Assembly (NCBI RefSeq): GCF_000238055.2
Contig: NZ_KE148312.1
Location: 627,201 to 691,200 of the forward strand
DNA: 64,000 bases
Direction of reading: 5' to 3'
Source: Oribacterium parvum ACB1
GTDB lineage: Bacteria; Bacillota; Clostridia; Lachnospirales; Lachnospiraceae
Shown here: positions 1 to 64,000 of the stretch, piece after piece
Layout of the letters: the number at the start of each line of letters is the position of its first letter
Position numbering within the stretch: position 1 is the stretch's first letter
The notes under the pieces: model-generated
Told to the model about the DNA's origin: nothing
The model's database searches: none
Seen by the model: the letters and a program-made list of their open reading frames with translations, nothing else
Made by a program: the position numbers and the translations under genes

Positions 1-499
1 TTTTTTCGATGGACGAAGCTCTTTGCAAAAGCCGAATTTCCGAAATTTCGGTATAGACTGCTCGGGAGAGGATTGCTTTTCCTGCACCGCCAAGTCCCAT
101 AAGACAGAGCTTCTTTCCATTCACGACGCCATTCTCCGCTTCCAAAGCACGGAAGAAACCGATTCCGTCCGTACTGCAACCTGTCATTTTGCCATTTTCC
201 GAAAAAACAAGAGTATTGACAGAGGAAGAGAGCCTCGCCTCTTTAGACAGGCTGTCACAAAGCGAAAGTACCGCCTCTTTCAGAGGCATCGTTAAGTTAA
301 GCCCTCCCACGCCCATTTTCCGAAGAGCGAATAAAGTGTTTTCCAGATCCTCCTCTTTCACAGAAAAGGCAAGATAACGAGCATTCAGGGAGAGTCGCCG
401 AAATCCCTCATTATGAATAAAGGGAGAAAGGCTATGTGAAACAGGATTACCGAGCAGACCGTAGAGTCTTGTTTTTCCGTCAATTTCCCATTGATTCAT
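1..499 (-). CDS. aroE: Shikimate dehydrogenase, N-terminal part (cut by window edge)
   Basis: NADP-dependent reduction of 3-dehydroshikimate to shikimate in aromatic amino acid synthesis, cytosolic. I translated the minus strand from the ATG at 497-499; the frame stays open to base 1, giving 166 residues. Visible family marks are the substrate-binding NPVSHSLSP at residues 18-26, the catalytic lysine K74 in NLTMPLK, the catalytic aspartate D111 in STDGIGF, and the nucleotide-binding turn GLGGAGKA at about 135-142. The family is usually 270-290 residues, so a little over half is present. An AAAAGA purine run lies just before the ATG, and a 14-bp purine-rich tandem array lies directly upstream, which is unusual for a leader. 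Identity is secure; the missing C-terminus cannot be judged. Confidence 0.93.
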   Translation of the reverse strand, partial: MNQWEIDGKTRLYGLLGNPVSHSLSPFIHNEGFRRLSLNARYLAFSVKEEDLENTLFALRKMGVGGLNLTMPLKEAVLSLCDSLSKEARLSSSVNTLVFSENGKMTGCSTDGIGFFRALEAENGVVNGKKLCLMGLGGAGKAILSRAVYTEISEIRLLQRASSIEK

Positions 500-512
500 T
501 CTTTTCTCTCCC

Positions 513-638
513 TTCTCTATTCACTCTTCTTTATTCATTCTTCTTTATTCATTCTTCTTTATTCTTTCTTCTTTATTCTTTCTTCTTTATTCTTTCTTCT
601 TTATTCTTTCTTCTTTATTCTTTCTTCTTTATTCTTTC
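513..638. repeat. 14-bp tandem repeat, 9 units
   Basis: Nine head-to-tail copies of TTCTTTATTCTTTC. The first unit is degenerate, units 2-3 carry ATTC at the end, and units 4-9 are identical. On the minus strand the array is purine-rich and lies between the DUF1275 stop and the aroE start, so it would form the aroE leader. A 14-bp unit changes spacing by non-codon steps, which is the usual behaviour of a variable-number repeat. No protein is read through it. Confidence 0.9.
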
Positions 639-689
639 TTTTGTTTAGCTTCACCCTTTATTTACTTCCGGAGTATCTTTCCTATAATA

Positions 690-1370
690 CTATCCATTCC
701 ACTCCCTATTCTCTTTTCTCGTATGATAGAACAAAAATAAATGCAGTGTAGACACCAGCCAAATACAATAAAAGCTAAAAATATGGCTTAAAAAGACCGC
801 CATAAAAGCACCACCGCAGAAGGAGAGGAGCATGATGGCATGTCCTCTGAATAAAACAGCCGCATTTTCATTTTTATCCCTAACCGCCTTTACAAGATTT
901 ACCCCGAGCTGCCGGACGTGTGCCGTACAGAAGGTCGTCGCCATATTGACTCCTTCCGCCTGTCTAAAAGCTGTGAACTGCATTGCACAGATAAAACTGA
1001 GTGCGACCTGCGGAACATGATCCGGTACGGAAGAGGGCATCAGTCCAATCACAAAAGAAACAAAGGCTTCAAAGAGAAGAAGCTTCTCCTCAAAAAGGCC
1101 CTTGTTCTTTTGGTTCATTTTCCCGGAAATGAACTCCGCCATACATACACCTAAAATATAGGCCGTTAAGGGAACAAAAGCATAGAAGCCCTTCTTCCAC
1201 TCTCCATTTCCAAAGGAGAGCATCATCATGACAAGATTCGCCGTCTGCGCATTCGCAAAAACCTTTCCTCGAAGGCTAAAGGTATAACCTCCGTAGAAGC
1301 CGCCGGCAAACATGAGGAGTGCAAAAAACCACAGTTTTTCCACAACTCGGTAATTTCCTTCCGACTTCAA
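690..1370 (-). CDS. YoaK/DUF1275 family membrane protein
   Basis: Integral membrane protein of the DUF1275 (YoaK) family, 226 residues; its transported substrate or role is not established. The sequence alternates hydrophobic segments of about 20 residues (near 12-30, 40-58, 63-80, 102-118 and two more at the C-terminus) with short charged loops, and begins with the family's small-residue pattern GGFYGGYTF after the first helix segment. The start is a TTG at 1368-1370, supported by AAGGAG six bases upstream; no ATG fits as well. The gene stands alone between two unrelated tandem repeat arrays, one on each side, so its expression or that of aroE downstream could vary with repeat number. Family membership is good; function is unknown. 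Confidence 0.82.
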   Translation of the reverse strand: MKSEGNYRVVEKLWFFALLMFAGGFYGGYTFSLRGKVFANAQTANLVMMMLSFGNGEWKKGFYAFVPLTAYILGVCMAEFISGKMNQKNKGLFEEKLLLFEAFVSFVIGLMPSSVPDHVPQVALSFICAMQFTAFRQAEGVNMATTFCTAHVRQLGVNLVKAVRDKNENAAVLFRGHAIMLLSFCGGAFMAVFLSHIFSFYCIWLVSTLHLFLFYHTRKENREWNG

Positions 1371-1405
1371 AGCGTTCTCCTTTCCCTAGACCTTAACTTA
1401 CTCTA

Positions 1406-1501
1406 TATCTTACTTACTTTCTATCTTACTTGCTTTCTATCTTACTTGCTTTCTATCTTACTTGCTTTCTATCTTACTTGCTTTCTATCTTACTTACTCT
1501 C
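1406..1501. repeat. 16-bp tandem repeat, 6 units
   Basis: Six consecutive copies of TATCTTACTTGCTTTC, with unit 1 carrying an A in place of the G and unit 6 slightly changed; a degenerate seventh follows to about 1517. The array is unrelated in sequence to the 14-bp array at 513-638 but flanks the same gene on its other side. On the minus strand it lies between the rlmB stop and the DUF1275 start, ending about 35 bases before the TTG start codon. Confidence 0.9.
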
Positions 1502-1561
1502 TATCTTAACTTGCTTAATAGCTTAGTGCACTCCCATCTCGCTTTCCTAAGCCTTAACTTT

Positions 1562-2305
1562 TCACCCCATCATTCTCTGTCTTACAATCTCATACGCAAG
1601 TACACCGCAGGCCACGGATACGTTTAAGGAGTCGATATCGCCTTTCATCGGGATAGAGGCCTGCATATCGCAGTTTTCTTTCACAAGGCGGGAAACCCCG
1701 TCCCCCTCGCTTCCCATCACAAGTCCGATTGGACCTTTGAGATTCAACTTATACATGCTCTCGCCCGCCATGTCGGCACAGACGAACCACATCCCCTCTT
1801 TCTTCAGCTCGTCCATAGTCTGCACGAGATTCGTCACCTTACATACCTTCGTGTAATTCAAGGCTCCGGCACTGCTTCTTGCGACAGTCGCGGTAAGTCC
1901 TACCGCGCGTCTTTTAGGGATAATGACTCCATGCGCGCCGCATAAATTTGCCGTACGAATCATGGCTCCAAGGTTATGCGGGTCTTCGATTCCATCGAGC
2001 AAAAAGAAGAAGGGCGCCTCTCCCTTTTCCTTTGCAATCGAAAGGAGCTCCGGAAGCTCCGCATAGGAAAATGCCGCAAGATAGGCAATCACTCCCTGGT
2101 GTACCTCTCCCCCGCTGATTTCATCGAGTCTTGATTTCTTTACAAAATCAACTACCGTATCCTGCTTTTTTGCTTCTCTGAGGATGCTTAAAATCGGCCC
2201 GTCCTTTAGGCCGTCCTGTACAAACAAACGATCAATGGTTTTTTTTGCACGAAAGGCTTCCATGACCGGATTTCTTCCTACTAAGGTGTATCCCTCTTCT
2301 CTCAT
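1562..2305 (-). CDS. rlmB: 23S rRNA 2'-O-methyltransferase RlmB (TrmH family)
   Basis: SPOUT-class methyltransferase that uses S-adenosylmethionine to methylate the ribose of a guanosine in 23S rRNA (G2251 in E. coli). 247 residues, normal for the family. The N-terminal substrate-binding domain opens with GRNPVMEAF; the SPOUT domain shows motif 1 near 112 (IEDPHNLGAMIRTA), motif 2 with GLVMGSEGDGV near 200 and motif 3 with SLNVSVACGVLAYE near 228. The ATG overlaps the mrnC stop by four bases (ATGA), so the two are translationally coupled as the last genes of cysS-mrnC-rlmB, the common Firmicute order. TrmH-family paralogues differ in target, but this order favours RlmB. Confidence 0.92.
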   Translation of the reverse strand: MREEGYTLVGRNPVMEAFRAKKTIDRLFVQDGLKDGPILSILREAKKQDTVVDFVKKSRLDEISGGEVHQGVIAYLAAFSYAELPELLSIAKEKGEAPFFFLLDGIEDPHNLGAMIRTANLCGAHGVIIPKRRAVGLTATVARSSAGALNYTKVCKVTNLVQTMDELKKEGMWFVCADMAGESMYKLNLKGPIGLVMGSEGDGVSRLVKENCDMQASIPMKGDIDSLNVSVACGVLAYEIVRQRMMG

Positions 2306-2721
2306 TTTCCCTCTTCTCTTTCCAAAAGGAAAGAAAGCCCCGCTTCCATGAGCCTTTGCAGTCTTTCTCCCTCATTTTGATAATGTAAATAACCAAGCAC
2401 CGCCTCAAAGCCCGTGGCACGGCGGTAGTCTCCGATATCGGAATTCTTCGAACGACTCTGTGACTTATGGTTTCTTGCCCTCCTGTATACGGAAAGCTCC
2501 TCTTCCGTAAGAAGCTCTTTTTCCAGATAATACTCCATAATGTCCGACTGCGCCTTCGCACAAACCAAGTCCTTTTTCTTGCTGTTAATCTTGTTTAAAG
2601 AGCCGGAAAAGTCCCGAATCAGTCTGTCCCGAATAAAGAAATCATAAATAGAATCCCCCACATAAGCTAGGCTTAAAGGGGGGATTTGCATCGCAAGGCT
2701 TTCCCTTAGATCTTCTGCCAT
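2302..2721 (-). CDS. mrnC: Mini-ribonuclease III
   Basis: Small RNase III-like endonuclease that matures 23S rRNA ends in Firmicutes; it has the catalytic domain but no double-stranded RNA-binding domain, and 139 residues fits that. The catalytic helix reads LAYVGDSIYDFFIR near 19-32, with the acidic residue D23, and the C-terminal helix reads GFEAVLGYLH near 104-113, matching the second acidic site. The start is supported by GGAG a few bases upstream, inside the 3' end of cysS, with which it overlaps by 16 bases. It overlaps rlmB by four bases at its other end. Function is inferred from family and the conserved cysS-mrnC-rlmB order. Confidence 0.93.
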   Translation of the reverse strand: MAEDLRESLAMQIPPLSLAYVGDSIYDFFIRDRLIRDFSGSLNKINSKKKDLVCAKAQSDIMEYYLEKELLTEEELSVYRRARNHKSQSRSKNSDIGDYRRATGFEAVLGYLHYQNEGERLQRLMEAGLSFLLEREEGK

Positions 2722-4124
2722 TCTACTCCGTTTCTGGTATCCTTTAAGGAAATACCCATACTGAGGAGCTCATCACGAATCCGATCCGCCTCGGTAAAGT
2801 CTTTATTCTTCTTGGCTTCCTGACGCTTTACAATAAGCGCATTCACTTTCTCTTCCAAGCCTTCGTCCAGCTTTTCTTCCTTCTTATCCGTACGGATACC
2901 GAGTACGTGCACGAGGACAGCAATCGACTCTTTCATGATAGAGCCGAAGTCTTTGGAGGACTCTTCCTTTACCGTAGAGTTTGCAAGGCGCACCAGTTCA
3001 AATATCTGCGTAATGGCGTCTGCCGTATTTAAGTCATCCTCCATCTTCTCAGAGAAAAGAGCGGTATATTCTTCTACCTTCTTTAAGACTTCCTCTTCCT
3101 CCTTGGACATGCCCTTCTCTTTGAGACGGGGAAGCAAATCCTCCAGTCTCCAGATACAGCTTAAGATTCTGTCGAGAGAGGCCTTCGCAGACTGCATCAG
3201 CTCCTTAGAGAAATTCAGCGGACTTCTGTAGTGCGCGGAAAGCATATAGAAGCGAAGAACCATCGGATCAAACTGGGATGTTACATCCCGCACGGTAAAG
3301 AAGTTTCCGAGAGACTTCGACATCTTCTTGTTGTCAATATTAATAAATGCATTGTGCATCCAGTAGCGGGCAAACTGCTCTCCGTGTGCCGCCTCATACT
3401 GGGCAATCTCATTTTCATGATGCGGGAAAATGAGGTCCTCTCCGCCCGCATGAATGTCTAAGGCTCCTCCGCAGTACTTCGGCGCCATAACGCAGCACTC
3501 CGTGTGCCAGCCCGGTCTTCCCTCGCTCCAGGGAGACTTCCAATATGGCTCTCCCATCTTCTTCGGCTTCCAAAGCACGAAGTCGGTCGGATTCTTCTTC
3601 TCTTCCTCGCCGGAAACCTTGAGTTCACGAAGTCCTGACTGGAGATCCTCCATGTTTTTATGAGAAAGCTTTCCGTAGGGCTTAAACGCTGTTGTATCAT
3701 AATAAACCGTACCGTTTACGGCATAAGCAAAGCCCTTCTTTTCCAATTCATCTATCAGATTCACCATGCCGTCAATCTCTTCCGTTGCCTTCGGGTGAGC
3801 AGAAGCCTCTTCGATGTTGAGATCCGCCATGTCCTTCTCCACTTCGGCAATATAACGCTCGGTAACAGTCTGACAGTCTACGCCTTCCTCTACCGCAGCC
3901 TTGATGATTTTATCGTCTACATCAGTGTAGTTCGAAACATATTTTACCTGATAGCCCTTGTACTCCATAAAACGGCGAAAGGTATCAAATACAATCATAG
4001 GACGCGCATTTCCGATATGAATGAGGTTATAAACGGTCGGCCCGCAGACATACATTCTGATCTTTCCTTCTTCAATCGGAACGAACTCTTCCTTCTCCTT
4101 CGACATGGTATTATAAATCTTCAT
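2706..4124 (-). CDS. cysS: Cysteinyl-tRNA synthetase
   Basis: Class I synthetase charging tRNA-Cys with cysteine, 472 residues as expected. The zinc-site cysteine appears in MYVCGPTVYN, the ATP signature as HIGNARP, the zinc ligands in WHTECC and the GGEDLIFPHHENE segment, and the second ATP signature as KMSKS. The C-terminal anticodon-binding helices end in DTRNGVEW. AGAGGAATTT precedes the ATG. It is the first gene of the cysS-mrnC-rlmB operon. No T-box leader is seen: fewer than 80 bases separate the start from the terminator of the upstream htrA gene. Confidence 0.97.
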   Translation of the reverse strand: MKIYNTMSKEKEEFVPIEEGKIRMYVCGPTVYNLIHIGNARPMIVFDTFRRFMEYKGYQVKYVSNYTDVDDKIIKAAVEEGVDCQTVTERYIAEVEKDMADLNIEEASAHPKATEEIDGMVNLIDELEKKGFAYAVNGTVYYDTTAFKPYGKLSHKNMEDLQSGLRELKVSGEEEKKNPTDFVLWKPKKMGEPYWKSPWSEGRPGWHTECCVMAPKYCGGALDIHAGGEDLIFPHHENEIAQYEAAHGEQFARYWMHNAFINIDNKKMSKSLGNFFTVRDVTSQFDPMVLRFYMLSAHYRSPLNFSKELMQSAKASLDRILSCIWRLEDLLPRLKEKGMSKEEEEVLKKVEEYTALFSEKMEDDLNTADAITQIFELVRLANSTVKEESSKDFGSIMKESIAVLVHVLGIRTDKKEEKLDEGLEEKVNALIVKRQEAKKNKDFTEADRIRDELLSMGISLKDTRNGVEWQKI

Positions 4125-4194
4125 AAATTCCTCTTTTCTTGAGCTTTAGCGTTCTTTGTAGTTTATATCTTCGCCCTATTTTAGTCAAGAAATG

Positions 4195-4225
4195 GAAAAG
4201 CCCCCGAAGGAAAATCCTTCGGAAG
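4195..4225 (-). terminator. Terminator of the HtrA gene
   Basis: Arms CCGAAGGA and TCCTTCGG (4204-4211 and 4215-4222) with a three-base loop. On the minus strand the hairpin is followed by CTTTTCC, a modest T tract. It lies 100 bases beyond the htrA stop and just before the cysS leader. Confidence 0.65.
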
Positions 4226-4326
4226 CTCTTCTTCATCGCTTAGCTTATAGATTTCTTTGGGAGCTTTATCGGCCTTCTTTTATAAAGTCCTCTCATTTCT
4301 ATCCCCTAAAATGCTTCACCGTGCTT

Positions 4327-5748
4327 TTACCTCTTATATTCATTAAAGAAATCCTGGAAGTTCTTAAACGGATTATCCTCTCCGTTCTTTTCATTGCTCT
4401 CATTCCCGTTCTTATTCCTATACTCAGGATTTTCGCCATTCGATGCGCCTTCCTGTGATTCCTCTGTATTGTTTTCAGAAGGAGCGTCTCCACTGTTTCC
4501 TGCATCCCCGTTTCCATTAGGCGCCGGAGATTTACCTAGAGTAACCGTCACTTCTACTTCATTGTACTTTCCGGTACCGTCCTGGCGCATCAGTGTAAGC
4601 TTTACCTCTTCTCCTGCTCTATACTTGGAAAGCAGTGCTTTTAGATTCGCGGTAGTATAGACTCCCTGCCCATCCAGTTTTGTGATAATATCTCTTTCCT
4701 GAATCTGGCTGTTATCCGCACCGGTGTCATCCAATACTTTAAAGATATAGATTCCCTTCGGCATGGCAAAGCTCTCTGCTGTCTGCGCATCAATATCCTT
4801 TACCTGAATGCCCAGCACACCTTGCTCCGCCTCGGGCACCTTATCTCTGGTGGTCAGTGTGGATAAGGAAGAAAGGATGGTCTCTGCCGCAGAGGACGGA
4901 ATGGAATAGCCCATACCCTCTACATCGGTATCCGCATACTTAGCCACATTGATTCCTATCAGCTCCCCCTTCATATTGAGGAGTGCACCACCCGAGTTTC
5001 CGGGATTGATTGCCGCATCGGTCTGGATAAGCCCCTTGGAAACGCCATCCTTGGTCTGTACATCTCTATTCTTTGCAGAAATGATACCGGTTGTAACGGA
5101 CTGTCCATAGCCTAGGGCATTTCCAATTGCCACAACCTGATCTCCAACCTCCATTTCATCGGAAGAACCAATCTGTACCGCCTTAATCTTCTCTCTCGTT
5201 TCCGGAGATATATCGGAAAGCTTTACAGAAACCAAGGCTAAGTCAACCGTAACATCGGTTCCCTTCACCTGTGCTGTTGCCGTACTATCATCGATGAAAC
5301 TTACTGTAAGGGAGTTGGAGTCCTGAATCACATGATTGTTTGTTGCAATAAGCAGCTCCGTATCATTCTGTCCCACAATTACACCGGAACCGCTGGCAGG
5401 AAGCTCTGTTTCTCTTTGAATTTCACCAAAGATAGAGAATCCGTTTTCCTGATAGCGCATCATATTTGTAATGGCAACGACAGACGGCATAGCATCCTTT
5501 GCCACCTCCGTAACCGTCTTGCCGTTTCCCGTAGAAGCAATGATTGTATCAGAAGGGACAGCACTCTTCTCCGGCTCCTTGATTTCCGAAGGACTGCTCT
5601 CCTTCTTTTCTTCCTGCTTTGGCTGCCCTTCCTCCGCGATAGAATAAATATTTCTTTCCTGTGCAATATAATTCACGCCAACCATCATCCCGCCTGCAAT
5701 CAGTCCAAAGAGCAGTGCGGAAAAAATCACTCCAATTATTCGTTTCAT
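4327..5748 (-). CDS. HtrA/DegP-type membrane-anchored serine protease
   Basis: Surface quality-control protease that degrades misfolded secreted proteins. The ATG at 5746-5748 is chosen because AGGGGAGG stands just before it; this gives 473 residues. Residues 5-30 form a signal anchor, followed by a Glu/Lys/Pro-rich linker to about 75. The trypsin-like domain shows the triad H139 (ATNNHV), D169 (TVDLALV) and S252 (NPGNSGGAL). One PDZ domain spans roughly 305-390. The tail after 400 is an Asn/Glu/Gly-rich, probably disordered stretch. Two TTGACA motifs in the 50 bases upstream could be promoter or regulator sites. DegP, HtrA and HtrB cannot be told apart from sequence alone. Confidence 0.92.
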   Translation of the reverse strand: MKRIIGVIFSALLFGLIAGGMMVGVNYIAQERNIYSIAEEGQPKQEEKKESSPSEIKEPEKSAVPSDTIIASTGNGKTVTEVAKDAMPSVVAITNMMRYQENGFSIFGEIQRETELPASGSGVIVGQNDTELLIATNNHVIQDSNSLTVSFIDDSTATAQVKGTDVTVDLALVSVKLSDISPETREKIKAVQIGSSDEMEVGDQVVAIGNALGYGQSVTTGIISAKNRDVQTKDGVSKGLIQTDAAINPGNSGGALLNMKGELIGINVAKYADTDVEGMGYSIPSSAAETILSSLSTLTTRDKVPEAEQGVLGIQVKDIDAQTAESFAMPKGIYIFKVLDDTGADNSQIQERDIITKLDGQGVYTTANLKALLSKYRAGEEVKLTLMRQDGTGKYNEVEVTVTLGKSPAPNGNGDAGNSGDAPSENNTEESQEGASNGENPEYRNKNGNESNEKNGEDNPFKNFQDFFNEYKR

Positions 5749-5790
5749 GATACCTCCCCTTTCCTTCGGGCAAATGGTATAAAATTTTTG

Positions 5791-5812
5791 TGTCAACTTT
5801 GTGACCTGTCAA
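5791..5812 (-). promoter_or_regulatory. Paired TTGACA boxes upstream of the HtrA gene
   Basis: TTGACA occurs twice on the minus strand, at 5791-5796 and 5807-5812, starting exactly 16 bases apart. A possible -10 (TATACC) lies only nine bases past the nearer copy, so neither pair is a textbook promoter. Direct repeats at this spacing could be a two-component regulator site or overlapping promoters; this is inference. Confidence 0.35.
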
Positions 5813-5828
5813 AAATTAATACTGCTTT

Positions 5829-6308
5829 TTAATCGACTTTCTTCTCCAAAAGCACAATAGCCTTCGCTGCAATTCCTTCTTCTCTTCCGGTAAATCCCAA
5901 ACCTTCCTCAGTAGTTGCCTTCACGGAAATCCTGTCTTTCTCACAGGAAAGCGCCTTTGCAATCTTTTCTTCCATAGCAGGAATAAAATCTTTTACCTTT
6001 GGTCTTTGCATAAGAAGAACCATATCCGCATTTCCTAGAAAGTAGCCCTGATCCCGGATTAAAGCATAGGCTTTTTCCAACAAAATAAGGGAGGAAATCC
6101 CCCGATACCTTTCATCCGTATCCGGAAAATGTCTCCCTATATCTCCCATTGCCGCTGCCCCAAGCAGGGCATCCGTCAGTGCATGCAAGAGGACATCCGC
6201 ATCAGAATGTCCTAAGAGTCCCTTTTCGTAGGGAATCTTCACCCCTCCGAGAATCAAATCTCTTCCTTCTACCAGTCTATGTACATCGTAGCCTAAGCCT
6301 ACCCGCAT
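5829..6308 (-). CDS. ispF: 2-C-methyl-D-erythritol 2,4-cyclodiphosphate synthase
   Basis: Trimeric, zinc-dependent enzyme of the MEP isoprenoid pathway. It cyclises CDP-methylerythritol 2-phosphate to the 2,4-cyclodiphosphate with release of CMP. 159 residues is the full family length. Metal ligands are in GYDVHRL (D8, H10) and [16 protein letters not shown] (H42 region); the CMP-binding segment [21 protein letters not shown] is intact in its key residues. A strong AAGGAG stands before the ATG. The htrA gene follows on the same strand after 80 bases that contain its own probable promoter. Confidence 0.96.
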
Positions 6309-6390
6309 AATTGCTCCTTATCTCTTTCCCGACAACGCCCGCTAACTATAAAGCTCTGCCAAAATACCAGTTTCCAACAATGACTATAAA

Positions 6391-6455
6391 GAGAATATCG
6401 CTTGCTTTAGAGCGATACCATAAATGGGATACAGCTTGCTTTAGAGCGATACCAT
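6391..6455. repeat. Direct repeat with hairpin (family 3 palindrome)
   Basis: A 21-base word beginning CTTGCTTTAGAGCGATACC occurs at 6401-6421 and again at 6435-6455, period 34. The first copy can fold because TATCGC and GCGATA flank it. It resembles the palindromes at 52850-52890 and 54778-54819, so I treat it as one dispersed family. It lies in the gap between the lipid kinase stop and ispF. Confidence 0.6.
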
Positions 6456-6461
6456 TAACAA

Positions 6462-7430
6462 TTAAATCTGAATCCTGAGTCTCCTCGGACGGCAGGAAAT
6501 ACTGATATCCTTCTGCCTTCCGACATTTTCCCCGTCAATATGAAGAGGTAACGGCTCTTCCATGTGTATCTCCGCCCTCTTGAAACGGTAACAATGCACT
6601 CCCGGAAGATATTGGTGAACACCGAAAAGGGAAGCCAGCATAATACGAAGAAGACGCAACTTATGCTTTGTGCTTACCAGACATAAATCCAAGTATCCGT
6701 CTTCCGCGGAGGCACCCTTACCAAGAACATAGCGCCCTTCATAAGGGTGGTTATGGATGGACAAAAACAGGATATGGCTAAATTCCAACCTTTCCTCCCC
6801 ATCTAAAAGGATGGTCCCCTTACATTGCTTCGCTCTTCTAAGCCCTTTCAAAAAAGCATAGATATAGGCCAAGGTTCCTGATTGGTTAAAGAGGAATTGG
6901 AATACGCTTTTCTTTCCTTTAACACCCACAGCTTTTTCCTTCGGGCAAATGTCGGAGCGCACAGCTAAAAGTTCATTCATGACAGCCGCATCAAATCCCA
7001 TACCGGCTCCTACCACGAAGCGGCGATGCCTCGTGCTGCCCTCTACAATCCCGTAGTCCACTTTTCTTTCTTTATTCTCTAATAACTTCTGGATATTCAT
7101 CGGAGCCTTATAACTCTTATCCAAACCGCGCACAAAGTCATTTTCCTTGCAAACCGGAAGGAAAGCAAGAGAAACTCTGTCCCCGTCCAGCTTCACTCCG
7201 TCTACCACCTCATTCAAGGTACCGGTTCCGCCGATTACAATAATCTTTTTTTCTCCCTGCGAATCCTCCGTAATCTCTCTGGCAATGGCCTTCGCATTTC
7301 CGCGACCCTCTGTAAAGAAAATCCGAAAGCCCTCGCTTTCCAGAAAAGTTCGACTGTCTTCTTCTATTTTCTTCCAAACTGTTAAGCCATGACCTCTACC
7401 GGCCAAAGGATTAATAATAAAAAAAAGCAT
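6462..7430 (-). CDS. Diacylglycerol kinase-family lipid kinase, diverged
   Basis: Member of the diacylglycerol/sphingosine kinase fold (YegS/DgkB-like), 322 residues, cytosolic. The N-terminal IINPLAGRGHG near 5-15 is the family start and VVGAGMGFDAAV near 140 the second-domain motif. The nucleotide motif, normally GGDGT, reads GGTGT, and the following conserved GTGNDFA reads CKENDFVRG; both changes hit residues the family normally conserves. It may act on an unusual substrate, or be weak or regulatory. The ATG at 7428-7430 has GGAG ten bases upstream. It stands alone, after the S41 protease on the same strand. Fold assignment is good, activity uncertain. Confidence 0.8.
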   Translation of the reverse strand: MLFFIINPLAGRGHGLTVWKKIEEDSRTFLESEGFRIFFTEGRGNAKAIAREITEDSQGEKKIIVIGGTGTLNEVVDGVKLDGDRVSLAFLPVCKENDFVRGLDKSYKAPMNIQKLLENKERKVDYGIVEGSTRHRRFVVGAGMGFDAAVMNELLAVRSDICPKEKAVGVKGKKSVFQFLFNQSGTLAYIYAFLKGLRRAKQCKGTILLDGEERLEFSHILFLSIHNHPYEGRYVLGKGASAEDGYLDLCLVSTKHKLRLLRIMLASLFGVHQYLPGVHCYRFKRAEIHMEEPLPLHIDGENVGRQKDISISCRPRRLRIQI

Positions 7431-7527
7431 GCAGCACTCCGAAATGTATACTAATGATGATTTCCGTCAACTGTTTTATTCAATTCATAATGAATAAGTT
7501 CTATATCGAAGTATAACATAGTGCCTT

Positions 7528-9084
7528 TTAGCCATGTATAAAATTAGTATAAAGAGTCTCTGCTCCTTTTCTTAACTGACTGTCCTTTGTTCTGTCTTGA
7601 ATATAGCTCTGTCCATCTTCTTCCGGTATCTCCACCTTCACATCCGGGGTGATTCCTTTTTTATGAATATTCCGACCGGCGGGAGTGAAGTAGTAGTGAG
7701 TGGTGAACTCCACTGCGGAACCGTCTGTAAAGGAACGAATGGTTTGTACAATGCCCTTTCCGTAAGACTGTGTTCCCACAACAATGGCTCTTCCATAGTC
7801 CTGCATTGCACCGGAAAAAAGTTCCGATGCAGAGGCGGAATTTTGATTGACCAGAATCACAATAGGCATATCCACTTCATGCCTGTCATCCGCATACCAT
7901 TCCTTTCCGTTTCCATGTTTGTCTTCGGTATACAGTAGCAAGGTTTCTCCTTCCAAAAATTCTCTATCCGTTATGGATTGGATTGCTCCGGAAGCTTCTG
8001 CTGTCGCTTTCACGGGCTTTGGAAGATCATCCGGAAGAAAATAGTCTAAAAGCCGGGTAGCGGCATCCACATCTCCCCCGGGATTCCCTCGGAGATCAAT
8101 GATAAGCCCTTTCTTCTCTCCTTCGATTTCCTTCTCATATTGAGAAATAAACTCTTCTACTGCTTCCTCGTAAAAGCCTCGCAAAGAAAGGTAGCCGATT
8201 TCTCCTTCCGGGACCGTACTGTCTTTCAGCATTGTCGCCGCATCTCCGCTCTCCACCGGAGGAATCACGATTTCTCCGCGCGTTAATCGCAGAGTGACTT
8301 CCTCATTCTCTCGAAGCACAATCATCTCCAAAGAGCTTCCTTCTACTCCTTGTATCAGATTTTGTACGATATACTGCAGACTCAAGTCCCTCACGGAAAT
8401 CCCGTCTACTCGAAGGATAATGTCTCCCGCCTTCAGTCCGCCTTTTTCCGCAGGGGAGTCCGGATAGACATACTCTATTCTGATTCCTTCATCCGTTTCC
8501 GATACTTCCGCACCGATACCCTGGTAAATTCCCTTTTGTTGGTTTTGAGACTCTTCAATCTCTTCTTTTGTATAGTATGCCGCATACGGGTCCTCTTCCA
8601 AAAGACTGTTTAAAAAGCCCTTGTAAATTCCGTCTTCCGCTTTTTCCGCATTTTCCGTATAAAGATAATTCTCCGTGATCAGCTCCTGTAAGTCTTTCAG
8701 CTTCGTACTCACACGAAAGAGATTGATTTCTTCCTCTCCTGTCTCTTTTTTCTCATTCTGTAAAGAAAATACGGCAGGAGTACTGAAGTAATAAAGATAA
8801 ACCGCCGCTCCTCCAAGAACAAAGGAAAAGAGCATTGCAAAAATACAGAGAACAAAGAGAGCAATCTTTCCATTTTGCCTACTCCGCTCCACACTGTAAT
8901 TTCGTAATCCTGCTCTCCTCTTATCCTTTTCCATCTCGGAAGGATACTCTTTTTCACTTCCTTCTTTATACCGTTTTTCTTCTTCTGCATACTCTGTGCT
9001 CTCTTTCGGAGAATCCTGATGCTCCGCTTCGGAAAAGGATTGCTTTTCCACTTCCGCAGTATATTCCTTCTCTTCTACTCCCAT
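7528..9084 (-). CDS. S41-family C-terminal processing peptidase (CtpA/CtpB-like)
   Basis: Membrane-anchored protease acting outside the membrane on protein C-termini, 518 residues. Residues 1-73 are an acidic cytoplasmic tail full of Glu and Lys, 74-98 a single membrane segment, about 187-262 a PDZ domain, and about 290-480 the S41 catalytic domain. The catalytic serine lies in SASASE (416-421) and the catalytic lysine is K443 in SYGKG. LRGNPGG near 331-337 is the usual strand-turn. The long charged cytoplasmic tail is more than the family needs. Weak AGAGG upstream of the ATG at 9082-9084. Confidence 0.93.
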   Translation of the reverse strand: MGVEEKEYTAEVEKQSFSEAEHQDSPKESTEYAEEEKRYKEGSEKEYPSEMEKDKRRAGLRNYSVERSRQNGKIALFVLCIFAMLFSFVLGGAAVYLYYFSTPAVFSLQNEKKETGEEEINLFRVSTKLKDLQELITENYLYTENAEKAEDGIYKGFLNSLLEEDPYAAYYTKEEIEESQNQQKGIYQGIGAEVSETDEGIRIEYVYPDSPAEKGGLKAGDIILRVDGISVRDLSLQYIVQNLIQGVEGSSLEMIVLRENEEVTLRLTRGEIVIPPVESGDAATMLKDSTVPEGEIGYLSLRGFYEEAVEEFISQYEKEIEGEKKGLIIDLRGNPGGDVDAATRLLDYFLPDDLPKPVKATAEASGAIQSITDREFLEGETLLLYTEDKHGNGKEWYADDRHEVDMPIVILVNQNSASASELFSGAMQDYGRAIVVGTQSYGKGIVQTIRSFTDGSAVEFTTHYYFTPAGRNIHKKGITPDVKVEIPEEDGQSYIQDRTKDSQLRKGAETLYTNFIHG

Positions 9085-9176
9085 AACTGTATTTGTCCTC
9101 TCTATCTTCTCGAAAACTCTCTTGCCTCATTCTTCATCGCGTAAGAACCAAGGTCTATACTTCCTCTTATAAAAGA

Positions 9177-9210
9177 ATGGAAAAGGCGGAAACTCTCGCC
9201 TCCGCCTTTT
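9177..9210 (-). terminator. Terminator of the CdaR-like regulator
   Basis: Arms AAAAGGCGG (9181-9189) and CCGCCTTTT (9202-9210) form a GC-rich stem with a T-rich 3' side on the minus strand, 20 bases after the regulator's stop codon. Confidence 0.75.
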
Positions 9211-9231
9211 CTTTCATTGAAAAATTACTTT

Positions 9232-10320
9232 TTAGAAATCCAGACTTTCCATATATTTCATATACTTCACAACCATCAGAGCAATCTGGAAGGTAATGGC
9301 ATCATCAAATACTCTAAGATCCAGTCCTGTTGCTCTATCCAGCTTATCCAAACGATATACCAAGGTATTTCTATGAATAAAGAGCTGTCTTGAAGTCTCG
9401 GAAACGTTCAAGTTATTCTCGAAGAACTTGGCAATTGTTTCCAAGGTCTCTTCATCAAAATCATCAGGGGAAACATCCGCAAAGATTTCCTTGATAAACA
9501 TCTTACAAAGCGGGATGGGAAGCTGGTAAATCAATCTTCCGATTCCAAGAGCATTGTACGCCACGATATGTCTTTCCACAAAGAAAATCTTTCCTACTTC
9601 CAAAGCCATCTTCGCTTCCTTATAGGAACGGGAAACTTCTTTGATTTCATTGACAATGGTACCGTAAGAAACTCTGGTAGAAAGCATCACCTCGGAGGAA
9701 AGCATATCCAGCATACTCTCGGCAATCTTCTGTACCTGCTCGTAGCCGTCATCCGAAGCAAGCTCCTTCACTACAATAATATTCTTCTCATCCACGGCAG
9801 TAACAAAGTCATTGCCCTCTGCGGAGAAGAATTCCTTCAGGGCTTCCTGCACCGTACCGTCCATATTTTCATGAGACTCAACCAGGAATACCACTCTCCG
9901 TACACCGACTTCGATGTGCAGCTTCTTCGCTCTGTTATAAATGTCTACAAGAAGCAAATTATCCAAAAGAAGATTCTTGATAAAATTGTCCTTATCGAAT
10001 TTCTCTCTGTACGCTACCAAAAGGGTCTGAATCTGCAATACGGCAAGCTTTCCTACCATATAGACATCATCCGTATCTCCATGGGCAATCAGGACAAATT
10101 CCAGTTGATGTTCATCAAAAATCTTAAAGAACTGATACCCGCCGGCAGCCTGAGAATCGGCCTGAGATGCCGCAAAGGAAACCACCATATCGGATAAATC
10201 TTTATCCTCTAAAAACGTAGTCGCAAGAACTTTTCCGTCAATATCGGCAATGGCTATATCCAGCCTTGCGATTCCCTTTAAGGAATCAATGGTACTTTGT
10301 AAAACCTGATTTGAAATCAT
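9232..10320 (-). CDS. CdaR-type transcriptional regulator (sugar diacid recognition + PucR HTH)
   Basis: DNA-binding regulator of the CdaR/PucR class, 362 residues from the ATG at 10318-10320, chosen for its AGGATGGAG site; an in-frame upstream start lacks one. The N-terminal part (MISNQVLQSTIDSLKG, then IAIADIDGKVLATT) is the sugar diacid recognition domain. The middle is a degenerate cyclase-like GGDEF region typical of the family. The C-terminus (about 300-345) is the helix-turn-helix, with NVSETSRQLFIHRNTLVYRLDKL. In other bacteria such proteins respond to glycerate or sugar acids; no such genes lie nearby, so the ligand is unknown. It has its own promoter and terminator. Confidence 0.88.
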   Translation of the reverse strand: MISNQVLQSTIDSLKGIARLDIAIADIDGKVLATTFLEDKDLSDMVVSFAASQADSQAAGGYQFFKIFDEHQLEFVLIAHGDTDDVYMVGKLAVLQIQTLLVAYREKFDKDNFIKNLLLDNLLLVDIYNRAKKLHIEVGVRRVVFLVESHENMDGTVQEALKEFFSAEGNDFVTAVDEKNIIVVKELASDDGYEQVQKIAESMLDMLSSEVMLSTRVSYGTIVNEIKEVSRSYKEAKMALEVGKIFFVERHIVAYNALGIGRLIYQLPIPLCKMFIKEIFADVSPDDFDEETLETIAKFFENNLNVSETSRQLFIHRNTLVYRLDKLDRATGLDLRVFDDAITFQIALMVVKYMKYMESLDF

Positions 10321-10457
10321 CTCTACTCCATCCTTTTCATCAACTAAATCTCTTCGGAAGGGCAAGAAATCTCCTCAGTTCAGCTCCGCATGTCCTCTAC
10401 GCCCTTTACCATGCACATTTATTTTCTAAATATTGCATAATACCCTCTCTTTAGCTT

Positions 10458-10486
10458 ACTATAATCAGTTTTTTATCCCTTTTCAA
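10458..10486 (-). promoter_or_regulatory. Promoter of the CdaR-like regulator
   Basis: Minus-strand TTGAAA (10481-10486), 17-base spacer, TATAGT (10458-10463), about 140 bases before the chosen start codon. Both hexamers are close to the housekeeping sigma consensus at ideal spacing. Confidence 0.65.
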
Positions 10487-10493
10487 GCATTTT

Positions 10494-10536
10494 TAAAAAA
10501 AGACAGGAAAAGAAACGTCCTCTTTCCTGTCTTTTT
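10494..10536 (-). terminator. Terminator of the ABC ATPase gene
   Basis: AAAAAGACAGGAAA and TTTCCTGTCTTTTT (about 10496-10510 and 10523-10536) form a long stem. The minus strand ends it in a run of T. It lies about 50 bases past the ATPase stop codon. Confidence 0.8.
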
Positions 10537-10583
10537 CTCCAAAACATTTTTTTGTATTTATAAATAATTCACAAAACCCAATT

Positions 10584-11696
10584 TTAGTTGGTAATTGTCA
10601 GCTCTGTCTCTTTATCAAAGATGTGAATCTTGTTCTCATCCAATGCGAAACGCACGGTATCTCCTGTTCTTGCCTTGGTCTTCGGATTCACTCTGGCAGT
10701 CCAGGATGCATCTGCGATATCAAAGTAAAGCAGTGTCTCTGCACCGAGCATTTCATATACACGAATCTCAGCGGAAATCACGGACTGAGCATGGTTTGCA
10801 AGATACTCTTCCTCATCATGCAGGTCTTCCGGACGAATTCCGAGAGTCACCGTCTTTCCGATATATCCCTTGTCCTTTAAGGCAGCTGCCTTCTTCTCAT
10901 TTAAGGTAATGGTATTTCCTGCAAAGCTTAACTTTACAGCACCACCCTCCTCTGTGCACTCCGCATCAATCATGTTCATCTGCGGAGAGCCGATGAAGCC
11001 TGCGACGAACTTATTGCAAGGAGTATCGTAAAGATTCTCCGGTGTATCTACCTGCTGAATATAGCCATCCTTCAATACAACGATTCTGGTTCCGAGTGTC
11101 ATAGCCTCGGTCTGGTCGTGTGTAACGTAGATAATCGTTGTCTCTAAGGACTTATGAAGCTTTGCAATCTCTACACGCATCTGCGCCCTTAACTTTGCAT
11201 CCAAGTTGGAAAGAGGCTCGTCCATAAGGAATACTTTCGGACGACGAACGATAGCACGTCCCATAGCCACACGCTGTCTCTGTCCTCCGGAAAGAGCCTT
11301 TGGCTTACGATCCAGCAAATGCTCAAGATCCAAGATTCTTGCAGCCTCATGCACCTTCTTGTCAATCTCATCCTTTGGAACCTTACGAAGCTTCAAGCCG
11401 AAAGCCATGTTATCATATACAGTCATGTGCGGATACAAAGCATAGTTCTGGAAAACCATGGCAATATCTCTATCCTTCGGCTCCACATCATTCATTCTTT
11501 TTCCGTCAATAAACAAATCGCCGGAGCTAATGTCTTCCAATCCTGCAACCATACGAAGAGTTGTAGACTTTCCGCATCCTGAGGGACCTACAAAGATGAT
11601 GAATTCCTTATCTTCAATTTCCAAGTTGAAGTCCTTTACGGCAACGAATCCGTTGGGATACTTCTTGACTACATTTTTAAGCTGAACACTAGCCAT
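10584..11696 (-). CDS. MsmK/UgpC-family sugar ABC transporter ATPase (orphan)
   Basis: ATP-hydrolysing subunit shared by CUT1-type carbohydrate importers, 370 residues. I prefer the ATG at 11694-11696, because AGGAG is seven bases upstream of it and only one base from the other ATG six bases earlier. Walker A is GPSGCGKST (37-45), the Q-loop is [10 protein letters not shown], the signature is LSGGQ (135-139), Walker B VFLMDE (155-160) and the H-loop YVTHDQTEA. The C-terminal TOBE/regulatory domain is present (IGIRPEDL-type segment). No permease or binding protein is adjacent. Orphan ATPases of this class (MsmK in streptococci) power several importers, and the sialic acid importer in this window lacks an ATPase, so it is a natural partner. 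Confidence 0.93.
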
Positions 11697-11975
11697 GCTC
11701 ATTCTCCTTTTCTAACTGAATAAAATTAATTTATGCTTTTCTTATTCAGTATAAATAATAGAAATACCAGTCTCCCTTTCCGAAGACTACCGCTATTCTA
11801 TAGTTTTTCTTTTTTTCTGACTATTGACGTAGTTCCGAAAATCAAGGGTGAATTTTGTACAAGTTATAAGGTCTTTGATATTTAATAGACAATTTAACTA
11901 AATATTTTCCTGATTATACCCATACAATTCAGTGGAAAACGACAAGATTGCTTAAGTCTTAATTTTAAATGTTTT

Positions 11976-12638
11976 TTATTCGTCCTCTTTATATATTTTA
12001 AATATAGCTGTTTTCGTGATTTTTATCTTATTTTCCTTTAATAATTTACCGATTGCGCGCTTAAAAGCAGCCTTCGACACCCCAAAATCCTTCTTCACCT
12101 GTTCAGGATCCACTGTTTTATCGGTATAGGGAATATGTCCATCGAATTTTTCTTCTAAAATATGCTCTATCTGCTCCCCGCACTTTTCGTAGCGGGAGGT
12201 ATTGACCTCTTCCTGACTGATATGCTTTGCATCTTCTCTCTTCTTGGTATACATGGTCGCCGCAAGACGCTCCGTCTTGTCAATATAGAGATAAACCTCG
12301 ACCTCCATATCCTTCTTTAAGGCATAGCGCATCTCTCTGTGTGGGAGAAGTATGTCCTTTTCCAGTCCTATATCCATAAAGGCACCGATATTGTTCACAT
12401 CACTGACTCTCAGCTTTGCAACCTCTCCCACCTCGATATAGGGCTTTCTTGTTGTGGCAATCAATCTATCCTTCGAGTCTTTATACACAAAAACGGAGAT
12501 TTCATCTCCGACCCCCTTCCCCTTCGGGACCTGACGAATCGGCAGAAGAATCCCTTCTTCCCCCTCATTTCCCACAAACACACCAAAATCCTTCTCTCTA
12601 AGAATCTTACAGTTCTGGGTTTTTCCTAATTTCAACAT
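11976..12638 (-). CDS. cvfB: CvfB-like S1 RNA-binding protein
   Basis: Cytosolic RNA-binding protein related to CvfB (YitL), linked in staphylococci to virulence-gene mRNA control. 220 residues from the ATG at 12636-12638, preceded by AAGGAG; upstream residues read in this frame do not look like protein. There are three S1-like beta-barrel repeats: GVFVGNEGEEGILLP, then the second ending RPYIEVGEVAKL-like, then IGAFMDIGLEKDILLP, plus a C-terminal winged-helix segment (about 155-215). It overlaps the end of the thioesterase gene by 32 bases on the same strand, implying a shared transcript. The 280-base gap after it leads to the ABC ATPase. Confidence 0.88.
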   Translation of the reverse strand: MLKLGKTQNCKILREKDFGVFVGNEGEEGILLPIRQVPKGKGVGDEISVFVYKDSKDRLIATTRKPYIEVGEVAKLRVSDVNNIGAFMDIGLEKDILLPHREMRYALKKDMEVEVYLYIDKTERLAATMYTKKREDAKHISQEEVNTSRYEKCGEQIEHILEEKFDGHIPYTDKTVDPEQVKKDFGVSKAAFKRAIGKLLKENKIKITKTAIFKIYKEDE

Positions 12639-13416
12639 GGCAGCACAGCTCCTTATTCTGATTGTAGAAGGCAACGCATTTCCGTTCGCTTTCCAGTGCG
12701 ACTCTCGGGAAAATGCGATCCCCATAGGTATATGCCTTCAGATATTCTGCACGAATCCCGATAGACAGCTTCTTTTCTTCCTTCTCATTTCCTTGTTCCA
12801 AGTTCTTTCCGTTTTCCTTCTCCCAGCCGGAATCCGTAAAGGAAAACGCCGGCTCCCCGCTACTTTGATAAAGAATTTCCTCGGAAAGTGCAATATAGCG
12901 GGCGTTGTTCATGTGGTGGTTCGTATCCAGATATTCTCTCGGAACAAGAAAGTCTTCCCCCTCTATCCACTCCTCCGGAAAACTGATTTTTCGTTGTAAA
13001 GGCGGCAAATGCAGCTCATCCTTCGGCTCTCCGAAGGGCGCTACCAATTCATCTGTAATCTTTTTCGGTCTTCCCTTCTCCGTATCAATACAGAACCACT
13101 CGCTGTCAGCCTTAACAAGATAATCCCCACTCTGATTCTTAATCCAGAAATTGCGGTAGGCAAAGATTCCGCGAAATAGGTGGGGAGAAGTACCGACCGT
13201 AATCTTCTCATAAAGTGCCGGAAGCGCATAGAGTTCTATATTCCAGGCGCTTAAAAGCCAAGCCCTTTTTAATTCCAGTACTTTTTCGATAGACATTCCC
13301 ACATCATGGGAATGAAAGGTAGAACAATCCTGCAGGAGATTCACCACCCCCAAAAGGTCCATTTTTCCGTTCTCGCGTACCTCGGAATAACGCACACGTT
13401 CCTTTATTTCGTACAT
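12607..13416 (-). CDS. Acyl-ACP thioesterase
   Basis: Double hot-dog enzyme that releases fatty acids from acyl carrier protein, 269 residues. The first hot-dog domain starts VRYSEVRENGKMDLLGVVNLLQD; the second contains the catalytic segment YLDTNHHMNNARY (162-174), with D164, N166 and H168 as the likely active-site residues. Between about 186 and 217 there is an acidic low-complexity insertion (WEKENGKNLEQGNEKEE) where relatives run directly into the next strand. The gene overlaps cvfB by 32 bases. In anaerobes these enzymes are thought to serve membrane lipid turnover; the chain-length preference cannot be read. Confidence 0.9.
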   Translation of the reverse strand: MYEIKERVRYSEVRENGKMDLLGVVNLLQDCSTFHSHDVGMSIEKVLELKRAWLLSAWNIELYALPALYEKITVGTSPHLFRGIFAYRNFWIKNQSGDYLVKADSEWFCIDTEKGRPKKITDELVAPFGEPKDELHLPPLQRKISFPEEWIEGEDFLVPREYLDTNHHMNNARYIALSEEILYQSSGEPAFSFTDSGWEKENGKNLEQGNEKEEKKLSIGIRAEYLKAYTYGDRIFPRVALESERKCVAFYNQNKELCCHVEIRKNPEL

Positions 13417-13507
13417 TGCCCTTCCCTCTCTTTGTCTTTTCCCTTATGACTTTACAGTGTCTTTTCCTTATCTATTCTTTAAATACTGAGAATCCTTATA
13501 GAGAAAT

Positions 13508-14641
13508 CTAGTCTTCCTTTGCCGTATCAACTATAGGACGGTCCAATTCCACGACGCAGTTTATCCCCTTTTCCTCTTTTACCAATGTTTTTAATTCCCC
13601 CATAATTTGGGAAGCCGTATCTTCTGTTACAGAATAGGGTAAAAGAAGGTCAAAGTACAGTGCTTTTTCTTCTCTGTCTTTTTTGAACTGGATATCGTGA
13701 AAGCTTCCCTCTACTCCATACTTTGCCAAAACCTGCTTCACAACCGGGGAAAGCCAAGCTTCAACTTCTTCCGATACAATGGGGTCCACATGAATCAGCA
13801 AGGAAAAACCGAATTCTTTTTTGATTCTTCTTTCCATATCATCTACTTTTTCATGGATAAAGGCAATTGTTTTTCTTCCATCACACTGAACATGAATACT
13901 TCCCATGGCATTTTGTGCGCCGTAAGGGTGATAAAGAAAGTCATGCACTGCAAGGAACTCCTCCTCCGTAAGGATTGTTTTACGGATTTTCTCATACAGT
14001 TCTTCCTCAATCGGTTTTCCCAAAATCTCGGAAATGGTCTCCTTCGCCATTTTTACCCCGTTAAAAAGAATAAGGGCTCCCAGTAAAAGGCCGAGTATCG
14101 CATCCACATTGTAACCGCTTTGATAGTAAAGAAAGGTGGAAAACAAGGTGGAAAGCGTCATTAAAGAATCCAGTAAAGCATCCATTGCCGTTACCTTGAA
14201 AAGGCTGGAAGAAATTTGCTTTCCCACAAAGCGAAAATAGAAAAACAAAAGGACTTTAATCAGGACGGATAAGCCAAGAATCCAAAGAGCAGGTGCAAAA
14301 AAGGATAATTCCTCTTTCTTCCCTATGGAAAACAGAGCAGAACGAATCGTCTGAAAGCCAAGCTGAATAATCAAGGTGCTGACCAGGAAGGCCGCCAAAT
14401 ACTCTAGCCTTCCATGACCAAAGGGATGCTCCTTGTCTGCCTTCTTTCCGGAAATCTTTCCGGCAAAAAGACTGATTATGGAATTTCCCATATCCGATAA
14501 GTTATTCCAGGCATCTGCACCGATACTTAAGGAGTGAAGTAAGAGGGAAAGCAAATATTTTACAATAAACAAAAAAAGATTTGCCAATATCCCGATCATC
14601 GCTGCCCTTGTTGCAATACTCTCGCGCTCTCTTTCTTGCAT
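13508..14641 (-). CDS. Cation diffusion facilitator (CDF) metal efflux protein
   Basis: Proton-coupled exporter of divalent metals such as zinc, manganese or iron, 377 residues. The start at 14639-14641 is picked because GGAGG lies five bases before it; two in-frame ATGs upstream lack this. Membrane segments cover about residues 13-225. The metal site in segment 2 reads SIGADAWNNLSDMGNS, with Asp residues in the HxxxD/DxxxD positions (DAWNN plus NLSD), the second in segment 5 reads ALLDSLMT; HPFGHGR is the typical loop. A long cytoplasmic domain follows. N and D at the segment-2 site favour manganese or iron over zinc, but this is tentative. Confidence 0.9.
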   Translation of the reverse strand: MQERERESIATRAAMIGILANLFLFIVKYLLSLLLHSLSIGADAWNNLSDMGNSIISLFAGKISGKKADKEHPFGHGRLEYLAAFLVSTLIIQLGFQTIRSALFSIGKKEELSFFAPALWILGLSVLIKVLLFFYFRFVGKQISSSLFKVTAMDALLDSLMTLSTLFSTFLYYQSGYNVDAILGLLLGALILFNGVKMAKETISEILGKPIEEELYEKIRKTILTEEEFLAVHDFLYHPYGAQNAMGSIHVQCDGRKTIAFIHEKVDDMERRIKKEFGFSLLIHVDPIVSEEVEAWLSPVVKQVLAKYGVEGSFHDIQFKKDREEKALYFDLLLPYSVTEDTASQIMGELKTLVKEEKGINCVVELDRPIVDTAKED

Positions 14642-14871
14642 ACTTTCCTCCATATTATGCTGTAAATACAAAACGGAAACGTGGATATCGGAAAAATCAA
14701 ACAACAGCCCCTATTTCCGACTATCGTTATAAAGCCAAAAGCCTTTTTTCCAATACCCACGAAGATATACCTATTCTTTTTTATAAGAATCTATAAGAAA
14801 AGCTCATAAAAAGCTCTTCGTAAGATGCATACTCTCTGTTCGTTCAGTTCTGCATCCTTCTGAAAACTCTC

Positions 14872-15324
14872 TTAAACCGCCTCTGCGTATCCTGCAAGCT
14901 TAGAGGTACAGTGAGGACAACGAGTTGCCTCAATTGGAATCATGCTCTTGCAGTATGGGCACTCCTTGTCTGTCGGCTCAGCAGGTACTTCCTTCTTCAT
15001 CTTATTCATCTGCTTTACGAAAATGAAAACCACCAATGCCATGATGAGGAAGTTAATTACAGCGGTAATGAAAGAACCGTAAGCCAATACAGCACCCTGC
15101 TCAACTGCTTCGCTATAAACCTTTGTAGTCTGTCCGGCAAGAGGAATGAACATATTTTCAAAATCAATCTTTCCGGTAATGAGAGAAATGAGAGGCATAA
15201 CGAGGTCGCTTACCAGCTTGTTTACCAATGCGGTAAAAGCTGCACCGATAATCATACCTACTGCCAAATCGATCATATTTCCCTTTAATGCAAACTCTTT
15301 AAACTCCTTTAAAAAACCTTTCAT
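14872..15324 (-). CDS. mscL: Large-conductance mechanosensitive channel with C-terminal zinc ribbon
   Basis: Pentameric membrane valve that opens under osmotic downshock, 150 residues. The N-terminal helix and first membrane segment ([20 protein letters not shown], 11-30) are canonical; the second segment is about 82-104. A zinc ribbon follows the second segment with C122, C125, C136 and C139 (ECPYCKS and RCPHC). That tail is absent from the E. coli protein, although ribbon-tailed forms occur in other Firmicutes. AGGAG precedes the ATG. Monocistronic, between the CDF exporter and the sialic acid locus. Confidence 0.95.
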
Positions 15325-15455
15325 CGTCTACTCCTATTTTTCATTGAATATTTTAGGAAAGCTGTACTGCCTTCCAATGCCTTTGATACTCTAGACGATT
15401 CCCTCTTTTTTTGCAATATATTTTTTAAAATAAAATTTTGTAAAATGTACTTATT

Positions 15456-16607
15456 TTATTTTCTCTCAATCTCTTTTCCGGACTGATAAACCGCTTTCAG
15501 GTTTAAATCATTATCCAAAATCAAGTAGTCTGCTCTCTTTCCAACGGAAATACTACCCAGTTCCTTTTCCACACCAAGAGACTTTGCAGGATTTATGGTT
15601 GATGCAAGAATTGCCTTTTTAAAAGGAATCCTCATCAGCTGCACAGCCGTCTTCATGCAATCAAAGACATTGGAAACGGAGCCTGCAAGATTTCCACCCT
15701 CTACCAAGGTACAACGCTTCCCCTCTTTCTTCACTTTCTGTCCGCCCAAATCATAAATCCCGTCCGGCATACCGGTAGAGCGGAGGCTGTCGCTGATAAG
15801 CACCACTCTATCTTCTCCAAGAAGCGCAAATGCCGCACGCACCATAACGGGATGCACATGAATGCCGTCGGTAATCAGTTCTGCATAGACTTCCTTACTT
15901 TCCACCGTTGCTCCCACAACACCGGGATTTCTGTGATCCAGTCCCGTCATGGCATTAAAGAGGTGCACTGCATGACTTGCACCGGCACGATACGCTAGAA
16001 GAGCCGTTTCAAAGTCCGCATTGGTATGCGCCAGAGAAATCTTCACTCTCCCCTTTGCCTTTTTAATAAACTCCTCAAAATCCGGATTTTCCTCCGGAGC
16101 AAGTCCCACAAACTTGACAAGGCCTCCGGAGCTTTCGATAAAACGACTGAGTATTTTCTCATCGCACTGCAATATATACTTTTCGTTCTGCGCTCCCTTT
16201 TTCACATGGCTGATAAAGGGACCCTCCATATTGATGCCGAGGAGCCTTGCTTTTCCCTCTTTTTCTCCTTCTTCCGCATAGTCTCTTGCAAGAGAAAGTA
16301 CGGCATCGAGATCATCAAGCGCCAAAGTTAGTGTTGCCGGACAAATCCCGGTAACGCCATGCTCTATTTCATACTTTGCAAGGCATTCTATAGCGTCTCT
16401 CGTCCCATCACAAAAATCCTGCCCAAGACAGCCGTGAAAATGAATATCAATGAGCCCGGGGATCAGGAAATCTTCTTTCCTTTGAAAGACTTCCTCTTCC
16501 CTAAGCTCTTCTTCCAGGTGTACAGAAGAAAATCGTCCGTCCTCCGAACAGTTTATATTTCCCAAGTAAAACTTTTTGTCTTCTGCAAATATCTTGTATT
16601 TTTTCAT
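15456..16607 (-). CDS. nagA: N-acetylglucosamine-6-phosphate deacetylase
   Basis: Amidohydrolase that removes acetate from GlcNAc-6-phosphate to give glucosamine-6-phosphate, 383 residues. The metal-binding HxH is in LIDIHFHGCLGQDF, followed by NMEGPFI (catalytic glutamate), LAHTNADFETA, AVHLFNAMTGLDHRNPG and LISDSLRSTG with the catalytic aspartate. Last gene of the sialic acid locus, 36 bases after nanK, where it processes the product of NanE. AAGAGGAAG stands before the ATG at 16605-16607. No nagB lies in this window. Confidence 0.95.
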   Translation of the reverse strand: MKKYKIFAEDKKFYLGNINCSEDGRFSSVHLEEELREEEVFQRKEDFLIPGLIDIHFHGCLGQDFCDGTRDAIECLAKYEIEHGVTGICPATLTLALDDLDAVLSLARDYAEEGEKEGKARLLGINMEGPFISHVKKGAQNEKYILQCDEKILSRFIESSGGLVKFVGLAPEENPDFEEFIKKAKGRVKISLAHTNADFETALLAYRAGASHAVHLFNAMTGLDHRNPGVVGATVESKEVYAELITDGIHVHPVMVRAAFALLGEDRVVLISDSLRSTGMPDGIYDLGGQKVKKEGKRCTLVEGGNLAGSVSNVFDCMKTAVQLMRIPFKKAILASTINPAKSLGVEKELGSISVGKRADYLILDNDLNLKAVYQSGKEIERK

Positions 16608-16643
16608 GAGTCTTCCTCTTAGTACATGATGTTCATCTTTATA

Positions 16644-17543
16644 TTATTCTTTCCCAAGCCTCTCTGCCTGCTTCTTTTGAAAATGCACGAATGCGCCCAA
16701 AAAACCGGCCTGATTTCCCATCGTTGCACAATCCAATTCTGTGTGTTCGAAAATCAAGGGAATTAGATGCTCCTGCAGATGCTCTCTTATTTTGGGAAGC
16801 AAAATGTCTTTTCTTGCCATGATACCTCCCCCCAAGATAAAAATTTCCGGATTAAAAGCATAGCAAAGATTGCTCATTCCAAGGGAAAGGGTGTCGCAAA
16901 AACGATCCAGCTCTTCAACGCAGATTCTATCTCCTTCTTCTACTCCGAAAAGAATCCGTTTTCCATTCCACTCTTCCGGACTTTCTTTCTTTCGGCTCGC
17001 AACTCTTCGAACCAAGGCAGATGTCGCGGCAAGATTCTGGAACTCTCCTCCGGGAATCTGCATATAACCGACTTCCATCGCTGCATGAGAAGTTCCGTGC
17101 TGAATTTCTCCATTTTGCAAAAAGCAACCGCCAATCCCTGTCCCTATCGTAAGAAGCAATACCGATTTCTTTCCCTTTGCCGCACCGAAATAGGCCTCTC
17201 CAAGACCTGCGCAGTTGACATCATTTTCCACCTCACAAGGAATAGAGAACTCCGCCTCAACGAGCTTCTTCCACTCTGTTCCCTTGTAGTTTGGAATCTG
17301 TGGTCCCGCATGGATAATCTCGCCTGCTTCTTCATCTACAATCCCTGCAGTGGAAATACAGATTCCCTCCAAGGGAAGTTCCTGTTCCCGAATCAGTGCT
17401 TTTATTCTTTCCACGATATGCGGACCGCCCTGTTCTGCCTCTGTCGCTCTTTCTCCCTGTGAAAGAATTTCCCCTTCTGCAGTAAGGAGTGCAAATTTGG
17501 TTGTGGTTCCTCCTATATCAATGGCTAAAAATCGTTTCTCCAA
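16644..17543 (-). CDS. nanK: ROK-family sugar kinase, probable N-acetylmannosamine kinase
   Basis: ATP-dependent sugar kinase of the ROK family, 299 residues; the sialic acid locus argues for ManNAc as substrate, making ManNAc-6-P for NanE. The start is a TTG at 17541-17543 with AAGGGGGGAG directly upstream. The phosphate loop DIGGTTTKFAL is at about 9-19, the sugar-binding acidic residue region ENDVNCAGLGEAYFGAA near 104-120 and the second loop LLTIGTGIGGCF near 130. The zinc motif common in ROK proteins (CxCGxxGC) is missing: EVGYMQIPGG runs straight into NLAATSALV. Glucokinase or fructokinase is the alternative. The substrate is an inference from context. Confidence 0.85.
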   Translation of the reverse strand: MEKRFLAIDIGGTTTKFALLTAEGEILSQGERATEAEQGGPHIVERIKALIREQELPLEGICISTAGIVDEEAGEIIHAGPQIPNYKGTEWKKLVEAEFSIPCEVENDVNCAGLGEAYFGAAKGKKSVLLLTIGTGIGGCFLQNGEIQHGTSHAAMEVGYMQIPGGEFQNLAATSALVRRVASRKKESPEEWNGKRILFGVEEGDRICVEELDRFCDTLSLGMSNLCYAFNPEIFILGGGIMARKDILLPKIREHLQEHLIPLIFEHTELDCATMGNQAGFLGAFVHFQKKQAERLGKE

Positions 17544-17605
17544 TTTCTCCCCCCTTATTAAAACCGAAGTAATCCTTGTCTGTAACCCCGGATGATTTTC
17601 TATTT

Positions 17606-18259
17606 CTATGAAAGATATTCCTTCATTCTCTCCGCCAAGGCTTCCGCAAGTGCGCGATGCGCCTTGGGACTTAAATGCATATAGTCATAGGGATAGTTTT
17701 CCATTCCCGGGATATCCGTTGCAGAAAGAAAATGGCAATGGTTTTGCTCGGCAATCGTTTTATAGAGTGCAGGGAGCTTTCTCGACTTCTCCGCACAGCC
17801 CTCCCCCATATCATTTCCTATCGCGGTCTCTCGATACTCGTCATCAATCGGATAAGGTGCAATCACCAGGATATTCGGCTTGGCACCTAAAAAAGCTTCT
17901 TCCGCATCCTGTGCTTTCTTAATCAATCTATCCAGTCCGCGGGAAATATTTTCGGGAGTGGCAGCAAAGCGCTCTTTTACATCATTGGTCCCCAGCATAA
18001 TGATGAGGAGTGAGACGGGCTCATGGGTCAGAAGAATCGGGCGAATGACTTCCACTCCGGAAAGGGATTCATGAAGCGGGTCGTTAAAGACTGTGGTTCT
18101 TCCCGAAAGACCTTCTTCCCGAACCAAATACTCCTCTCCCAAGAGCTTTTGTAAAACCATAGGCCAGCGGGTATTTTTATCAAAACGTCCCCCTGTCTTA
18201 TTATCGTATCCATGTGTATTGGAGTCTCCAAAACAAACTATGATTTTTTCTTCTTCCAT
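17606..18259 (-). CDS. SGNH/GDSL hydrolase, possible sialic acid O-acetylesterase
   Basis: Serine esterase of the SGNH fold, 217 residues, no signal peptide so probably cytosolic. Block I is CFGDSNTHGYD with nucleophile S13, block III is MLGTNDVK with the oxyanion Asn, and block V is DYMHLSPKAH with the catalytic Asp/His pair. It sits between nanA and nanK, so removal of O-acetyl groups from imported sialic acid, as NanS-type esterases do, is a reasonable inference, but the family also includes lipases and other deacetylases. The RBS is weak (AGATAGGAT). The 180 bases upstream contain a strong hairpin, so it may begin a separate transcript with nanK and nagA. Confidence 0.82.
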   Translation of the reverse strand: MEEEKIIVCFGDSNTHGYDNKTGGRFDKNTRWPMVLQKLLGEEYLVREEGLSGRTTVFNDPLHESLSGVEVIRPILLTHEPVSLLIIMLGTNDVKERFAATPENISRGLDRLIKKAQDAEEAFLGAKPNILVIAPYPIDDEYRETAIGNDMGEGCAEKSRKLPALYKTIAEQNHCHFLSATDIPGMENYPYDYMHLSPKAHRALAEALAERMKEYLS

Positions 18260-18374
18260 ATCCTATCTACCCTTCTAAATTCTCTTGCGAAACAGTGCAG
18301 CATAAACTTTATTAACCGTTTTCGCTATACGCTTATGATAAAACAAAGTTCTATCTTCGTAAATATATATAAGC

Positions 18375-18420
18375 GAATGCCCCGCCTTATTCATCTCTTT
18401 TAAGCGGGGCATTCTTTTTT
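18375..18420. terminator. Hairpin between nanA and the SGNH hydrolase
   Basis: GAATGCCCCGC (18375-18385) and GCGGGGCATTC (18404-18414) are perfect 11-base arms with an 18-base loop. The plus strand continues into TTTTTT, while on the minus strand, where the genes lie, the hairpin is followed by CGCTTATATA. It may terminate or attenuate nanA transcription, or protect an mRNA end. Confidence 0.6.
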
Positions 18421-18439
18421 ATGAGTGCAAATATATGCA

Positions 18440-19357
18440 TTAGCAAAAATGAGCTACTGCGTCGTCAATAATTTTCGCTGTCTTCTCTGCAATCTTCTTA
18501 TCCTCTTCTGTAAGCGGAGTTAAAGGACTTCTGACAGAGCCGATTTCCAGCCCTTTACGAATGCGAAGCACTTCCTTAATCATGGCATACATATTGCCAT
18601 GACCGCTGCAAAGCATTCCGATAATCTCATTCACTTTAATCTGGATTTCTCTTGCTTCTGTAATTCTGTTTTCCACGAAGAGCTTGTTCATTTTTACAAA
18701 AAGCTCCGGCATCGCGCCGTAGGTTCCGCCAATGCCGCCGACAGCACCCATAGCTCGTCCGCCAACAAACTGCTCGTCCGGGCCGTTGAAAACGGCGAAG
18801 TCTTCGCCACCCAGTGCCTTAAAGGTCTGAATATCCTGTACAGGCATAGAAGAATTCTTCACGCCGACAACCTTCTTGTTCTTTAACATTTCCTTGCAAA
18901 GATCCGCTGTAAGACTTACTCCTGCAAGCTGCGGAATATTGTAGATGATGAAGTCGGTATTCGGTGCTGCCGCACTGATTTTGTTCCAATACTCGGCAAT
19001 GCTGTATGCCGGAAGATGGAAGTATATCGGCGGAATGGAAGCAATCGCATCCACCTTTAAGCTCTCGGCATGCGCAGCCAATTCCTCGGAATCACGCGTA
19101 TTGTTGCAAGCTACATGGGCAATAATACGAAGCTTTCCTTTCGCTTCAGCACAAACATTTTCCAGAATACACTTTCTTTCCTCTTTGGAAAGATAAATGC
19201 ATTCTCCGGAGGAGCCGTTTACATAGAGTCCCTGCACACCGGCATCCATAAAGTATCTTGTGAGTGCACGCACTCTCTCGGGAGAAACCTCTCCCTTTTC
19301 GTCGTAACAAGCGTAGAATGCAGGGGTTATGCCTGCATATTTTTCTGTGTTTTTCAT
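18440..19357 (-). CDS. nanA: N-acetylneuraminate lyase
   Basis: Class I aldolase cleaving N-acetylneuraminate to ManNAc and pyruvate, 305 residues. The ATG at 19355-19357 has AAGGA upstream; the longer in-frame reading starts in a hairpin repeat and is rejected. Family marks: the pyruvate carboxylate-binding GSSGE (48-52; lyase/dihydrodipicolinate synthase signature), the catalytic tyrosine Y139 in IIYNIPQ and the Schiff-base lysine K167 in VVGVKNSS. Placement after the importer and nanE, before nanK, decides lyase over dihydrodipicolinate synthase. A family-2 repeat separates it from the permease gene. Confidence 0.93.
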   Translation of the reverse strand: MKNTEKYAGITPAFYACYDEKGEVSPERVRALTRYFMDAGVQGLYVNGSSGECIYLSKEERKCILENVCAEAKGKLRIIAHVACNNTRDSEELAAHAESLKVDAIASIPPIYFHLPAYSIAEYWNKISAAAPNTDFIIYNIPQLAGVSLTADLCKEMLKNKKVVGVKNSSMPVQDIQTFKALGGEDFAVFNGPDEQFVGGRAMGAVGGIGGTYGAMPELFVKMNKLFVENRITEAREIQIKVNEIIGMLCSGHGNMYAMIKEVLRIRKGLEIGSVRSPLTPLTEEDKKIAEKTAKIIDDAVAHFC

Positions 19358-19380
19358 AGTGGTCCTTTCTAACCCTTGAC

Positions 19381-19488
19381 TGAGCGCGAGCTTGTAGCTC
19401 GCCTGCTCACTTTGCTTCGCAAAGCACACCCCCTAAGGGGGCTGTGGTCTGATTGCAGGGATAACTTTTCTTTATGAAAAGTTATCCC
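19381..19488 (-). repeat. Family-2 multi-hairpin repeat, copy A
   Basis: Four consecutive hairpins: TGAGC(GCGAGCT...AGCTCGC)GCTCA at 19381-19409, CTTTGCTTCGCAAAG at 19410-19424, CACACCCCC/GGGGGCTGTG at 19425-19446, and perfect 13-base arms GGGATAACTTTTC/GAAAAGTTATCCC at 19458-19488. The last stem contains the stop codon of the permease gene. A second copy lies at 38252-38354 behind another gene. The middle hairpins share sequence; the first one does not. Confidence 0.8.
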
Positions 19489-20384
19489 TTAACAGCACCC
19501 ATGGCGATGCCTTGTGTGAAGTATCGCTGGAAGATAAGGAATACAATCAGGATGGGGACTGCCGCTACGGCTGCTCCCGCCATGATGATTCCGAAGTCCG
19601 TGGCGTTTTCCGCCTGGAGTTTTGCAATACCGAGGGAAATGGTCAGTTTTTCCGTACTGCTTAGCATAATCAACTGCATGAAGTAATCGTTCCAGCTGTT
19701 GATAAAGGTAAAAATCGCAAGTGCGCCGATTCCCGGCTTTACCATGGGAAGCACGATCTGCGAAAAGATTCTTGCCTCGGAAGCGCCGTCAATGCGGGAT
19801 GCCTCCAGCATTTCTCCGGGAACACCCTCGGAGAACTGCTTCATGAGGAATACACCGAAGGGCCAGCCGACGGTCGGGAAAATAACGGCCAAAAGCGTAT
19901 TATAGAGTTTTAAGAAAGACATTTCCCTGATTAACGGAATCAGGATAACCTGCTTCGGAAGCGCCATAGCGCAAACAATCAAGGTAAATAAAAGAGTTCT
20001 TCCTCTGAAGCGTTTCTTTGCCAGTGCATAACCAGCCATGGATGCCGTAACACAGGTTAATACCATGGCGGAAAGGGACATCACAACCGTGTTAAAGAGC
20101 CAACGAACAGCGCCGGGCACTTTCGGGCCGAAGGAAATCGCAGCCTTCCCCATACCGGGTAGCGTGAAGCTGAATAAAGCTGTCGGCTGTCTGGAAAAAA
20201 GCTTCTGATAGTTGGTCATTACCCATTCCTTCGGGAACCAGTCGGGGCTGGTGCCGTTAATGGACTGTGCCGTTTTAAAGGAGCCTGTGATAATCCAATA
20301 CAGAGGGAAAAGGAAGAAAAATGCCAAAACCAGAAGAATGATGACACTGATAATGCTGTAAACTGATTTATTATTCGTTTTCAT
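19482..20384 (-). CDS. Sialic acid ABC importer permease (MalG-like)
   Basis: Inner membrane subunit of a CUT1-type binding-protein-dependent importer, 300 residues. The ATG at 20382-20384 follows AGGAGG; the longer reading overlaps the upstream permease and has no RBS. Six membrane segments are visible from about 12-32 onward. The ATPase-contact loop is EASRIDGASEARIFSQIVLPMVKPGIG (EAA motif). Partner of the permease ending ten bases before it. Sialic acid as substrate is inferred from the neighbouring nan genes; general sugar import is the fallback. The stop codon lies inside the stem of the family-2 repeat. Confidence 0.9.
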   Translation of the reverse strand: MKTNNKSVYSIISVIILLVLAFFFLFPLYWIITGSFKTAQSINGTSPDWFPKEWVMTNYQKLFSRQPTALFSFTLPGMGKAAISFGPKVPGAVRWLFNTVVMSLSAMVLTCVTASMAGYALAKKRFRGRTLLFTLIVCAMALPKQVILIPLIREMSFLKLYNTLLAVIFPTVGWPFGVFLMKQFSEGVPGEMLEASRIDGASEARIFSQIVLPMVKPGIGALAIFTFINSWNDYFMQLIMLSSTEKLTISLGIAKLQAENATDFGIIMAGAAVAAVPILIVFLIFQRYFTQGIAMGAVKG

Positions 20385-20394
20385 ACTATTCCTC

Positions 20395-21300
20395 CTACTT
20401 TTCCTTCGCCAACTGGAATTGCAAAGCGGAGAGCAAGGCAATAATCACGGCTAATATTACACCCATGGCATTTCCGTAACCATAACGATACAGCTTAAAA
20501 GCAGTGTAATAAATGTAATACATTACGGTATCGGTACTGTGGTTCGGTCCACCGGAGGTTAAGAGCTGAATCAGTGCGAAGCACTGGAAACTGTTGATTG
20601 TGGTGATAACCAAAATATATAAAGTGGTAGGCATAATCTGCGGCCACTTAATTTTCCAGAAAAGCTGTAAGTCCGTAGCGCCGTCTACCTTTGCCGCTTC
20701 TACAAGAGAATCGTCAACATTTCCTAGTGCGGAAACATAAAGCACGATAGGCTGTCCTACAGAGGTCGTAAATAAAATCAAGATAATACAGGGTAAGGCA
20801 AATCTTGCGTCCCCGAGCCAGTTGATATTCTGTTCCATCATTCCCGTGTGGGTTCCCACATAGTTAAATAAACCATAGTAATTATGGAACATCCACTTCC
20901 AGACTACCGTTACCGCAACCGATCCTGTAACTACAGGAAGGTAGAAGATGCAACGGAAGGCGGAAAGCAACGGCCCCTTCATTTTGTAAATCAGAGAAGA
21001 CACCCATAAAGAGAAGATCGCTACCGCAGGTACGGAAACCAGTACGATAATCAGGGTATTCTTCAACGCTTTTAGAAAAATGCCGTCCGAAAACAGCTCA
21101 AGATAGTTCTGTACGCCGATAAATTTATCCGCTACATTCTTTCCCATGGTAGCATCAAAAAAGCTGGTGTAAACGCATAAAATCATGGGAAAAATAACAA
21201 ATCCCAAGAAAAAAACCAAGCTGGGAAGCAAAAACAAATAGGCAGATCGCGTTTCCCTCTGCACAAGAATCTTACTTCTGCTCGTTTGAGTGGTATCCAT
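20395..21300 (-). CDS. Sialic acid ABC importer permease (MalF/UgpA-like)
   Basis: First permease subunit of the CUT1 importer, 301 residues, six predicted membrane segments, the first at about 22-44. The EAA loop reads LVEAAKVDGATDLQLFWKIKWPQIMP near 205-230. The ATG at 21298-21300 is preceded by AAGGAG. It lies between the binding protein gene, from which a terminator-like hairpin separates it, and the second permease. It needs an ATPase subunit that is not encoded in the operon. Confidence 0.91.
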   Translation of the reverse strand: MDTTQTSRSKILVQRETRSAYLFLLPSLVFFLGFVIFPMILCVYTSFFDATMGKNVADKFIGVQNYLELFSDGIFLKALKNTLIIVLVSVPAVAIFSLWVSSLIYKMKGPLLSAFRCIFYLPVVTGSVAVTVVWKWMFHNYYGLFNYVGTHTGMMEQNINWLGDARFALPCIILILFTTSVGQPIVLYVSALGNVDDSLVEAAKVDGATDLQLFWKIKWPQIMPTTLYILVITTINSFQCFALIQLLTSGGPNHSTDTVMYYIYYTAFKLYRYGYGNAMGVILAVIIALLSALQFQLAKEK

Positions 21301-21443
21301 AAAGTTCTCCTTCGTTCTAGTTAAAACGAGTAGTAATACGCTGCTATTCTTTAAAATGAATCATCCTATTCTTCTACAGTCTAAAACAGTGACCGATCAT
21401 GTCTAAAACAAGCTGCAGCAAGCTTATATATGACAGTTTTTAC

Positions 21444-21484
21444 AAAAAAAGCTCCGGAATGAGCTTTTTTGCTTCTTCCGGAGC
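21444..21484 (-). terminator. Intra-operon attenuator after the binding protein gene
   Basis: GCTCCGGAA (21451-21459) and TTCCGGAGC (21476-21484) form a stem eight bases past the binding protein stop; the minus strand then runs through seven T. Partial termination here would make more binding protein than permease, as is common for such importers. Confidence 0.8.
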
Positions 21485-21491
21485 GAAAATA

Positions 21492-22877
21492 TTAGGACTT
21501 AGCTGCTGCGTTAGCATTGTTCTGGAAGGTTTCAAGCTCTGTCTTGACATCGCCGCCCTGTCCGACTCTCTGCAACATATTCCACCACTCGGTTCTTGCC
21601 TGTGCCCAGCCCGGAGTTACCTGATAGTAGTCTCCGAAAGAAGGCATAAATTTCTCCGTGAACATCTTCATGGTTTCCGCATTGTCTGTTCCGTCATATA
21701 CGCCGGTCAGCTTCTCATGTACAGGGAAGAATCCGGTTGTCTGTACGGAAATCTTTGCCTGTTCCGGATCGTTAGCCATAAAACGGATGAAAGCCTTAGC
21801 TGCCTTAACCTTGTTCTCATCGCCGTTATCAAAGATACCGAATCCCCAGATACCGCCGCAAAGCTCTGTCTTTCCGTCATCTGTCGGGAAAAGCATCGGG
21901 ATGATTTCATCACCGTTGTTGGTCTTTCCGGCCTCGCCGTTATCCTTGTTGTTCTGCTGAGCAGAGTTCCAGCAAAGAGACATTGCTAAAGTTCCATTTC
22001 TAAATAAAGTAATCTCATCTCCTCCAACTAAAGCCGGATCAAATTTCACACCCTTTGCCGCTTTAAGAGCCTCCAGAGCCTTTACATTCTGCTCTTCTGC
22101 ACCGGTGTACTCGGTGTGTTCCTTATTGGTGTAGGTTCCGCTGTAAAGGTTGTTTACCAGCGCACGAGTACCCTGGTCTCCACCCTGTCCACCGCAGTAA
22201 ACAGCGAGAACATTTTCCTGACCGCTCTTCTCAATCGCTTCTACAGCCTTGAAGAAGTTCTCTGTTGTCCAGGTATGTGTATCTTCATCGATATACTGAA
22301 GAGCGTCAGCCTTCTCGAATACAGCCTTGTTGATTGCCATGCAGTGTGCAATCATAGCGAGCGGATACTCATAGTACTTGCCGTCGGCAGACTTGCAGGC
22401 AGCCGTTACATTTTCATAAATATCCTTGGAATCCTCATCCTCAAACAGGTCTGCAAGATCAACCATCAGCCCCTTAGCGCCCCAGTTTGCAACGAGTCTT
22501 TCCGGTCCTTCCATGATAAGATCCGGAGCTGCATTTCCTTCGATAGCGGTATTTACCTGGTCGTCACCGTTCGTGTAATCCAGATACTCTACCGTTACAT
22601 GGATGTTCGGATACTTCTTGTTGAAGTTCTCGAGTAATCCGTCAACGGATGCGCTGTCGCCCCATTTTCCGATAGGATAGGTAAAAAGCTTCAAGTCCGC
22701 TTTCAGACTTTCATCCGCTTCCCCTTTCGCATCGGCATTTTCCTTACTCTCCTCTGCCGCCTTTGTTGTCTCTTCAGCCGCTCCGGTAGTCTCCGCTTTC
22801 TTAGCACCACCGCAAGCAGCCAGGCCGGATGCCAGAAGTACGGCAGCCATGCCTAAGGCAATCTGTCTTTTTTTCAT
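21492..22877 (-). CDS. Sialic acid ABC importer solute-binding lipoprotein
   Basis: Extracellular lipoprotein that captures the sugar for the two permeases, 461 residues. The signal peptide ends in the lipobox LAAC with lipidated C22, followed by a Glu/Ala/Lys-rich linker to about 58 and then a family 1 solute-binding fold ([24 protein letters not shown] onward). The ATG overlaps the nanE stop by four bases (ATGA) and its GGGAGG site lies within the nanE end, so the two are coupled. Relatives include the streptococcal SatA type. Sialic acid specificity is inferred from the locus. Confidence 0.92.
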
Positions 22878-23578
22878 TTTTGTTCCTCCCATTCTTTTAA
22901 TGCATTTACAAAAGGTACAGCGATAAGCTGCGGCCTTGTAATAATAGATCCGACCACCACGGAAAATGCACCGAGTTCCATCACTCTCTTCGCTTTTTCG
23001 GGTGTGTTGATGTTTCCTTCGGCGATAACCGGGTGCTTAACCCCCTCTATCATCTTCCGAAGAATCAGAAAGTCATCCGCTTCAATCCGGTCTCCCTTGG
23101 ACTGCTCGGTGTAGCCGACCATGGTGGAGCCGATAAAATCAAATCCCAATCGGTCTGCTTCCAAAGCCTCTTCCACCGTGGAACAATCCGCCATAAAGAG
23201 TTGATTCGGATACTTTGCTTTTACTTCCTTAAAGAACACTTCCAAAGTCTTTCCGCCCGGGCGATCCGAAATAGTGGCATCCATCGCAATGATGTCTACC
23301 CCCGTACTCGTAAGCTCATCCACTTCTTTCATCGTGGGGGTGATGTAAACCTTGGAATCCGGATAATCCCTCTTTACGATTCCGATAATCGGAAGATCCA
23401 CTTCTTTCTGAATTTCCGTGATATCTTCCTTCGTGTTCGCTCGAATCCCCCCGGCACCGGCCATCTTGGCCGCCCTTGCCATCCTTCCCATGATAAAGGA
23501 AGAGTGAAGAGGCTCTTCCGGGAGGGCTTGACACGAAACAATCAACTTTCCATGCAATCTTTTTACTCGATCATTCAT
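22874..23578 (-). CDS. nanE: N-acetylmannosamine-6-phosphate 2-epimerase
   Basis: TIM-barrel enzyme converting ManNAc-6-P to GlcNAc-6-P, 234 residues. Visible family segments: [16 protein letters not shown] at the N-terminus, IGIVKRDYP, the catalytic region with IAMDAT and [11 protein letters not shown], and [13 protein letters not shown] plus [10 protein letters not shown] in the phosphate site. First gene of the locus, with AGAAGGAG before its ATG; the binding protein gene overlaps its stop. It links NanA/NanK to NagA, so all enzymes from sialic acid to glucosamine-6-phosphate are present here. Confidence 0.95.
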
Positions 23579-23988
23579 GGAGTACTCCTTCTCCTATTTA
23601 TTTTTAACTCTCCTTGAGAATAAAAAATACCAAAGTAAAAATCTCTTTTTTCAAAGAAAAACGAAATTTATTTTCACTCTCATTTACTGTGTTTCATTAT
23701 ATTTATAATTTTTTTATTTGCAAGACGAAATTCTTTATACGGCTCTTTGAAATTCTTTTGCAAAGAATTTTTCTTTACAAGTATTCGATTTACTACCTCT
23801 GTTTTTTTGAGGGAGGAGATCTTCTCGAAGAGTATTATCATTTCAGGGATTGGCACTGCCAATCCCTGTTTTAAATAGGAGTAAAAACTGATACGATCAG
23901 TGTAAATTAATTTTTAATTTTTGAGTGATTTATAGTAGTATGGATTTATAAAAATAATTCTATTAAAAACCGATTGAAGGAGGAAAAG
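23579..23988. other. Divergent intergenic region, nanE / lipoprotein
   Basis: About 410 bases, AT-rich, holding the leaders of two divergent genes. I see the hairpin at 23844-23872 and a small palindrome ACTGAT-ACG-ATCAGT at about 23887-23901 that could be an operator. No convincing sigma-A promoter was found by eye, and the reading frames across it are not protein-like. Confidence 0.6.
23844..23872 (+). terminator. Hairpin in the lipoprotein leader
   Basis: Perfect arms CAGGGATTGGC and GCCAATCCCTG (23844-23854, 23858-23868) with a three-base loop, then TTTT on the plus strand. No plus-strand gene ends upstream, so it is either a leader attenuator for the lipoprotein gene or the end of an unseen small RNA. 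Confidence 0.55.
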
Positions 23989-25695
23989 ATGAAAGGCAAA
24001 AAGAACAGGGTTTTAACAATGTTCCTTCTGCTTGCTTTTATTCTACTATCTTGCGGAAAGACGGAGAATAAAGCCACAGAGGAACAGAGCGGCAGAGGAA
24101 ATGCCGAGACGGAAAAGTCGGGAGAGGAAACGGGTGAAGAGAAAAAGGCAGAAAGCGCGGAGCTCCCTGGACTCCCCCATTTACTGATTGAAAAAAATGA
24201 AGAAACCCATAGAGATTCCGACTACCACTATTTTTATCGAGGTGGATACAGCAAGCTGCTCTTAAAAGAAGAAGACAGTGCGTTCACAGCACTAAGAAAT
24301 GCATTATCGGAATACAACAAAGAAGTGGAGAAAGCATACGAAAAAGATTTTACGGAATTGGTGAATATCAGCAGTTCTTCGGAAGAAGCGAAAAGAAATA
24401 TAGCAAACTTTACCGGCAGCACTCCCGAAGTGGACAGCAACAGCTTTATTATACGATCCGATAAGAGTATCGTAAGCGTCCTTCAGACCAAGTCTGTGAA
24501 TTATACCGGAAACGAAACAAGCTATGTTCACAGCGCTGTGAATTTCGACTCGGAAAGCGGAAAGAGACTCGCCTTTTCCGATGTTGTTCTGGATTCAGAA
24601 ACCTTCTTTACCCTTGCGGAAAACAGAGCAAAAGAGTCTGCAGGTATGGATACGGCATTTCCCGTAGATTTCCTTGCAAAAGTAAAAGAACAGGGAGAAA
24701 ACCTATGCTGGACAGTCAATGCAGAGGGCGTTTCCGTTTATTATGACCTCAACTCATCCGGTCAATCCCTGAAAGATCCCATGGTGCTTACCGTGTATTT
24801 TGACGAGGCGGAGAATCTTTTTAACGAAAAATATACGAAAACGGAGGAAGACTATGTTCTGCCTTTGTTACAAAGGCAGCATCTGGATATCGATCTGGAC
24901 GGGGACGGAAAGAGGGAGCCTGTTTACTTAAAAAGGCAGGAAGTAGACGGTAACTTTTATATGAATATGTCGGTTGTGGCAAATGGTAGGGAAAGCGGCA
25001 TAGTAGAAGGACTGGACGGATGGACTTATATTCTCAAAAAATCCGGAAAGTACTATCTCTACCTTTTTAAAGATGAAGACGACGGCGTAATTTTCCTCTA
25101 TCGAATTGACCTCTCTACTGTGGAATTAAATCCCGATGAGCATTGGTTTGTTGACCTCTCCAACAAGGAATACTACTGGAAAACCGTCGATAATGTGGAT
25201 AAACAACATTATATTCAAGAGAGCTTTACAGATGCCGCAGGATTTTGCGGAGGAGAAAGGAATGACATCCTTAGTACCAATACCGTGGAAATAGATTGGC
25301 TTATTGACGAGAATGCTTATCCGAAGCCTGCCGGAAACCGCTACAGGGTGACCAGTAATCGTGTCTTACGGGCTCTTCAGGACATTTCCGCACAAGAAGT
25401 GGATCAAAACGGGAAGGTCTTGCAAGACGGAACTATTCCTGCCGGCTCCTATCTCTTACTGATGTACAGCGATAATGAAGCCACCATGGAAATGCGAATC
25501 ATTGATGAAAAATATGTGGATACAGTCAGCGGAGGTGAATACGGCAACAGCTATTATCTCAATGATTTCAGCCAGTTCCAATATGACGGAAACTGCTATC
25601 GGATTCAAATTGAAAGAGACAGAGAAAGCTGGACCACGAAAGTAAATGGTATCGATGCCGAAGAGCTCTTTGAGGGCATGATTTATGTCGGCTAA
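23989..25695 (+). CDS. RsiV-like DUF3298-containing lipoprotein
   Basis: Cell-surface lipoprotein of 568 residues. The ATG at 23989 follows AAGGAGG; an in-frame TTG earlier overlaps that site. Signal peptide ends LLSC with lipidated C22, then an acidic linker. The middle (about 150-280) resembles DUF3298/DUF4163 domains, seen in RsiV-type anti-sigma proteins, with NFDSESGKRLAFSDVV and a conserved aromatic turn. Then comes DIDLDGDGKREPVYLK near 310, a calcium-type DxDxDG loop. The C-terminal half is not recognised. No sigma factor gene lies nearby, so an anti-sigma role is unlikely to be readable from context; a surface binding role is possible. Confidence 0.75.
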   Translation: MKGKKNRVLTMFLLLAFILLSCGKTENKATEEQSGRGNAETEKSGEETGEEKKAESAELPGLPHLLIEKNEETHRDSDYHYFYRGGYSKLLLKEEDSAFTALRNALSEYNKEVEKAYEKDFTELVNISSSSEEAKRNIANFTGSTPEVDSNSFIIRSDKSIVSVLQTKSVNYTGNETSYVHSAVNFDSESGKRLAFSDVVLDSETFFTLAENRAKESAGMDTAFPVDFLAKVKEQGENLCWTVNAEGVSVYYDLNSSGQSLKDPMVLTVYFDEAENLFNEKYTKTEEDYVLPLLQRQHLDIDLDGDGKREPVYLKRQEVDGNFYMNMSVVANGRESGIVEGLDGWTYILKKSGKYYLYLFKDEDDGVIFLYRIDLSTVELNPDEHWFVDLSNKEYYWKTVDNVDKQHYIQESFTDAAGFCGGERNDILSTNTVEIDWLIDENAYPKPAGNRYRVTSNRVLRALQDISAQEVDQNGKVLQDGTIPAGSYLLLMYSDNEATMEMRIIDEKYVDTVSGGEYGNSYYLNDFSQFQYDGNCYRIQIERDRESWTTKVNGIDAEELFEGMIYVG

Positions 25696-25722
25696 GTTGC
25701 TGCAGCTAAAATGAATCAGTTT

Positions 25723-25812
25723 AAAAGTGGCTGTAAAAAATCAAAACTTCTTCATGCTGTGGAGGGCCATAGCACTAAAAGCGTCGTTTTTGATTTTTTT
25801 ACATCCACTTTT
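25723..25812. repeat. Nested inverted repeat, probable bidirectional terminator
   Basis: Outer arms of about 25 bases at 25723-25747 and 25786-25812 (AAAAGTGGCTGTAAAAAA against AAAAAGTGGATGTAAAA when reversed) enclose inner arms TGCTGTGG and CCATAGCA at 25755-25762 and 25767-25774. It sits between two convergent genes. The double nesting is more than a terminator needs, so a small non-autonomous mobile element is an alternative. Confidence 0.65.
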
Positions 25813-25860
25813 TATCTATTCCTGACTTTCGCTTATTCTTACTCTACTACCATTGTTGCG

Positions 25861-28005
25861 CTATACCTTAAATTTATCCATTAAGTCATTCAAGGTATGA
25901 ACCTGTGCGGACAGTTCTTCCGAGCAGGCTGCGGATTCTTCCGCTGTTGCAGTATTCTTAGCTACTACATTCAATATTTCATTGATGCTGTCTTTGATAT
26001 CCAGGATTGCATCGGCCTCCAGCTCGGAGGAACCGGATATTTTCGCAATTAACTCATTTACCTTTTCACTGCTTTTTTCAACGATAGAAAGCGCTTCTGC
26101 CGTTTCACCCGTGATACGCGCCCCTTTTTCCACTGCATCAATGGTCTCTTCTATCAGTACACCGGTGCTTTGTGCGGCCTTCGCAGACTTCTGGGCAAGC
26201 TCTCCTACTTCATCTGCAACTACAGCAAAGCCCTTTCCTGCCGAACCCGCTCTTGCCGCCTCTATAGCCGCATTTAGGGAAAGGATATTGGTTTGGAAAG
26301 CAATGTCATCTATCGTCTTAATAATCTTACTGATTTCATTGGACTTATGTGTAATTTCCATCATTGCGCCCTGCATATCGTGCATCTTTTCATTGCTGCG
26401 TAATACAGCCTCCCGAGTCTCTCCTTGCAGGTTATTGGCATGGTCTGCCATTTCCGCATTCTCTTCCACACCCTTCGAAATTTCACCCATACGAACAGAA
26501 AGAGTGTCTACCGCTTGGGACTGTTCCGTCGCACCTTGCGAAAGTGTGCTTGCACTTTCAGCCAGCTGCGTTACTCCGTTTCTTACCTCTGTGGAACAGC
26601 TCTTCACTCCTTCTATAGTTTCCGATAAGGAATCTTGAATTTTTGCGATACTGCTTGCCAAGGGTGCATAATTTCCCACATAGGCTTCAATATTGCTGCT
26701 GTTACGCCGGAAATCTCCTTCTGAAATAGCATTCAGCTTCTCCTGCAAATCAAAGATGATTTTCCGCAGGCTCTCTACAATAGCCGAAAGCGTTCCGGCA
26801 ATTTCTCCGATTTCATCATTATGAGAATATTGGATTTCCACATCAAAATTACCTTTTGCAAGTCTTCTGCCGCTTTCCGCAATGCTTGACAAAGGTTTTA
26901 AGGATAATTTGATACTAATGGTAATGACAAAAAGTACCGCAAGGAACAATATGAACTCCGCTATTACCATCATATATTGCAGATTCCGCATCTGTGATTC
27001 ATAGTCCTTCGCCTGCATGGCAATCTGTACCCACCACTTTGCTCCGTCAAAGTGAAGAGGAATAAAAGTACGAACAAGACGGTAATCCCGATCAAAGAAT
27101 GTCTGTTCTTTTGACATCAGTTCAATCAGATGTTTTGCGTTCGGATCCAAGTCGCTCAGATTCTTTCCGGCGGCTTCCGGATTATTACTGAATACAAAGT
27201 CTCCGTTTTGGGCAATGACATCAAAGAATGAGTGGTCTTCTCCTAAATCGCTCATATCCAGTTCGTTAAAGACCTCCGTTTTCAGGTCAATGACTACCGC
27301 ACCGATAAAACGGTCTTCTAAAAAAATCGGTTTCGCCACAACAAAAACATTTTCATCGGAAAAATCACTGTCAAAAGGAAGACTTGTAAAAGGAGCCTTT
27401 GTCTCTTCTATTTTACTGTAATATTCCATAACTCCGCCGCCATAGATTTTATAATCCACATTTAAAATCTCGTATTTTTCAGTCTCCCCCTTTTTTCTCT
27501 GTACGAAAAAGGCATAGTCCTTTATTGAGGAAGAAAAGCCATTCGGTTCAAAGAAAAGACCTGCACCGGCGATACCGGGATTCGCGGATAAAGCATCTTG
27601 AATTGTATCTATGGCAAAGTTTTCTTCATCGTATTCCGATTCACTAAGTTGCCCGACCTTCGGAACTCGACTTTGCTTTTCCCGTACTGTAGTTTCCGCT
27701 CTCATACTGTCGTATCTTTCCATGCTGTGAAGCAAGGCATTGGCCAAATGATTTGTGGTGTCCGCAATTTGATTTACTTTCTTTGCGTTTAAAGTTGTTA
27801 GAGCATAGAGGGAATCATGTCTAATCTTCCCAAAAGCCTTTCCTGAAATATAAAATACGGCACCATTCATTAAGGCAAACAGGATAGCCATAATTAAAAA
27901 AAGCTGGATAGAGATTCTCCGACTCAGGCTTCTTCTTTTTCTCTTCTTTATTCCTTTTTCCTGAATGACAACGTTCTTCGACGCTTTAGCCTTTTCTTCT
28001 TTCAT
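25861..28005 (-). CDS. Methyl-accepting chemotaxis protein
   Basis: Membrane chemoreceptor, 714 residues from the ATG at 28003-28005; a second ATG 12 bases upstream abuts the AGGAGG, so the exact start is uncertain. A Lys/Arg-rich N-terminus leads to membrane segment 1 (about 35-60), an extracellular dCache-like sensor to about 325, segment 2 (about 330-352), a HAMP domain, and a long signalling helical hairpin whose tip carries [30 protein letters not shown]. It should couple an external ligand to CheA/CheW; no chemotaxis genes are adjacent and the ligand is unknown. Convergent with the lipoprotein gene. Confidence 0.95.
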
Positions 28006-28249
28006 ACTGTCTTTCATCCTCCTTATTGACGATAGTAACACTATCATCATACTTACTGTTCGCCCTTCACGAGCTGACTTAGGCGTCTGTCTTCCTATAC
28101 AGCTTTGTGTATTTCTCCGCCTGCTTCCTTACCCTTTTGTACAATCTTTAAAACTTTTCCAGAACTCCATTTTTGGTGTTTTCACCATTCACTTTTATGT
28201 ATTTTTATTAAAAATACATCTTATTGTGATTTATATCGTCTATTTTTAA

Positions 28250-28285
28250 TAAAAAATAAGACAGTGCAGATTATTCTGCACTGTC
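28250..28285 (-). terminator. Terminator overlapping the end of the alanyl-tRNA editing gene
   Basis: GACAGTGCAGA (28260-28270) and TCTGCACTGTC (28275-28285) form perfect arms; the minus strand continues into TTATTTTTTA. The stop codon of the gene lies at the loop, so the stem starts within coding sequence. Confidence 0.85.
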
Positions 28286-29695
28286 TATCCAATCTTTCAG
28301 TTCTTCTCTGCTCCCCCGGAAGCGTCCCTGCAGCATCTCTTCCTTTCCCCCTCCGGAAAAGTGCCTCTCCTCTTTCCATTTCTTAAACCGTTCCAAAAAT
28401 CCTGCCTGTCCGGCTCCCGCAAACTGCCACTCCTGCTCTCCTCGTCTTGAAAAGCAAAAGAAATCCGTATCCACATAGGATTTTAAGCTCTCACAGGCTT
28501 TATTGAGAAGGATCATCTCAAAGTCCGGAAAATGGAAGACTACCAGATTTTTGTTTCCGTAGTATTCTAAAGCTTCGCCAAGGAGAGGTTTTCCTGTGAA
28601 AACAGCTCTTTTTTGTATAAACTGTTCTTTCTTATAGTTGTTTCCAAGCAGTTCTACCGCCTGCAGGGAAAGCGCGATTCGTCTTCCTCTTTCCTCTTCC
28701 GTCTGTTCCTTCAGCTTATCCACCCGTTCGGAAATACTTTGATAGTCGGTACTCATCTTACGGGATACCTTGAAAAGCAGCTTTTCTTTTTTCTGCGTGT
28801 CCAAAAAAGCAAGCTCTCCGGAAAGCAGGAAAACTCTTGTTCCGCCCCGGTGTCTCTCAAAGGACAGAAGCTTAAAGAGCCCGATTTCTCCTGTCCGCTT
28901 TACATGCGTTCCACAACAGGCGCAGCTGTCCACTCCCGGGATACTGACTACGCGAATCGCACCGGAAAGAGCCTTCTTTTGGCGGAATTCTATCGTTTTC
29001 TTTCCTTGTTCAAGGCTTCCGATTGGCAGTTCTTCTCCCGTCAGCTTTTCCAAACTTTTCTCCGAATTCGACCCTCCGGATTCTTGTTCTTTAGATTCTT
29101 GTTCTTTAGATTCTTGTTCTTCGGATTCTTGTCCTTCAGATTCTTGTTCTTCTACATATTTCTCCTCTACCGGTAGATTTCTTCGAATCACGGCATTCAC
29201 TGCCGATTCCAGCTCGGAAAGTGCCTCCTCCGAAAGCTCTCCGTTAAAATCTACAGTGACATGCGGATTTTCTGCGGTGAGTTCCATGTGAAAGCCGACA
29301 TTGCTGTAGCCGAAGCGACTGCTGATAAGCCCCGCAAAAATATGTTCTCCGCTGTGATTTTCCGACTGTCTTCTTCGATAGGCATAGTCTACCTTGCAAA
29401 GTACCTCCGTTCCTTCCGGAATCTCTTTTGCAAGAAGATGCACAATATACTCGTCCTCCACATTTTCCGCAAAGAGAAGCTCTGCACCGTCTATCGTCCC
29501 CTTGTCCGGTGCCTGTCCGCCTCCCTCCGGATAAAAGGGCTCTTCGGAAAGCCGCAGAAGAAAAAGAGCAGGAAAGCTTTTTCCCACTCTCTTCTCCCAT
29601 GCTTCCTTTTCTTTTCCGCATAAAGGCAGACAGGACAGAACCTTTGCCTTATAACTCTCTTTTTCCTCTTGATAATACAAAGCATTTTTCAACAT
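28271..29695 (-). CDS. AlaX-type alanyl-tRNA editing protein with acidic insertion
   Basis: Trans-editing hydrolase that clears mischarged Ala-tRNA, related to the AlaRS editing and DHHA1 domains, 474 residues. The zinc-binding HSGEH is at 114-118 and the second zinc segment is CACCGTH at 258-264, followed by the C-terminal DHHA1-like region. The start YYQEEKESY and PEGGGQAPDKG are typical. Residues about 182-218 are an unusual insertion of repeated Gln-Glu-Ser-Lys-Glu units (QESKEQES) encoded by 15-base tandem repeats; relatives lack it. The RBS is weak. Function of the core is clear; the insertion's role is not. Confidence 0.88.
   Translation of the reverse strand: MLKNALYYQEEKESYKAKVLSCLPLCGKEKEAWEKRVGKSFPALFLLRLSEEPFYPEGGGQAPDKGTIDGAELLFAENVEDEYIVHLLAKEIPEGTEVLCKVDYAYRRRQSENHSGEHIFAGLISSRFGYSNVGFHMELTAENPHVTVDFNGELSEEALSELESAVNAVIRRNLPVEEKYVEEQESEGQESEEQESKEQESKEQESGGSNSEKSLEKLTGEELPIGSLEQGKKTIEFRQKKALSGAIRVVSIPGVDSCACCGTHVKRTGEIGLFKLLSFERHRGGTRVFLLSGELAFLDTQKKEKLLFKVSRKMSTDYQSISERVDKLKEQTEEERGRRIALSLQAVELLGNNYKKEQFIQKRAVFTGKPLLGEALEYYGNKNLVVFHFPDFEMILLNKACESLKSYVDTDFFCFSRRGEQEWQFAGAGQAGFLERFKKWKEERHFSGGGKEEMLQGRFRGSREELKDWIDSAE
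29079..29155. repeat. In-frame 15-bp tandem repeat within the AlaX-like gene
   Basis: About five copies of a 15-base word like AGATTCTTGTTCTTT, each encoding five residues of the QESKE type on the minus strand. Being a multiple of three, changes in copy number keep the reading frame. Confidence 0.85.
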
Positions 29696-29782
29696 CGTTA
29701 AACCTATTTTCTGTAAGCTCTCTATTGCTTATCCTCTGAAAACATACGGCCACGCAAAAACGCATTTTCCTAAAACGCCACT

Positions 29783-31321
29783 CTAGCTAAGTCTACCGCT
29801 TTCTTCCGCCATTTTCCGGATCTTTTCCGCCACATCCTTGGAAAAATCTTCCTTCGAAAAGCGGTAGCTCCAGTTATTGCCAAGCTTGGAAGGCGTATTG
29901 ATGCGCGCTTCCTTTCCCTTATGTAAATAGTCCTGCATGGGAATCATTGCCGTATTGGAAACCGAGTCCAGGGTCATTTTGATAAAGAAGTCAACATAAT
30001 CCATCTTAAGAAGCTCTTCTACTGTCTTACCGCTATAATCAGCCGCCATTTCCCGGTCCTCCGGAAGGATTTCCAAAAACCAGTCCTTTAAGACCTGATT
30101 GTCATGAGTTCCCGTGTAGCAAACCGTGTTTTTGGTCCAGGTATTCGGACGATAATCTCCGCTCTCCCTCGAGTCAAAGGCAAATTCCAGAAGCTTCATC
30201 CCCGGGAAGCCACTGTCTTTAACGAGCTTCTTCACGGACTCCGTGACATAGCCTAAGTCCTCCGCGATAACCTCTTTCTTTCCAAGAGCCTGCTCCATGG
30301 CATGAAAAAGCTTCATACCCGGCCCCTTTTCCCAATGTCCGCGCTTTGCATTTTCATCCCCGTAGGGAATGGAAAAATACTCATCAAAACCACGGAAATG
30401 GTCTACACGCACAATGTCATAAAGAGAAAAGCAATGCTTCATTCTGGAAATCCACCAGCTGTAGCCTTCTTCCTCATGCTTCTCCCAAGCGTAGAGCGGG
30501 TTTCCCCAAAGCTGTCCATTTTCCGCAAAGGCATCGGGAGGGCAACCGGCGACCGCGGAGGGCTCTCCGTTTTCCGTTAATTGAAAGAGAGAGGGGTGAT
30601 CCAAGATATCGGAAGAATCCAAGGAAACATAGATGGGAATATCCCCAATAATCTGAATTCCTAAGCTATTTGCATAGTCTTTCAGGCTCTTCCACTGTTT
30701 GATAAAAAAATACTGGCAAACCTTATGAAAGTCAGCGGAATACGGCATCTTTTTTTCCATAAAAGCAGCATAACTCGGAAGCCAATGCGCATTTTCGGAA
30801 AGGAATGTCAAATATGCCTCTTTCTCCGCCTTGAACGAAAAACACTCCGCATCGGTTTTTGCGAACGGTTTAAGCTCCGTTTCCCCCTCCATTTCCGCTT
30901 CCGCTTTATCTTTCTTTTCGGATTCCGTTTCCGCTTCCAATCTTGTCAAAAAGCGCTTTACCGCTTTATCCAGTACCGGAAAACGAAGCTTGTAGAGCTT
31001 TCCGTAATCTACGCGCTCTTCCGAGTCGGAAAAAGAAAGGTCGGAAAGCTCTTCTTCCAAAAGCAGCCCCTCTTCCACTAAGGTATCCAGGTCAATAAAA
31101 TAAGGGTTTCCCGCAAAGGTCGAAAAGCTCTGGTAAGGAGAATCTCCGTAGCCTGTCGGTCCCATGGGTAGAATCTGCCAATAGCTCTGCCCTGCCTCCT
31201 TCAAAAAACGAACAAACTCTCTTGCTTCCTTTGAAAAACTTCCTATTCCGTATTTTCCCGGTAAGGAGAACAGAGGCATCAAAATCCCTGCCCTTCTCCG
31301 TTCTAAAAGAAAACTACTCAT
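29783..31321 (-). CDS. malQ: 4-alpha-glucanotransferase (amylomaltase)
   Basis: GH77 enzyme that transfers glucan chains between maltooligosaccharides, 512 residues from the ATG at 31319-31321 (GAGG eight bases upstream). Catalytic nucleophile in VRVDHFRGFDEY, acid/base glutamate in VIAEDLGY, and the third carboxylate in YTGTHDNQ. The N-terminal RRAGILMPLFSLPG and SPYQSFSTFAGNPYFIDL are typical. An acidic, Lys/Glu-rich insertion at about 127-162 (LEAETESEKKDKAEAEM) is not found in the usual family alignment. Isolated gene after the pyrI terminator; no maltose genes adjoin it. Confidence 0.94.
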   Translation of the reverse strand: MSSFLLERRRAGILMPLFSLPGKYGIGSFSKEAREFVRFLKEAGQSYWQILPMGPTGYGDSPYQSFSTFAGNPYFIDLDTLVEEGLLLEEELSDLSFSDSEERVDYGKLYKLRFPVLDKAVKRFLTRLEAETESEKKDKAEAEMEGETELKPFAKTDAECFSFKAEKEAYLTFLSENAHWLPSYAAFMEKKMPYSADFHKVCQYFFIKQWKSLKDYANSLGIQIIGDIPIYVSLDSSDILDHPSLFQLTENGEPSAVAGCPPDAFAENGQLWGNPLYAWEKHEEEGYSWWISRMKHCFSLYDIVRVDHFRGFDEYFSIPYGDENAKRGHWEKGPGMKLFHAMEQALGKKEVIAEDLGYVTESVKKLVKDSGFPGMKLLEFAFDSRESGDYRPNTWTKNTVCYTGTHDNQVLKDWFLEILPEDREMAADYSGKTVEELLKMDYVDFFIKMTLDSVSNTAMIPMQDYLHKGKEARINTPSKLGNNWSYRFSKEDFSKDVAEKIRKMAEESGRLS

Positions 31322-31336
31322 ATCCTTTTCCTCACA

Positions 31337-31378
31337 TAAAAAATCCACTTCCAAAACTACGGTTTCAGAAGTGGATTT
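31337..31378 (-). terminator. Terminator of the pyrimidine operon after pyrI
   Basis: AAATCCACTTC (31341-31351) and GAAGTGGATTT (31368-31378) form perfect 11-base arms; the minus strand continues as TTTTTT. It lies about 70 bases past the pyrI stop and just before malQ. Confidence 0.88.
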
Positions 31379-31446
31379 AAGCGAATACGATTTCAGCATT
31401 TCCATAGCCTTTTTCGCTATGAATACCTTTCCTCTAAAAGCATAGT

Positions 31447-31878
31447 TTATTCAAATTCATCGTTCTTCGCAATTGTATCACAATAAATGCAACGATACTG
31501 CCTCTTTTTTCCCTCAATCTTCTTAAATACCTGTGGAAGCTCCTGCTCCGTAGATGTAATGCAACGGGGGTTCTTGCAATGCAGGACATTTTTCAGTGTT
31601 TCCGGCAGAGAAAGATTTGCCTTATCCACTCTTTTTCCGTCCCGAATGTAGTTTACGGTAATGCCCGGATCGATGTAGCCGAGCACATTTAAGTCAAGGT
31701 CAATATTCTCCGCAATCTTTACAATGTCCTTCTTTCCCATCTTTCCGGAAGAGCAGTTCTGAATGAGTGCCACCGGACTATTCAAATTCTGCAGTCCCAG
31801 ATACTGATACACCAGCATACTCTTTCCCGCCTTAATATGATCTAAAACAATACCGTTCTCAATTCCATCTATATTCAT
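31447..31878 (-). CDS. pyrI: Aspartate carbamoyltransferase regulatory chain
   Basis: Allosteric nucleotide-binding subunit that associates with PyrB, 143 residues. The N-terminal effector domain begins MNIDGIENGIVLDHIKAGK; the C-terminal zinc domain has C101, C106, C130 and C133. GGAAAGG lies before the ATG. It is the last gene of the pyr block, separated from pyrB by 230 bases that hold a large family-1 hairpin element, so some transcripts may end or be processed before it. Presence of PyrI implies CTP/ATP control of the enzyme. Confidence 0.95.
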   Translation of the reverse strand: MNIDGIENGIVLDHIKAGKSMLVYQYLGLQNLNSPVALIQNCSSGKMGKKDIVKIAENIDLDLNVLGYIDPGITVNYIRDGKRVDKANLSLPETLKNVLHCKNPRCITSTEQELPQVFKKIEGKKRQYRCIYCDTIAKNDEFE

Positions 31879-31923
31879 AATGATTTCCTTTCCTTCCTAT
31901 TATCGTTAGTTACATGATAAAGA

Positions 31924-32108
31924 TAGATTTATTGTGGATTTACAATTTCTGTTCATATACTCTTTGATAAAGCGTATGGAGACGCCGGCACTTGCCGAGA
32001 GCAAGCGCAGCGAAGCTCGAGGCTTAGTGCCGCTCTTTCGGAATCGAGCGAGAGCGCCTTTAGAAAAGAGTATATGAATGGAAGTACAATCTTTAATCAA
32101 TAAATCTA
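31924..32108. repeat. Family-1 fold-back element, copy A
   Basis: A ~185-base stem-loop between pyrB and pyrI. Outer arms of about 50 bases pair with interruptions: TAGATTTATTG with CAATAAATCTA, then TTCATATACTCTTT with AAAGAGTATATGAA. They enclose a 46-base core at 31987-32032 (GGCACTTGCCGAGAGCAAGC to CTTAGTGCCG) and a GAGCGAGAGCG tail. Copy B at 38055-38241 has the same core at about 80 percent identity but unrelated arms that still pair with each other. Confidence 0.8.
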
Positions 32109-32111
32109 GAT

Positions 32112-33035
32112 TTACTTATCCAGTCCGAGAAGCTTCAAAATCAGTGCCATTCTCATCTGCTTTCCGCAAAGTGTCTGATAGAAATACTTTGCACGCTTAT
32201 CCTTATCTACTTGAACGGAAATCTCGTTTACACGGGGAAGCGGATGAAGAATTCCCATCGTTTCTTTCGCATTTTTCAGCTTTTCGGGAGTCAGCACATA
32301 GATGTCCTTTAAGCGAAGGTAGTCTTCCTCGTTAAAGAAGCGCTCTCTCTGAACTCTCGTCATATAGAGGATATCGAGCTCCGGGATGGAGCCTTCCAGG
32401 TCCGTCGTCTCTCTGAACTCCGCACCGGCTTCCTTTAATTTCTCAATCTCGTACTCCGGAAGACGAAGCTCTTCGGGGGAAATCAAAATATAGCGGTTAT
32501 TCGGGTAGCGGAGCATGGCGTCGATTAAGGAGTGTACGGTACGACCGAATTTCAAGTCTCCACAAACACCGATGCATAAGTTGTCAACTCTTCCGTAGGT
32601 TCTATGAATGGTCAGAAGGTCTGCCAAGGTCTGTGTCGGGTGAAAATGTCCTCCGTCTCCGGCATTGATGAACGGAACCGTTGTGTGGGTTGACGCTACA
32701 ACCGGTGCACCCTCCTTCGGATGTCTCATGGTAATAATATCCGCATAGTTGGAAACAGTCTCAATCGTATCGGCTACACTCTCTCCCTTTGCCGCGGAAG
32801 AACTCGAAGCTCCTGCAAAACCGAGAACGGAACCGCCGAGCTCCAGCATAGCCGCCTCAAAGGAAAGTCTTGTTCTTGTAGACGGTTCAAAGAACAGAGT
32901 CGCCAGCTTCTTGTGTTTACAACGTTCCCAGTAGTCTTCGGGCTTCGCTTCGATCTTATCCGCCAAAGCCATCAGCTCATTAATTTCCTCAACACTCAGA
33001 TCCAAAATGTTAATGATACTACGATTTTTCTCCAT
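32112..33035 (-). CDS. pyrB: Aspartate carbamoyltransferase catalytic chain
   Basis: Condenses carbamoyl phosphate and aspartate, the committed step of UMP synthesis, 307 residues. The carbamoyl-phosphate loop FFEPSTRTRLSFE is at about 49-61 and the second signature NAGDGGHFHPTQTLADL near 129-145; HPLPRVNEI near the C-terminus is intact. AAGGGTAAAAGG precedes the ATG. It follows pyrE with a 127-base gap and precedes the family-1 element and pyrI. Confidence 0.97.
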   Translation of the reverse strand: MEKNRSIINILDLSVEEINELMALADKIEAKPEDYWERCKHKKLATLFFEPSTRTRLSFEAAMLELGGSVLGFAGASSSSAAKGESVADTIETVSNYADIITMRHPKEGAPVVASTHTTVPFINAGDGGHFHPTQTLADLLTIHRTYGRVDNLCIGVCGDLKFGRTVHSLIDAMLRYPNNRYILISPEELRLPEYEIEKLKEAGAEFRETTDLEGSIPELDILYMTRVQRERFFNEEDYLRLKDIYVLTPEKLKNAKETMGILHPLPRVNEISVQVDKDKRAKYFYQTLCGKQMRMALILKLLGLDK

Positions 33036-33162
33036 CCTTTTACCCTTTCTTATATTTAAACATCATCTATAGAGAATCCTTTTCAGGAATTGCTCTTATG
33101 CATAACAGCTGTTCTACAAACACTTACTTCTTCCTTCACCGGAAACGCCCTGCTATCCGGCA

Positions 33163-33798
33163 CTACTTCGTCATCCAAGACTCATCGGAGGGGTTGTCTC
33201 TAAAGTGCAGAAGCTTTGCCTCCTCTTCCTTTTCGATATAGCCCTTTGCAACAGCTACCGGTAAAAGAGAGTCCAAGTCGCAGAGGGAATGATTTATCAC
33301 ATTGGCCTCGCTCAGTCTCTTTTTTCCCTTTTCCATTCCGTAGGTGAAAATGCTCACCACGCCAAGCACCTTGGCACCATTTTCCTCTAAGACCTTCACG
33401 CAGTCTATGACGGATCCGCCTGTAGATATGAGATCCTCCACCACGACAACGGGCTCACCCGGAGTGAGCTTTCCTTCAATCTGGTTTTGTCTTCCGTGAT
33501 CCTTTGCAGATCCTCTCACATAGCCCATAGGAAGGTCCAGGATTTCCGCGGTTAAAGCGGCATGTGCAATGCCAGCCGTAGACGTCCCGAAAAGCGCCTT
33601 TGCCTCCGGAAAATGCTCTTTCACAAGCTCGGCAAGCCCCGCCTCAATCTTTCTTCTTACCTCCGGAAAAGAGAGGGTCAAGCGGTTATCACAATAAATG
33701 GGAGAATGAATTCCCGATGCCCAAGTAAAGGGCTCCTTCGGTCTTAAAAATACCGCCTGAATGGATAATAAACCTTCTGCAATTTCTTCTTTTCTCAT
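33163..33798 (-). CDS. pyrE: Orotate phosphoribosyltransferase
   Basis: Forms OMP from orotate and PRPP, 211 residues from the ATG at 33796-33798 with AGGAGG just upstream. The PRPP-binding signature [14 protein letters not shown] is at about 120-133 and the orotate side carries [24 protein letters not shown]-type catalytic loop appears as [12 protein letters not shown]. Part of the pyr block after pyrF. Confidence 0.96.
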
Positions 33799-33952
33799 CT
33801 TTTCCCTCCTGCTATGTAACATGCTATATAAACTTGTTTAACTCATTTTACACTATACCAAACTACCATTACTGTACCGCTGTATTCCGGCTTTTCACAA
33901 AACTCTACTTTTCTTCACGAAACTTCGCTTTTCCTTATCTTAGAAAGGAAGT

Positions 33953-34717
33953 TTAGTCGCAGAACTGTCTTACCGCTTCTCTATAGGCCTCTACCGGATT
34001 TTCCGCCTGCGTAATGGGGCGTCCCATTACGATGTAGTCCGAGCCCGCTTCCTTCGCGTCTGCCGGACTCATAACTCTCTTTTGATCTCCTACGTCACCG
34101 CCCTTAAAGCGAACACCCGGAGTGATCGTTAAGAAATCCTTTCCCAGCTTTTCATGGATTTCTCTTGCTTCCCAAGGAGAGCAAACCACACCGTCGAGCC
34201 CTGCCGTTTTTGCATTTTGTCCGTAGTGGAGCACAACCTTTTTCAGCTCTTCCTTAATGAGAAGTTCCTCCTCCATACACCTTTGGTCCGTGGAGGTAAG
34301 CTGCGTTACCGCAATAAGAAGCGGACGATTTTTTTGATTCGTAGAGCCCGAGCTTTCCTTTTCCGCCTTGCAAGAAGAAGCCTCATTCTCTCCATCCTCG
34401 AAGGAAAGACCGCGAAGTGCCTGTCGCATCATTTCCACACCTCCGGACGCGTGCAGGTTCGTCATATCCACACCGAGGTCTCGTAAGGAGCGCATTCCGC
34501 CCTTTACGGTATTCGGAATATCATGAAGCTTTAAATCCAGAAAAATCTGATGTCCTCTCTCCTTTATTTTCCTAACAATCTCCGGTCCCTCACTGTAAAA
34601 AAGCTCCATTCCCACCTTTACATAGGGCTTTCTTTCTTCCTTTGCAAATAAGTCTAAAAACGCCAAGGCCTTCTCACCGCTCGGAAAATCCAGCGCTACC
34701 ATAACATCCTTTCCCAT
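33953..34717 (-). CDS. pyrF: Orotidine-5'-phosphate decarboxylase
   Basis: Last step to UMP, 254 residues. The active-site signature [10 protein letters not shown] is at 61-70, and the phosphate site reads [12 protein letters not shown] near the C-terminus. About 20 extra residues at 108-130 ([19 protein letters not shown]) form a Ser/Glu/Lys-rich insertion in the loop before [12 protein letters not shown], where typical enzymes are shorter. AAGGAG precedes the ATG. The preceding gene is pyrD. Confidence 0.95.
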
Positions 34718-34834
34718 TTTGGCTCCTTCCCATTTTTATCTATATATTTTCATTGATTTATCTTGAATTCGACTTTGTGCCTTCTATGTTTTCGAATTCA
34801 GTTTATCTCTTCTATATAACTAAACTGCTTTTAA

Positions 34835-35743
34835 CTAAACAATTCCGATAATATCCTGTATATCCTCAATCCCCAGTCTCTCGCAAAGTATTGGAAGTTC
34901 CGTGATGATTTCTTCGCAAACCCTCGGATTCACAAGGTTCTCTGCCCCGACTTCCACCGCACTTGCACCCGCCATCATCATTTCCAAGACATCCTCCGCA
35001 CGGCTGATTCCGCCCATCCCGATAAGCGGAAGCTTTACTGCCTGATGTACCGCATAGACGGCACGAACGGCAATCGGGAAGATGCCCGGTCCGGAATAGC
35101 CCCCGACCTTGTTTGCCAGCACCGGCTTTCTTCTCTTAATATCAATCCGCATACCGAGCACCGTGTTAATGAGCGAAAGACCGTCCGCTCCTCCGCTTTC
35201 TGCAGCCCTCGCCATTTCCGTAATATCGGTCACATTCGGACTTAACTTCATGTAAACCGGCTTCTTCGTCTTCTCCTTTACTACTCTGCAAACCGCTTCC
35301 ACGGACTTTGCGTCCGTTCCGAAGGCCATCCCCCCGTGGGATACATTCGGGCAGGAGATATTCACTTCTAAAATGCCGACATTTTCCACCTTATCCATCT
35401 CTTCAGAGAGGATGGCGAAGTCCTCCAGAGAAAAACCGGAGATATTCGCTACCAAGGGCTTTTTGAAGAACTTTCCAAGGCGCGGAAGCTCCTCTTCCAC
35501 AACCTTTTTCACACCGGGATTCTGGAGTCCCACGGAATTCAGCATGCCACCCGGGCACTCCGCAATGCGGGGCAGGGCATTTCCCGGCCGTTCCTCCACC
35601 GTCGTTCCCTTAAAGGAAAGGGATCCAAGGATATTTAAGTCGTAGAGGCTCTTGAATTCTTCTCCGAAGGCAAAGGTGCCGGAGGCAGGAATAATCGGAT
35701 TGTCCAGCTCTATTCCCGAAAGCGTTGTTTTGATGCTTACCAT
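34835..35743 (-). CDS. pyrD: Dihydroorotate dehydrogenase B, catalytic subunit
   Basis: FMN enzyme of class 1B that oxidises dihydroorotate and passes electrons through PyrK to NAD, 302 residues. The catalytic cysteine lies in NISCPNVSHGG, near 130; the FMN phosphate site is GMGGISRAEDVLEMMMAGA. The ATG overlaps the pyrK stop by seven bases with GGGAGG inside pyrK, a sign of coupled translation. Together with PyrK it forms the heterotetrameric enzyme. Confidence 0.96.
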   Translation of the reverse strand: MVSIKTTLSGIELDNPIIPASGTFAFGEEFKSLYDLNILGSLSFKGTTVEERPGNALPRIAECPGGMLNSVGLQNPGVKKVVEEELPRLGKFFKKPLVANISGFSLEDFAILSEEMDKVENVGILEVNISCPNVSHGGMAFGTDAKSVEAVCRVVKEKTKKPVYMKLSPNVTDITEMARAAESGGADGLSLINTVLGMRIDIKRRKPVLANKVGGYSGPGIFPIAVRAVYAVHQAVKLPLIGMGGISRAEDVLEMMMAGASAVEVGAENLVNPRVCEEIITELPILCERLGIEDIQDIIGIV

Positions 35744-36459
35744 TCAATTTCCTCCCATGCAAATACCGGTCCGTCCTTGCAGATGCGCTTCATGCCGGAC
35801 TTCATTTTCCTGCTGCACCCCATACAAGCTCCAAAGCCGCAACCCATGCGCTCCTCAAAGCTGAACTGTCCGCCCTCAACCTTCTCATGTACGGCGCGGA
35901 GCATGGGCTCCGGCCCGCAGACCATGGCGTAGTTATGATTTCCGAGAAGAGCAGTCACAAAGCCCTTTTGTCCATGACTGCCGTCCTCTGTCGCCACATT
36001 CACGGGAACGCCCAGTGTGCGGAACTCTTCTTCAAAGAAAACATCCTCTTTGGAACGAAAGCCGAGCGCCACATAGGGGTGCTTACCGGCCTCCACCAGT
36101 TTCTTACAGAGGTAGTAAAGGGGCGGAACACCGACTCCGCCGCCGCAGAGTACAGGATTTTTCGGGGCGTCCTCCACGCTGTAGCCGTTTCCAAGTCCTG
36201 TTAAGATGGAGAGGTATTCCCCTTCTTCCATGCAGGAGAGCTCTTCCGTCCCCTCTCCCAAAACCTTATAAATGAGGGTTAAGGTATTTTCCGAAACATC
36301 ACAGACGGAAATCGGTCTCCTCAAATACTTCCCGGGAATCTTAATCTCACAAAACTGTCCGGGCGCCGTAAACTCCGAGCAGTCTCCGTCCAGCTTCATC
36401 AGGAAAACCTCTTTCGCAATCATTTTGTTTTCCAGTATCTTAAACTCGCATTCTTGCAT
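35737..36459 (-). CDS. pyrK: Dihydroorotate dehydrogenase B, electron transfer subunit
   Basis: FAD and [2Fe-2S] subunit linking PyrD to NAD, 240 residues. The ferredoxin reductase-like fold shows YLRRPISVCD for FAD and VLCGGGVGVPPLYYL for NAD binding. The iron-sulfur ligands are the clustered cysteines of ERMGCGFGACMGCSRK and the later RICKDGP. AAGGAGAGGAG precedes the ATG. Overlaps pyrD and follows pyrC. Confidence 0.95.
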   Translation of the reverse strand: MQECEFKILENKMIAKEVFLMKLDGDCSEFTAPGQFCEIKIPGKYLRRPISVCDVSENTLTLIYKVLGEGTEELSCMEEGEYLSILTGLGNGYSVEDAPKNPVLCGGGVGVPPLYYLCKKLVEAGKHPYVALGFRSKEDVFFEEEFRTLGVPVNVATEDGSHGQKGFVTALLGNHNYAMVCGPEPMLRAVHEKVEGGQFSFEERMGCGFGACMGCSRKMKSGMKRICKDGPVFAWEEIEW

Positions 36460-36588
36460 GCAGTCTTTCTCCTCTCCTTACTTTTACTCAGCTCTTTCCC
36501 CATAATAAAGTTTTTTCCAAAAGTAAACCGGTTTCAGAAAACACAGTTATTCCTTGGTCTGCCTTTTCTCCTCGATGACTTAGTCTTC

Positions 36589-37977
36589 CTAAACCTGCAA
36601 AATCCCTTTTTCGCTGTCGTAAACTTCTCTTCCTTGATAAAAGGTCTTCAGCACCCTACCCTGTACCTCCTGCGCTGCAAAGAGCGTGCTTCTGCCTTTT
36701 GTATAGAAGCTCTCCGGATTGACCTTGTACACTTCGTCAAGGTCTAAAACCGCAATATCCGCTTCCACGCCGTTTTCGATATACTTCGGTCCGCGAATCG
36801 GAAAGATTTCTCTCGGTTTTGTGCACATCAGTTCCAGTAGTCTATAGAGAGAAATCGCGCCATACACTGTCTTTCCTCCCTCGGCGAGAATCTCTGAAGC
36901 GTTCGCCTTTGCCTCTCGTCTATCTACGCGTTCTTCTTCCCGGTCTAAGGGGTTCCGGAGAACCATATTGTGGAGCATAGACGGAAAAGCGGTTTCCAAT
37001 CCTACGATTCCAAAGAAGGATTGGGACAGGCCCTTACTCTTTTCTTCCGCACTGTGGGGTGCATGGTCCGTGATTAAGCAGTCAATCGTGCCGTCCTGTA
37101 TTCCCCGAATTAAAGCTTCTCTGTCCGCTGCCGAACGAATCGGGGGATTCATCTTCCAACTTCCGTCTTCCTCCAAGTCCCTATCCGTAAACATGAGGTA
37201 ATGCGGTCCTGTCTCGCCTGTCGCCTTCACTCCTCTTTTCTTCGCCTTTCGAAGAAGCTCTACGGATTCTTTTGTGGAAATGTGGCAGATATGATACTGT
37301 GCGCCGGTTTCCTCAGAAAGCCGAAGGTCTCTTTCCACCTGCTTCCATTCCGAAGCCGAGTTAATTCCGATATAGCCGTGGGCTTTTGCAAAGTCTCCGT
37401 CATGGATGCATCCGCCCGGCTTTAATTCGCTTTCATCCTCACAGTGTGCAACAATGGCCTTTCCGAGTGCATGCGCTTTCTGCATGGCCTCCCTCATCAA
37501 TGCCTCTTCCTGCATTCCCTTTCCGTCATCGGAAAAAGCAATCACATCCGTTGCAATCTCCTCCATATCGGAAAGCACGCCCCGTCCCTTTTGCTCCCGG
37601 GTAATCGTACCGTAAGGATAAACCTTAATGAGTGCATCCTTCTCTATTGCCTGAAGCTCTAAGGAGAGATTTTCCCTAGTTGATGGCGGCGGATTTAAGT
37701 TCGGCATAGCGCAGATTGCGGTATAGCCTCCGTGCGCCGCCGCCCTCGTTCCGCTCTCCACCGTTTCCTTATACAAAAAACCGGGCTCTCTGAGATGTAC
37801 ATGAACATCTACAAAGCCCGGAACAATTAATTTCCCCTCTATATTGTAAACAGTAGTATTCTCTAAATCATTTTCAGAAAAATCAAGAAAAAGTCTATCT
37901 GCGGAAAGCAGTACATCCGCTTTCCCGATTCCTTCATTCGTATACACATAGCCATTTTTCAGAAGTACCTTACTCAC
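36589..37977 (-). CDS. pyrC: Dihydroorotase
   Basis: Zinc amidohydrolase closing carbamoyl-aspartate to dihydroorotate, 462 residues, class I multifunctional-type length. Metal ligands begin with VDVHVHLREPGF near 56-67 and continue with HCED, HICHIS and the catalytic aspartate in LITDHAPHS. The start is a GTG at 37975-37977 with AGGAGG upstream. It opens the pyr block: the promoter at 38011-38039 lies 35-60 bases upstream, too close for a long attenuator. All steps from carbamoyl phosphate to UMP are encoded in this block; carbamoyl-phosphate synthase is not in the window. Confidence 0.95.
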   Translation of the reverse strand: MSKVLLKNGYVYTNEGIGKADVLLSADRLFLDFSENDLENTTVYNIEGKLIVPGFVDVHVHLREPGFLYKETVESGTRAAAHGGYTAICAMPNLNPPPSTRENLSLELQAIEKDALIKVYPYGTITREQKGRGVLSDMEEIATDVIAFSDDGKGMQEEALMREAMQKAHALGKAIVAHCEDESELKPGGCIHDGDFAKAHGYIGINSASEWKQVERDLRLSEETGAQYHICHISTKESVELLRKAKKRGVKATGETGPHYLMFTDRDLEEDGSWKMNPPIRSAADREALIRGIQDGTIDCLITDHAPHSAEEKSKGLSQSFFGIVGLETAFPSMLHNMVLRNPLDREEERVDRREAKANASEILAEGGKTVYGAISLYRLLELMCTKPREIFPIRGPKYIENGVEADIAVLDLDEVYKVNPESFYTKGRSTLFAAQEVQGRVLKTFYQGREVYDSEKGILQV

Positions 37978-38010
37978 CTTGTCCTCCTATCCTGCCCAAA
38001 TGTCTGCAAG

Positions 38011-38039
38011 AGTATAGCAAAAAATAAAGGGGGTGACAA
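38011..38039 (-). promoter_or_regulatory. Promoter of the pyr operon
   Basis: Minus-strand TTGTCA (38034-38039), 17-base spacer, TATACT (38011-38016). The start codon of pyrC is 33 bases downstream of the -10. The short leader leaves no room for a PyrR-type terminator. Confidence 0.8.
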
Positions 38040-38054
38040 GGGGGAAAATGGGAC

Positions 38055-38241
38055 TTTGAAAATACAGCTGTAAAGTTCTTATAATGCTGCGCAGTCCTGA
38101 AAGGGGGTAATCTGAGCCCGTCAGCACTTGCTGAAAGCAAGCATAGCGTAGCTTGAAGCTTAGTGCTGCTACGAGGCGAGGTTAGCGAGAGCGTGCCCCA
38201 TTTCAGGACTGCGTAGCATTAAAAAACAGCTTTATTTTCAA
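38055..38241. repeat. Family-1 fold-back element, copy B
   Basis: A ~187-base stem-loop upstream of the pyr promoter. The arms pair well: TTTGAAAATACAGCTG with CAGCTTTATTTTCAAA, and GCTGCGCAGTCCTGAAA with TTTCAGGACTGCGTAGC. The core at 38123-38168 matches copy A with nine differences in 46 bases; the closing pair G-C in A is A-T here. A TTAGCGAGAGCG tail follows. Confidence 0.82.
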
Positions 38242-38251
38242 ATCTCCGGGA

Positions 38252-38354
38252 CTTTGTTTCAGCAAAGGAGAGCTGAAACAAACTTTGCTTCGCAAAGCAC
38301 ACCCCTTCGGGCTGTGGTCGGTACGGGACGACTTTTCTGAAGAAAAGTCTTTCC
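38252..38354 (-). repeat. Family-2 multi-hairpin repeat, copy B
   Basis: Hairpins in the same order as copy A at 19381: TTTGTTTCAGC/GCTGAAACAAA (38252-38281), CTTTGCTTCGCAAAG (38282-38296), CACACCCC...GGGCTGTG (38297-38315), and GGGACGACTTTTC/GAAAAGTCTTTCCC (38324-38354). The middle segment is identical to copy A for 24 bases. It ends at the stop codon of the HicB-like gene. Confidence 0.8.
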
Positions 38355-38624
38355 CTACTCATCCCACCCTTCTTTTGGCATGAGGAAGGCAAGCATGGTC
38401 TTCTCTTCTCCTTCTTTCAGTTCTATATCGTCTAAGTGTGTCTGCTTGGGGAAGTTCATGCTGTCCTCGGACTCCACAAGGAGCCAGTTTACTCCTGCGT
38501 GCCGTGCGTCTTCCAAGGCATCCTGCTTGTCTTTTCCTTCTCCGAAGCAACCTTCCAAATCAATCACATCCACTCTATAGCCTTCGTCTTTTTTCCGGAT
38601 AATTGCCGGATAATAATACGTCAT
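38355..38624 (-). CDS. HicB-like antitoxin-fold protein, orphan
   Basis: Small protein of 89 residues from the ATG at 38622-38624 (AAGGAC upstream). It has the HicB partial-RNase-H fold pattern: MTYYYPAIIRKKDEGYRVDVIDLEGCFGEGKDKQDALEDA in shortened form, as in antitoxins of HicAB systems. No HicA toxin (about 60 residues) is found on either side. It may be an orphan regulator or a remnant; HicB-like solo proteins are common. No DNA-binding tail is evident. The stop codon lies directly against the family-2 repeat. Confidence 0.78.
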   Translation of the reverse strand: MTYYYPAIIRKKDEGYRVDVIDLEGCFGEGKDKQDALEDARHAGVNWLLVESEDSMNFPKQTHLDDIELKEGEEKTMLAFLMPKEGWDE

Positions 38625-38692
38625 TTTTGTTGTCCTTCTTTCTATACATTCTTTTTTCAAATACAAAGATACGTGCTTGATTCGTTTTACAG

Positions 38693-39604
38693 TTATCCCA
38701 ACATTCTCTTTCTATATTGGTTTGGCGTTTCTCCCATAATAGTTTTAAAGGTTTTAATAAAGTTACCTTGATTATGGAAACCTGTATTCTTTGCGATATC
38801 CACTATCTTTTCCTCGGTCTTAATCATCAGATCCGTTGCCTTTTTCACGCGATAGCGATTGAGGTACTCCAAAGGGGGGAGCCCCACATGATTCCCGAAA
38901 AATCGAGTAAAATATTGCTCATTTAACCGGCAAAGAGAAGAAAGATTATGAATATACAATTTTTCCTTATAATGCTCTTCCATGTATAAGATGCACTCTT
39001 TCAGAAGCTCCGCCTTGTTTCCCTCCTCTGTCGGACTCTTCTCCCGAATCAATCCCATACCTTCCATAGTCGCAAAAAGATGCAACATCTCTGCCCGCAT
39101 ATGCATGTGGTCCGCCAGGCCACGAAGACTGTATTTTTTGCAGGACTCTATGCTTTCCTCTCTCAAACCGTGCTTATGAAAATATTGCACCATACGGGAA
39201 AAACTTTGCACTGCATCAATAAAGCCCATATCATTTAGACTGATTTCCTCCGGAAAAAAATGCTTCTCTTCCCGTAAAGGAGCGAAAAACTTCTGCTCTA
39301 CAAAGTCATTTTCCAAAAAACGAAACTCTTCCAGATTGAAGCAGAGAGAATGCTCTACCGCCTTATCCGAGGTCGCATAAATTCGATGAAAACAGCCTTT
39401 GGGAATAAAATAGAGACACTCCTCTTTAATCAGCTTCTCCTTCAGATTCAGATAAAGCTGAAACTCACCCTCCTGAAAATAAATCAGTTCATCATAGTCA
39501 TGCCACTCGGCTTCCACAGCAAGTCTTTCCCTTTTTCCACTGACGCTGCTAAACAAAACGGGAAAATGCAAATCAGAAAGACCGGATCTATTCTCTTCTT
39601 TCAT
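38693..39604 (-). CDS. AraC-family transcriptional regulator
   Basis: DNA-binding activator of 303 residues from the ATG at 39602-39604, chosen for its AAGGGGGAAGG site; the long upstream reading lacks one. The N-terminal cupin-like sensor (YFQEGEFQLYLNLKEK, then YFIPKGCFHRIYAT) would bind a sugar or other small molecule; the C-terminal double helix-turn-helix includes NLSSLCRLNEQYFTRFFGNHVG and IVDIAKNTGFHNQGNFIKTFK, ending GETPNQYRKR. Target genes are unknown; a terminator separates it from the peroxidase upstream. Confidence 0.92.
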   Translation of the reverse strand: MKEENRSGLSDLHFPVLFSSVSGKRERLAVEAEWHDYDELIYFQEGEFQLYLNLKEKLIKEECLYFIPKGCFHRIYATSDKAVEHSLCFNLEEFRFLENDFVEQKFFAPLREEKHFFPEEISLNDMGFIDAVQSFSRMVQYFHKHGLREESIESCKKYSLRGLADHMHMRAEMLHLFATMEGMGLIREKSPTEEGNKAELLKECILYMEEHYKEKLYIHNLSSLCRLNEQYFTRFFGNHVGLPPLEYLNRYRVKKATDLMIKTEEKIVDIAKNTGFHNQGNFIKTFKTIMGETPNQYRKRMLG

Positions 39605-39732
39605 TCCTTCCCCCTTCCGTTTAGCTAAAGCACAAGATATTTCGTACTCGGAATCCTTTTCAAAATACACTCTTTTATTAAGAAAGCATGCTCGCCGGAG
39701 CAATGCAATGGAATCTATTTTTTTCCCTGCTT

Positions 39733-39766
39733 AAAAAAGCTATATCCCTACTCTAGGGATATAGCT
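39733..39766 (-). terminator. Terminator of the glutathione peroxidase gene
   Basis: AGCTATATCCCTA (39738-39750) and TAGGGATATAGCT (39754-39766) are perfect 13-base arms with a three-base loop; the minus strand then reads TTTTTT. Confidence 0.9.
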
Positions 39767-39870
39767 ATATTAACATAGGAAAATGCTTTTATCTATAGAA
39801 TCGGAGCTCTCTCGAAAGATTTATCGCCGCTTCTTCCGAAGATTGGTCATCGCTCCCTTGAAAGAAATTC

Positions 39871-40413
39871 TTAAATCAGCTCTGCAACTTTCTTCGCCAC
39901 ATCCTGCATGTCCGCAGTCGGCTCGAAGCGTTCTACAACATTTCCATCTCTGTCTACAAGGAACTTAGTAAAATTCCATTTAATGTCCGGATTCTTCTTA
40001 TAATTCACATCTCTTGTAAGGCACATAGCTGCCATCGCAAGTCCCTTCGGACTGTGCCCAAAACCATTAAAGCCCTTCTGCTCCTTTAAGAAAGCATAGA
40101 GAGGCAGTGCATTTTCTCCGTTGACATCGGACTTCTTCATCTGGGGGAACTTGGTATTGTAGGTTAATGTACAGAATTCATGAATCTCCTCATCCGTTCC
40201 CGGAGTCTGGCCGGCAAACTGATTACAAGGGATATCAATGATTTCCAATCCCTTCTCATGATACTCCTCATAAAGCTTCTCGAGATCCTCATACTGCGGC
40301 GTGAATCCGCAGCCGGTTGCCGTATTAACAATGAGCATTACCTTTCCCTTGTTCTCCGCCAAAGAAAGCGCTCCGCCGCCTACCATGGGTACTGAAAAAT
40401 CATAAATATTCAT
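39871..40413 (-). CDS. Glutathione peroxidase-family (thiol) peroxidase
   Basis: Peroxide-detoxifying enzyme of the GPx family, 180 residues from the ATG at 40411-40413 (AAAGGAGG upstream). The peroxidatic residue is a cysteine, C35 in NTATGCGFTPQ, rather than selenocysteine, and the tetrad partners are Q69 and W146-N147 (KWNFTKFLVD). C63 in IPCNQFAGQ is the likely resolving residue, suggesting thioredoxin as reductant, as in most bacterial members. Own promoter and terminator. In an anaerobe it would serve oxygen defence. Confidence 0.93.
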   Translation of the reverse strand: MNIYDFSVPMVGGGALSLAENKGKVMLIVNTATGCGFTPQYEDLEKLYEEYHEKGLEIIDIPCNQFAGQTPGTDEEIHEFCTLTYNTKFPQMKKSDVNGENALPLYAFLKEQKGFNGFGHSPKGLAMAAMCLTRDVNYKKNPDIKWNFTKFLVDRDGNVVERFEPTADMQDVAKKVAELI

Positions 40414-40556
40414 ATCTTCCTCCTTTTCGATCCTTACTACTCTGTACTGCTTTTGTTTGAAAATATCTGCCATACACACTTGCCTCCACTCTCTCCCCTA
40501 CTCGATATACGAGATGGGTATAAAGCAAAGAGCAACTTTTAATTGTTTGCAATTTA

Positions 40557-40584
40557 ATTATAAACAATATTTTTAGTCTGTCAA
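40557..40584 (-). promoter_or_regulatory. Promoter of the glutathione peroxidase gene
   Basis: Minus-strand TTGACA (40579-40584), 16-base spacer, TATAAT (40557-40562): both hexamers match the consensus exactly. TTGTTT and AAACAA around the -10 form an interrupted inverted repeat that could bind a regulator; whether it is a PerR-type box is uncertain. Confidence 0.82.
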
Positions 40585-40673
40585 GAAGTTTTGATAGGTG
40601 AAGTATCCTATTCACCTCCAACGCAAAAAGCAATCTCCCTTCTGAACCGAAAAAAAACCGCTCTGCGCTATGT

Positions 40674-40695
40674 ATGATCGTGCGATGACGATCAT
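40674..40695. other. Palindrome beside the IS66 remnant
   Basis: ATGATCGT and ACGATCAT around a six-base loop, next to the stop codon of the transposase remnant. It may be an old insertion boundary or a terminator remnant. Confidence 0.4.
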
Positions 40696-40697
40696 GA

Positions 40698-40847
40698 TTA
40701 ATCTAAGGTATAGTTTCTTTGATTTAGAGGTAAATGGTAAATAACCTCTTCTCTTGGATATTTGAGGAGCCCCTTTAGTAGGTATGTAAAGTATTCGTAG
40801 GGCTTTAGTTGGTTTGCCTTTGCACTTTCCGCAATGCTATATAGATT
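40698..40847 (-). pseudogene. IS66-family transposase, C-terminal remnant
   Basis: Reading the minus strand gives 49 residues, stopping at 40698-40700, that match the C-terminal end of IS66 TnpC transposases: LYSIAESAKANQLKPYEYF followed by TYLLKGLLKYP. IS66 proteins normally read LYSLIETAKANGLNP at this point. Upstream the frame meets a stop at 40848-40850 and the rest of the gene, about 450 residues, is missing. It marks an old insertion event in the gap between the peroxidase and the ATPase pair. No intact terminal repeats seen. Confidence 0.7.
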
Positions 40848-40901
40848 TCAACAAGGAAATTGTAACGACCTTAGTGCGCTTCTTTATGGACAGCCAACTG
40901 A

Positions 40902-41054
40902 ACAAAAATGGGGAACGCTTATTTTACTACGCATCATCCGAAACTGCTGGATGAATATGACCGAAATGACGGAATTTGTATCGTTAGAAACCGTAATGGC
41001 ATTACAGCAGAAAATGAGTGTAAAAGCAAGCAATTTGTCAATCTTTGTCCTTGA
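40902..41054 (+). pseudogene. Fragment of an AAA ATPase C-terminus
   Basis: Frame beginning TKMGNAYFTTHHPKLLDE and continuing YDRNDGICIVRNRNGI resembles the switch/H-loop segment of ATPases of the OLD/AAA_15 type, whose usual pattern is FTTHxxxLLDE then VRNRNGI. The intact neighbour at 41120 has the matching IFTTHNTDMLD. A stop stands right before it and it ends at 41052-41054, so only about 50 residues survive. It suggests that a second, related ATPase gene once lay here. Confidence 0.4.
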
Positions 41055-41119
41055 AATGCTCTTTTAAATAGGATATCATTAGTTCGGATAAAGCGAAATA
41101 ACGAAAAGGAGACTCTGAA

Positions 41120-42223
41120 ATGATCGTATTAGACTTTGAGCTAAAGGGAGTTTATGGATTCAATGATTTTCATATCAATTTCAGTTATCCCAAAAAAATT
41201 GTCAATTCGATTATCGATCAGGAATATCTGAAAGGAAGAGAGCGGTTTCGCTATAAGAAGGCTGTAATTCTTATGGGTGCAAATGCTACAGGAAAGACCA
41301 GCCTTGGAAAGGCTTTGCTTCGTATTTTCGGATATATGACTGATGGAAATCCAACACCGCTGTATGAGATGGTTTCAGGCGATAAGGGATATTTCAGTAT
41401 TGATTTTGTAAATGGTGATTACCGCCTGCAGCGGTTGTCAGCTCAGATTGATGCTTCTAATCAGGAGATTGACATTCAGTATCAGACCGCAGACATTGAT
41501 ACGATGGATTCGTATGAAAAATGTGTAAAGAAGCTGAAAGATCAAACAATAGAGGCAACCAGAACCGCTACAGCACTTAAGAAGCTGGTAGGTGCTGTTC
41601 GATATCGTTTTGCATATCCTGAAATAGAAAAATCTTTGAAACTTACAGGTGCAAATAAAAGCATTTTGTTGAAGACACTGCGTGCTGTTATTGGGACGCT
41701 TGATCCTACATTGCAGGACGTTAGTTTATCAAAAGATTTGAAGGATACCTTTATTATTCGGCGCGGTGGAACGGAAATCATCATTCAGGAAGGTAAACTG
41801 CTGAATCGGGAGATACTGTCCAGTGGTACAGCAGAAGGAATAGATGTCGCAATGTTCCTTGCTGCAATGGCGACAAAAGAAAGCAGTTTCTATTATTGTG
41901 ATGAACATTTTTCTTATATTCAGAGCGATATTGAAAAACGGATTTTCGGTATTATGCTGGATCGTATCGGAGACGATGAACAGTTGATTTTTACAACGCA
42001 TAATACAGATATGCTGGATTTGAACCTGCCGAAACATAGTTATGTGTTTTTGCGTAAGCATCTGGAGGAAGGTGTATATCAGGTTTCTGCTGTTTCTGCA
42101 TCGGATGTACTGAAACGAAATACAGACTCTATACGCTGTGCGGTCGAGAATGATGTGTTTGCTTCGCTTCCGCAGGATTCCCTTTTGGACGAGCTGGAAA
42201 TGGGGTGGGAAGATGAACAATAA
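41120..42223 (+). CDS. AAA/OLD-like ATPase of a two-gene module
   Basis: 367-residue ATPase of the SMC/ABC-like AAA_15 group. Walker A is GANATGKTS at 53-61; the ABC signature-like segment LSSGTAEG is near 233-240; Walker B is SSFYYCDEHFSYI, near 255-267, and the switch histidine is in IFTTHNTD at about 290. A middle region of about 130 residues separates the halves and is not recognised. The ATG follows AAAAGGAG. A TOPRIM-like gene overlaps its end by 11 bases. The pairing recalls RloA/RloB (AbiL) and AriA/AriB of PARIS, in which an ATPase senses a phage product and releases the TOPRIM nuclease. Function here is inferred, not shown. Confidence 0.85.
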   Translation: MIVLDFELKGVYGFNDFHINFSYPKKIVNSIIDQEYLKGRERFRYKKAVILMGANATGKTSLGKALLRIFGYMTDGNPTPLYEMVSGDKGYFSIDFVNGDYRLQRLSAQIDASNQEIDIQYQTADIDTMDSYEKCVKKLKDQTIEATRTATALKKLVGAVRYRFAYPEIEKSLKLTGANKSILLKTLRAVIGTLDPTLQDVSLSKDLKDTFIIRRGGTEIIIQEGKLLNREILSSGTAEGIDVAMFLAAMATKESSFYYCDEHFSYIQSDIEKRIFGIMLDRIGDDEQLIFTTHNTDMLDLNLPKHSYVFLRKHLEEGVYQVSAVSASDVLKRNTDSIRCAVENDVFASLPQDSLLDELEMGWEDEQ

Positions 42224-42722
42224 GTGCATCTATTATGTAGAAGGCCCCTGTGAACAACAACTGATTGCGGCCTTAAAAGAAGCACCGGAAAGATTGATTC
42301 CGGGGAAGATAAAGGTCTTCAATGTGGTGCAGAATTTGATTCCAAAATCACAGATGTTGTCTATTCAGGCGGGAACGACTGTCGTTTTGGTATTTGATAC
42401 TGATGTGCCACAGACATCAAACCTAAAAAAGAACTTGGAACTTCTCACCAGGTACTGCGGAAAGCTGAAAATCATTTTTCTTCCACAAGTTCTGAATTTG
42501 GAGGATGAGTTAGTTCGATGTACAGATGTGCGAACTACGATGGAACTGACCAAAAGTGGAAGCGTTAAAAATTTCAAGACGGACTTTTGTAAGATGAAAA
42601 TAAAAGATTGTCGTTCCATGCTTGAGCGTCATAAGCTGGATTATGCACGATTGTGGATGACAAAAGCGCCTGAAGCATTTAGTTTTGTGGAGAATAATAG
42701 TTCTCAAATTAAAACATTATAA
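42213..42722 (+). CDS. TOPRIM-like (RloB-related) partner of the ATPase
   Basis: 169-residue protein starting at the ATG at 42213, which overlaps the ATPase stop by 11 bases with GGGGTGGGA upstream. The first strand holds KCIYYVEGPCEQQL with E10, and LVFDTDVP at 59-66 gives D62 and D64, the acidic E...DxD pattern of TOPRIM nucleases. A conserved-looking NLEDELVR near 95-102 follows, then a Lys/Arg-rich helical end. It is shorter than RloB or AriB. A metal-dependent nuclease is likely by analogy, probably held in check by the ATPase. A very good terminator follows. Confidence 0.7.
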   Translation: MNNKCIYYVEGPCEQQLIAALKEAPERLIPGKIKVFNVVQNLIPKSQMLSIQAGTTVVLVFDTDVPQTSNLKKNLELLTRYCGKLKIIFLPQVLNLEDELVRCTDVRTTMELTKSGSVKNFKTDFCKMKIKDCRSMLERHKLDYARLWMTKAPEAFSFVENNSSQIKTL

Positions 42723-42728
42723 TCTTTG

Positions 42729-42762
42729 ATACCTCGTTGGGAAACCAACGGGGTATTTTTTT
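42729..42762 (+). terminator. Terminator of the ATPase-TOPRIM pair
   Basis: ATACCTCGTTGG and CCAACGGGGTAT (42729-42756) pair around GAAA with one G-T pair, followed by TTTTTTT. It lies seven bases past the stop codon. Confidence 0.92.
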
Positions 42763-42979
42763 GCCCCAATCCGGCAATCTTACCACCGTCTCTGGTAGCT
42801 TACCTATTCTCTTCTAATCCATAGGGATTTTTTTCTTACATGAATGCTATTTAAATAAAGAAGTTCCCGAGAACTCCATTTTCCGCCTTATAGGACTGGG
42901 CAATCGCCCTGAACTGTAGTACTATTCATTCTGAAACTTTAGCCAATCCCCTTTGCAAGGAAAGGAGCTCTCTTAAGTC

Positions 42980-43834
42980 ATGGAAAGCGGAAAATTAAGC
43001 CTCTGTGCCACTCCCATAGGAAATCTGGAAGATATCAGCCTCCGTGTACTCCGCACACTAAAAGAAGCGGATTGTATTGCTGCTGAGGATACAAGGAATT
43101 CCATCAAGCTTCTCAATCACTTTGAAATCAAGACGCCGATGACCGCCTACCATGAGTTCAACAAGGTCGAAAAAGCACGGGAACTTGTAACACGGCTTTT
43201 AAAAGGGGAAAATATTGCCCTCATTACCGATGCGGGTACCCCTTGCATCAGTGATCCGGGCGAAGAACTCGTAAGGCAGGCGATTGACGCCGGTATAAAC
43301 GTGGAAAGTCTTCCCGGACCTGCCGCCTTTGTAACCGCACTTACTCTATCTGCCTTAAGCACAAGACGCTTTGTCTTTGAAGCCTTTCTCCCCACGGAAA
43401 AAAGCAACAAAAAAGAGCGTAAGGCAATTTTAGAAAGTCTTTCTACAGAGGAAAGAACCATCATCCTGTACGAAGCTCCACATCATCTGAAGAAAACCCT
43501 GGAGGATCTTCGAGAGACTTTTCAGGAAAATCGAGCCTTGAGCCTCGCAAGAGAGCTGACAAAAAAACATGAGGAGGTTCTATACTTTACTTTGGACGAG
43601 GCGATTGAGAAGTACCGGGAAGAAGAGCCAAGAGGCGAATATGTTTTGGTTCTTGCAGGAGCTTCTCGAGAAAAAAAGCTTCTGGAAGAACAAGCAAAAT
43701 GGGAAACACTCACACCGGAAGAACATTTTGAGCACTACATAAAAGAAGGCCTGAACGAAAAGGATGCCTTAAAACAAGTTGCAAAAGACAGAGGCATGGG
43801 AAAACGAGATGTCTATAAAATGATAAAAGGGTGA
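42980..43834 (+). CDS. rsmI: 16S rRNA (cytidine-1402-2'-O)-methyltransferase
   Basis: SAM-dependent enzyme modifying C1402 of 16S rRNA, 284 residues. N-terminal LCATPIGNLEDISLR is the family signature, then AAEDTRNS, the TDAGTPCISDPGE loop and ESLPGPAAFVTAL. FYEAPHHL-type segment appears as ILYEAPHHLKKTL. The C-terminus carries the helix-turn-helix-like NEKDALKQVAKDRGMGKRDVYKMI. AAAGGAG upstream of the ATG. The gene is convergent with the giant surface protein gene and shares a hairpin with it; its stop codon lies within that stem. Confidence 0.97.
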   Translation: MESGKLSLCATPIGNLEDISLRVLRTLKEADCIAAEDTRNSIKLLNHFEIKTPMTAYHEFNKVEKARELVTRLLKGENIALITDAGTPCISDPGEELVRQAIDAGINVESLPGPAAFVTALTLSALSTRRFVFEAFLPTEKSNKKERKAILESLSTEERTIILYEAPHHLKKTLEDLRETFQENRALSLARELTKKHEEVLYFTLDEAIEKYREEEPRGEYVLVLAGASREKKLLEEQAKWETLTPEEHFEHYIKEGLNEKDALKQVAKDRGMGKRDVYKMIKG

Positions 43835-43854
43835 CGACCGTCACCCTTTTATCA
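43821..43854. terminator. Bidirectional terminator between rsmI and the giant gene
   Basis: TGATAAAAGGGTGAC and GTCACCCTTTTATCA are perfect 15-base arms around GACC. The rsmI stop codon (43832-43834) sits inside the left arm. Confidence 0.9.
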
Positions 43855-43873
43855 TTCTCCTAGCAGGCTTCCT

Positions 43874-46800
43874 TTACGAAGCTTGCGTTATCTCGTTTTT
43901 TCTTCTCCTCTTTCTATCTCTTCTCCAATACTCCTCTAAGAGAATAGCACTGAGAAGAAAGAGGCTTAAGTTCCCGGGCATATTGCTATTGTCTCCTGTC
44001 GGGATAACTCTGCCGTAGATATCCATCTTTCCTTTTCGCATTGCTCCCAGCATTTCTCCAATCAGCTTGAGTTCTTCAAAATCTTCCTTGCTTAGTTCCC
44101 GATTCTCTCCGAGCAGCTCTGCAAGACGCGCTTCCAGCTCCTTCTTTGTATAGCCGCCTGCTTGCTTTCCCTTCTTTCGAATCCTCTCCAAAGTTTCTTT
44201 CTTCTCTCCTTTGGAATACAATTTCGGAACACCATAACGTTCAATATACTTTACTATTTCCGGAGGAAGTTTTGCTTTGTCAATGCGAATAGGGTTTCCC
44301 GCCTTGTCAATTCCTATCGGGGGGACTGTAGGCGTCCCGTCTCCCGGCCCGCCTTTTTCTCCTCCTGATAAAATGGGGATTCCGGGGCCAATCTCGGAAC
44401 TGCCGCCACCAGGGATGACACCCTTCCTTTTCCCTCCAAGACCGCTACCGATGCCACCCGAAGATTCTCTTGGATAAAGCAGCCATTGCAGTACGGGAAT
44501 CTGTGTAAGCTCTTCTCCTGCACCAAGGATACCTTCTTTGTTCATAAGACGGTATATCTTTAGAGGTTCATCCATATTTGGTCTTCGAATATAGAGGTCT
44601 TCGTTCTTTAAAAATGCTGTCTGGTATCTTGGACGAGCGGAATTTCTTGCATCTCTTCCATAGGAAAGCACACGGATTCTCCTTGTTCCGTCATCCTCTT
44701 CCACCACTTGGAATGCCATTTCATTCTTCGGATTGTTATATTCCCGCTCCTCCGTGATATTCAAAAGGAGATAGTCCTGCGAAAGAGTGAGCTTATCTAT
44801 GCTAAGATTTCCATCGAGATCATTTTCAAAAATCTCCTGTAAGAGATATTCTTCTCCTCGATAGTTCAACGTTTCCCTTGCATTTCTTTCCGGGTATTCC
44901 GAAGCCTGTTCTATACTGTCCTCCCCCTTTTTATCTCCTTTTAAAAGCTCGGATAAATGCCAATTTTTCTTCACATAAAGAGCGTATTTCTGTCCCCCTA
45001 TATCTTTTTTTCTTGTTTCAAAATCGGTCGTATGGAAGGAAATAGCTCCTGTTTTTAGACGGTAAGTAAAGATAGGATGTTGTCCGAAACTAAAAGCTTC
45101 CATAGCTCCGGAAGATTCCTCCGTCATTGTAATGCTGCTGTCGGAAGCCACCGTAATCTTATACACTCCCAGCTGACTCGGTGAAAGTTCCAGATTCTTT
45201 CTCAGTTCCTGATCCTCTGTAAATCCTGTGGCATGAAGATAGTACGTCTTTTCTCTCTCCAAGCCGAACACACTGATATCTCCCTCATAATAAGGTCGAT
45301 ATCCGTTTATTTTTTTAGCGCGTATACTTCCCGCATTCACAAAAGAATCCACCTTATAGCTCTTCCAATGCGTCGGTGCAGGGACTCTCTCCCCATTTAT
45401 GGTGAGTTTTGTTCCTGCTGAGATCGGATGCAATCCGTCCGGATCCGTGGAAATCAGATAAGACATTCCGTAGAGTGGAAGAATCTCTTTCTTTTCCTTT
45501 CGCTCCTGATGCTCCGCTCGAACAGAGAACTGCAAGGCGGTCCGCTCTCTTGCCAGTTCCAAATTGTTTCCACTTACCTTGAAAACATTTTGTTCCGGTA
45601 CAGGAGAAAGGATGCTGATCTGATTCTTATTGTTAATCTTAAACTTCAGTTCCTTCATAGGGCGAAGTGAATTCGGAAGATTAGTGCCCTCCTTAATGGT
45701 ATATACTTTTCCGGCGAGAAACTCTCCCGAAATCAACTTTTTTCCATCGGCATCGGCAGTATAATCCCTGGTGCTCTCCACAGTCGTTCCATTAAAAATA
45801 CCGCTGATGCTGAACTCTTGTCCTCCGAGCTTTTCTCTATTCTCCCAATGCTCTTTTTTCTTATCTTCTTCACTATAAGAAAGTAAGGGGTCAATAGCAG
45901 AATGTAAAATCTGAACTCCGTTTACGGCATTGGTTCGTGTTTCCTGAATTTCCGTTTTCTCTGCCAAGAAGCGGAAAGGTCCGTAAACGCTTGGCGTACC
46001 GTCATCATTTAAGTCCAACAAGTATCCGTGAGGCTCTATCAGCTCCTTGATATAGTAGTCCTGATACCAGTCCAGTCCGTCAAATATCAATTCACCTTGA
46101 TTTCCTCCGACCCCGGTAATACCGACTACTGCAGTACCGGCCTTTTCCACAGGAATCGTCGCCGCATTATCCTTATATAGTCCAAACTTTGCACCATTTA
46201 GCTTGACGCTATGATCAAAGTCATCTACCTTTAGAATCTTCAGTTTCCCCGGAATACGGCTATTTTTTGCAATCCCTACCTCATCTCCGCTTGCACCGGG
46301 CGGATTTCCGTTTTCCAGTCCGATTTTTTCTTTAAAAGAGCAGGCCTTTACTGTCTTCTTCTCTCCGGTACCGGCCAAATCATCCTTAGTTATGACAAAG
46401 ACATATTTCTTGTTTTTCTTTACACCGGCAACCGTTTCCTGCTCGACAGTATAGCCTGTGGGAGAAGTTTCTTCCATAAAGTAATACACGCCTAGCGGTA
46501 AACCGTCCCGGATAGAAACTTTTCGGTTTTCCTTGTCTTTTTCCTCTTGATTTCCCGCCTCGCTATAGGTCTTATGAGTCAGACCTGCCGCAAGAGTTTT
46601 TGTAGAAATAACACCGTTTTCATCGCTTGTAAGTTCTGCCAGGAAAATATCATCCGTCTCCAATCTGCCGTCCAGCGCAGTATAATCATAGTCCGGTGCA
46701 GCAGAATCCTTCAGTTTATTCGCATGCACATCCAAGGCCTTTGCCTTATCATATTTCCCGGAATCCTTTACCTGATACAGCTTAAACTTTGCTCCTTTTA

Positions 46801-49800
46801 GCTTCGCATAGTCCGTTCCGCCGACTGTCTTCGGTTCTCTATCCAGCTTTATCAAGCTAGCGTGTGCCAGAATACGGGTCGCCTTAATCTTTAGTTCTTT
46901 ATTCTTATTCGCTCCCTCTTTTACGATATCTCCTGAAATGTTCTTTGTTCCGCTGATTCCCGACACTTCCTTCAATTCTTTTCCGTCGTGACTGATTTGG
47001 AACAGATAATAGTCGTTTGTCGGATGATTTTTTTCATAGAGAACGGACTGATTTGTTCTTTCCAATCTATAGTATGCATCTGCATGAAGCTTCGAAAGCT
47101 CATGCGTGTTACTTCCTGTATTAGTCCATGTTGTAAGGGCTGTAGCACTTAATTTCTCTCCGTGACTATCCGCTTCATACAGCTTAAACTCGGAATGCAA
47201 AACCGTATTTTCATACTGATCCACTTCCGTGAATGTAAACTTTGTGGGGCTGTTCTTTAAAACAAGAGTACCGACATTTCCAATCATCTTTATTTCAAAA
47301 ATACCGCCCTCATTTCCGCTTGCACCAACAAATTCCAGCCCGCTTCCATCTTTTTTGAGCCTGAAAATACCGCCCTGCTTTACACCAATCTGATATCCTT
47401 TGGGAGCATTTTCTTCTATAAGTTTGTATTCGTAGCCCGACTTTAACACGCCCTCCAGGCTAAAGCCGGTAGTCGATTCCAGTACTTCCCCGGTAATCGG
47501 GATATAGGCTTCTTCTCCGGCTTCCGTAAGCCCGTATGCACTTCCATTTCCAAGAAAAGCGCCCTTGACCGGGTCACCTAAGAAGTCGCCTTTTTTTCCG
47601 TATAGACGGAATTTACTTCCGCTAAGGCTATCTGCAGCATCTATCTTCTTTTGGAATTGGAAAATTGTCGGCTTGTTACTTAAAACAATCTTATCTCCAT
47701 CTCTTACCCCGGTATATAGGATATCCGCCGGACTTCCCGTTCCGCTTGTGTCTTTGTCTTTTTTTACCTCAAACGTAATCGAAGAAGGATTCATGATGAA
47801 ATAGCCTTCCGCAGTAGCCGTTTCCTCCAGTTTATATAAGCCCCATGGCAGTTCCGAGAACTGCAATCCTGCTATACCTAGAGCAGAAGCTGTAGTAGAG
47901 ACATTTTTCTTATCCGCTTCCGTTTCTACTTTACCGTCATAAATATATTCCCCCTCTGTAAGTCCTGATTTCAGTTTAACTTGTACGGCCTTCTTATCAT
48001 CTATAACTCCCTCGGGGTAAATGGAAAGTTTAAATTCCGCTTTTAATCCATCTCTATTTCCTGCACTCACGCCTTTTTGGTAGGGATTTGGCAAATCACT
48101 ATTTGCCGACTCAAAGGTTTTTTTCACTTTTACAGTACCGACCTTATATCCTTTTTGCTCTCTGACATCGATAAAGATATCCGCCTTCTTTGTTTCACCG
48201 ACCATGGGCACAATATTTTTGGTTCCGCTTTCACTTCCCTTTATGGAATATGGCCCATAAACCGTAGTATCTCGGGCATATCCTTTGGGAGGCAATATTT
48301 CCATAACATAGTAGTTTTCATTTCGCTTCCCCATGAAACGAATGTTTCCCTTGGAATTACTGATCTGGAGGTCTTCAGCCAGACCTTGCAATTGTTCCAC
48401 GGTCGCTGTCTCTGTTAATTTATTTTTATCGCTCGCCAAAAAGAGTCCATATCTGGCACCCGGAAGTACCACATTTCTGGACAAGGCATCCGCTTTTTTC
48501 ATATTGAAGCGAACACGACTTCCTGCAGAAGTAAATTCAAAATCTTCTATCTTTACAATACAGCTGCTGCTGCTTTTGCCACTTTCTACGGAAATCGCAT
48601 TTTTGGTCTCCTTCATTTCCGCTCGGTTGTTCACTCTAAGAACCGTGGTGTATTTTAAAAGATAGGTATCGGTAGTATCTTTGGGAAGCGTAACTTTTAA
48701 TGTGGTCTGCAGTTTATCAGGTTCTCCCGGATGCAGCGTATCCGGAATGAAATTCCTTAGTCGCTCTTTATACCAGCCGGTAATATCCGTTTCCGGAGAC
48801 TGAGGCAGTTCAACTACACCGGGGTCGGAAGCATTTTCATAAAGTTCCGTACTTCCCGGCTTATGCGTTGTTTTATATAGTTTAACGGAGGAATAATCCA
48901 AGTGCAGACCATCCGGAATGACATCCGCTAAAACCACTCTGTCCTTCAGTTTTGCTCCCATCGGGTTAATGAGTACCGACCACTCAATGCTGTTCGCCTC
49001 ATCTCCTTCACCCTGTTTTCCGCTCTTTTTCAGAATTTCATTTCGTAAATTCTCCGCTGTCCCGGAGCCTTCTTTAGTCACTTCCACCGTGGTATTCGTT
49101 AATGGAGGAACCTGCGATTGCGGGAAAGTCGTGGAGTCCAGCGTCGCTTTGTTCTTTACGAATATCTCTACCGACTCCAGATCATCTACACTGGTAATCG
49201 GTTTTTTGAAAAGCAATGCCTGCCCGTCTTCATTTAAATAGGCATAAATATTCAATTCCAAAACATCCTTTAAACTGCTTCCAAGCTCTACCTTCACCTT
49301 GTGATGCGTGTTATCAATAGTCATTTCGGAAGGCGGAACAGCGTTATCTGTTGCTCCCTTAATCAAAGCTCTTGTAGGATGATCCGGATCGCTGCCGTCC
49401 GTAATGGTAAAATATCGGGAATCCAAGGGTTTAATGACATCTCCCTCTTTATAGAAAAAGATTCCGTTTAAGTCATCCTCCAGCTTTACGTTTGCTAAGC
49501 TGTCGTATTGATCTTCATTTGCCGTAATTTTGAAATGGAAAAATGCCCTCTTATCCCCATCTCTATAAAAGCTCTTTACTTCTTTTTTCAGGAGCTTGTT
49601 TTGCAGAGATTGCACTTTTGAAACTGTTTTTTCATGCAAGGGATGAGTATCGGGATCCGTCTCATGCTCGTATAATTTTATTGTTGCGGAATTGACATAG
49701 TTATGATTTTCATTGTGTCCTATGTAATATTCCGCCTTGGTTTGATAGTCAATATGCAAATTAGACAGCTTTAAGTTCTCAGCGCTGTCATAACGTCGGA

Positions 49801-52573
49801 TAATCTGAATCCACAATTTTCCTCCATCCGTTGAGGCATTGGGAATATATTGGACGCTGATGTCCGCCATAGGCTGATGATCCTCTCCTAGAATGGTTTC
49901 TGTCTGCATTGTTGCAAAAAACGGGGCATTTTTTCTTCCTGAAAAAACCTCCGTATTGCCATACTTTATATAAAGGTCATGCAAATTGCTGTCGGATGCA
50001 ATCGTATCTTCAATGATTGCTTTTTCGTAATCCTCCCCCTTCGTCGATGATTCCAACACCCAAGAAAGTAGAGCCTTCTTTTTATTTACACCATAGGTCT
50101 TTTTCTCTAAGAATGCCGTCTCAAAAGGAACGGTCGTTACGGAAGGAGGCACCGGAACCTCCGAAGGACCGTCTCCCTCCGCAGTGGGATAGGAGACCTT
50201 GACTCTTGCCGTATTTTTCACGCCCTTTTTCGGAGATCCTCCGCCTACCGGAACTAAGGGACTGGACTCATCCACCTTCGTTTCAAAACTAATCTGATAA
50301 GCCTGTTGGAAATCTTCTGCAAAATGAATCTTTAAATTGGAACCTGACGCGGTATTTTCCACTTCATAGCTAACGGTCTGCGCACCTCCTCCTTCTAATT
50401 GCGTGAAACTTCCGGAAGGATTGGAGGCTTTGAGATTCACTTTTTCTTCAATTCCATCTCCAAGATTTTCTATCGTTATACCTTTAACTTCATCCAGAGT
50501 AAGCCCGCTGCTCAGTTCATCCACAACTGTTGCCTTGTAAACACGGGCATTATTTTTATTAAAATTTATTTTCCATCTGACGCGGTTTCCGCTGATTTGC
50601 TGGCCTTCCTTTTTCAGGATCACCTTTTCCACGATTTGCTCTGCTGTCGAAGAAGTCTTTAAGGGATCCGGATCAAGCTTCGTAGGATCTTCATGGCTTA
50701 AACGAACCGTATTTTGGATATGAGAAGGATAAGGGTCCTCAAATACCACTCTCTTTAAACCCGTAGTAAAAGTCAGGGTTTGCGGTGCTCGAATAATGCT
50801 ATCCGATGCAGGCGGAAAGGTATAGGAATAGTGAGTTCTTCCTCCCGATTCCGTCCTGACCAATTCATTTTTAATATCCAAAACTGAAGTACTGTTCCAC
50901 TTTGCGGATATGAGCTTCTGTTCCGTTTCATTAAAGGAATCCGTTATCGTAAGTCCGTTTAATCTTACGCCTTTACTTTCCGTTCCTACTTCAATCTTCC
51001 ACTCAATTTTTCCACGGTCTAAATGCGGAATAGCGGTCTTCTTCACTCCGGAAATTAACTCCGGAAGCCTTGGGAAATGCAAGATGTGCTTCATCTTAGG
51101 CAGTTCAATTTCAGAAGAAAAACCGTCGCTCTCCTCATTCCATTTACTATGATCCATCTTGAAATGCAGGAAAATATTGGCAATCGCTTCATCCACATCC
51201 AGATCCGGATCTTCTATGCCTTTTCCAAATTCAAGTTCCAGCTCCGCTCTGCCTTCCGCATTATTTCGAAATGCAGATTTCCAAAGAAGTTTATTTTCAT
51301 CCGTTCTTATATCGTCCAGATAGCTATCCTTCTTTTCCGGAAGATTTGCTGTTGAAAAATCATTTCCAACAGCTATAAAAGGTTCCGGAAATGTAAAGAC
51401 AATCTTATCTCCCTTTTTACATGTTCTGGGCCAATCCTTAAATTTCATGCCAAAGCTCATTCTGAGCTTTTCCAGATCCAAAGGAGAATAAGATCCCCCA
51501 TTTAACTCCCACTTCTTCTCTTTACCATCTGCGGAAAGCGTCGGTGTAAAAGCCTCATATCCGCTGCCTCCGAAAAATCCGCCCTTGATTTCTCCCAGAG
51601 AGAAATCGACCTCCGCCTTAATCCGATCCGATCCGCTCGTCTTCCCCTTCCAGATTGCCAGTGGAGAAAAGCTGTCCAAACTGAATTCCAAGCTTTCTCG
51701 TTTACTTCCAAAGCGTTTTTTTCTCTCTTTAACAAGAAGCTCCTCTACTTCAACATCCTCCTTTGTAACATCCAGAATATCTAAAGTACTGATTCCGTCT
51801 TCTCTTTTCTCTTCCTTTATGGGAAGATGGGCTGCCTGTAGTTCCCCGTCTCCCTCCAATGGCTGTTTTAAGGTAAATTCTATCTCTACAGTCCCCTTAT
51901 TCGGCTCGATTTCCTGATATTCCCCACTTTTTTCTTCTTCTAGGAAGAAACCTATATCATATAGTCGAAGTTCCTTCGGAGAAAATGCATTCTGCTCCTC
52001 CTCGGAATCAGATTCCTCTCCAAGGTCTTCCGTTTCCGATATTTCTTTTTCCTTATGCTCTTTTAATGCTTCCGTATAAGCACTATACTGCTCCGGTCTT
52101 TCCTCTTCTCTTATCGGACGCACCAAAAAGACTATGCCCTTGGGAAGGCTTTCCGGAATAGAAAGTGTGGCCTTGACCGAAACTTCTTCGTCTGCATAGC
52201 TAAATACTTTCTTTTTATTGACTTCAAAATAAGAAGGACTTGCGGGTTCCATTTCCGAAGCGGAGGACTGCCGTTCTGCATTCTCTTCCTGCCTTTCTGC
52301 TTCGCAATCTATTCCCTGATACAGCTCTTGTATAAAAGATTCTCCGCCTGCTCCGGAAACACTCTCGTTCCCGTCAAAAGAAAACACACTTCCTCCGTTT
52401 CCACTCTCCCCCACAAAAGTCTCTCCGCTTTTCTCTTCTCCTGTAAGAGTGGAGAACGTAAAACTTTGATTTTCTTTTTTGCTTTTCAGCGCAGGAATCT
52501 GCTCCTCACCTACAGCGATGATACTTTGAAATACAATGAGTAAAGCCAGAAATAAGGAAAATGTTCGTTTCAT
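43874..52573 (-). CDS. Giant SpaA/Cna-like surface protein (2899 residues)
   Basis: Cell-surface adhesin-like protein. Residues 1-22 are a signal peptide (SLFLALLIVFQSIIA), then an acidic region to about 330. Between about 500 and 1340 lie at least five modules with a recurring Lys...Trp-x-Ile-x-x-Asn pattern (near 510, 645, 815, 990, 1175), like Cna collagen-binding or isopeptide beta-sandwiches. At least eight SpaA/Cna_B-type repeats follow (starting near 1350, 1478, 1641, 1777, 1904, 2111, 2347, 2511), each beginning with a Lys-x-Asp/Asn strand and carrying GxxFxLY. After 2680 comes a Gly/Pro-rich stalk. The C-terminus VIPTGDNS (2856-2863), a short hydrophobic run and RRDRKRRRKNE form a sorting-like signal that lacks one residue of LPxTG. 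CGGAGG precedes the ATG. Confidence 0.9.
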   Translation of the reverse strand: MKRTFSLFLALLIVFQSIIAVGEEQIPALKSKKENQSFTFSTLTGEEKSGETFVGESGNGGSVFSFDGNESVSGAGGESFIQELYQGIDCEAERQEENAERQSSASEMEPASPSYFEVNKKKVFSYADEEVSVKATLSIPESLPKGIVFLVRPIREEERPEQYSAYTEALKEHKEKEISETEDLGEESDSEEEQNAFSPKELRLYDIGFFLEEEKSGEYQEIEPNKGTVEIEFTLKQPLEGDGELQAAHLPIKEEKREDGISTLDILDVTKEDVEVEELLVKERKKRFGSKRESLEFSLDSFSPLAIWKGKTSGSDRIKAEVDFSLGEIKGGFFGGSGYEAFTPTLSADGKEKKWELNGGSYSPLDLEKLRMSFGMKFKDWPRTCKKGDKIVFTFPEPFIAVGNDFSTANLPEKKDSYLDDIRTDENKLLWKSAFRNNAEGRAELELEFGKGIEDPDLDVDEAIANIFLHFKMDHSKWNEESDGFSSEIELPKMKHILHFPRLPELISGVKKTAIPHLDRGKIEWKIEVGTESKGVRLNGLTITDSFNETEQKLISAKWNSTSVLDIKNELVRTESGGRTHYSYTFPPASDSIIRAPQTLTFTTGLKRVVFEDPYPSHIQNTVRLSHEDPTKLDPDPLKTSSTAEQIVEKVILKKEGQQISGNRVRWKINFNKNNARVYKATVVDELSSGLTLDEVKGITIENLGDGIEEKVNLKASNPSGSFTQLEGGGAQTVSYEVENTASGSNLKIHFAEDFQQAYQISFETKVDESSPLVPVGGGSPKKGVKNTARVKVSYPTAEGDGPSEVPVPPSVTTVPFETAFLEKKTYGVNKKKALLSWVLESSTKGEDYEKAIIEDTIASDSNLHDLYIKYGNTEVFSGRKNAPFFATMQTETILGEDHQPMADISVQYIPNASTDGGKLWIQIIRRYDSAENLKLSNLHIDYQTKAEYYIGHNENHNYVNSATIKLYEHETDPDTHPLHEKTVSKVQSLQNKLLKKEVKSFYRDGDKRAFFHFKITANEDQYDSLANVKLEDDLNGIFFYKEGDVIKPLDSRYFTITDGSDPDHPTRALIKGATDNAVPPSEMTIDNTHHKVKVELGSSLKDVLELNIYAYLNEDGQALLFKKPITSVDDLESVEIFVKNKATLDSTTFPQSQVPPLTNTTVEVTKEGSGTAENLRNEILKKSGKQGEGDEANSIEWSVLINPMGAKLKDRVVLADVIPDGLHLDYSSVKLYKTTHKPGSTELYENASDPGVVELPQSPETDITGWYKERLRNFIPDTLHPGEPDKLQTTLKVTLPKDTTDTYLLKYTTVLRVNNRAEMKETKNAISVESGKSSSSCIVKIEDFEFTSAGSRVRFNMKKADALSRNVVLPGARYGLFLASDKNKLTETATVEQLQGLAEDLQISNSKGNIRFMGKRNENYYVMEILPPKGYARDTTVYGPYSIKGSESGTKNIVPMVGETKKADIFIDVREQKGYKVGTVKVKKTFESANSDLPNPYQKGVSAGNRDGLKAEFKLSIYPEGVIDDKKAVQVKLKSGLTEGEYIYDGKVETEADKKNVSTTASALGIAGLQFSELPWGLYKLEETATAEGYFIMNPSSITFEVKKDKDTSGTGSPADILYTGVRDGDKIVLSNKPTIFQFQKKIDAADSLSGSKFRLYGKKGDFLGDPVKGAFLGNGSAYGLTEAGEEAYIPITGEVLESTTGFSLEGVLKSGYEYKLIEENAPKGYQIGVKQGGIFRLKKDGSGLEFVGASGNEGGIFEIKMIGNVGTLVLKNSPTKFTFTEVDQYENTVLHSEFKLYEADSHGEKLSATALTTWTNTGSNTHELSKLHADAYYRLERTNQSVLYEKNHPTNDYYLFQISHDGKELKEVSGISGTKNISGDIVKEGANKNKELKIKATRILAHASLIKLDREPKTVGGTDYAKLKGAKFKLYQVKDSGKYDKAKALDVHANKLKDSAAPDYDYTALDGRLETDDIFLAELTSDENGVISTKTLAAGLTHKTYSEAGNQEEKDKENRKVSIRDGLPLGVYYFMEETSPTGYTVEQETVAGVKKNKKYVFVITKDDLAGTGEKKTVKACSFKEKIGLENGNPPGASGDEVGIAKNSRIPGKLKILKVDDFDHSVKLNGAKFGLYKDNAATIPVEKAGTAVVGITGVGGNQGELIFDGLDWYQDYYIKELIEPHGYLLDLNDDGTPSVYGPFRFLAEKTEIQETRTNAVNGVQILHSAIDPLLSYSEEDKKKEHWENREKLGGQEFSISGIFNGTTVESTRDYTADADGKKLISGEFLAGKVYTIKEGTNLPNSLRPMKELKFKINNKNQISILSPVPEQNVFKVSGNNLELARERTALQFSVRAEHQERKEKKEILPLYGMSYLISTDPDGLHPISAGTKLTINGERVPAPTHWKSYKVDSFVNAGSIRAKKINGYRPYYEGDISVFGLEREKTYYLHATGFTEDQELRKNLELSPSQLGVYKITVASDSSITMTEESSGAMEAFSFGQHPIFTYRLKTGAISFHTTDFETRKKDIGGQKYALYVKKNWHLSELLKGDKKGEDSIEQASEYPERNARETLNYRGEEYLLQEIFENDLDGNLSIDKLTLSQDYLLLNITEEREYNNPKNEMAFQVVEEDDGTRRIRVLSYGRDARNSARPRYQTAFLKNEDLYIRRPNMDEPLKIYRLMNKEGILGAGEELTQIPVLQWLLYPRESSGGIGSGLGGKRKGVIPGGGSSEIGPGIPILSGGEKGGPGDGTPTVPPIGIDKAGNPIRIDKAKLPPEIVKYIERYGVPKLYSKGEKKETLERIRKKGKQAGGYTKKELEARLAELLGENRELSKEDFEELKLIGEMLGAMRKGKMDIYGRVIPTGDNSNMPGNLSLFLLSAILLEEYWRRDRKRRRKNEITQAS

Positions 52574-52849
52574 AAATGCCTCCGTCCTTATATTGTAGAC
52601 CTTGAAACAGCCTTGAATTCTATTTATTCAACTCATATAAATCTGTATTTTCTCGATGAACAATCCGTAAAATACTTTTTTCATCTGAAAGAAATGACGA
52701 AAACAAACCTATACTTATCATACTATATTTCGGCAAAAAATAAGTTTATTTTAATAATACGAAAGATAAATAATTCTAAAATAGAAATAAATCCAAACCG
52801 GATAAAGTATAAATAAGATATCTGCATTCTACAGCTATAGCATAGAAAA

Positions 52850-52890
52850 AACGAGTACCGCATGCTACACGAGCGATTCTCGTTATGAAT
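52850..52890. repeat. Family-3 palindrome
   Basis: AACGAG at 52850 pairs with CTCGTT at 52879-52884, then ATGAAT. Matches the copy at 54778-54819 in arms and tail, differing in the loop. Confidence 0.6.
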
Positions 52891-52894
52891 ACGC

Positions 52895-52928
52895 AAAAAA
52901 ACAGAAGCCGAGCAAGCTTCTGTTTTTT
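52895..52928. terminator. Symmetric terminator-like hairpin
   Basis: Arms AAAAAACAGAAGC and GCTTCTGTTTTTT around a seven-base loop. Works in either direction, but no gene ends close by on either strand; it lies about 440 bases downstream of DUF1858. Confidence 0.75.
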
Positions 52929-53307
52929 CTCACCCTTTCGAGTGAACACTTAAGTTGAGTCTATTTATTTCAGGAGATTTTTGACTTCGCCGTGCTTATG
53001 GTCAGGAGGACACGACAAAGCTTTTGGTTATGAATTCTGAAGAATCAATATTCAAACCGGTTAGTTTTATCTAACTGTGGTTATATTACACTAACTTTCA
53101 TTTCCTGTCAACGACTTTTTAAAATTTTTTCAAAATAATTTTTCAAACCTTATTTCCATTGTGTTTCGCAAGATATCCCATTCCTCTTCATCTAATCCCT
53201 TTCTTATAAAATTTACTTTTTTCCTGACAACTTACAAAACGGAAACTGTCTCACGAATGGTCATGGACAAAGCGAGATACCGTATACTATGCGAACGATA
53301 TAAAAAT

Positions 53308-53336
53308 CGAAAAGCGGAGAAGTATCTCTTCTCCGC
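53308..53336 (-). terminator. Terminator of the DUF1858 gene
   Basis: GCGGAGAAG (53314-53322) and CTTCTCCGC (53328-53336); the minus strand then reads TTTTCGATTTTT. Confidence 0.8.
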
Positions 53337-53369
53337 CTCGCTGCTGATTTGTTTTTGTCTCGTGAAGAT

Positions 53370-53603
53370 TTATGCATTCTGAGATGCTTCTTGAATCTCT
53401 CTATACTCTCGTAAAACATCGTTCAAATCTTCAGTCAAATCGTCCACATCGATACCGTGCGCCTCACATGCTTCTTCCAAAGACTCGGCTTGGGAGGCTG
53501 CACAAGACACACACCCCATACCATTTTGCATAAGAAACGGGGCAATCAATTCATTTAATGCCAGAATATCGCTTATCTTCATGTCTTTTGTAACGTCAGC
53601 CAT
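53370..53603 (-). CDS. DUF1858 redox-disulfide protein
   Basis: Small cytosolic protein of 77 residues with the DUF1858 fold, often found beside hybrid cluster proteins and other redox enzymes. C31 and C34 in MGCVSCA form a likely disulfide/metal CxxC, and C46 follows in ACEAHG. AAGGAGGAAACT precedes the ATG. It lies downstream of mecA on the same strand, separated by 67 bases, and may be co-transcribed. The biochemical role is not known. Confidence 0.85.
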   Translation of the reverse strand: MADVTKDMKISDILALNELIAPFLMQNGMGCVSCAASQAESLEEACEAHGIDVDDLTEDLNDVLREYREIQEASQNA

Positions 53604-53670
53604 AGTTTCCTCCTTATCCAGTCTCTAGCTTAGTCTTTGTAAGGGAATCTTTCAATCTTTTACTTTATCA

Positions 53671-54387
53671 TTATACGGTTTTCAGTTTTTGTAATGCATT
53701 CTTAGGAACTAAATGCTCCATATGCTCTTTGTAGTGGGCTTCGCTTGCAGAATCGCCGTTTACTCTCTCTCCGTATTCCATCAAAAGATTCGCAACGCGA
53801 TTCAAGGTATCCATGTCCTTATTCTTACTATGCAAGCTTAGGTAATATCCCTTACTTCCTCCGTCTTTATAGAGGCTGTTCGCACCTAAATCATAGTCGC
53901 CAACAGCTTTGGCTGCGTCGATGACGCGATCCAAACTCTGAAAGCGATATAAGCGAATCCCTTCTTCCTTCTTGTCTTTTTTCGATTCTTCTTCAACAGC
54001 TTCTGTGTCTTCTTCGTCTTTCAACTGCTTCATCAAGCCCTGTGCACCCTCTAGTATTTGAGTTGCAAGTTCGGAAATCCAGCCGTTCTGTCCACTGCCG
54101 GCCGCAGAAAACTTGGAAAAGCGTGTATCTAACTCTTCCGGGTCATCCACCTTAGAAACAATGAGTTGTACCGCACCACCTTGCAAAGGAACTGCCTCTA
54201 TCATAAGCGGTGTGTTTTCGATAGAAAATCCCACTTCTTCCTTCGCCTTTTGCATCATTTCATTAAAAAGCCTTTTAGCAGCTTGAGAGCCATAGGTCAT
54301 ATCCCTTAGGTTTAAATTTCTGGAAGATAAATCTAAGCTGGATAATGTGCACTTGATGGAGTTGTCATCAATTTTCTCGATTTTCAT
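53671..54387 (-). CDS. mecA: Adaptor protein MecA
   Basis: Adaptor delivering proteins to the ClpC/ClpP protease in Firmicutes, 238 residues. The N-terminal domain begins MKIEKIDDNSIKCTLSSLDL; an acidic linker (about 118-140, EEDTEAVEEESKKDKKEEG) joins it to the C-terminal ClpC-binding domain starting with IRLYRFQSLDRVIDAAK. The good AAAGGAGG site and the promoter at 54447-54475 lie upstream. Confidence 0.93.
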   Translation of the reverse strand: MKIEKIDDNSIKCTLSSLDLSSRNLNLRDMTYGSQAAKRLFNEMMQKAKEEVGFSIENTPLMIEAVPLQGGAVQLIVSKVDDPEELDTRFSKFSAAGSGQNGWISELATQILEGAQGLMKQLKDEEDTEAVEEESKKDKKEEGIRLYRFQSLDRVIDAAKAVGDYDLGANSLYKDGGSKGYYLSLHSKNKDMDTLNRVANLLMEYGERVNGDSASEAHYKEHMEHLVPKNALQKLKTV

Positions 54388-54446
54388 GGCTCCTCCTTTA
54401 TCAATAAGCCTTTTCTCCCTTACAAAAAAGATTTATTGATTGAATC

Positions 54447-54475
54447 ATCATACTATTTTATCGTGTAATTTGCAA
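54447..54475 (-). promoter_or_regulatory. Promoter of mecA
   Basis: Minus-strand TTGCAA (54470-54475), 17-base spacer, TATGAT (54447-54452), about 60 bases upstream of the ATG. Confidence 0.65.
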
Positions 54476-54777
54476 TTTCTTATGCGGATTTTTATAATAA
54501 TTTTAGATGATATTTTATATAAAGGTTTTTTATATATATTTCTATAAATTTTTTTTATGTATTTTTCACATCCATAAACTAAATTGTGTTTTTTTCTTGT
54601 GAAAGACGAATAAAGCTTTTTTTAAAGAAATAATTTTTATACAAAAGGCTTTTCATTTCTTCATCAAAATTAAGAAAAAAAGATGCTTAGATTAAAAAAA
54701 CCTCCCTCACACAATATAGACCTGAAATCAGGACAGACTCTGAGCCCCCCTCTTTCAGACCGGTATGAGATATAATA

Positions 54778-54819
54778 AACGAGATATCGCACGCTTTGCG
54801 AGCGATACTCGTTATGAAT
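54778..54819. repeat. Family-3 palindrome
   Basis: AACGAG-A-TATCGC (54778-54790) pairs with GCGATACTCGTT (54802-54813) with one bulge, followed by ATGAAT. It is the best preserved member of the family and lies 25 bases beyond the dnaB stop. Confidence 0.65.
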
Positions 54820-54843
54820 TAGAATATTGATTTATTTAAGACT

Positions 54844-56199
54844 TTATCGTTCTTTTTCCGCATTTTTAAAGCGAGTATACTGCGGCTGCCAGAGTAGTTT
54901 CACCGTCCCTATAGGACCGTTTCTTTGCTTAGCGATGATGACCTCCGCCTCATTCGGATGCTCCGTATCCTTGTTATAGTAGTCATCTCTGTATAGAAAC
55001 ATCACAATATCCGCATCCTGTTCAATCGCTCCCGACTCACGAAGGTCGGAAAGCATGGGACGGTGATCCGGTCTTTGCTCCACTGCACGAGACAACTGAG
55101 ATAGAGCAATCACAGGGCAGTCCAGCTCTCTTGCCAAGGCTTTTAGGGAACGGGAAATTTCGGAAATTTCCTGCTGCCTGTTCTCGGAGGAGCGCTTTCC
55201 CTTCTCGCCACTCATTAGCTGCAAGTAATCAATCATCACAAGAGAGAGCCCTGACTCCAGCTTTCTTTTTCGACACTTTCCTCGAAGCTCGCTGACCGTA
55301 ATTCCCGGTGTATCATCAATGAAAACATTGGCTTTGGACAGTCTGTCTACCCCTTCAATCAGATCTCCCCACTCTTCATCCGTAAGGGTTCCTTTTCTAA
55401 GCTTATCCGCTTCAATCTGCGTTTCAAGGGAAAGAACACGGTTAGCAAGCTGTTCCTTGGACATTTCCAAGGAGAAAATCATAACCGGTTCGTGTTTCTT
55501 CACTCCTACATAGTCCAGAATGTTCAATACAAAAGCCGTCTTACCCATAGATGGTCTTGCCGCAATCAAAATCAGGTCGGATTTCTGAAATCCCGCAGTT
55601 CGATAGTCCAGATCCAAGAAGCCCGATGCAATACCGGTAATGGCGTTTTTCTGCCTGGAAGCCTCTTCTACTTTACGAAGTACATTCATAGCGACTTCCG
55701 ATATTGGAACAAACTCTCTGCTGTTTCGCTCCAAAAGCAGATTAAAAATCTTCTTTTCTGCCGATTCCAATATAGTTTCCAGCTCATCTTCGCCTTTATA
55801 GCACATATCGGCGATTTCTTCGTTCGTACGAATCATGGCACGAAGAACAGACTTGGAACGAACCATTTCAGCGTATATGCGAATATTGGCCACACTGGGC
55901 ACATCCATTGCCAGGTTCTTTAAGGTCTCCAAGGATACAAACTCTGCGGGAATATCTTTTTTCCCTTTTAATTTATCCTGTAAACTCACAAAATCAATGG
56001 CGATACCGTCTCTTGCCATTTCTTTCATTGTGGCAAAGAGCAGTTGATACTGCCTGCTGTAAAAATCTTCCGGTCTGAGTATCTCCAGTGCTACGAGCAC
56101 GGCATCTCCATCCCTTATCATGGCGCCGATTACGCTGGATTCCGCCTCCTTAGAGTGGGGGACGGTGCGTAAAAGCAGCCTCTCATCCTGTTCTGCCAT
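54844..56199 (-). CDS. dnaB: Replicative DNA helicase
   Basis: Hexameric helicase at the replication fork, 451 residues, no intein. N-terminal domain from PHSKEAESSVIGAMI; C-terminal RecA-like core with Walker A ARPSMGKTAF near 205, Walker B segment VMIDYLQLM, and ALSQLSRAVEQRPDHRP. GGAG upstream lies inside the rplI end. It follows rplI by three bases and gdpP before that, a common Firmicute order. Confidence 0.97.
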   Translation of the reverse strand: MAEQDERLLLRTVPHSKEAESSVIGAMIRDGDAVLVALEILRPEDFYSRQYQLLFATMKEMARDGIAIDFVSLQDKLKGKKDIPAEFVSLETLKNLAMDVPSVANIRIYAEMVRSKSVLRAMIRTNEEIADMCYKGEDELETILESAEKKIFNLLLERNSREFVPISEVAMNVLRKVEEASRQKNAITGIASGFLDLDYRTAGFQKSDLILIAARPSMGKTAFVLNILDYVGVKKHEPVMIFSLEMSKEQLANRVLSLETQIEADKLRKGTLTDEEWGDLIEGVDRLSKANVFIDDTPGITVSELRGKCRKRKLESGLSLVMIDYLQLMSGEKGKRSSENRQQEISEISRSLKALARELDCPVIALSQLSRAVEQRPDHRPMLSDLRESGAIEQDADIVMFLYRDDYYNKDTEHPNEAEVIIAKQRNGPIGTVKLLWQPQYTRFKNAEKER

Positions 56200-56202
56200 G
56201 CT

Positions 56203-56649
56203 CTACTCCGGCTGCACACTAACATGAAGGCAAGCCTCCACATCCTTATGCAGCTTTACTTTGATATCATAGCCCCCGAAATTCTTCATGGGCACATCCA
56301 GTTCCATTTTCTTCTTATCAATCGAAATATCGTACTGCTTCTTCAGCTCTTCCTGTACTTCCTTTGTGGAAATAGAGCCGAAAGCTCTTCCGTCCTTGCC
56401 CGCCTTCATATGGAAAACAAGCTTTACTTCTTCCACTTTTTTCTTTAATTCCTGCGCTTCTTCCAGCTTCTCTTCCGCTATTTTCTCCGCATTTTGCAAC
56501 TGCAACTTCAATGTATTTAAGTTTTTTGCATCCGCTAAAACGCCAACCTTGGTAGGAATGATGAAATTTCTTCCGTAGCCCTCGCTAACCTCGACAATCT
56601 CCCCTTTTTTTCCTAAACTCTTTACATCTTTTAACAAAATCACCTTCAT
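56203..56649 (-). CDS. rplI: 50S ribosomal protein L9
   Basis: 148-residue ribosomal protein of the large subunit. N-terminal MKVILLKDVKSLGKKGEIVEVSEGYGRN is the L9 signature in shortened form, followed by a long charged helix and the C-terminal domain (AFGSISTKEVQEEL). Its ATG overlaps the gdpP stop by one base (TAATG), showing translational coupling. Confidence 0.97.
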   Translation of the reverse strand: MKVILLKDVKSLGKKGEIVEVSEGYGRNFIIPTKVGVLADAKNLNTLKLQLQNAEKIAEEKLEEAQELKKKVEEVKLVFHMKAGKDGRAFGSISTKEVQEELKKQYDISIDKKKMELDVPMKNFGGYDIKVKLHKDVEACLHVSVQPE

Positions 56650-58694
56650 TACGCTACTTCTCCTTCTATAATCATTTCATCAATAGCTTCCTTAACCTTC
56701 TTGATGCATTCTTCCACTTCCATACCTTGCATCTGCGCACCGGCAACAGTGCGATGTCCACCTCCTCCCAGCTTTTCCATAAGTACCTGTACATTCATTT
56801 CGTCAATAGAACGGGCAGAGATAAATACGGTATCTTCCACCTTGGTCATAACCACGCTCGCTTTAATGCCTCGAATATTCAAAAGCTCATTAGCAGCCTT
56901 GGCACAAAGCACGGTAAGACTGTCTTCTCCCTTCTTTCCCAAGGTGCTGATTGCATAGAAGTCCCTATAAATGTCTGCTCTGCCGATTGCATCCGCTTTA
57001 GCCTGATAGTCGCTGAAATCCTCCCGGAAGACCTTCCGGATTCGAGTAATATCCGCACCGCAGCGTCTTAAGTATGCCGCGACTTCAAAGGTTCGTACAC
57101 CGGTCTGGTTCGTAAACTCTCTGGTATCAATCACAACTCCGCCGTACATACAATCCGCTTCCAGCGGTCTTGCCTTCACTCCGTCCTGAATGTACTGCAT
57201 CATCTCGGCGATGAGCTCCGAAGCGGAGGATGCATAAGGTTCACAATAGCTTAAAACTGCCCCTTGAATCGTTTCCGAGCTTTGTCTGTGATGGTCGAAT
57301 ACAACCTTGGTCTTCACCATGTTGAGAAGTTCCGGCTCGTCTATGATAGAGGGTCTGTCACAGTCCACTACAACCAGCATGGTCGTGCTGTCCACCAGTC
57401 CCTTCGCCGTTTCTCCGTCAATAAACATATCTTCCGGATAGTCGGAATTATTTAAAAAGCGCTCCTTTAGAGGCAGGATAGTCGAGGTGACATTGTTCTG
57501 CACGATATAGGCTCTCTTATCCATGGCCGTAACCATACGATATACGCCAACAGAGGATCCCAGACAGTCCATATCTGCATTGCGGTGTCCCATGATGAGA
57601 ACCCTGTCCTTCGACTCAATAAGCTCCTGAAAGGCTTGTGCCTTTACACGCGCTTTTACACGGGTTACTCTCTCCGTGCTCTGGCTCTTACCGCCGTAAA
57701 AGTTCAGCTTTTCCGGATTCTTTACGATGGCCTGATCGCCTCCTCGTCCTAGTGCCATATCTATAGCCGTTCTGGCATACTCATAGTTTTGGGTATAATC
57801 TCCTGCTCCGTATCCAATCCCCAAGCTGAGTGTCACCGCAAGCTCATTCCCCATATCCACTTCCTTGACCTCTTCCAAGATAGAGAAGCGGTCTTCCATC
57901 ATTCTCTCTAAAGCGTTCTGCTTTAAAAGAAAGAAGTACTTATCCTTTTCAATTTTTTTAATCACACCGTTTGAAGAGCTGATATAGCGGTTGATTTTTC
58001 GGTCGATAAGAGCCATAAGTAAAGAGCGTCGCACCTCTTCGATCTGCTCCATAACATCCTCGTAATTATCAATGTAGGCGAGTCCCAAAACAACCCGTTC
58101 CTCATCAAGCTTTTGCTGTAACTCTACTTCCTCGGTCTCATCTCGAAGATAAACCGCAACAAGCTCCTCTTCCTCCGAAAGACCGCGCAGCGTTTCCGTT
58201 CCTTCATCCTCCAGCGCTTCCAGACGAATCAGGTCTATACAATATTTTCTTTCCATAAAGGAGGAGTGCAACTCCAGTACTGCTTCCTTCTCCTTTAGCA
58301 TTTCCTTTTGCATATTCGGGAAAATATTGAAGATATTCCGCTCGACCTTTTCATCCCTTTGCAGGATTTTATGAAAGGCCTTATTCTCCCATAAAAGCTC
58401 TCCGTTTTCTCCGACAATACAATACGCTGTCGGCATTTCCTCAAAAAGTCTGGCTTTATTTTCATTTGCCCGCAGGGAAAAGTCTAAAAGAGCCGACATC
58501 AAGCGGGTTTTTCGACTTCGGTACAAAGATACTGCAAAGCAAAGATATACAATAGCACAGAAAAGAAGAATAAGCATAAACTTCAATTCTAAAAAGAAAG
58601 CCAAAAACAGAATCGGAAGCCATAATAGAGATAAGTAGAGGGGAGCTCGAAGATAGAGATCGATAATCCCCGGCATTATATTTCTTTTTTTCAT
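56649..58694 (-). CDS. gdpP: Cyclic-di-AMP phosphodiesterase GdpP
   Basis: Membrane enzyme that hydrolyses c-di-AMP to pApA, 681 residues from the ATG at 58692-58694 (AGAGG upstream). Two N-terminal membrane segments (about 12-58), a PAS domain (about 65-170), a degenerate GGDEF domain with RGGDQAIVK, then the DHH domain (MGHRNADMDCLGSSVG and VVFDHHRQS) and DHHA1 domain (GGGGHRTVAGAQ). First gene of gdpP-rplI-dnaB. It would set c-di-AMP level, thus wall and osmotic balance. Confidence 0.94.
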   Translation of the reverse strand: MKKRNIMPGIIDLYLRAPLYLSLLWLPILFLAFFLELKFMLILLFCAIVYLCFAVSLYRSRKTRLMSALLDFSLRANENKARLFEEMPTAYCIVGENGELLWENKAFHKILQRDEKVERNIFNIFPNMQKEMLKEKEAVLELHSSFMERKYCIDLIRLEALEDEGTETLRGLSEEEELVAVYLRDETEEVELQQKLDEERVVLGLAYIDNYEDVMEQIEEVRRSLLMALIDRKINRYISSSNGVIKKIEKDKYFFLLKQNALERMMEDRFSILEEVKEVDMGNELAVTLSLGIGYGAGDYTQNYEYARTAIDMALGRGGDQAIVKNPEKLNFYGGKSQSTERVTRVKARVKAQAFQELIESKDRVLIMGHRNADMDCLGSSVGVYRMVTAMDKRAYIVQNNVTSTILPLKERFLNNSDYPEDMFIDGETAKGLVDSTTMLVVVDCDRPSIIDEPELLNMVKTKVVFDHHRQSSETIQGAVLSYCEPYASSASELIAEMMQYIQDGVKARPLEADCMYGGVVIDTREFTNQTGVRTFEVAAYLRRCGADITRIRKVFREDFSDYQAKADAIGRADIYRDFYAISTLGKKGEDSLTVLCAKAANELLNIRGIKASVVMTKVEDTVFISARSIDEMNVQVLMEKLGGGGHRTVAGAQMQGMEVEECIKKVKEAIDEMIIEGEVA

Positions 58695-59133
58695 GATTCC
58701 TCTTTCGTTGATTTTTGTAAAAATCGATCTGTTCGTCAATGATAAAGTTAAGTTAAAAAACAGGATCAGGCAAAGCAATTCCTTTATGCCGAATCGGCTG
58801 TTTAGTTCAAACAATAAGTCGGCGGAAGATGTAAAACCTGTAAAATACTTCTTCCCATACTCTGTTTCTTCCTATAAAGAAAGTCCTCATGATTATACTA
58901 TTTCTTCCAAGATAGGTAAAGTTGCAAAGAATATTCCGATTGCTCTCTTTTTATTTTTTATCAACTGACAAAATCTTTACTCTATGGAATATTCCCCTTC
59001 AAAAAGTTTACAGAAGTAAGGAAAAACAACTCATCCTTAAGATTTTCTTTATTGTATTATTTCTCTTCTCTAGTAAAATAAATCCAGTTTATAATTTTTT
59101 GAATGAAATCATGTATTAGTTGAGGTTAAAATT
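58695..59133. other. Divergent intergenic region, gdpP / secreted protein
   Basis: About 440 AT-rich bases with the gdpP promoter at 58892-58920. On the plus side TTGTAT (59052-59057) and TAAAAT (59074-59079), 16 bases apart, could be the promoter of the secreted protein gene. Nothing else noted. Confidence 0.5.
58892..58920 (-). promoter_or_regulatory. Promoter of gdpP-rplI-dnaB
   Basis: Minus-strand TTTACC (58915-58920), 17-base spacer, TATAAT (58892-58897), about 200 bases before the gdpP start. Confidence 0.5.
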
Positions 59134-59637
59134 ATGAAGAAAATGAAACTGTTCTGCACTCTTGCATTGGCTATGAGTGTTGTGGCATCTATCCCCGCTA
59201 TGGCAAACTGGAATAAAGGTCAGGGGGAAAATGACGGACGTTGGTGGTATGGATACGAAGACGGAAGTTATGCGAAATCCGGATGGGCTTGGCTTGATGG
59301 AGACAGAAATGGAGTTGCCGAGTGCTACTATTTTGATGATGCAGGTTGGGTATTAATGGATACCACTACTCCTGACGGTTACACGGTAAATGCTGACGGT
59401 GCATGGTATGTTGGCGACCCGGATAACGGAGTACAGGAAAAAGAAGTAGAAGTAAAACTTGAGAAGGCAGAGCAGGAAGCAATCGATAAGAAAAAGCCGA
59501 AGGTTGTCGTTCCCGAGAAGAAGAATGGCGTAATGAAGAATTACAAGCCAAGAGCCATTCAGGGAAATGGTGTAAAGCCAAAGGCAGGCGAAGTAAATGC
59601 TTCCGACTTTAACAGAGAGCACCAGAATGCAGACTAA
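59134..59637 (+). CDS. Small secreted protein with cell-wall-binding-like repeats
   Basis: 167 residues. Signal peptide 1-24 ending MAMA-like (SIPAMA), then an aromatic/Gly-rich part, WWYGYEDGSYAKSGWAWLDG and GWVLMDTTTPDGYTVNADGAW, resembling the YYFDxxGxM cell-wall-binding repeats, and a Lys/Glu-rich C-terminal half. Such proteins bind teichoic or wall polymers; this one has only about two repeats. GAGG precedes the ATG. The gene overlaps the end of yqeC by 29 bases, tail to tail, and its terminator lies inside yqeC. Confidence 0.75.
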   Translation: MKKMKLFCTLALAMSVVASIPAMANWNKGQGENDGRWWYGYEDGSYAKSGWAWLDGDRNGVAECYYFDDAGWVLMDTTTPDGYTVNADGAWYVGDPDNGVQEKEVEVKLEKAEQEAIDKKKPKVVVPEKKNGVMKNYKPRAIQGNGVKPKAGEVNASDFNREHQNAD

Positions 59638-60430
59638 GTAAAGAAGCCGATATAACCGGTTTATGCAAATATTTTTCCAGAAAAGAGCGGAGTTCTTCCC
59701 GCTCTTTTTTTTCTATGCAATCCGCTTGGTTAAGAAAAAGGAGGTCTCCAAGATTTTCTTTTTGCAATGCTTCCGCCAAGAGCTCTTCCGAAAGGACGAC
59801 CCCCATCTCTAATGGCGGGGTAAAAAGAACCCGAAAAAGCTCTACGCGATGCACAACCTCCTCTATCGGCTTATGCAAAGCAGAAAGCCCAAACACTAAA
59901 ACAGACAACTTTGTTTCTTTGGGAAGTTGCGGTTCTCTTTCATTATGCGCTTTCGCAGGTAAGTGTTTCGAGCCGTCCGCCTCCACCAAGATATAATCAC
60001 AGTGCTTTTCCAATGTAGAAAAAAGAATCGGTGCCTTAGTAAGTTTTCCGTCCTTTCCTTTTACTCCGATACACAAAATCGGATGCCTCCGAAAGCCCTC
60101 AACCACCAAGCTAAGAATATTCTTCTCGGAATCCGTCTCCTCTACAAGGATATTTTCACAATGAGAAAAAGGAAAAATATGGGTCGTCGTCGTGATCAAA
60201 ACACTCCCTTTTTTTGATAAAAGTAAAGAAAGAGCCTGAATCAAAGAAGTTTTTCCGCCGCTTCCTATAATCGAAATCACGCCCTTTGGAATCCGCTCCA
60301 AGAGGGATAAAAGAGCCTGCTCGGTTTCTTTATCTCCTTTACATAGCTGATTTATCATGCCGCAATCATCACATTGAAAGTCTACAATATCCTGTTGTGA
60401 TAGATTTTTATATTGAATATTATTTTTCAT
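59609..60430 (-). CDS. yqeC: Putative selenium-dependent hydroxylase accessory protein YqeC
   Basis: Cytosolic P-loop protein of 273 residues, a YqeC-like accessory to selenium-dependent molybdenum hydroxylases. P-loop GSGGKTS at 56-62, Mg/switch-like VEADGSKHLP near 150, then LNQADC. N-terminal FQCDDCG and QLCKG give a cysteine cluster not seen in the core family. GGAGTAAAGG precedes the ATG. Divergent from yqeB, with which it forms the accessory set. The exact role, probably cofactor maturation, is not established. Confidence 0.85.
   Translation of the reverse strand: MKNNIQYKNLSQQDIVDFQCDDCGMINQLCKGDKETEQALLSLLERIPKGVISIIGSGGKTSLIQALSLLLSKKGSVLITTTTHIFPFSHCENILVEETDSEKNILSLVVEGFRRHPILCIGVKGKDGKLTKAPILFSTLEKHCDYILVEADGSKHLPAKAHNEREPQLPKETKLSVLVFGLSALHKPIEEVVHRVELFRVLFTPPLEMGVVLSEELLAEALQKENLGDLLFLNQADCIEKKEREELRSFLEKYLHKPVISASLLSLHSGALC
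59681..59712 (+). terminator. Terminator of the secreted protein gene, inside yqeC
   Basis: AAAAGAGCGG (59681-59690) and CCGCTCTTTT (59699-59708) with an eight-base loop, then TTTT. The plus-strand hairpin lies wholly within the antisense yqeC coding frame. Confidence 0.8.
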
Positions 60431-60590
60431 CCTTTACTCCATTAATTTAATATTCCATTCCATTTATCTTCTTTTTCTTTTCAAAAAAAGGAAAGAAAAA
60501 AGCGACTCTTTTTTCTCTCTATGGTACAATACCTTCATTGTGATGTTAAGTAAATCTATCTATGAATTTAAAAAGAAAGTTGGAACTAAA

Positions 60591-61385
60591 ATGTTTGTAT
60601 TTATCCGTGGTGCCGGAGATCTCGCAACAGGAATCTCTGCACGTCTCTATCGTGCAGGAATACAGGTTTGTCACAGTGAGTTGGCGATTCCTACTGCCGT
60701 TCGAAGAAATGTTGCTTTTTCCGAAGCAGTCCGCTTAGGAAAAACGGAGGTGGAAGGAATCAACGCAGTCTTGGCACGAACTCCGGAAGAGGTTTGGGCA
60801 GCCATAAAAGAAAAGAAAATTCCCGTAGTCATTGATTCCGGAAAGGAGATGCTAAAGCGTTTAAAGCCTGATGCGGTAGTGGATGCGATTTTAGCGAAGC
60901 ACAATCTGGGGACGGAAATCACGGATGCAAAGGTCGTCATCGGTGTAGGCCCCGGCTTCACAGCCGGCAAGGACTGTCACGCGGTAGTCGAAACCAAGAG
61001 AGGACACAATCTGGGTAGAGTGATTCTCAATGGATCTGCAATCCCGAACACCGGTGTTCCGGGAATTATAGGAGGATACGGGATAGAACGGGTTCTTCGT
61101 GCACCCTGTGATGGAATCATGGAAAAAACGCTTCCTCTGGGAAGTCTGGTGGAAAAAGGCGATGTCTGTGCAAGAGTCAGCGGGGAAGCGGTAATTACCT
61201 GTATTTCCGGACGATTAAGAGGGATGCTGCAAGAAGGCATCTCCGTGTATTCCGGCATGAAGGTCGGAGATGTGGATCCAAGAGGCGAAGCAGTGGAATA
61301 TGAAAATATATCAGATAAGGCGAGAGCCATCGGCGGCGGTGTTTTAGAAGCCTTACTCCATTTTTCCAGCTGGGATTTAAAGTAA
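60591..61385 (+). CDS. yqeB: Selenium-dependent molybdenum hydroxylase system protein YqeB
   Basis: 264 residues (EF2563/YqeB family), accessory to selenium-dependent hydroxylases such as xanthine dehydrogenase. N-terminal FIRGAGDLATGISARLYRAG is a nucleotide-binding Rossmann-type start, followed by VIDSGKEMLKRLKPDAVVDAI, VGPGFTAGKDCHAVVET and IIGGYGIERVLRAP. The ATG at 60591 gives this start; it has only a weak GGA upstream, so an earlier start at 60540 remains possible. Divergent from yqeC and followed closely by a Wzz-like gene. Confidence 0.87.
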   Translation: MFVFIRGAGDLATGISARLYRAGIQVCHSELAIPTAVRRNVAFSEAVRLGKTEVEGINAVLARTPEEVWAAIKEKKIPVVIDSGKEMLKRLKPDAVVDAILAKHNLGTEITDAKVVIGVGPGFTAGKDCHAVVETKRGHNLGRVILNGSAIPNTGVPGIIGGYGIERVLRAPCDGIMEKTLPLGSLVEKGDVCARVSGEAVITCISGRLRGMLQEGISVYSGMKVGDVDPRGEAVEYENISDKARAIGGGVLEALLHFSSWDLK

Positions 61386-61421
61386 AACAGCATTGGTTTG
61401 ACATAAAAAGGAGAAGAAAAC

Positions 61422-62903
61422 ATGGAAAGAGAAATACAAGAAGAAGTAGTAATTGACTTAGCTGAGCTTATTGCACTGTACTTACGAAAGGGGTTTTGGA
61501 TTATCGGCATCAGTCTGCTTTTTGCAGGAGTCTTTGTAAAATTTAGAGCAATGCCCGAAGAGGAAACTTCAAAAAAAGACGGAAATGTACAGGAAGCCAC
61601 TCTACAAGATAAAGATCTTAAGGAAGAAAAAGCACTGGAAGAAAAAGGATTGACTGCAAACGAGCGTTATTATACCGCCCAAATAAAAAAAGAAAAGGAA
61701 AGACTGCTCTGGGAACAAGACAACTGGGAGAATTCTTATCTTTTTACTTTAGATCCGGACAAGGTATACGAAAGACAGATTGACCTCTATGTGAAGGTTC
61801 CTGATTCCGGTAATATCCCTTTCACGGAAGACTCCGGAGAAAAAAGCGGAGATCTTGCGGAAAATGCGGAGCGGGCAGCTTTAACAGAGAATTACAGTTC
61901 TCTTTTTCAGTCGGGTAGCTTTTATGAATCGATTGCAGTCGCACAGGGCAGCATGAAAGCAAGTGACGTAGCGGATATTCTCTTTTTCCGTTCAAATGAT
62001 GAAGCAGGAACCTTAAGTCTCTGCTTTACCGGGGCAAGTGAAGAAGATGTACAAAAGATGGGAGATGCCGCAGCAGAATATTGGTTAAATGCAGAAAATG
62101 GCATGCAGGAAAATGTAGCAATGCATGATCTTCATCTGGTAAATGATAAAACCACTTTAGGAATGACCACACATTCTGTAAACCGTAATGCACTTATAAA
62201 GGAAGATGCATTAACAGGCTCTATGGAAAGCAGTATCCTTCTCCGACAGAATGAAAAAAAAGACAGTATCAATACTCGTATAAGAATCATTTCAGATTTG
62301 GAGAAGGCGAAGAAGGAACTTCCGAAGGCAGTGAACAATGCCACACAATCCTCCAAAAAAAGAATTCTGAAGCAGGCTGTCCTCGGTCTCTTCCTTGGCG
62401 GATTTCTCTCCGTTTTCCTATTCACACTACAGTACTTACTGGAAGCAAAGCTTCCAAAAGAAGAAGATCTGGAAAGCCTTTACGGCTTTACCGTCCTCGG
62501 AAGCAAAAAGCGCTATGGCAGAAAAGGCATTCTTCCTTCTCTTTCCGAAAAGCTCTCCGGAGACAAGGAGCGTGAAAAGGATGACGAGAACCTCCTTTCC
62601 CTGGCTAAAACCAATCTCTCCCTTCTTTTAAGAGAGAAGCAGACAGGAACAGATATCCTTTTTGTCGGGGAGGACAAGCAGCTCTGTGAAAAAACGGAGG
62701 ACTTCATGGCATGTGATCATTCTCAATTTAATTGCAGTTATGCCTATAACATTTTCAAAAATGAAGAGAGTATAGAAAGACTCGGTGCCGCGCAAAATAT
62801 TGTCTTTGTGGCAAAAGGAAAAAGTGAACTTCGTGCCATCCTAAACATGAAGAGACGATGTGAAAAGCTGGGCAAGAGCATCGCAGGATTGATTTTGTAT
62901 TAA
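61422..62903 (+). CDS. Wzz-like membrane protein with degenerate kinase-like tail
   Basis: 493-residue membrane protein. Membrane segments at about 24-42 and 317-337 flank an extracellular region rich in Glu/Lys, the arrangement of Wzz/CapA-type polysaccharide chain-length regulators. The C-terminal part (about 370-493) ends NIVFVAKGKSELRAILN and GKSIAGLILY, recalling the last strands of BY-kinases, but no Walker motif is present, so it is not an active kinase. AAGGAG precedes the ATG, 36 bases after yqeB. Its presence in a purine-hydroxylase cluster is unexplained; it may be a chance neighbour. Confidence 0.6.
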   Translation: MEREIQEEVVIDLAELIALYLRKGFWIIGISLLFAGVFVKFRAMPEEETSKKDGNVQEATLQDKDLKEEKALEEKGLTANERYYTAQIKKEKERLLWEQDNWENSYLFTLDPDKVYERQIDLYVKVPDSGNIPFTEDSGEKSGDLAENAERAALTENYSSLFQSGSFYESIAVAQGSMKASDVADILFFRSNDEAGTLSLCFTGASEEDVQKMGDAAAEYWLNAENGMQENVAMHDLHLVNDKTTLGMTTHSVNRNALIKEDALTGSMESSILLRQNEKKDSINTRIRIISDLEKAKKELPKAVNNATQSSKKRILKQAVLGLFLGGFLSVFLFTLQYLLEAKLPKEEDLESLYGFTVLGSKKRYGRKGILPSLSEKLSGDKEREKDDENLLSLAKTNLSLLLREKQTGTDILFVGEDKQLCEKTEDFMACDHSQFNCSYAYNIFKNEESIERLGAAQNIVFVAKGKSELRAILNMKRRCEKLGKSIAGLILY

Positions 62904-62945
62904 AGCGGTTTGTAAAAGGTTTTCCACTTCACTTATAGTTGTAGG

Positions 62946-62992
62946 GTAAAAACAACTTATGCACCTGTCCTAAGACAAGTGCATAAGTTGTT
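62946..62992 (-). terminator. Terminator overlapping the end of the MocA-like gene
   Basis: AACAACTTATGCAC (62951-62964) and GTGCATAAGTTGTT (62979-62992) are perfect 14-base arms; the minus strand then reads TTTTTACCC. The right arm is coding and the stop codon is in the loop. Confidence 0.85.
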
Positions 62993-63671
62993 CTACTTTT
63001 GCTAAAGATTCTTCACTATCCACATCCCATAATTCAAATTCTCTCTCTGCGGGAAGCTTGATAATTTCCGGCAAAGGTACTACACCATTCTTAAGAAGGA
63101 AACCTCCTCCATGGTCCCCCGTCAGATTCTTCAAAGCATCAAAATACTTTCTGGGGAAAATGACAGGATTCCCCCCCTCTTCCTGATAACTTAAGCGAAT
63201 GACATTGTCCGGATGATTCGCAAATTCTTTAACCATTCGACAAAGGCTTTCCTTAGAAAGCAGAGGCTGATCTCCCGTCAAAAACATACAGCCCTGCCAG
63301 TTTTTTGCCTCCGGTGCCGATAAAGCAATCCGCACAGTATCACTTTGCTCCTCTTCGTTATGCATGATGCTCTGAAACTGATAGCTTATTGTCAACTCCT
63401 GTATCTTGGGATAACGAGTTACAACTAAGGGCTGTGCCAAAGTCAGGCTCAGTTTCTTTTCCTTATTTCCGCTTTCTTGAATGGTTTCTGAAAGGGAACC
63501 GACAGCACTCATTTCATAGAGAAGCTCGGAAAGATTTCGAAAACAGTAAGTAATCATTGCTTTTCCTGCAATCGGTTCAAGAAGTTTATTTCTCCCAAAG
63601 CGTCGACTATAGCCGGATGCCATAACCACAAAGCCCAAAGTCATCCTCTTCTTTCTTCTCTTCTCTTCCAT
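62970..63671 (-). CDS. MocA/MobA-like nucleotidyltransferase
   Basis: Nucleotidyltransferase of the molybdenum cofactor type, 233 residues; relatives attach CMP to molybdopterin (MocA) for xanthine dehydrogenase-type enzymes. The activation loop VMASGYSRRFGRNKL (16-30) is a variant of LAAGxSxRxGxxK with the key K29; FLTGDQPLL holds the metal aspartate and GNPVIFPRKYF the later motif. A Ser/Glu/Lys stretch (ETIQESGNKEKK) in the middle may be an insertion. GAGGG precedes the ATG. It lies between the Wzz-like gene and guanine deaminase, matching the hydroxylase theme. Confidence 0.85.
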   Translation of the reverse strand: MEEKRRKKRMTLGFVVMASGYSRRFGRNKLLEPIAGKAMITYCFRNLSELLYEMSAVGSLSETIQESGNKEKKLSLTLAQPLVVTRYPKIQELTISYQFQSIMHNEEEQSDTVRIALSAPEAKNWQGCMFLTGDQPLLSKESLCRMVKEFANHPDNVIRLSYQEEGGNPVIFPRKYFDALKNLTGDHGGGFLLKNGVVPLPEIIKLPAEREFELWDVDSEESLAKVEQLMHLS

Positions 63672-63780
63672 TTTTTATCCCTCTATCTTCTACTCTTTTA
63701 TCCGGATTTTCATTCGCTATAGTTCATTTATACGCTTTCCAAAGCATATCCGTAAATATCCGCTTTGTGCATTAGATGTG

Positions 63781-64000
63781 CTATAAAATCCGTCTCCCCT
63801 GAACAAACTTGGCCTTTAAGTCAAACAGCTCTTTTTCCGTATAAAGGAGCATCTCCAAACGTTCCAGGAGCGTTTCCTTTCTCACGCCCTTTCTTTTTCG
63901 TTCAAATACAAGAATATCCGCATCATACCCCGGAAGGAAAGAGCCTACTTTCCCGAAAAACTGTCCGCCGGAGAGGGTAGCCATATAAAAGGCTTCTTCC
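63781..64000 (-). CDS. guaD: Guanine deaminase, C-terminal fragment (cut by window edge)
   Basis: Reading the minus strand from the window edge gives EEAFYMATLSGGQFFGKVGS, then FLPGYDADILVFERKRKG, then LLERLEMLLYTEKEL and FVQGRRIL. This is the last quarter of a guanine deaminase-type amidohydrolase: family members read EAFYLATKGGG, GKVGSFxxGYDAD and LxERLxRxxY at these places. It would convert guanine to xanthine, the substrate of a xanthine dehydrogenase, in line with the hydroxylase accessory genes next door. Other amidohydrolases are less likely. The 5' part lies beyond base 64000. Confidence 0.82.
   Translation of the reverse strand, partial: EEAFYMATLSGGQFFGKVGSFLPGYDADILVFERKRKGVRKETLLERLEMLLYTEKELFDLKAKFVQGRRIL

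Follow-up and report, generated by a model that had tools for sequence, protein, structure and literature searches.

Known ATPase–TOPRIM Systems

Defence systems in which an ATPase and a TOPRIM protein are encoded by separate genes are known mainly from AbiL and PARIS. In AbiL (AbiLi/AbiLii, that is, RloA/RloB), the two genes are adjacent, the gene for the ABC-type ATPase comes first and the TOPRIM-type partner is a separate protein. It was reported in PMC3985639 that AbiLii of F. nucleatum is toxic in E. coli and is not neutralised by its AbiLi, and that AbiLii of L. lactis is non-toxic in E. coli. PARIS (AriA/AriB), which belongs to class 4 of the OLD proteins, has the same split plan and is characterised by Ocr-like triggers, effector release and cleavage of tRNA; according to PMC12409363, AriA sequesters the TOPRIM tRNase AriB until triggered by a phage protein. 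Classes 1–3 of OLD were reviewed in PMC10568477, and classes 4 and 5 are treated in PMC12796447. Adjacent genes for an AAA ATPase and a TOPRIM_OLD protein also form the NetFlax pairs AAA(D29):TOPRIM_OLD(D44, D60), for which toxicity-neutralisation assays were described and abortive infection was suspected (PMC10440598).

The window, a stretch of 64,000 bp from the Oribacterium parvum ACB1 contig NZ_KE148312.1 (positions 627,201–691,200), contains a gene pair of a similar plan, namely gene A for an ATPase (P0001) and gene B for a small TOPRIM-like protein (P0002). It is likely that this pair is a compact abortive-infection-type anti-phage system and belongs to the OLD superfamily as a split form, in which the ATPase would be the sensor and keeper and the TOPRIM nuclease the effector, with expression probably autoregulated. 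The pair is most likely related to AbiL and PARIS, yet apart from them.

The analogy with PARIS suggests the roles of the two proteins. Gene A would sense the infection and restrain gene B, and gene B, as a two-metal nuclease, would cut nucleic acid once released or activated and so stop the infected cell. With AriB and RNase M5 as models, RNA, perhaps tRNA, seems a slightly likelier substrate than DNA. A conserved dyad that overlaps the promoter probably serves for autoregulation of expression. We infer the nuclease action, its target, the restraint of gene B and the dyad binder, all four. If this reading is true, the family represents a further and smaller design of split ATPase/TOPRIM defence. 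A search of the open literature, including the accessions of six E. coli members, revealed no paper naming the family, and its listing in a supplement is possible.

Organization of the Locus

Both genes are located on the forward strand. Gene A (41,120–42,223 bp, 367 aa) was assigned to the ABC/Rad50-type ATPases from its ORF, conserved motifs and an AbiLi profile match, and gene B (42,213–42,722 bp, 169 aa) was assigned to small TOPRIM nuclease-like proteins from its structural model, the match to 6nk8_B and the active-site pattern. The genes overlap by 11 nt (42,213–42,223 bp), and a terminator-like hairpin on the same strand (42,728–42,757 bp) ends the unit. Five terminator-like sites were found in the region compared to 1.6 in shuffled sequences, and this one has the longest stem among them. 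The initial annotation had proposed these two genes with the same overlap, the 169-residue partner and a shared terminator, all of which were confirmed.

A promoter-like sequence, TTGAAA-17-TATCAT, precedes gene A (41,051–41,079 bp, forward strand) and matches 10 of the 12 consensus positions; six sites of that grade occur in the region compared to 4.8 in shuffles, so that it says little alone. It is adjoined by the dyad TTAGTTCG-GATAAAG-CGAAATAA (41,079–41,101 bp, core 41,083–41,097 bp, forward strand), which motif counts mark as conserved and which is a probable operator. No Rfam family was matched at the gathering threshold in the 40,400–43,100 bp interval, and the window's genome contains one copy of gene B.

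The initial annotation had also placed a broken IS66 element beside the pair, and this proved correct in part. A scrap of the C-terminus of an IS66 transposase was found on the reverse strand (40,701–40,847 bp; PF13817, 31.7 bits at a cut-off of 30). IS66 is confined to these positions and was rejected as the source of all the upstream debris; the IS66 transposase domain PF03050 was not found in the window's genome. The following segment (40,845–41,015 bp, forward strand) is instead what remains of a second ATPase gene of AbiL type, now frameshifted; it shares 96% identity with a portion of an intact gene located directly upstream of the pair in another locus, L012.

Analysis of the ATPase

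The window ATPase contains Walker A (GANATGKTS, residues 53–61), the signature LSSGT (233–237), Walker B (YYCDE, 258–262) and TTHN (292–295), with E262 as the Walker B glutamate and H294 as the switch histidine. In the alignment of 46 ATPases, G53, N55, A56, G58, K59, T60, L233, S234, G236, T237, D261, E262, T292, H294 and N295 were invariant (46/46). The structural model (pLDDT 87.9) is similar to Rad50/SMC heads, to Septu PtuA and to the ATPases of retrons. P0001 stayed below the curated cut-offs of all Pfam and NCBIfam families, whether housekeeping or not. Among PADLOC profiles the best match was AbiLi (E = 2.1e-22), ahead of PDC-M12A, mad3 and AriA, and all 46 aligned ATPases matched the AbiLi model at E ≤ 1e-3 (best 4.4e-29), with weaker matches to the AriA models. 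A profile–profile comparison of the ATPase with RloA gave a probability of 97.7.

These matches raise the question of whether the pair is simply a divergent AbiL (RloA/RloB) member and no separate class. Some evidence from the partner points the same way: weak AbiLii matches were obtained for 9 of 61 partners (best 3.4e-4), two E. coli partners reached 17.7 and 16.2 bits with the RloB profile, below its cut-off of 31.5, and hhalign of the partner with RloB gave E = 0.005 and aligned the EG and DxD motifs. However, the probability of that hhalign match was only 6.8, and P0002 itself matched neither RloB (PF13707) nor AbiLii at E ≤ 10. Although the ATPases match the AbiLi model, in the tree one branch (support 100/99) separates 31 chosen ATPases of the family from 13 RloA proteins, a result that is read with the midpoint root, three long branches and the choice of 31 rows in mind. 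The partners also differ in size (152–178 aa for full partners of the family vs. 214–245 aa for RloB, n = 16) and, by eye, do not contain the RloB-type CIELWF block and have (L/F)ExE. In addition, the promoter dyad that precedes the ATPase gene of the family was found in 0 of 13 leaders upstream of RloA (130 nt considered, three leaders being shorter), and the genome G014 carries both systems separately. With this balance we regard membership in AbiL as unlikely.

In PARIS the split plan is the same, but the effector of the family is not a DUF4435 protein: the DUF4435 profile (PF14491) was not matched by P0002 at E ≤ 10 or by five other partners at E ≤ 0.1, and it was absent among the best 25 of 58 families for the 61 partners. 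Since the RloB and DUF4435 profiles were not matched by the window partner and the ATPases split from RloA, the pair was not filed as AbiL or PARIS. The profile searches that the initial annotation had proposed therefore leave an ATPase nearest to AbiLi with a partner outside both effector families, which fits its suggestion of a minimal or unclassified subtype. DUF4276, the third family that it had named, is covered by the lack of any Pfam match for P0002. The motifs that it had listed for the ATPase are present with invariant key residues, and the housekeeping family that could have spoken against the idea did not appear.

Analysis of the TOPRIM Protein

The sequence of P0002 did not match any Pfam, NCBIfam or PADLOC profile at E ≤ 10 or any solved structure at E < 1. 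Modeling with AlphaFold2 on a 61-row alignment led to a model of high confidence (mean pLDDT 95.1, pTM 0.90), in which the alternation of strands and helices fits TOPRIM. The top PDB match of this model found using Foldseek was 6nk8_B (E = 1.8e-3, a borderline value, probability 0.99, TM 0.46), which covers the C-terminal part of OLD from B. pseudomallei (Bp OLD) with its TOPRIM domain. RecR chains were found lower in the list amid many small GTPases and other proteins. Since no Foldseek match reached E = 1e-3, the TOPRIM reading was not based on Foldseek alone. A BFVD search gave no match at E ≤ 1e-3. At the sequence level, weak matches to the Pfam family OLD-like_TOPRIM_1 were obtained for 15 of 61 partners (best 0.001), and the partner from an E. 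coli prophage scored above the threshold set by Pfam for PF20469, OLD-like_TOPRIM (24.2 vs. 23.2 bits). RefSeq annotates the ATPase of the E. coli P2-prophage pair as hypothetical and its partner as a protein with a TOPRIM domain.

The active site of Bp OLD is given in PMC6755086 as E400, E404, D455, D457, T506, E508 and K562. It is paralleled in the partner, by order in the sequence rather than by superposition, by E10, E14, D62, D64, E97, E99 and K122, E97 being the counterpart of T506. This EEDDEEK set is complete in 58 of the 61 rows; in two of the exceptions position 14 is D, and the third has gaps at positions 10 and 14. D62 and D64 are present in 61/61 rows and E10 in all 60 rows that have a residue there, at the positions that the initial annotation had named. 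All seven residues were also found in 17/17 further members (15 viral and two E. coli loci, several of them near-identical). W148 is invariant across the 61 rows, but is replaced with F in 5 of these 17 members. The model and the profile matches indicate that the partner has a TOPRIM fold, as had been supposed, and the order of its conserved residues indicates that it carries the metal A and B ligands of Bp OLD together with the lysine.

Like class 1/2 OLD proteins (P2 Old, GajA, Bp OLD), the partner has the Bp OLD set of TOPRIM residues in order, but in the family TOPRIM is a separate small protein with no fused ATPase, and no GajB-like helicase was seen by eye among the neighbours of the pair. 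With regard to NetFlax, D44 is RloB-like, unlike the partner of the family, and D60 comes from S. agalactiae. Both proteins already belong to phage protein clusters whose function is unlabelled in PHROGs: P0001 matched phrog_5836 (1.5e-40) and P0002 matched phrog_10204 (9e-15), and the Acinetobacter members gave 7.4e-100 and 6.9e-69, respectively. The family ATPases cover only the first 411 to 415 of the 1071 positions of phrog_5836. If the proposed role is true, it provides a function for both of these phage families.

Distribution and Genomic Neighborhood

The family is present in several phyla, and its distribution is patchy. A partner-based search gave matches in 7 of 391 genomes of the class, and 2 of 398 genomes in a draw from the phylum contained the family, the window's own genome being counted in both. 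Within the genus (17 genomes), the pair was found in G000 and G391; in a further genome, G392, the partner is frameshifted and the position of the ATPase is occupied by an ORF read as an IS transposase. In one genome of the class search (G097) a full ATPase is accompanied by a shortened partner, and another (G329) has a partner fragment only, with no ATPase within 1.5 kb on either side.

A comparison with O. sinus DSM 17245 (L011) showed that a 1.7 kb unit from promoter to terminator (41,045–42,757 bp, forward strand; 98.1% DNA identity) is the sole match in the 8 kb compared. RsmI, the direct neighbour of the pair in the window, is encoded on a different contig from the pair in O. sinus, and the RsmI proteins are only 74% identical. 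The unit has moved horizontally, as judged from such DNA identity at a different place. A unit 96.8% identical was found in Pseudoflavonifractor MSJ-30, from another bacterial family, on a stretch with ORFs read as integrase-like. Phages also carry the pair: in the phage NatCom_17901 it lies antisense between the portal and terminase genes, and in the Acinetobacter phage Ab105-3phi it is one ORF away from the integrase. An Acinetobacter plasmid carries the pair as well, and tblastn among plasmids gave one relative of P0001 and none of P0002. This patchy, horizontally spread and phage-borne occurrence argues against a DNA-repair or recombination accessory pair of the Rad50/RecR kind with no part in defence, a reading that the likeness of the ATPase fold to Rad50/SMC heads and the RecR chains among the weaker structure matches of the partner would favour; we consider it very improbable.

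Among complete E. coli genomes, one version of the pair was found in 6 of 5426 (two of these records are one strain; a search for distant relatives returned the same six) and a second version in 7 of 5426. In the two of the six loci that were opened, the first version occupies, in a P2-like prophage, the interval between the portal and replication endonuclease genes, next to partition genes. The P2-prophage pair of E. coli 1303 is at positions 1,968,954–1,970,674 of NZ_CP009166. The portal–endonuclease site corresponds to the cos-proximal gpA–gpQ hotspot of P2, described in PMC9122126 as a reservoir of anti-phage systems in which P2 itself has old and tin; the E. coli members are accordingly at the same P2 locus as old, and PARIS was described from the related P4 hotspot (PMC9122126). 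The second version, opened in two of seven loci, lies in a region read as lambdoid late. Members at the old/tin site of P2-like prophages make the proposal directly testable in laboratory strains.

Other settings also point to defence. In a Verrucomicrobia MAG (L041) the pair sits between HmaB and HmaA, and AbiLi- or AbiLii-type genes or pieces adjoin it in L012, L015 and L020. Nevertheless, many loci are flanked by genes read as housekeeping, the recurring neighbour families are few (the widest, by eye of ABC transporter type, in 13 loci), and among the nearest neighbours (147 scanned of 158 listed) no PADLOC family was matched by more than two. The neighbourhood at large is not defence-rich, so that the case for defence is based on particular sites, of which that in E. 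coli is the strongest. From this company and location we infer the defence role of the pair. The neighbourhood search suggested by the initial annotation thus gave a wide co-occurrence of the two genes, which are found next to each other in many genomes, more than expected by chance, and the defence-related sites named above.

Pairing and Evolution of the Two Genes

An ATPase-based scan of genome contigs, many of them metagenome assemblies, was limited to the best 80 of 99 relatives. Among the matches listed, 78 of the 80 loci contained a full ATPase, and a full partner lay directly downstream in 55 of these 78. In the remaining 23, four loci (L016, L022, L024 and L035) had less than 600 nt of contig left, and in the other 19 the partner was shortened, broken, internally deleted or unrecognised; these 19 belong to the 74 listed loci in which the contig continues for 600 nt or more beyond the ATPase. 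In this sample chosen by ATPase, it is therefore common for the effector to be lost and the ATPase retained, and the 23 loci suggest that the ATPase may persist without its partner.

In 64 non-redundant pairs, the genes overlap by 1–14 nt in 32 and are no more than 50 nt apart in the others. The distances of the ATPases and partners co-vary strongly (Mantel r = 0.91 for the 64 pairs; the highest value in 2000 permutations was 0.17). The dN/dS values for the ATPase and partner were 0.16 and 0.17 (window vs. L011), 0.11 and 0.06 (window vs. L012) and 0.10 and 0.06 (L014 vs. L015), these being the three unsaturated comparisons, with others saturated at silent sites; L033 and L034 are nearly change-free (partner dN/dS 0.27). 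These values show that both genes are under purifying selection.

The loss of the TOPRIM gene beside a full ATPase is also what a toxin–antitoxin or addiction module of phages and mobile elements would show, with a TOPRIM toxin, an ATPase antitoxin and an autorepressed promoter, and with defence incidental or absent. The ATPase-first order with frequent overlap, the promoter dyad, the occurrence in phages and on a plasmid, and the neutralisation assays on AAA ATPase/TOPRIM_OLD pairs (PMC10440598) are consistent with such a module. However, the P2 gpQ–gpA site and the embedding in Hma are defence settings, deletion of either gene of PARIS was reported as non-toxic in PMC9122126, and the decay was counted in loci that had been selected by their ATPase, many of which are metagenomic. 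On the viral contig L098 the partner is intact and the ATPase is truncated at its front, though the operon start is gone too. We therefore treat the addiction module as a possible reading, one that falls clearly short of probable, and continue to prefer an abortive-infection-type system.

Conserved Promoter Dyad

The motif TTC-N9-GAA was found within 110 nt upstream of the ATPase gene in 80 of 93 loci, which include a few near-duplicates, compared to 2.7 on average after shuffling of the bases. When 76 non-redundant loci were aligned on the dyad, symmetry extended to positions outside the selecting motif, namely to ±4 in 62 of 76 (G-C in 49, C-G in 9) and to ±9, 10, 11 and 12 in 42, 65, 73 and 62 of 76, with ±8 free (21/76). 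The resulting consensus is ATTAnTTCG-N7-CGAAnTAAT. In the Acinetobacter and E. coli-type members it is TTCC-N7-GGAA, with both arms altered. In the viral set, all 15 loci on contigs not seen before (of 21 viral loci) had TTC-N9-GAA; these 15 contain 11 distinct leaders, two of which are near-copies of others.

In the window, the long form at 41,079–41,101 bp is the sole site with at most one mismatch (0.02 expected), and the short core TTCG-N7-CGAA is not rare (two sites vs. 1.6 expected). It is the long form and its fixed place in the sequence, not the core, that make the dyad stand out. In a free scan for the best palindrome, 60 of 88 leaders reached at least 8 paired positions out of 10, compared to 167 of 1760 shuffles; the best site often differs from the dyad, including in the window, so the case for the dyad is based on the motif counts.

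Since the dyad travels with the cassette across phyla, it is read as an operator of one of its proteins, and it is probably used by one of the two. A bolder proposal can be advanced tentatively, namely that the family is a distinct, phylum-crossing split OLD class with a very small TOPRIM effector and its own cis-operator, in which one protein would bind TTCG-N7-CGAA, either as DNA or as a 5′-leader RNA hairpin recognised by the TOPRIM protein, and regulation resembling that of toxin–antitoxin systems would be combined with an abortive-infection-like function. The conserved dyad would in any case be a handle on how such effectors stay silent.

An RNA hairpin in the 5′ leader is the rival reading of the dyad. 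In 29 of 77 loci, the dyad centre lies 11 nt beyond the end of a TATAAT-like box, from where transcription would start inside the dyad, and the hairpin was therefore rejected as the sole explanation. Elsewhere the box is located at a greater distance upstream, which suits the hairpin, as does the excess of A over T (174 vs. 46) in the dyad centre of the coding strand. At positions 2–4 of the dyad, G-T mismatches (34) were compared with A-C mismatches (21; p = 0.10, uncorrected for relatedness), and the folding computed for five leaders is weak (−2.3 to −4.9 kcal/mol, z −0.8 to −2.3).

A regulon sharing the dyad was considered and rejected. The exact 14-base pattern was found in 5 of 291 genomes of the class, three times at the cassette, and a reversed control pattern was found in 11, so that the other two genomes represent background. 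Two cassettes of this draw (G144 and G276) do not have the exact pattern. Among viral sequences, 106 stretches contain the dyad pattern, and the pair is present on one of them, an already known phage contig.

Genetic surroundings of the pair

Upstream of the ATPase and TOPRIM-like partner genes, the window contains (position 40,701–41,015) a C-terminal remnant of IS66 that abuts the decayed end of another ATPase gene, of AbiL type. An intact counterpart of this gene, with 96% identity, was found directly upstream of the pair at the locus L012. Two tandem ATPase genes were probably once present in the window. The intact AbiL-type ATPase gene (L012, position 5690–6838) has no adjacent partner gene of its own.

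The core of the TTC-N9-GAA inverted repeat, a putative operator upstream of the ATPase gene, begins at position −39 in 20 loci (e.g., L048, L049, L051, L052, L054 and L067). Many of these 20 loci contain a GTG codon within the repeat, in frame with the ATPase gene and preceded by a Shine–Dalgarno-like run, which suggests that the real ATPase start may lie inside the repeat in such loci.

Incomplete copies and neighboring genes

A fragment of the partner gene without the ATPase gene was found at L007 (position 2–1347, minus strand), adjoining two genes that we take to resemble AbiE. In another Oribacterium genome, G392 (L164, position 6516–8494), the partner gene carries a frameshift, and where the ATPase gene would be expected there is a 476-aa ORF which, on reading, resembles an IS transposase.

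Two E. coli prophages (L308 and L309) each carry three tRNA genes, for Ile, Arg and Arg, approximately 1.7 kb downstream of the pair (position 8454–8703 in both). According to the PARIS paper (PMC12409363), tRNA-cutting defences can be countered by phage tRNAs. The tRNA genes of these two prophages may be standard prophage cargo.

Downstream of the pair, the window contains a 2899-aa ORF (position 43,874–52,573, minus strand) that by eye resembles a large repetitive surface protein.
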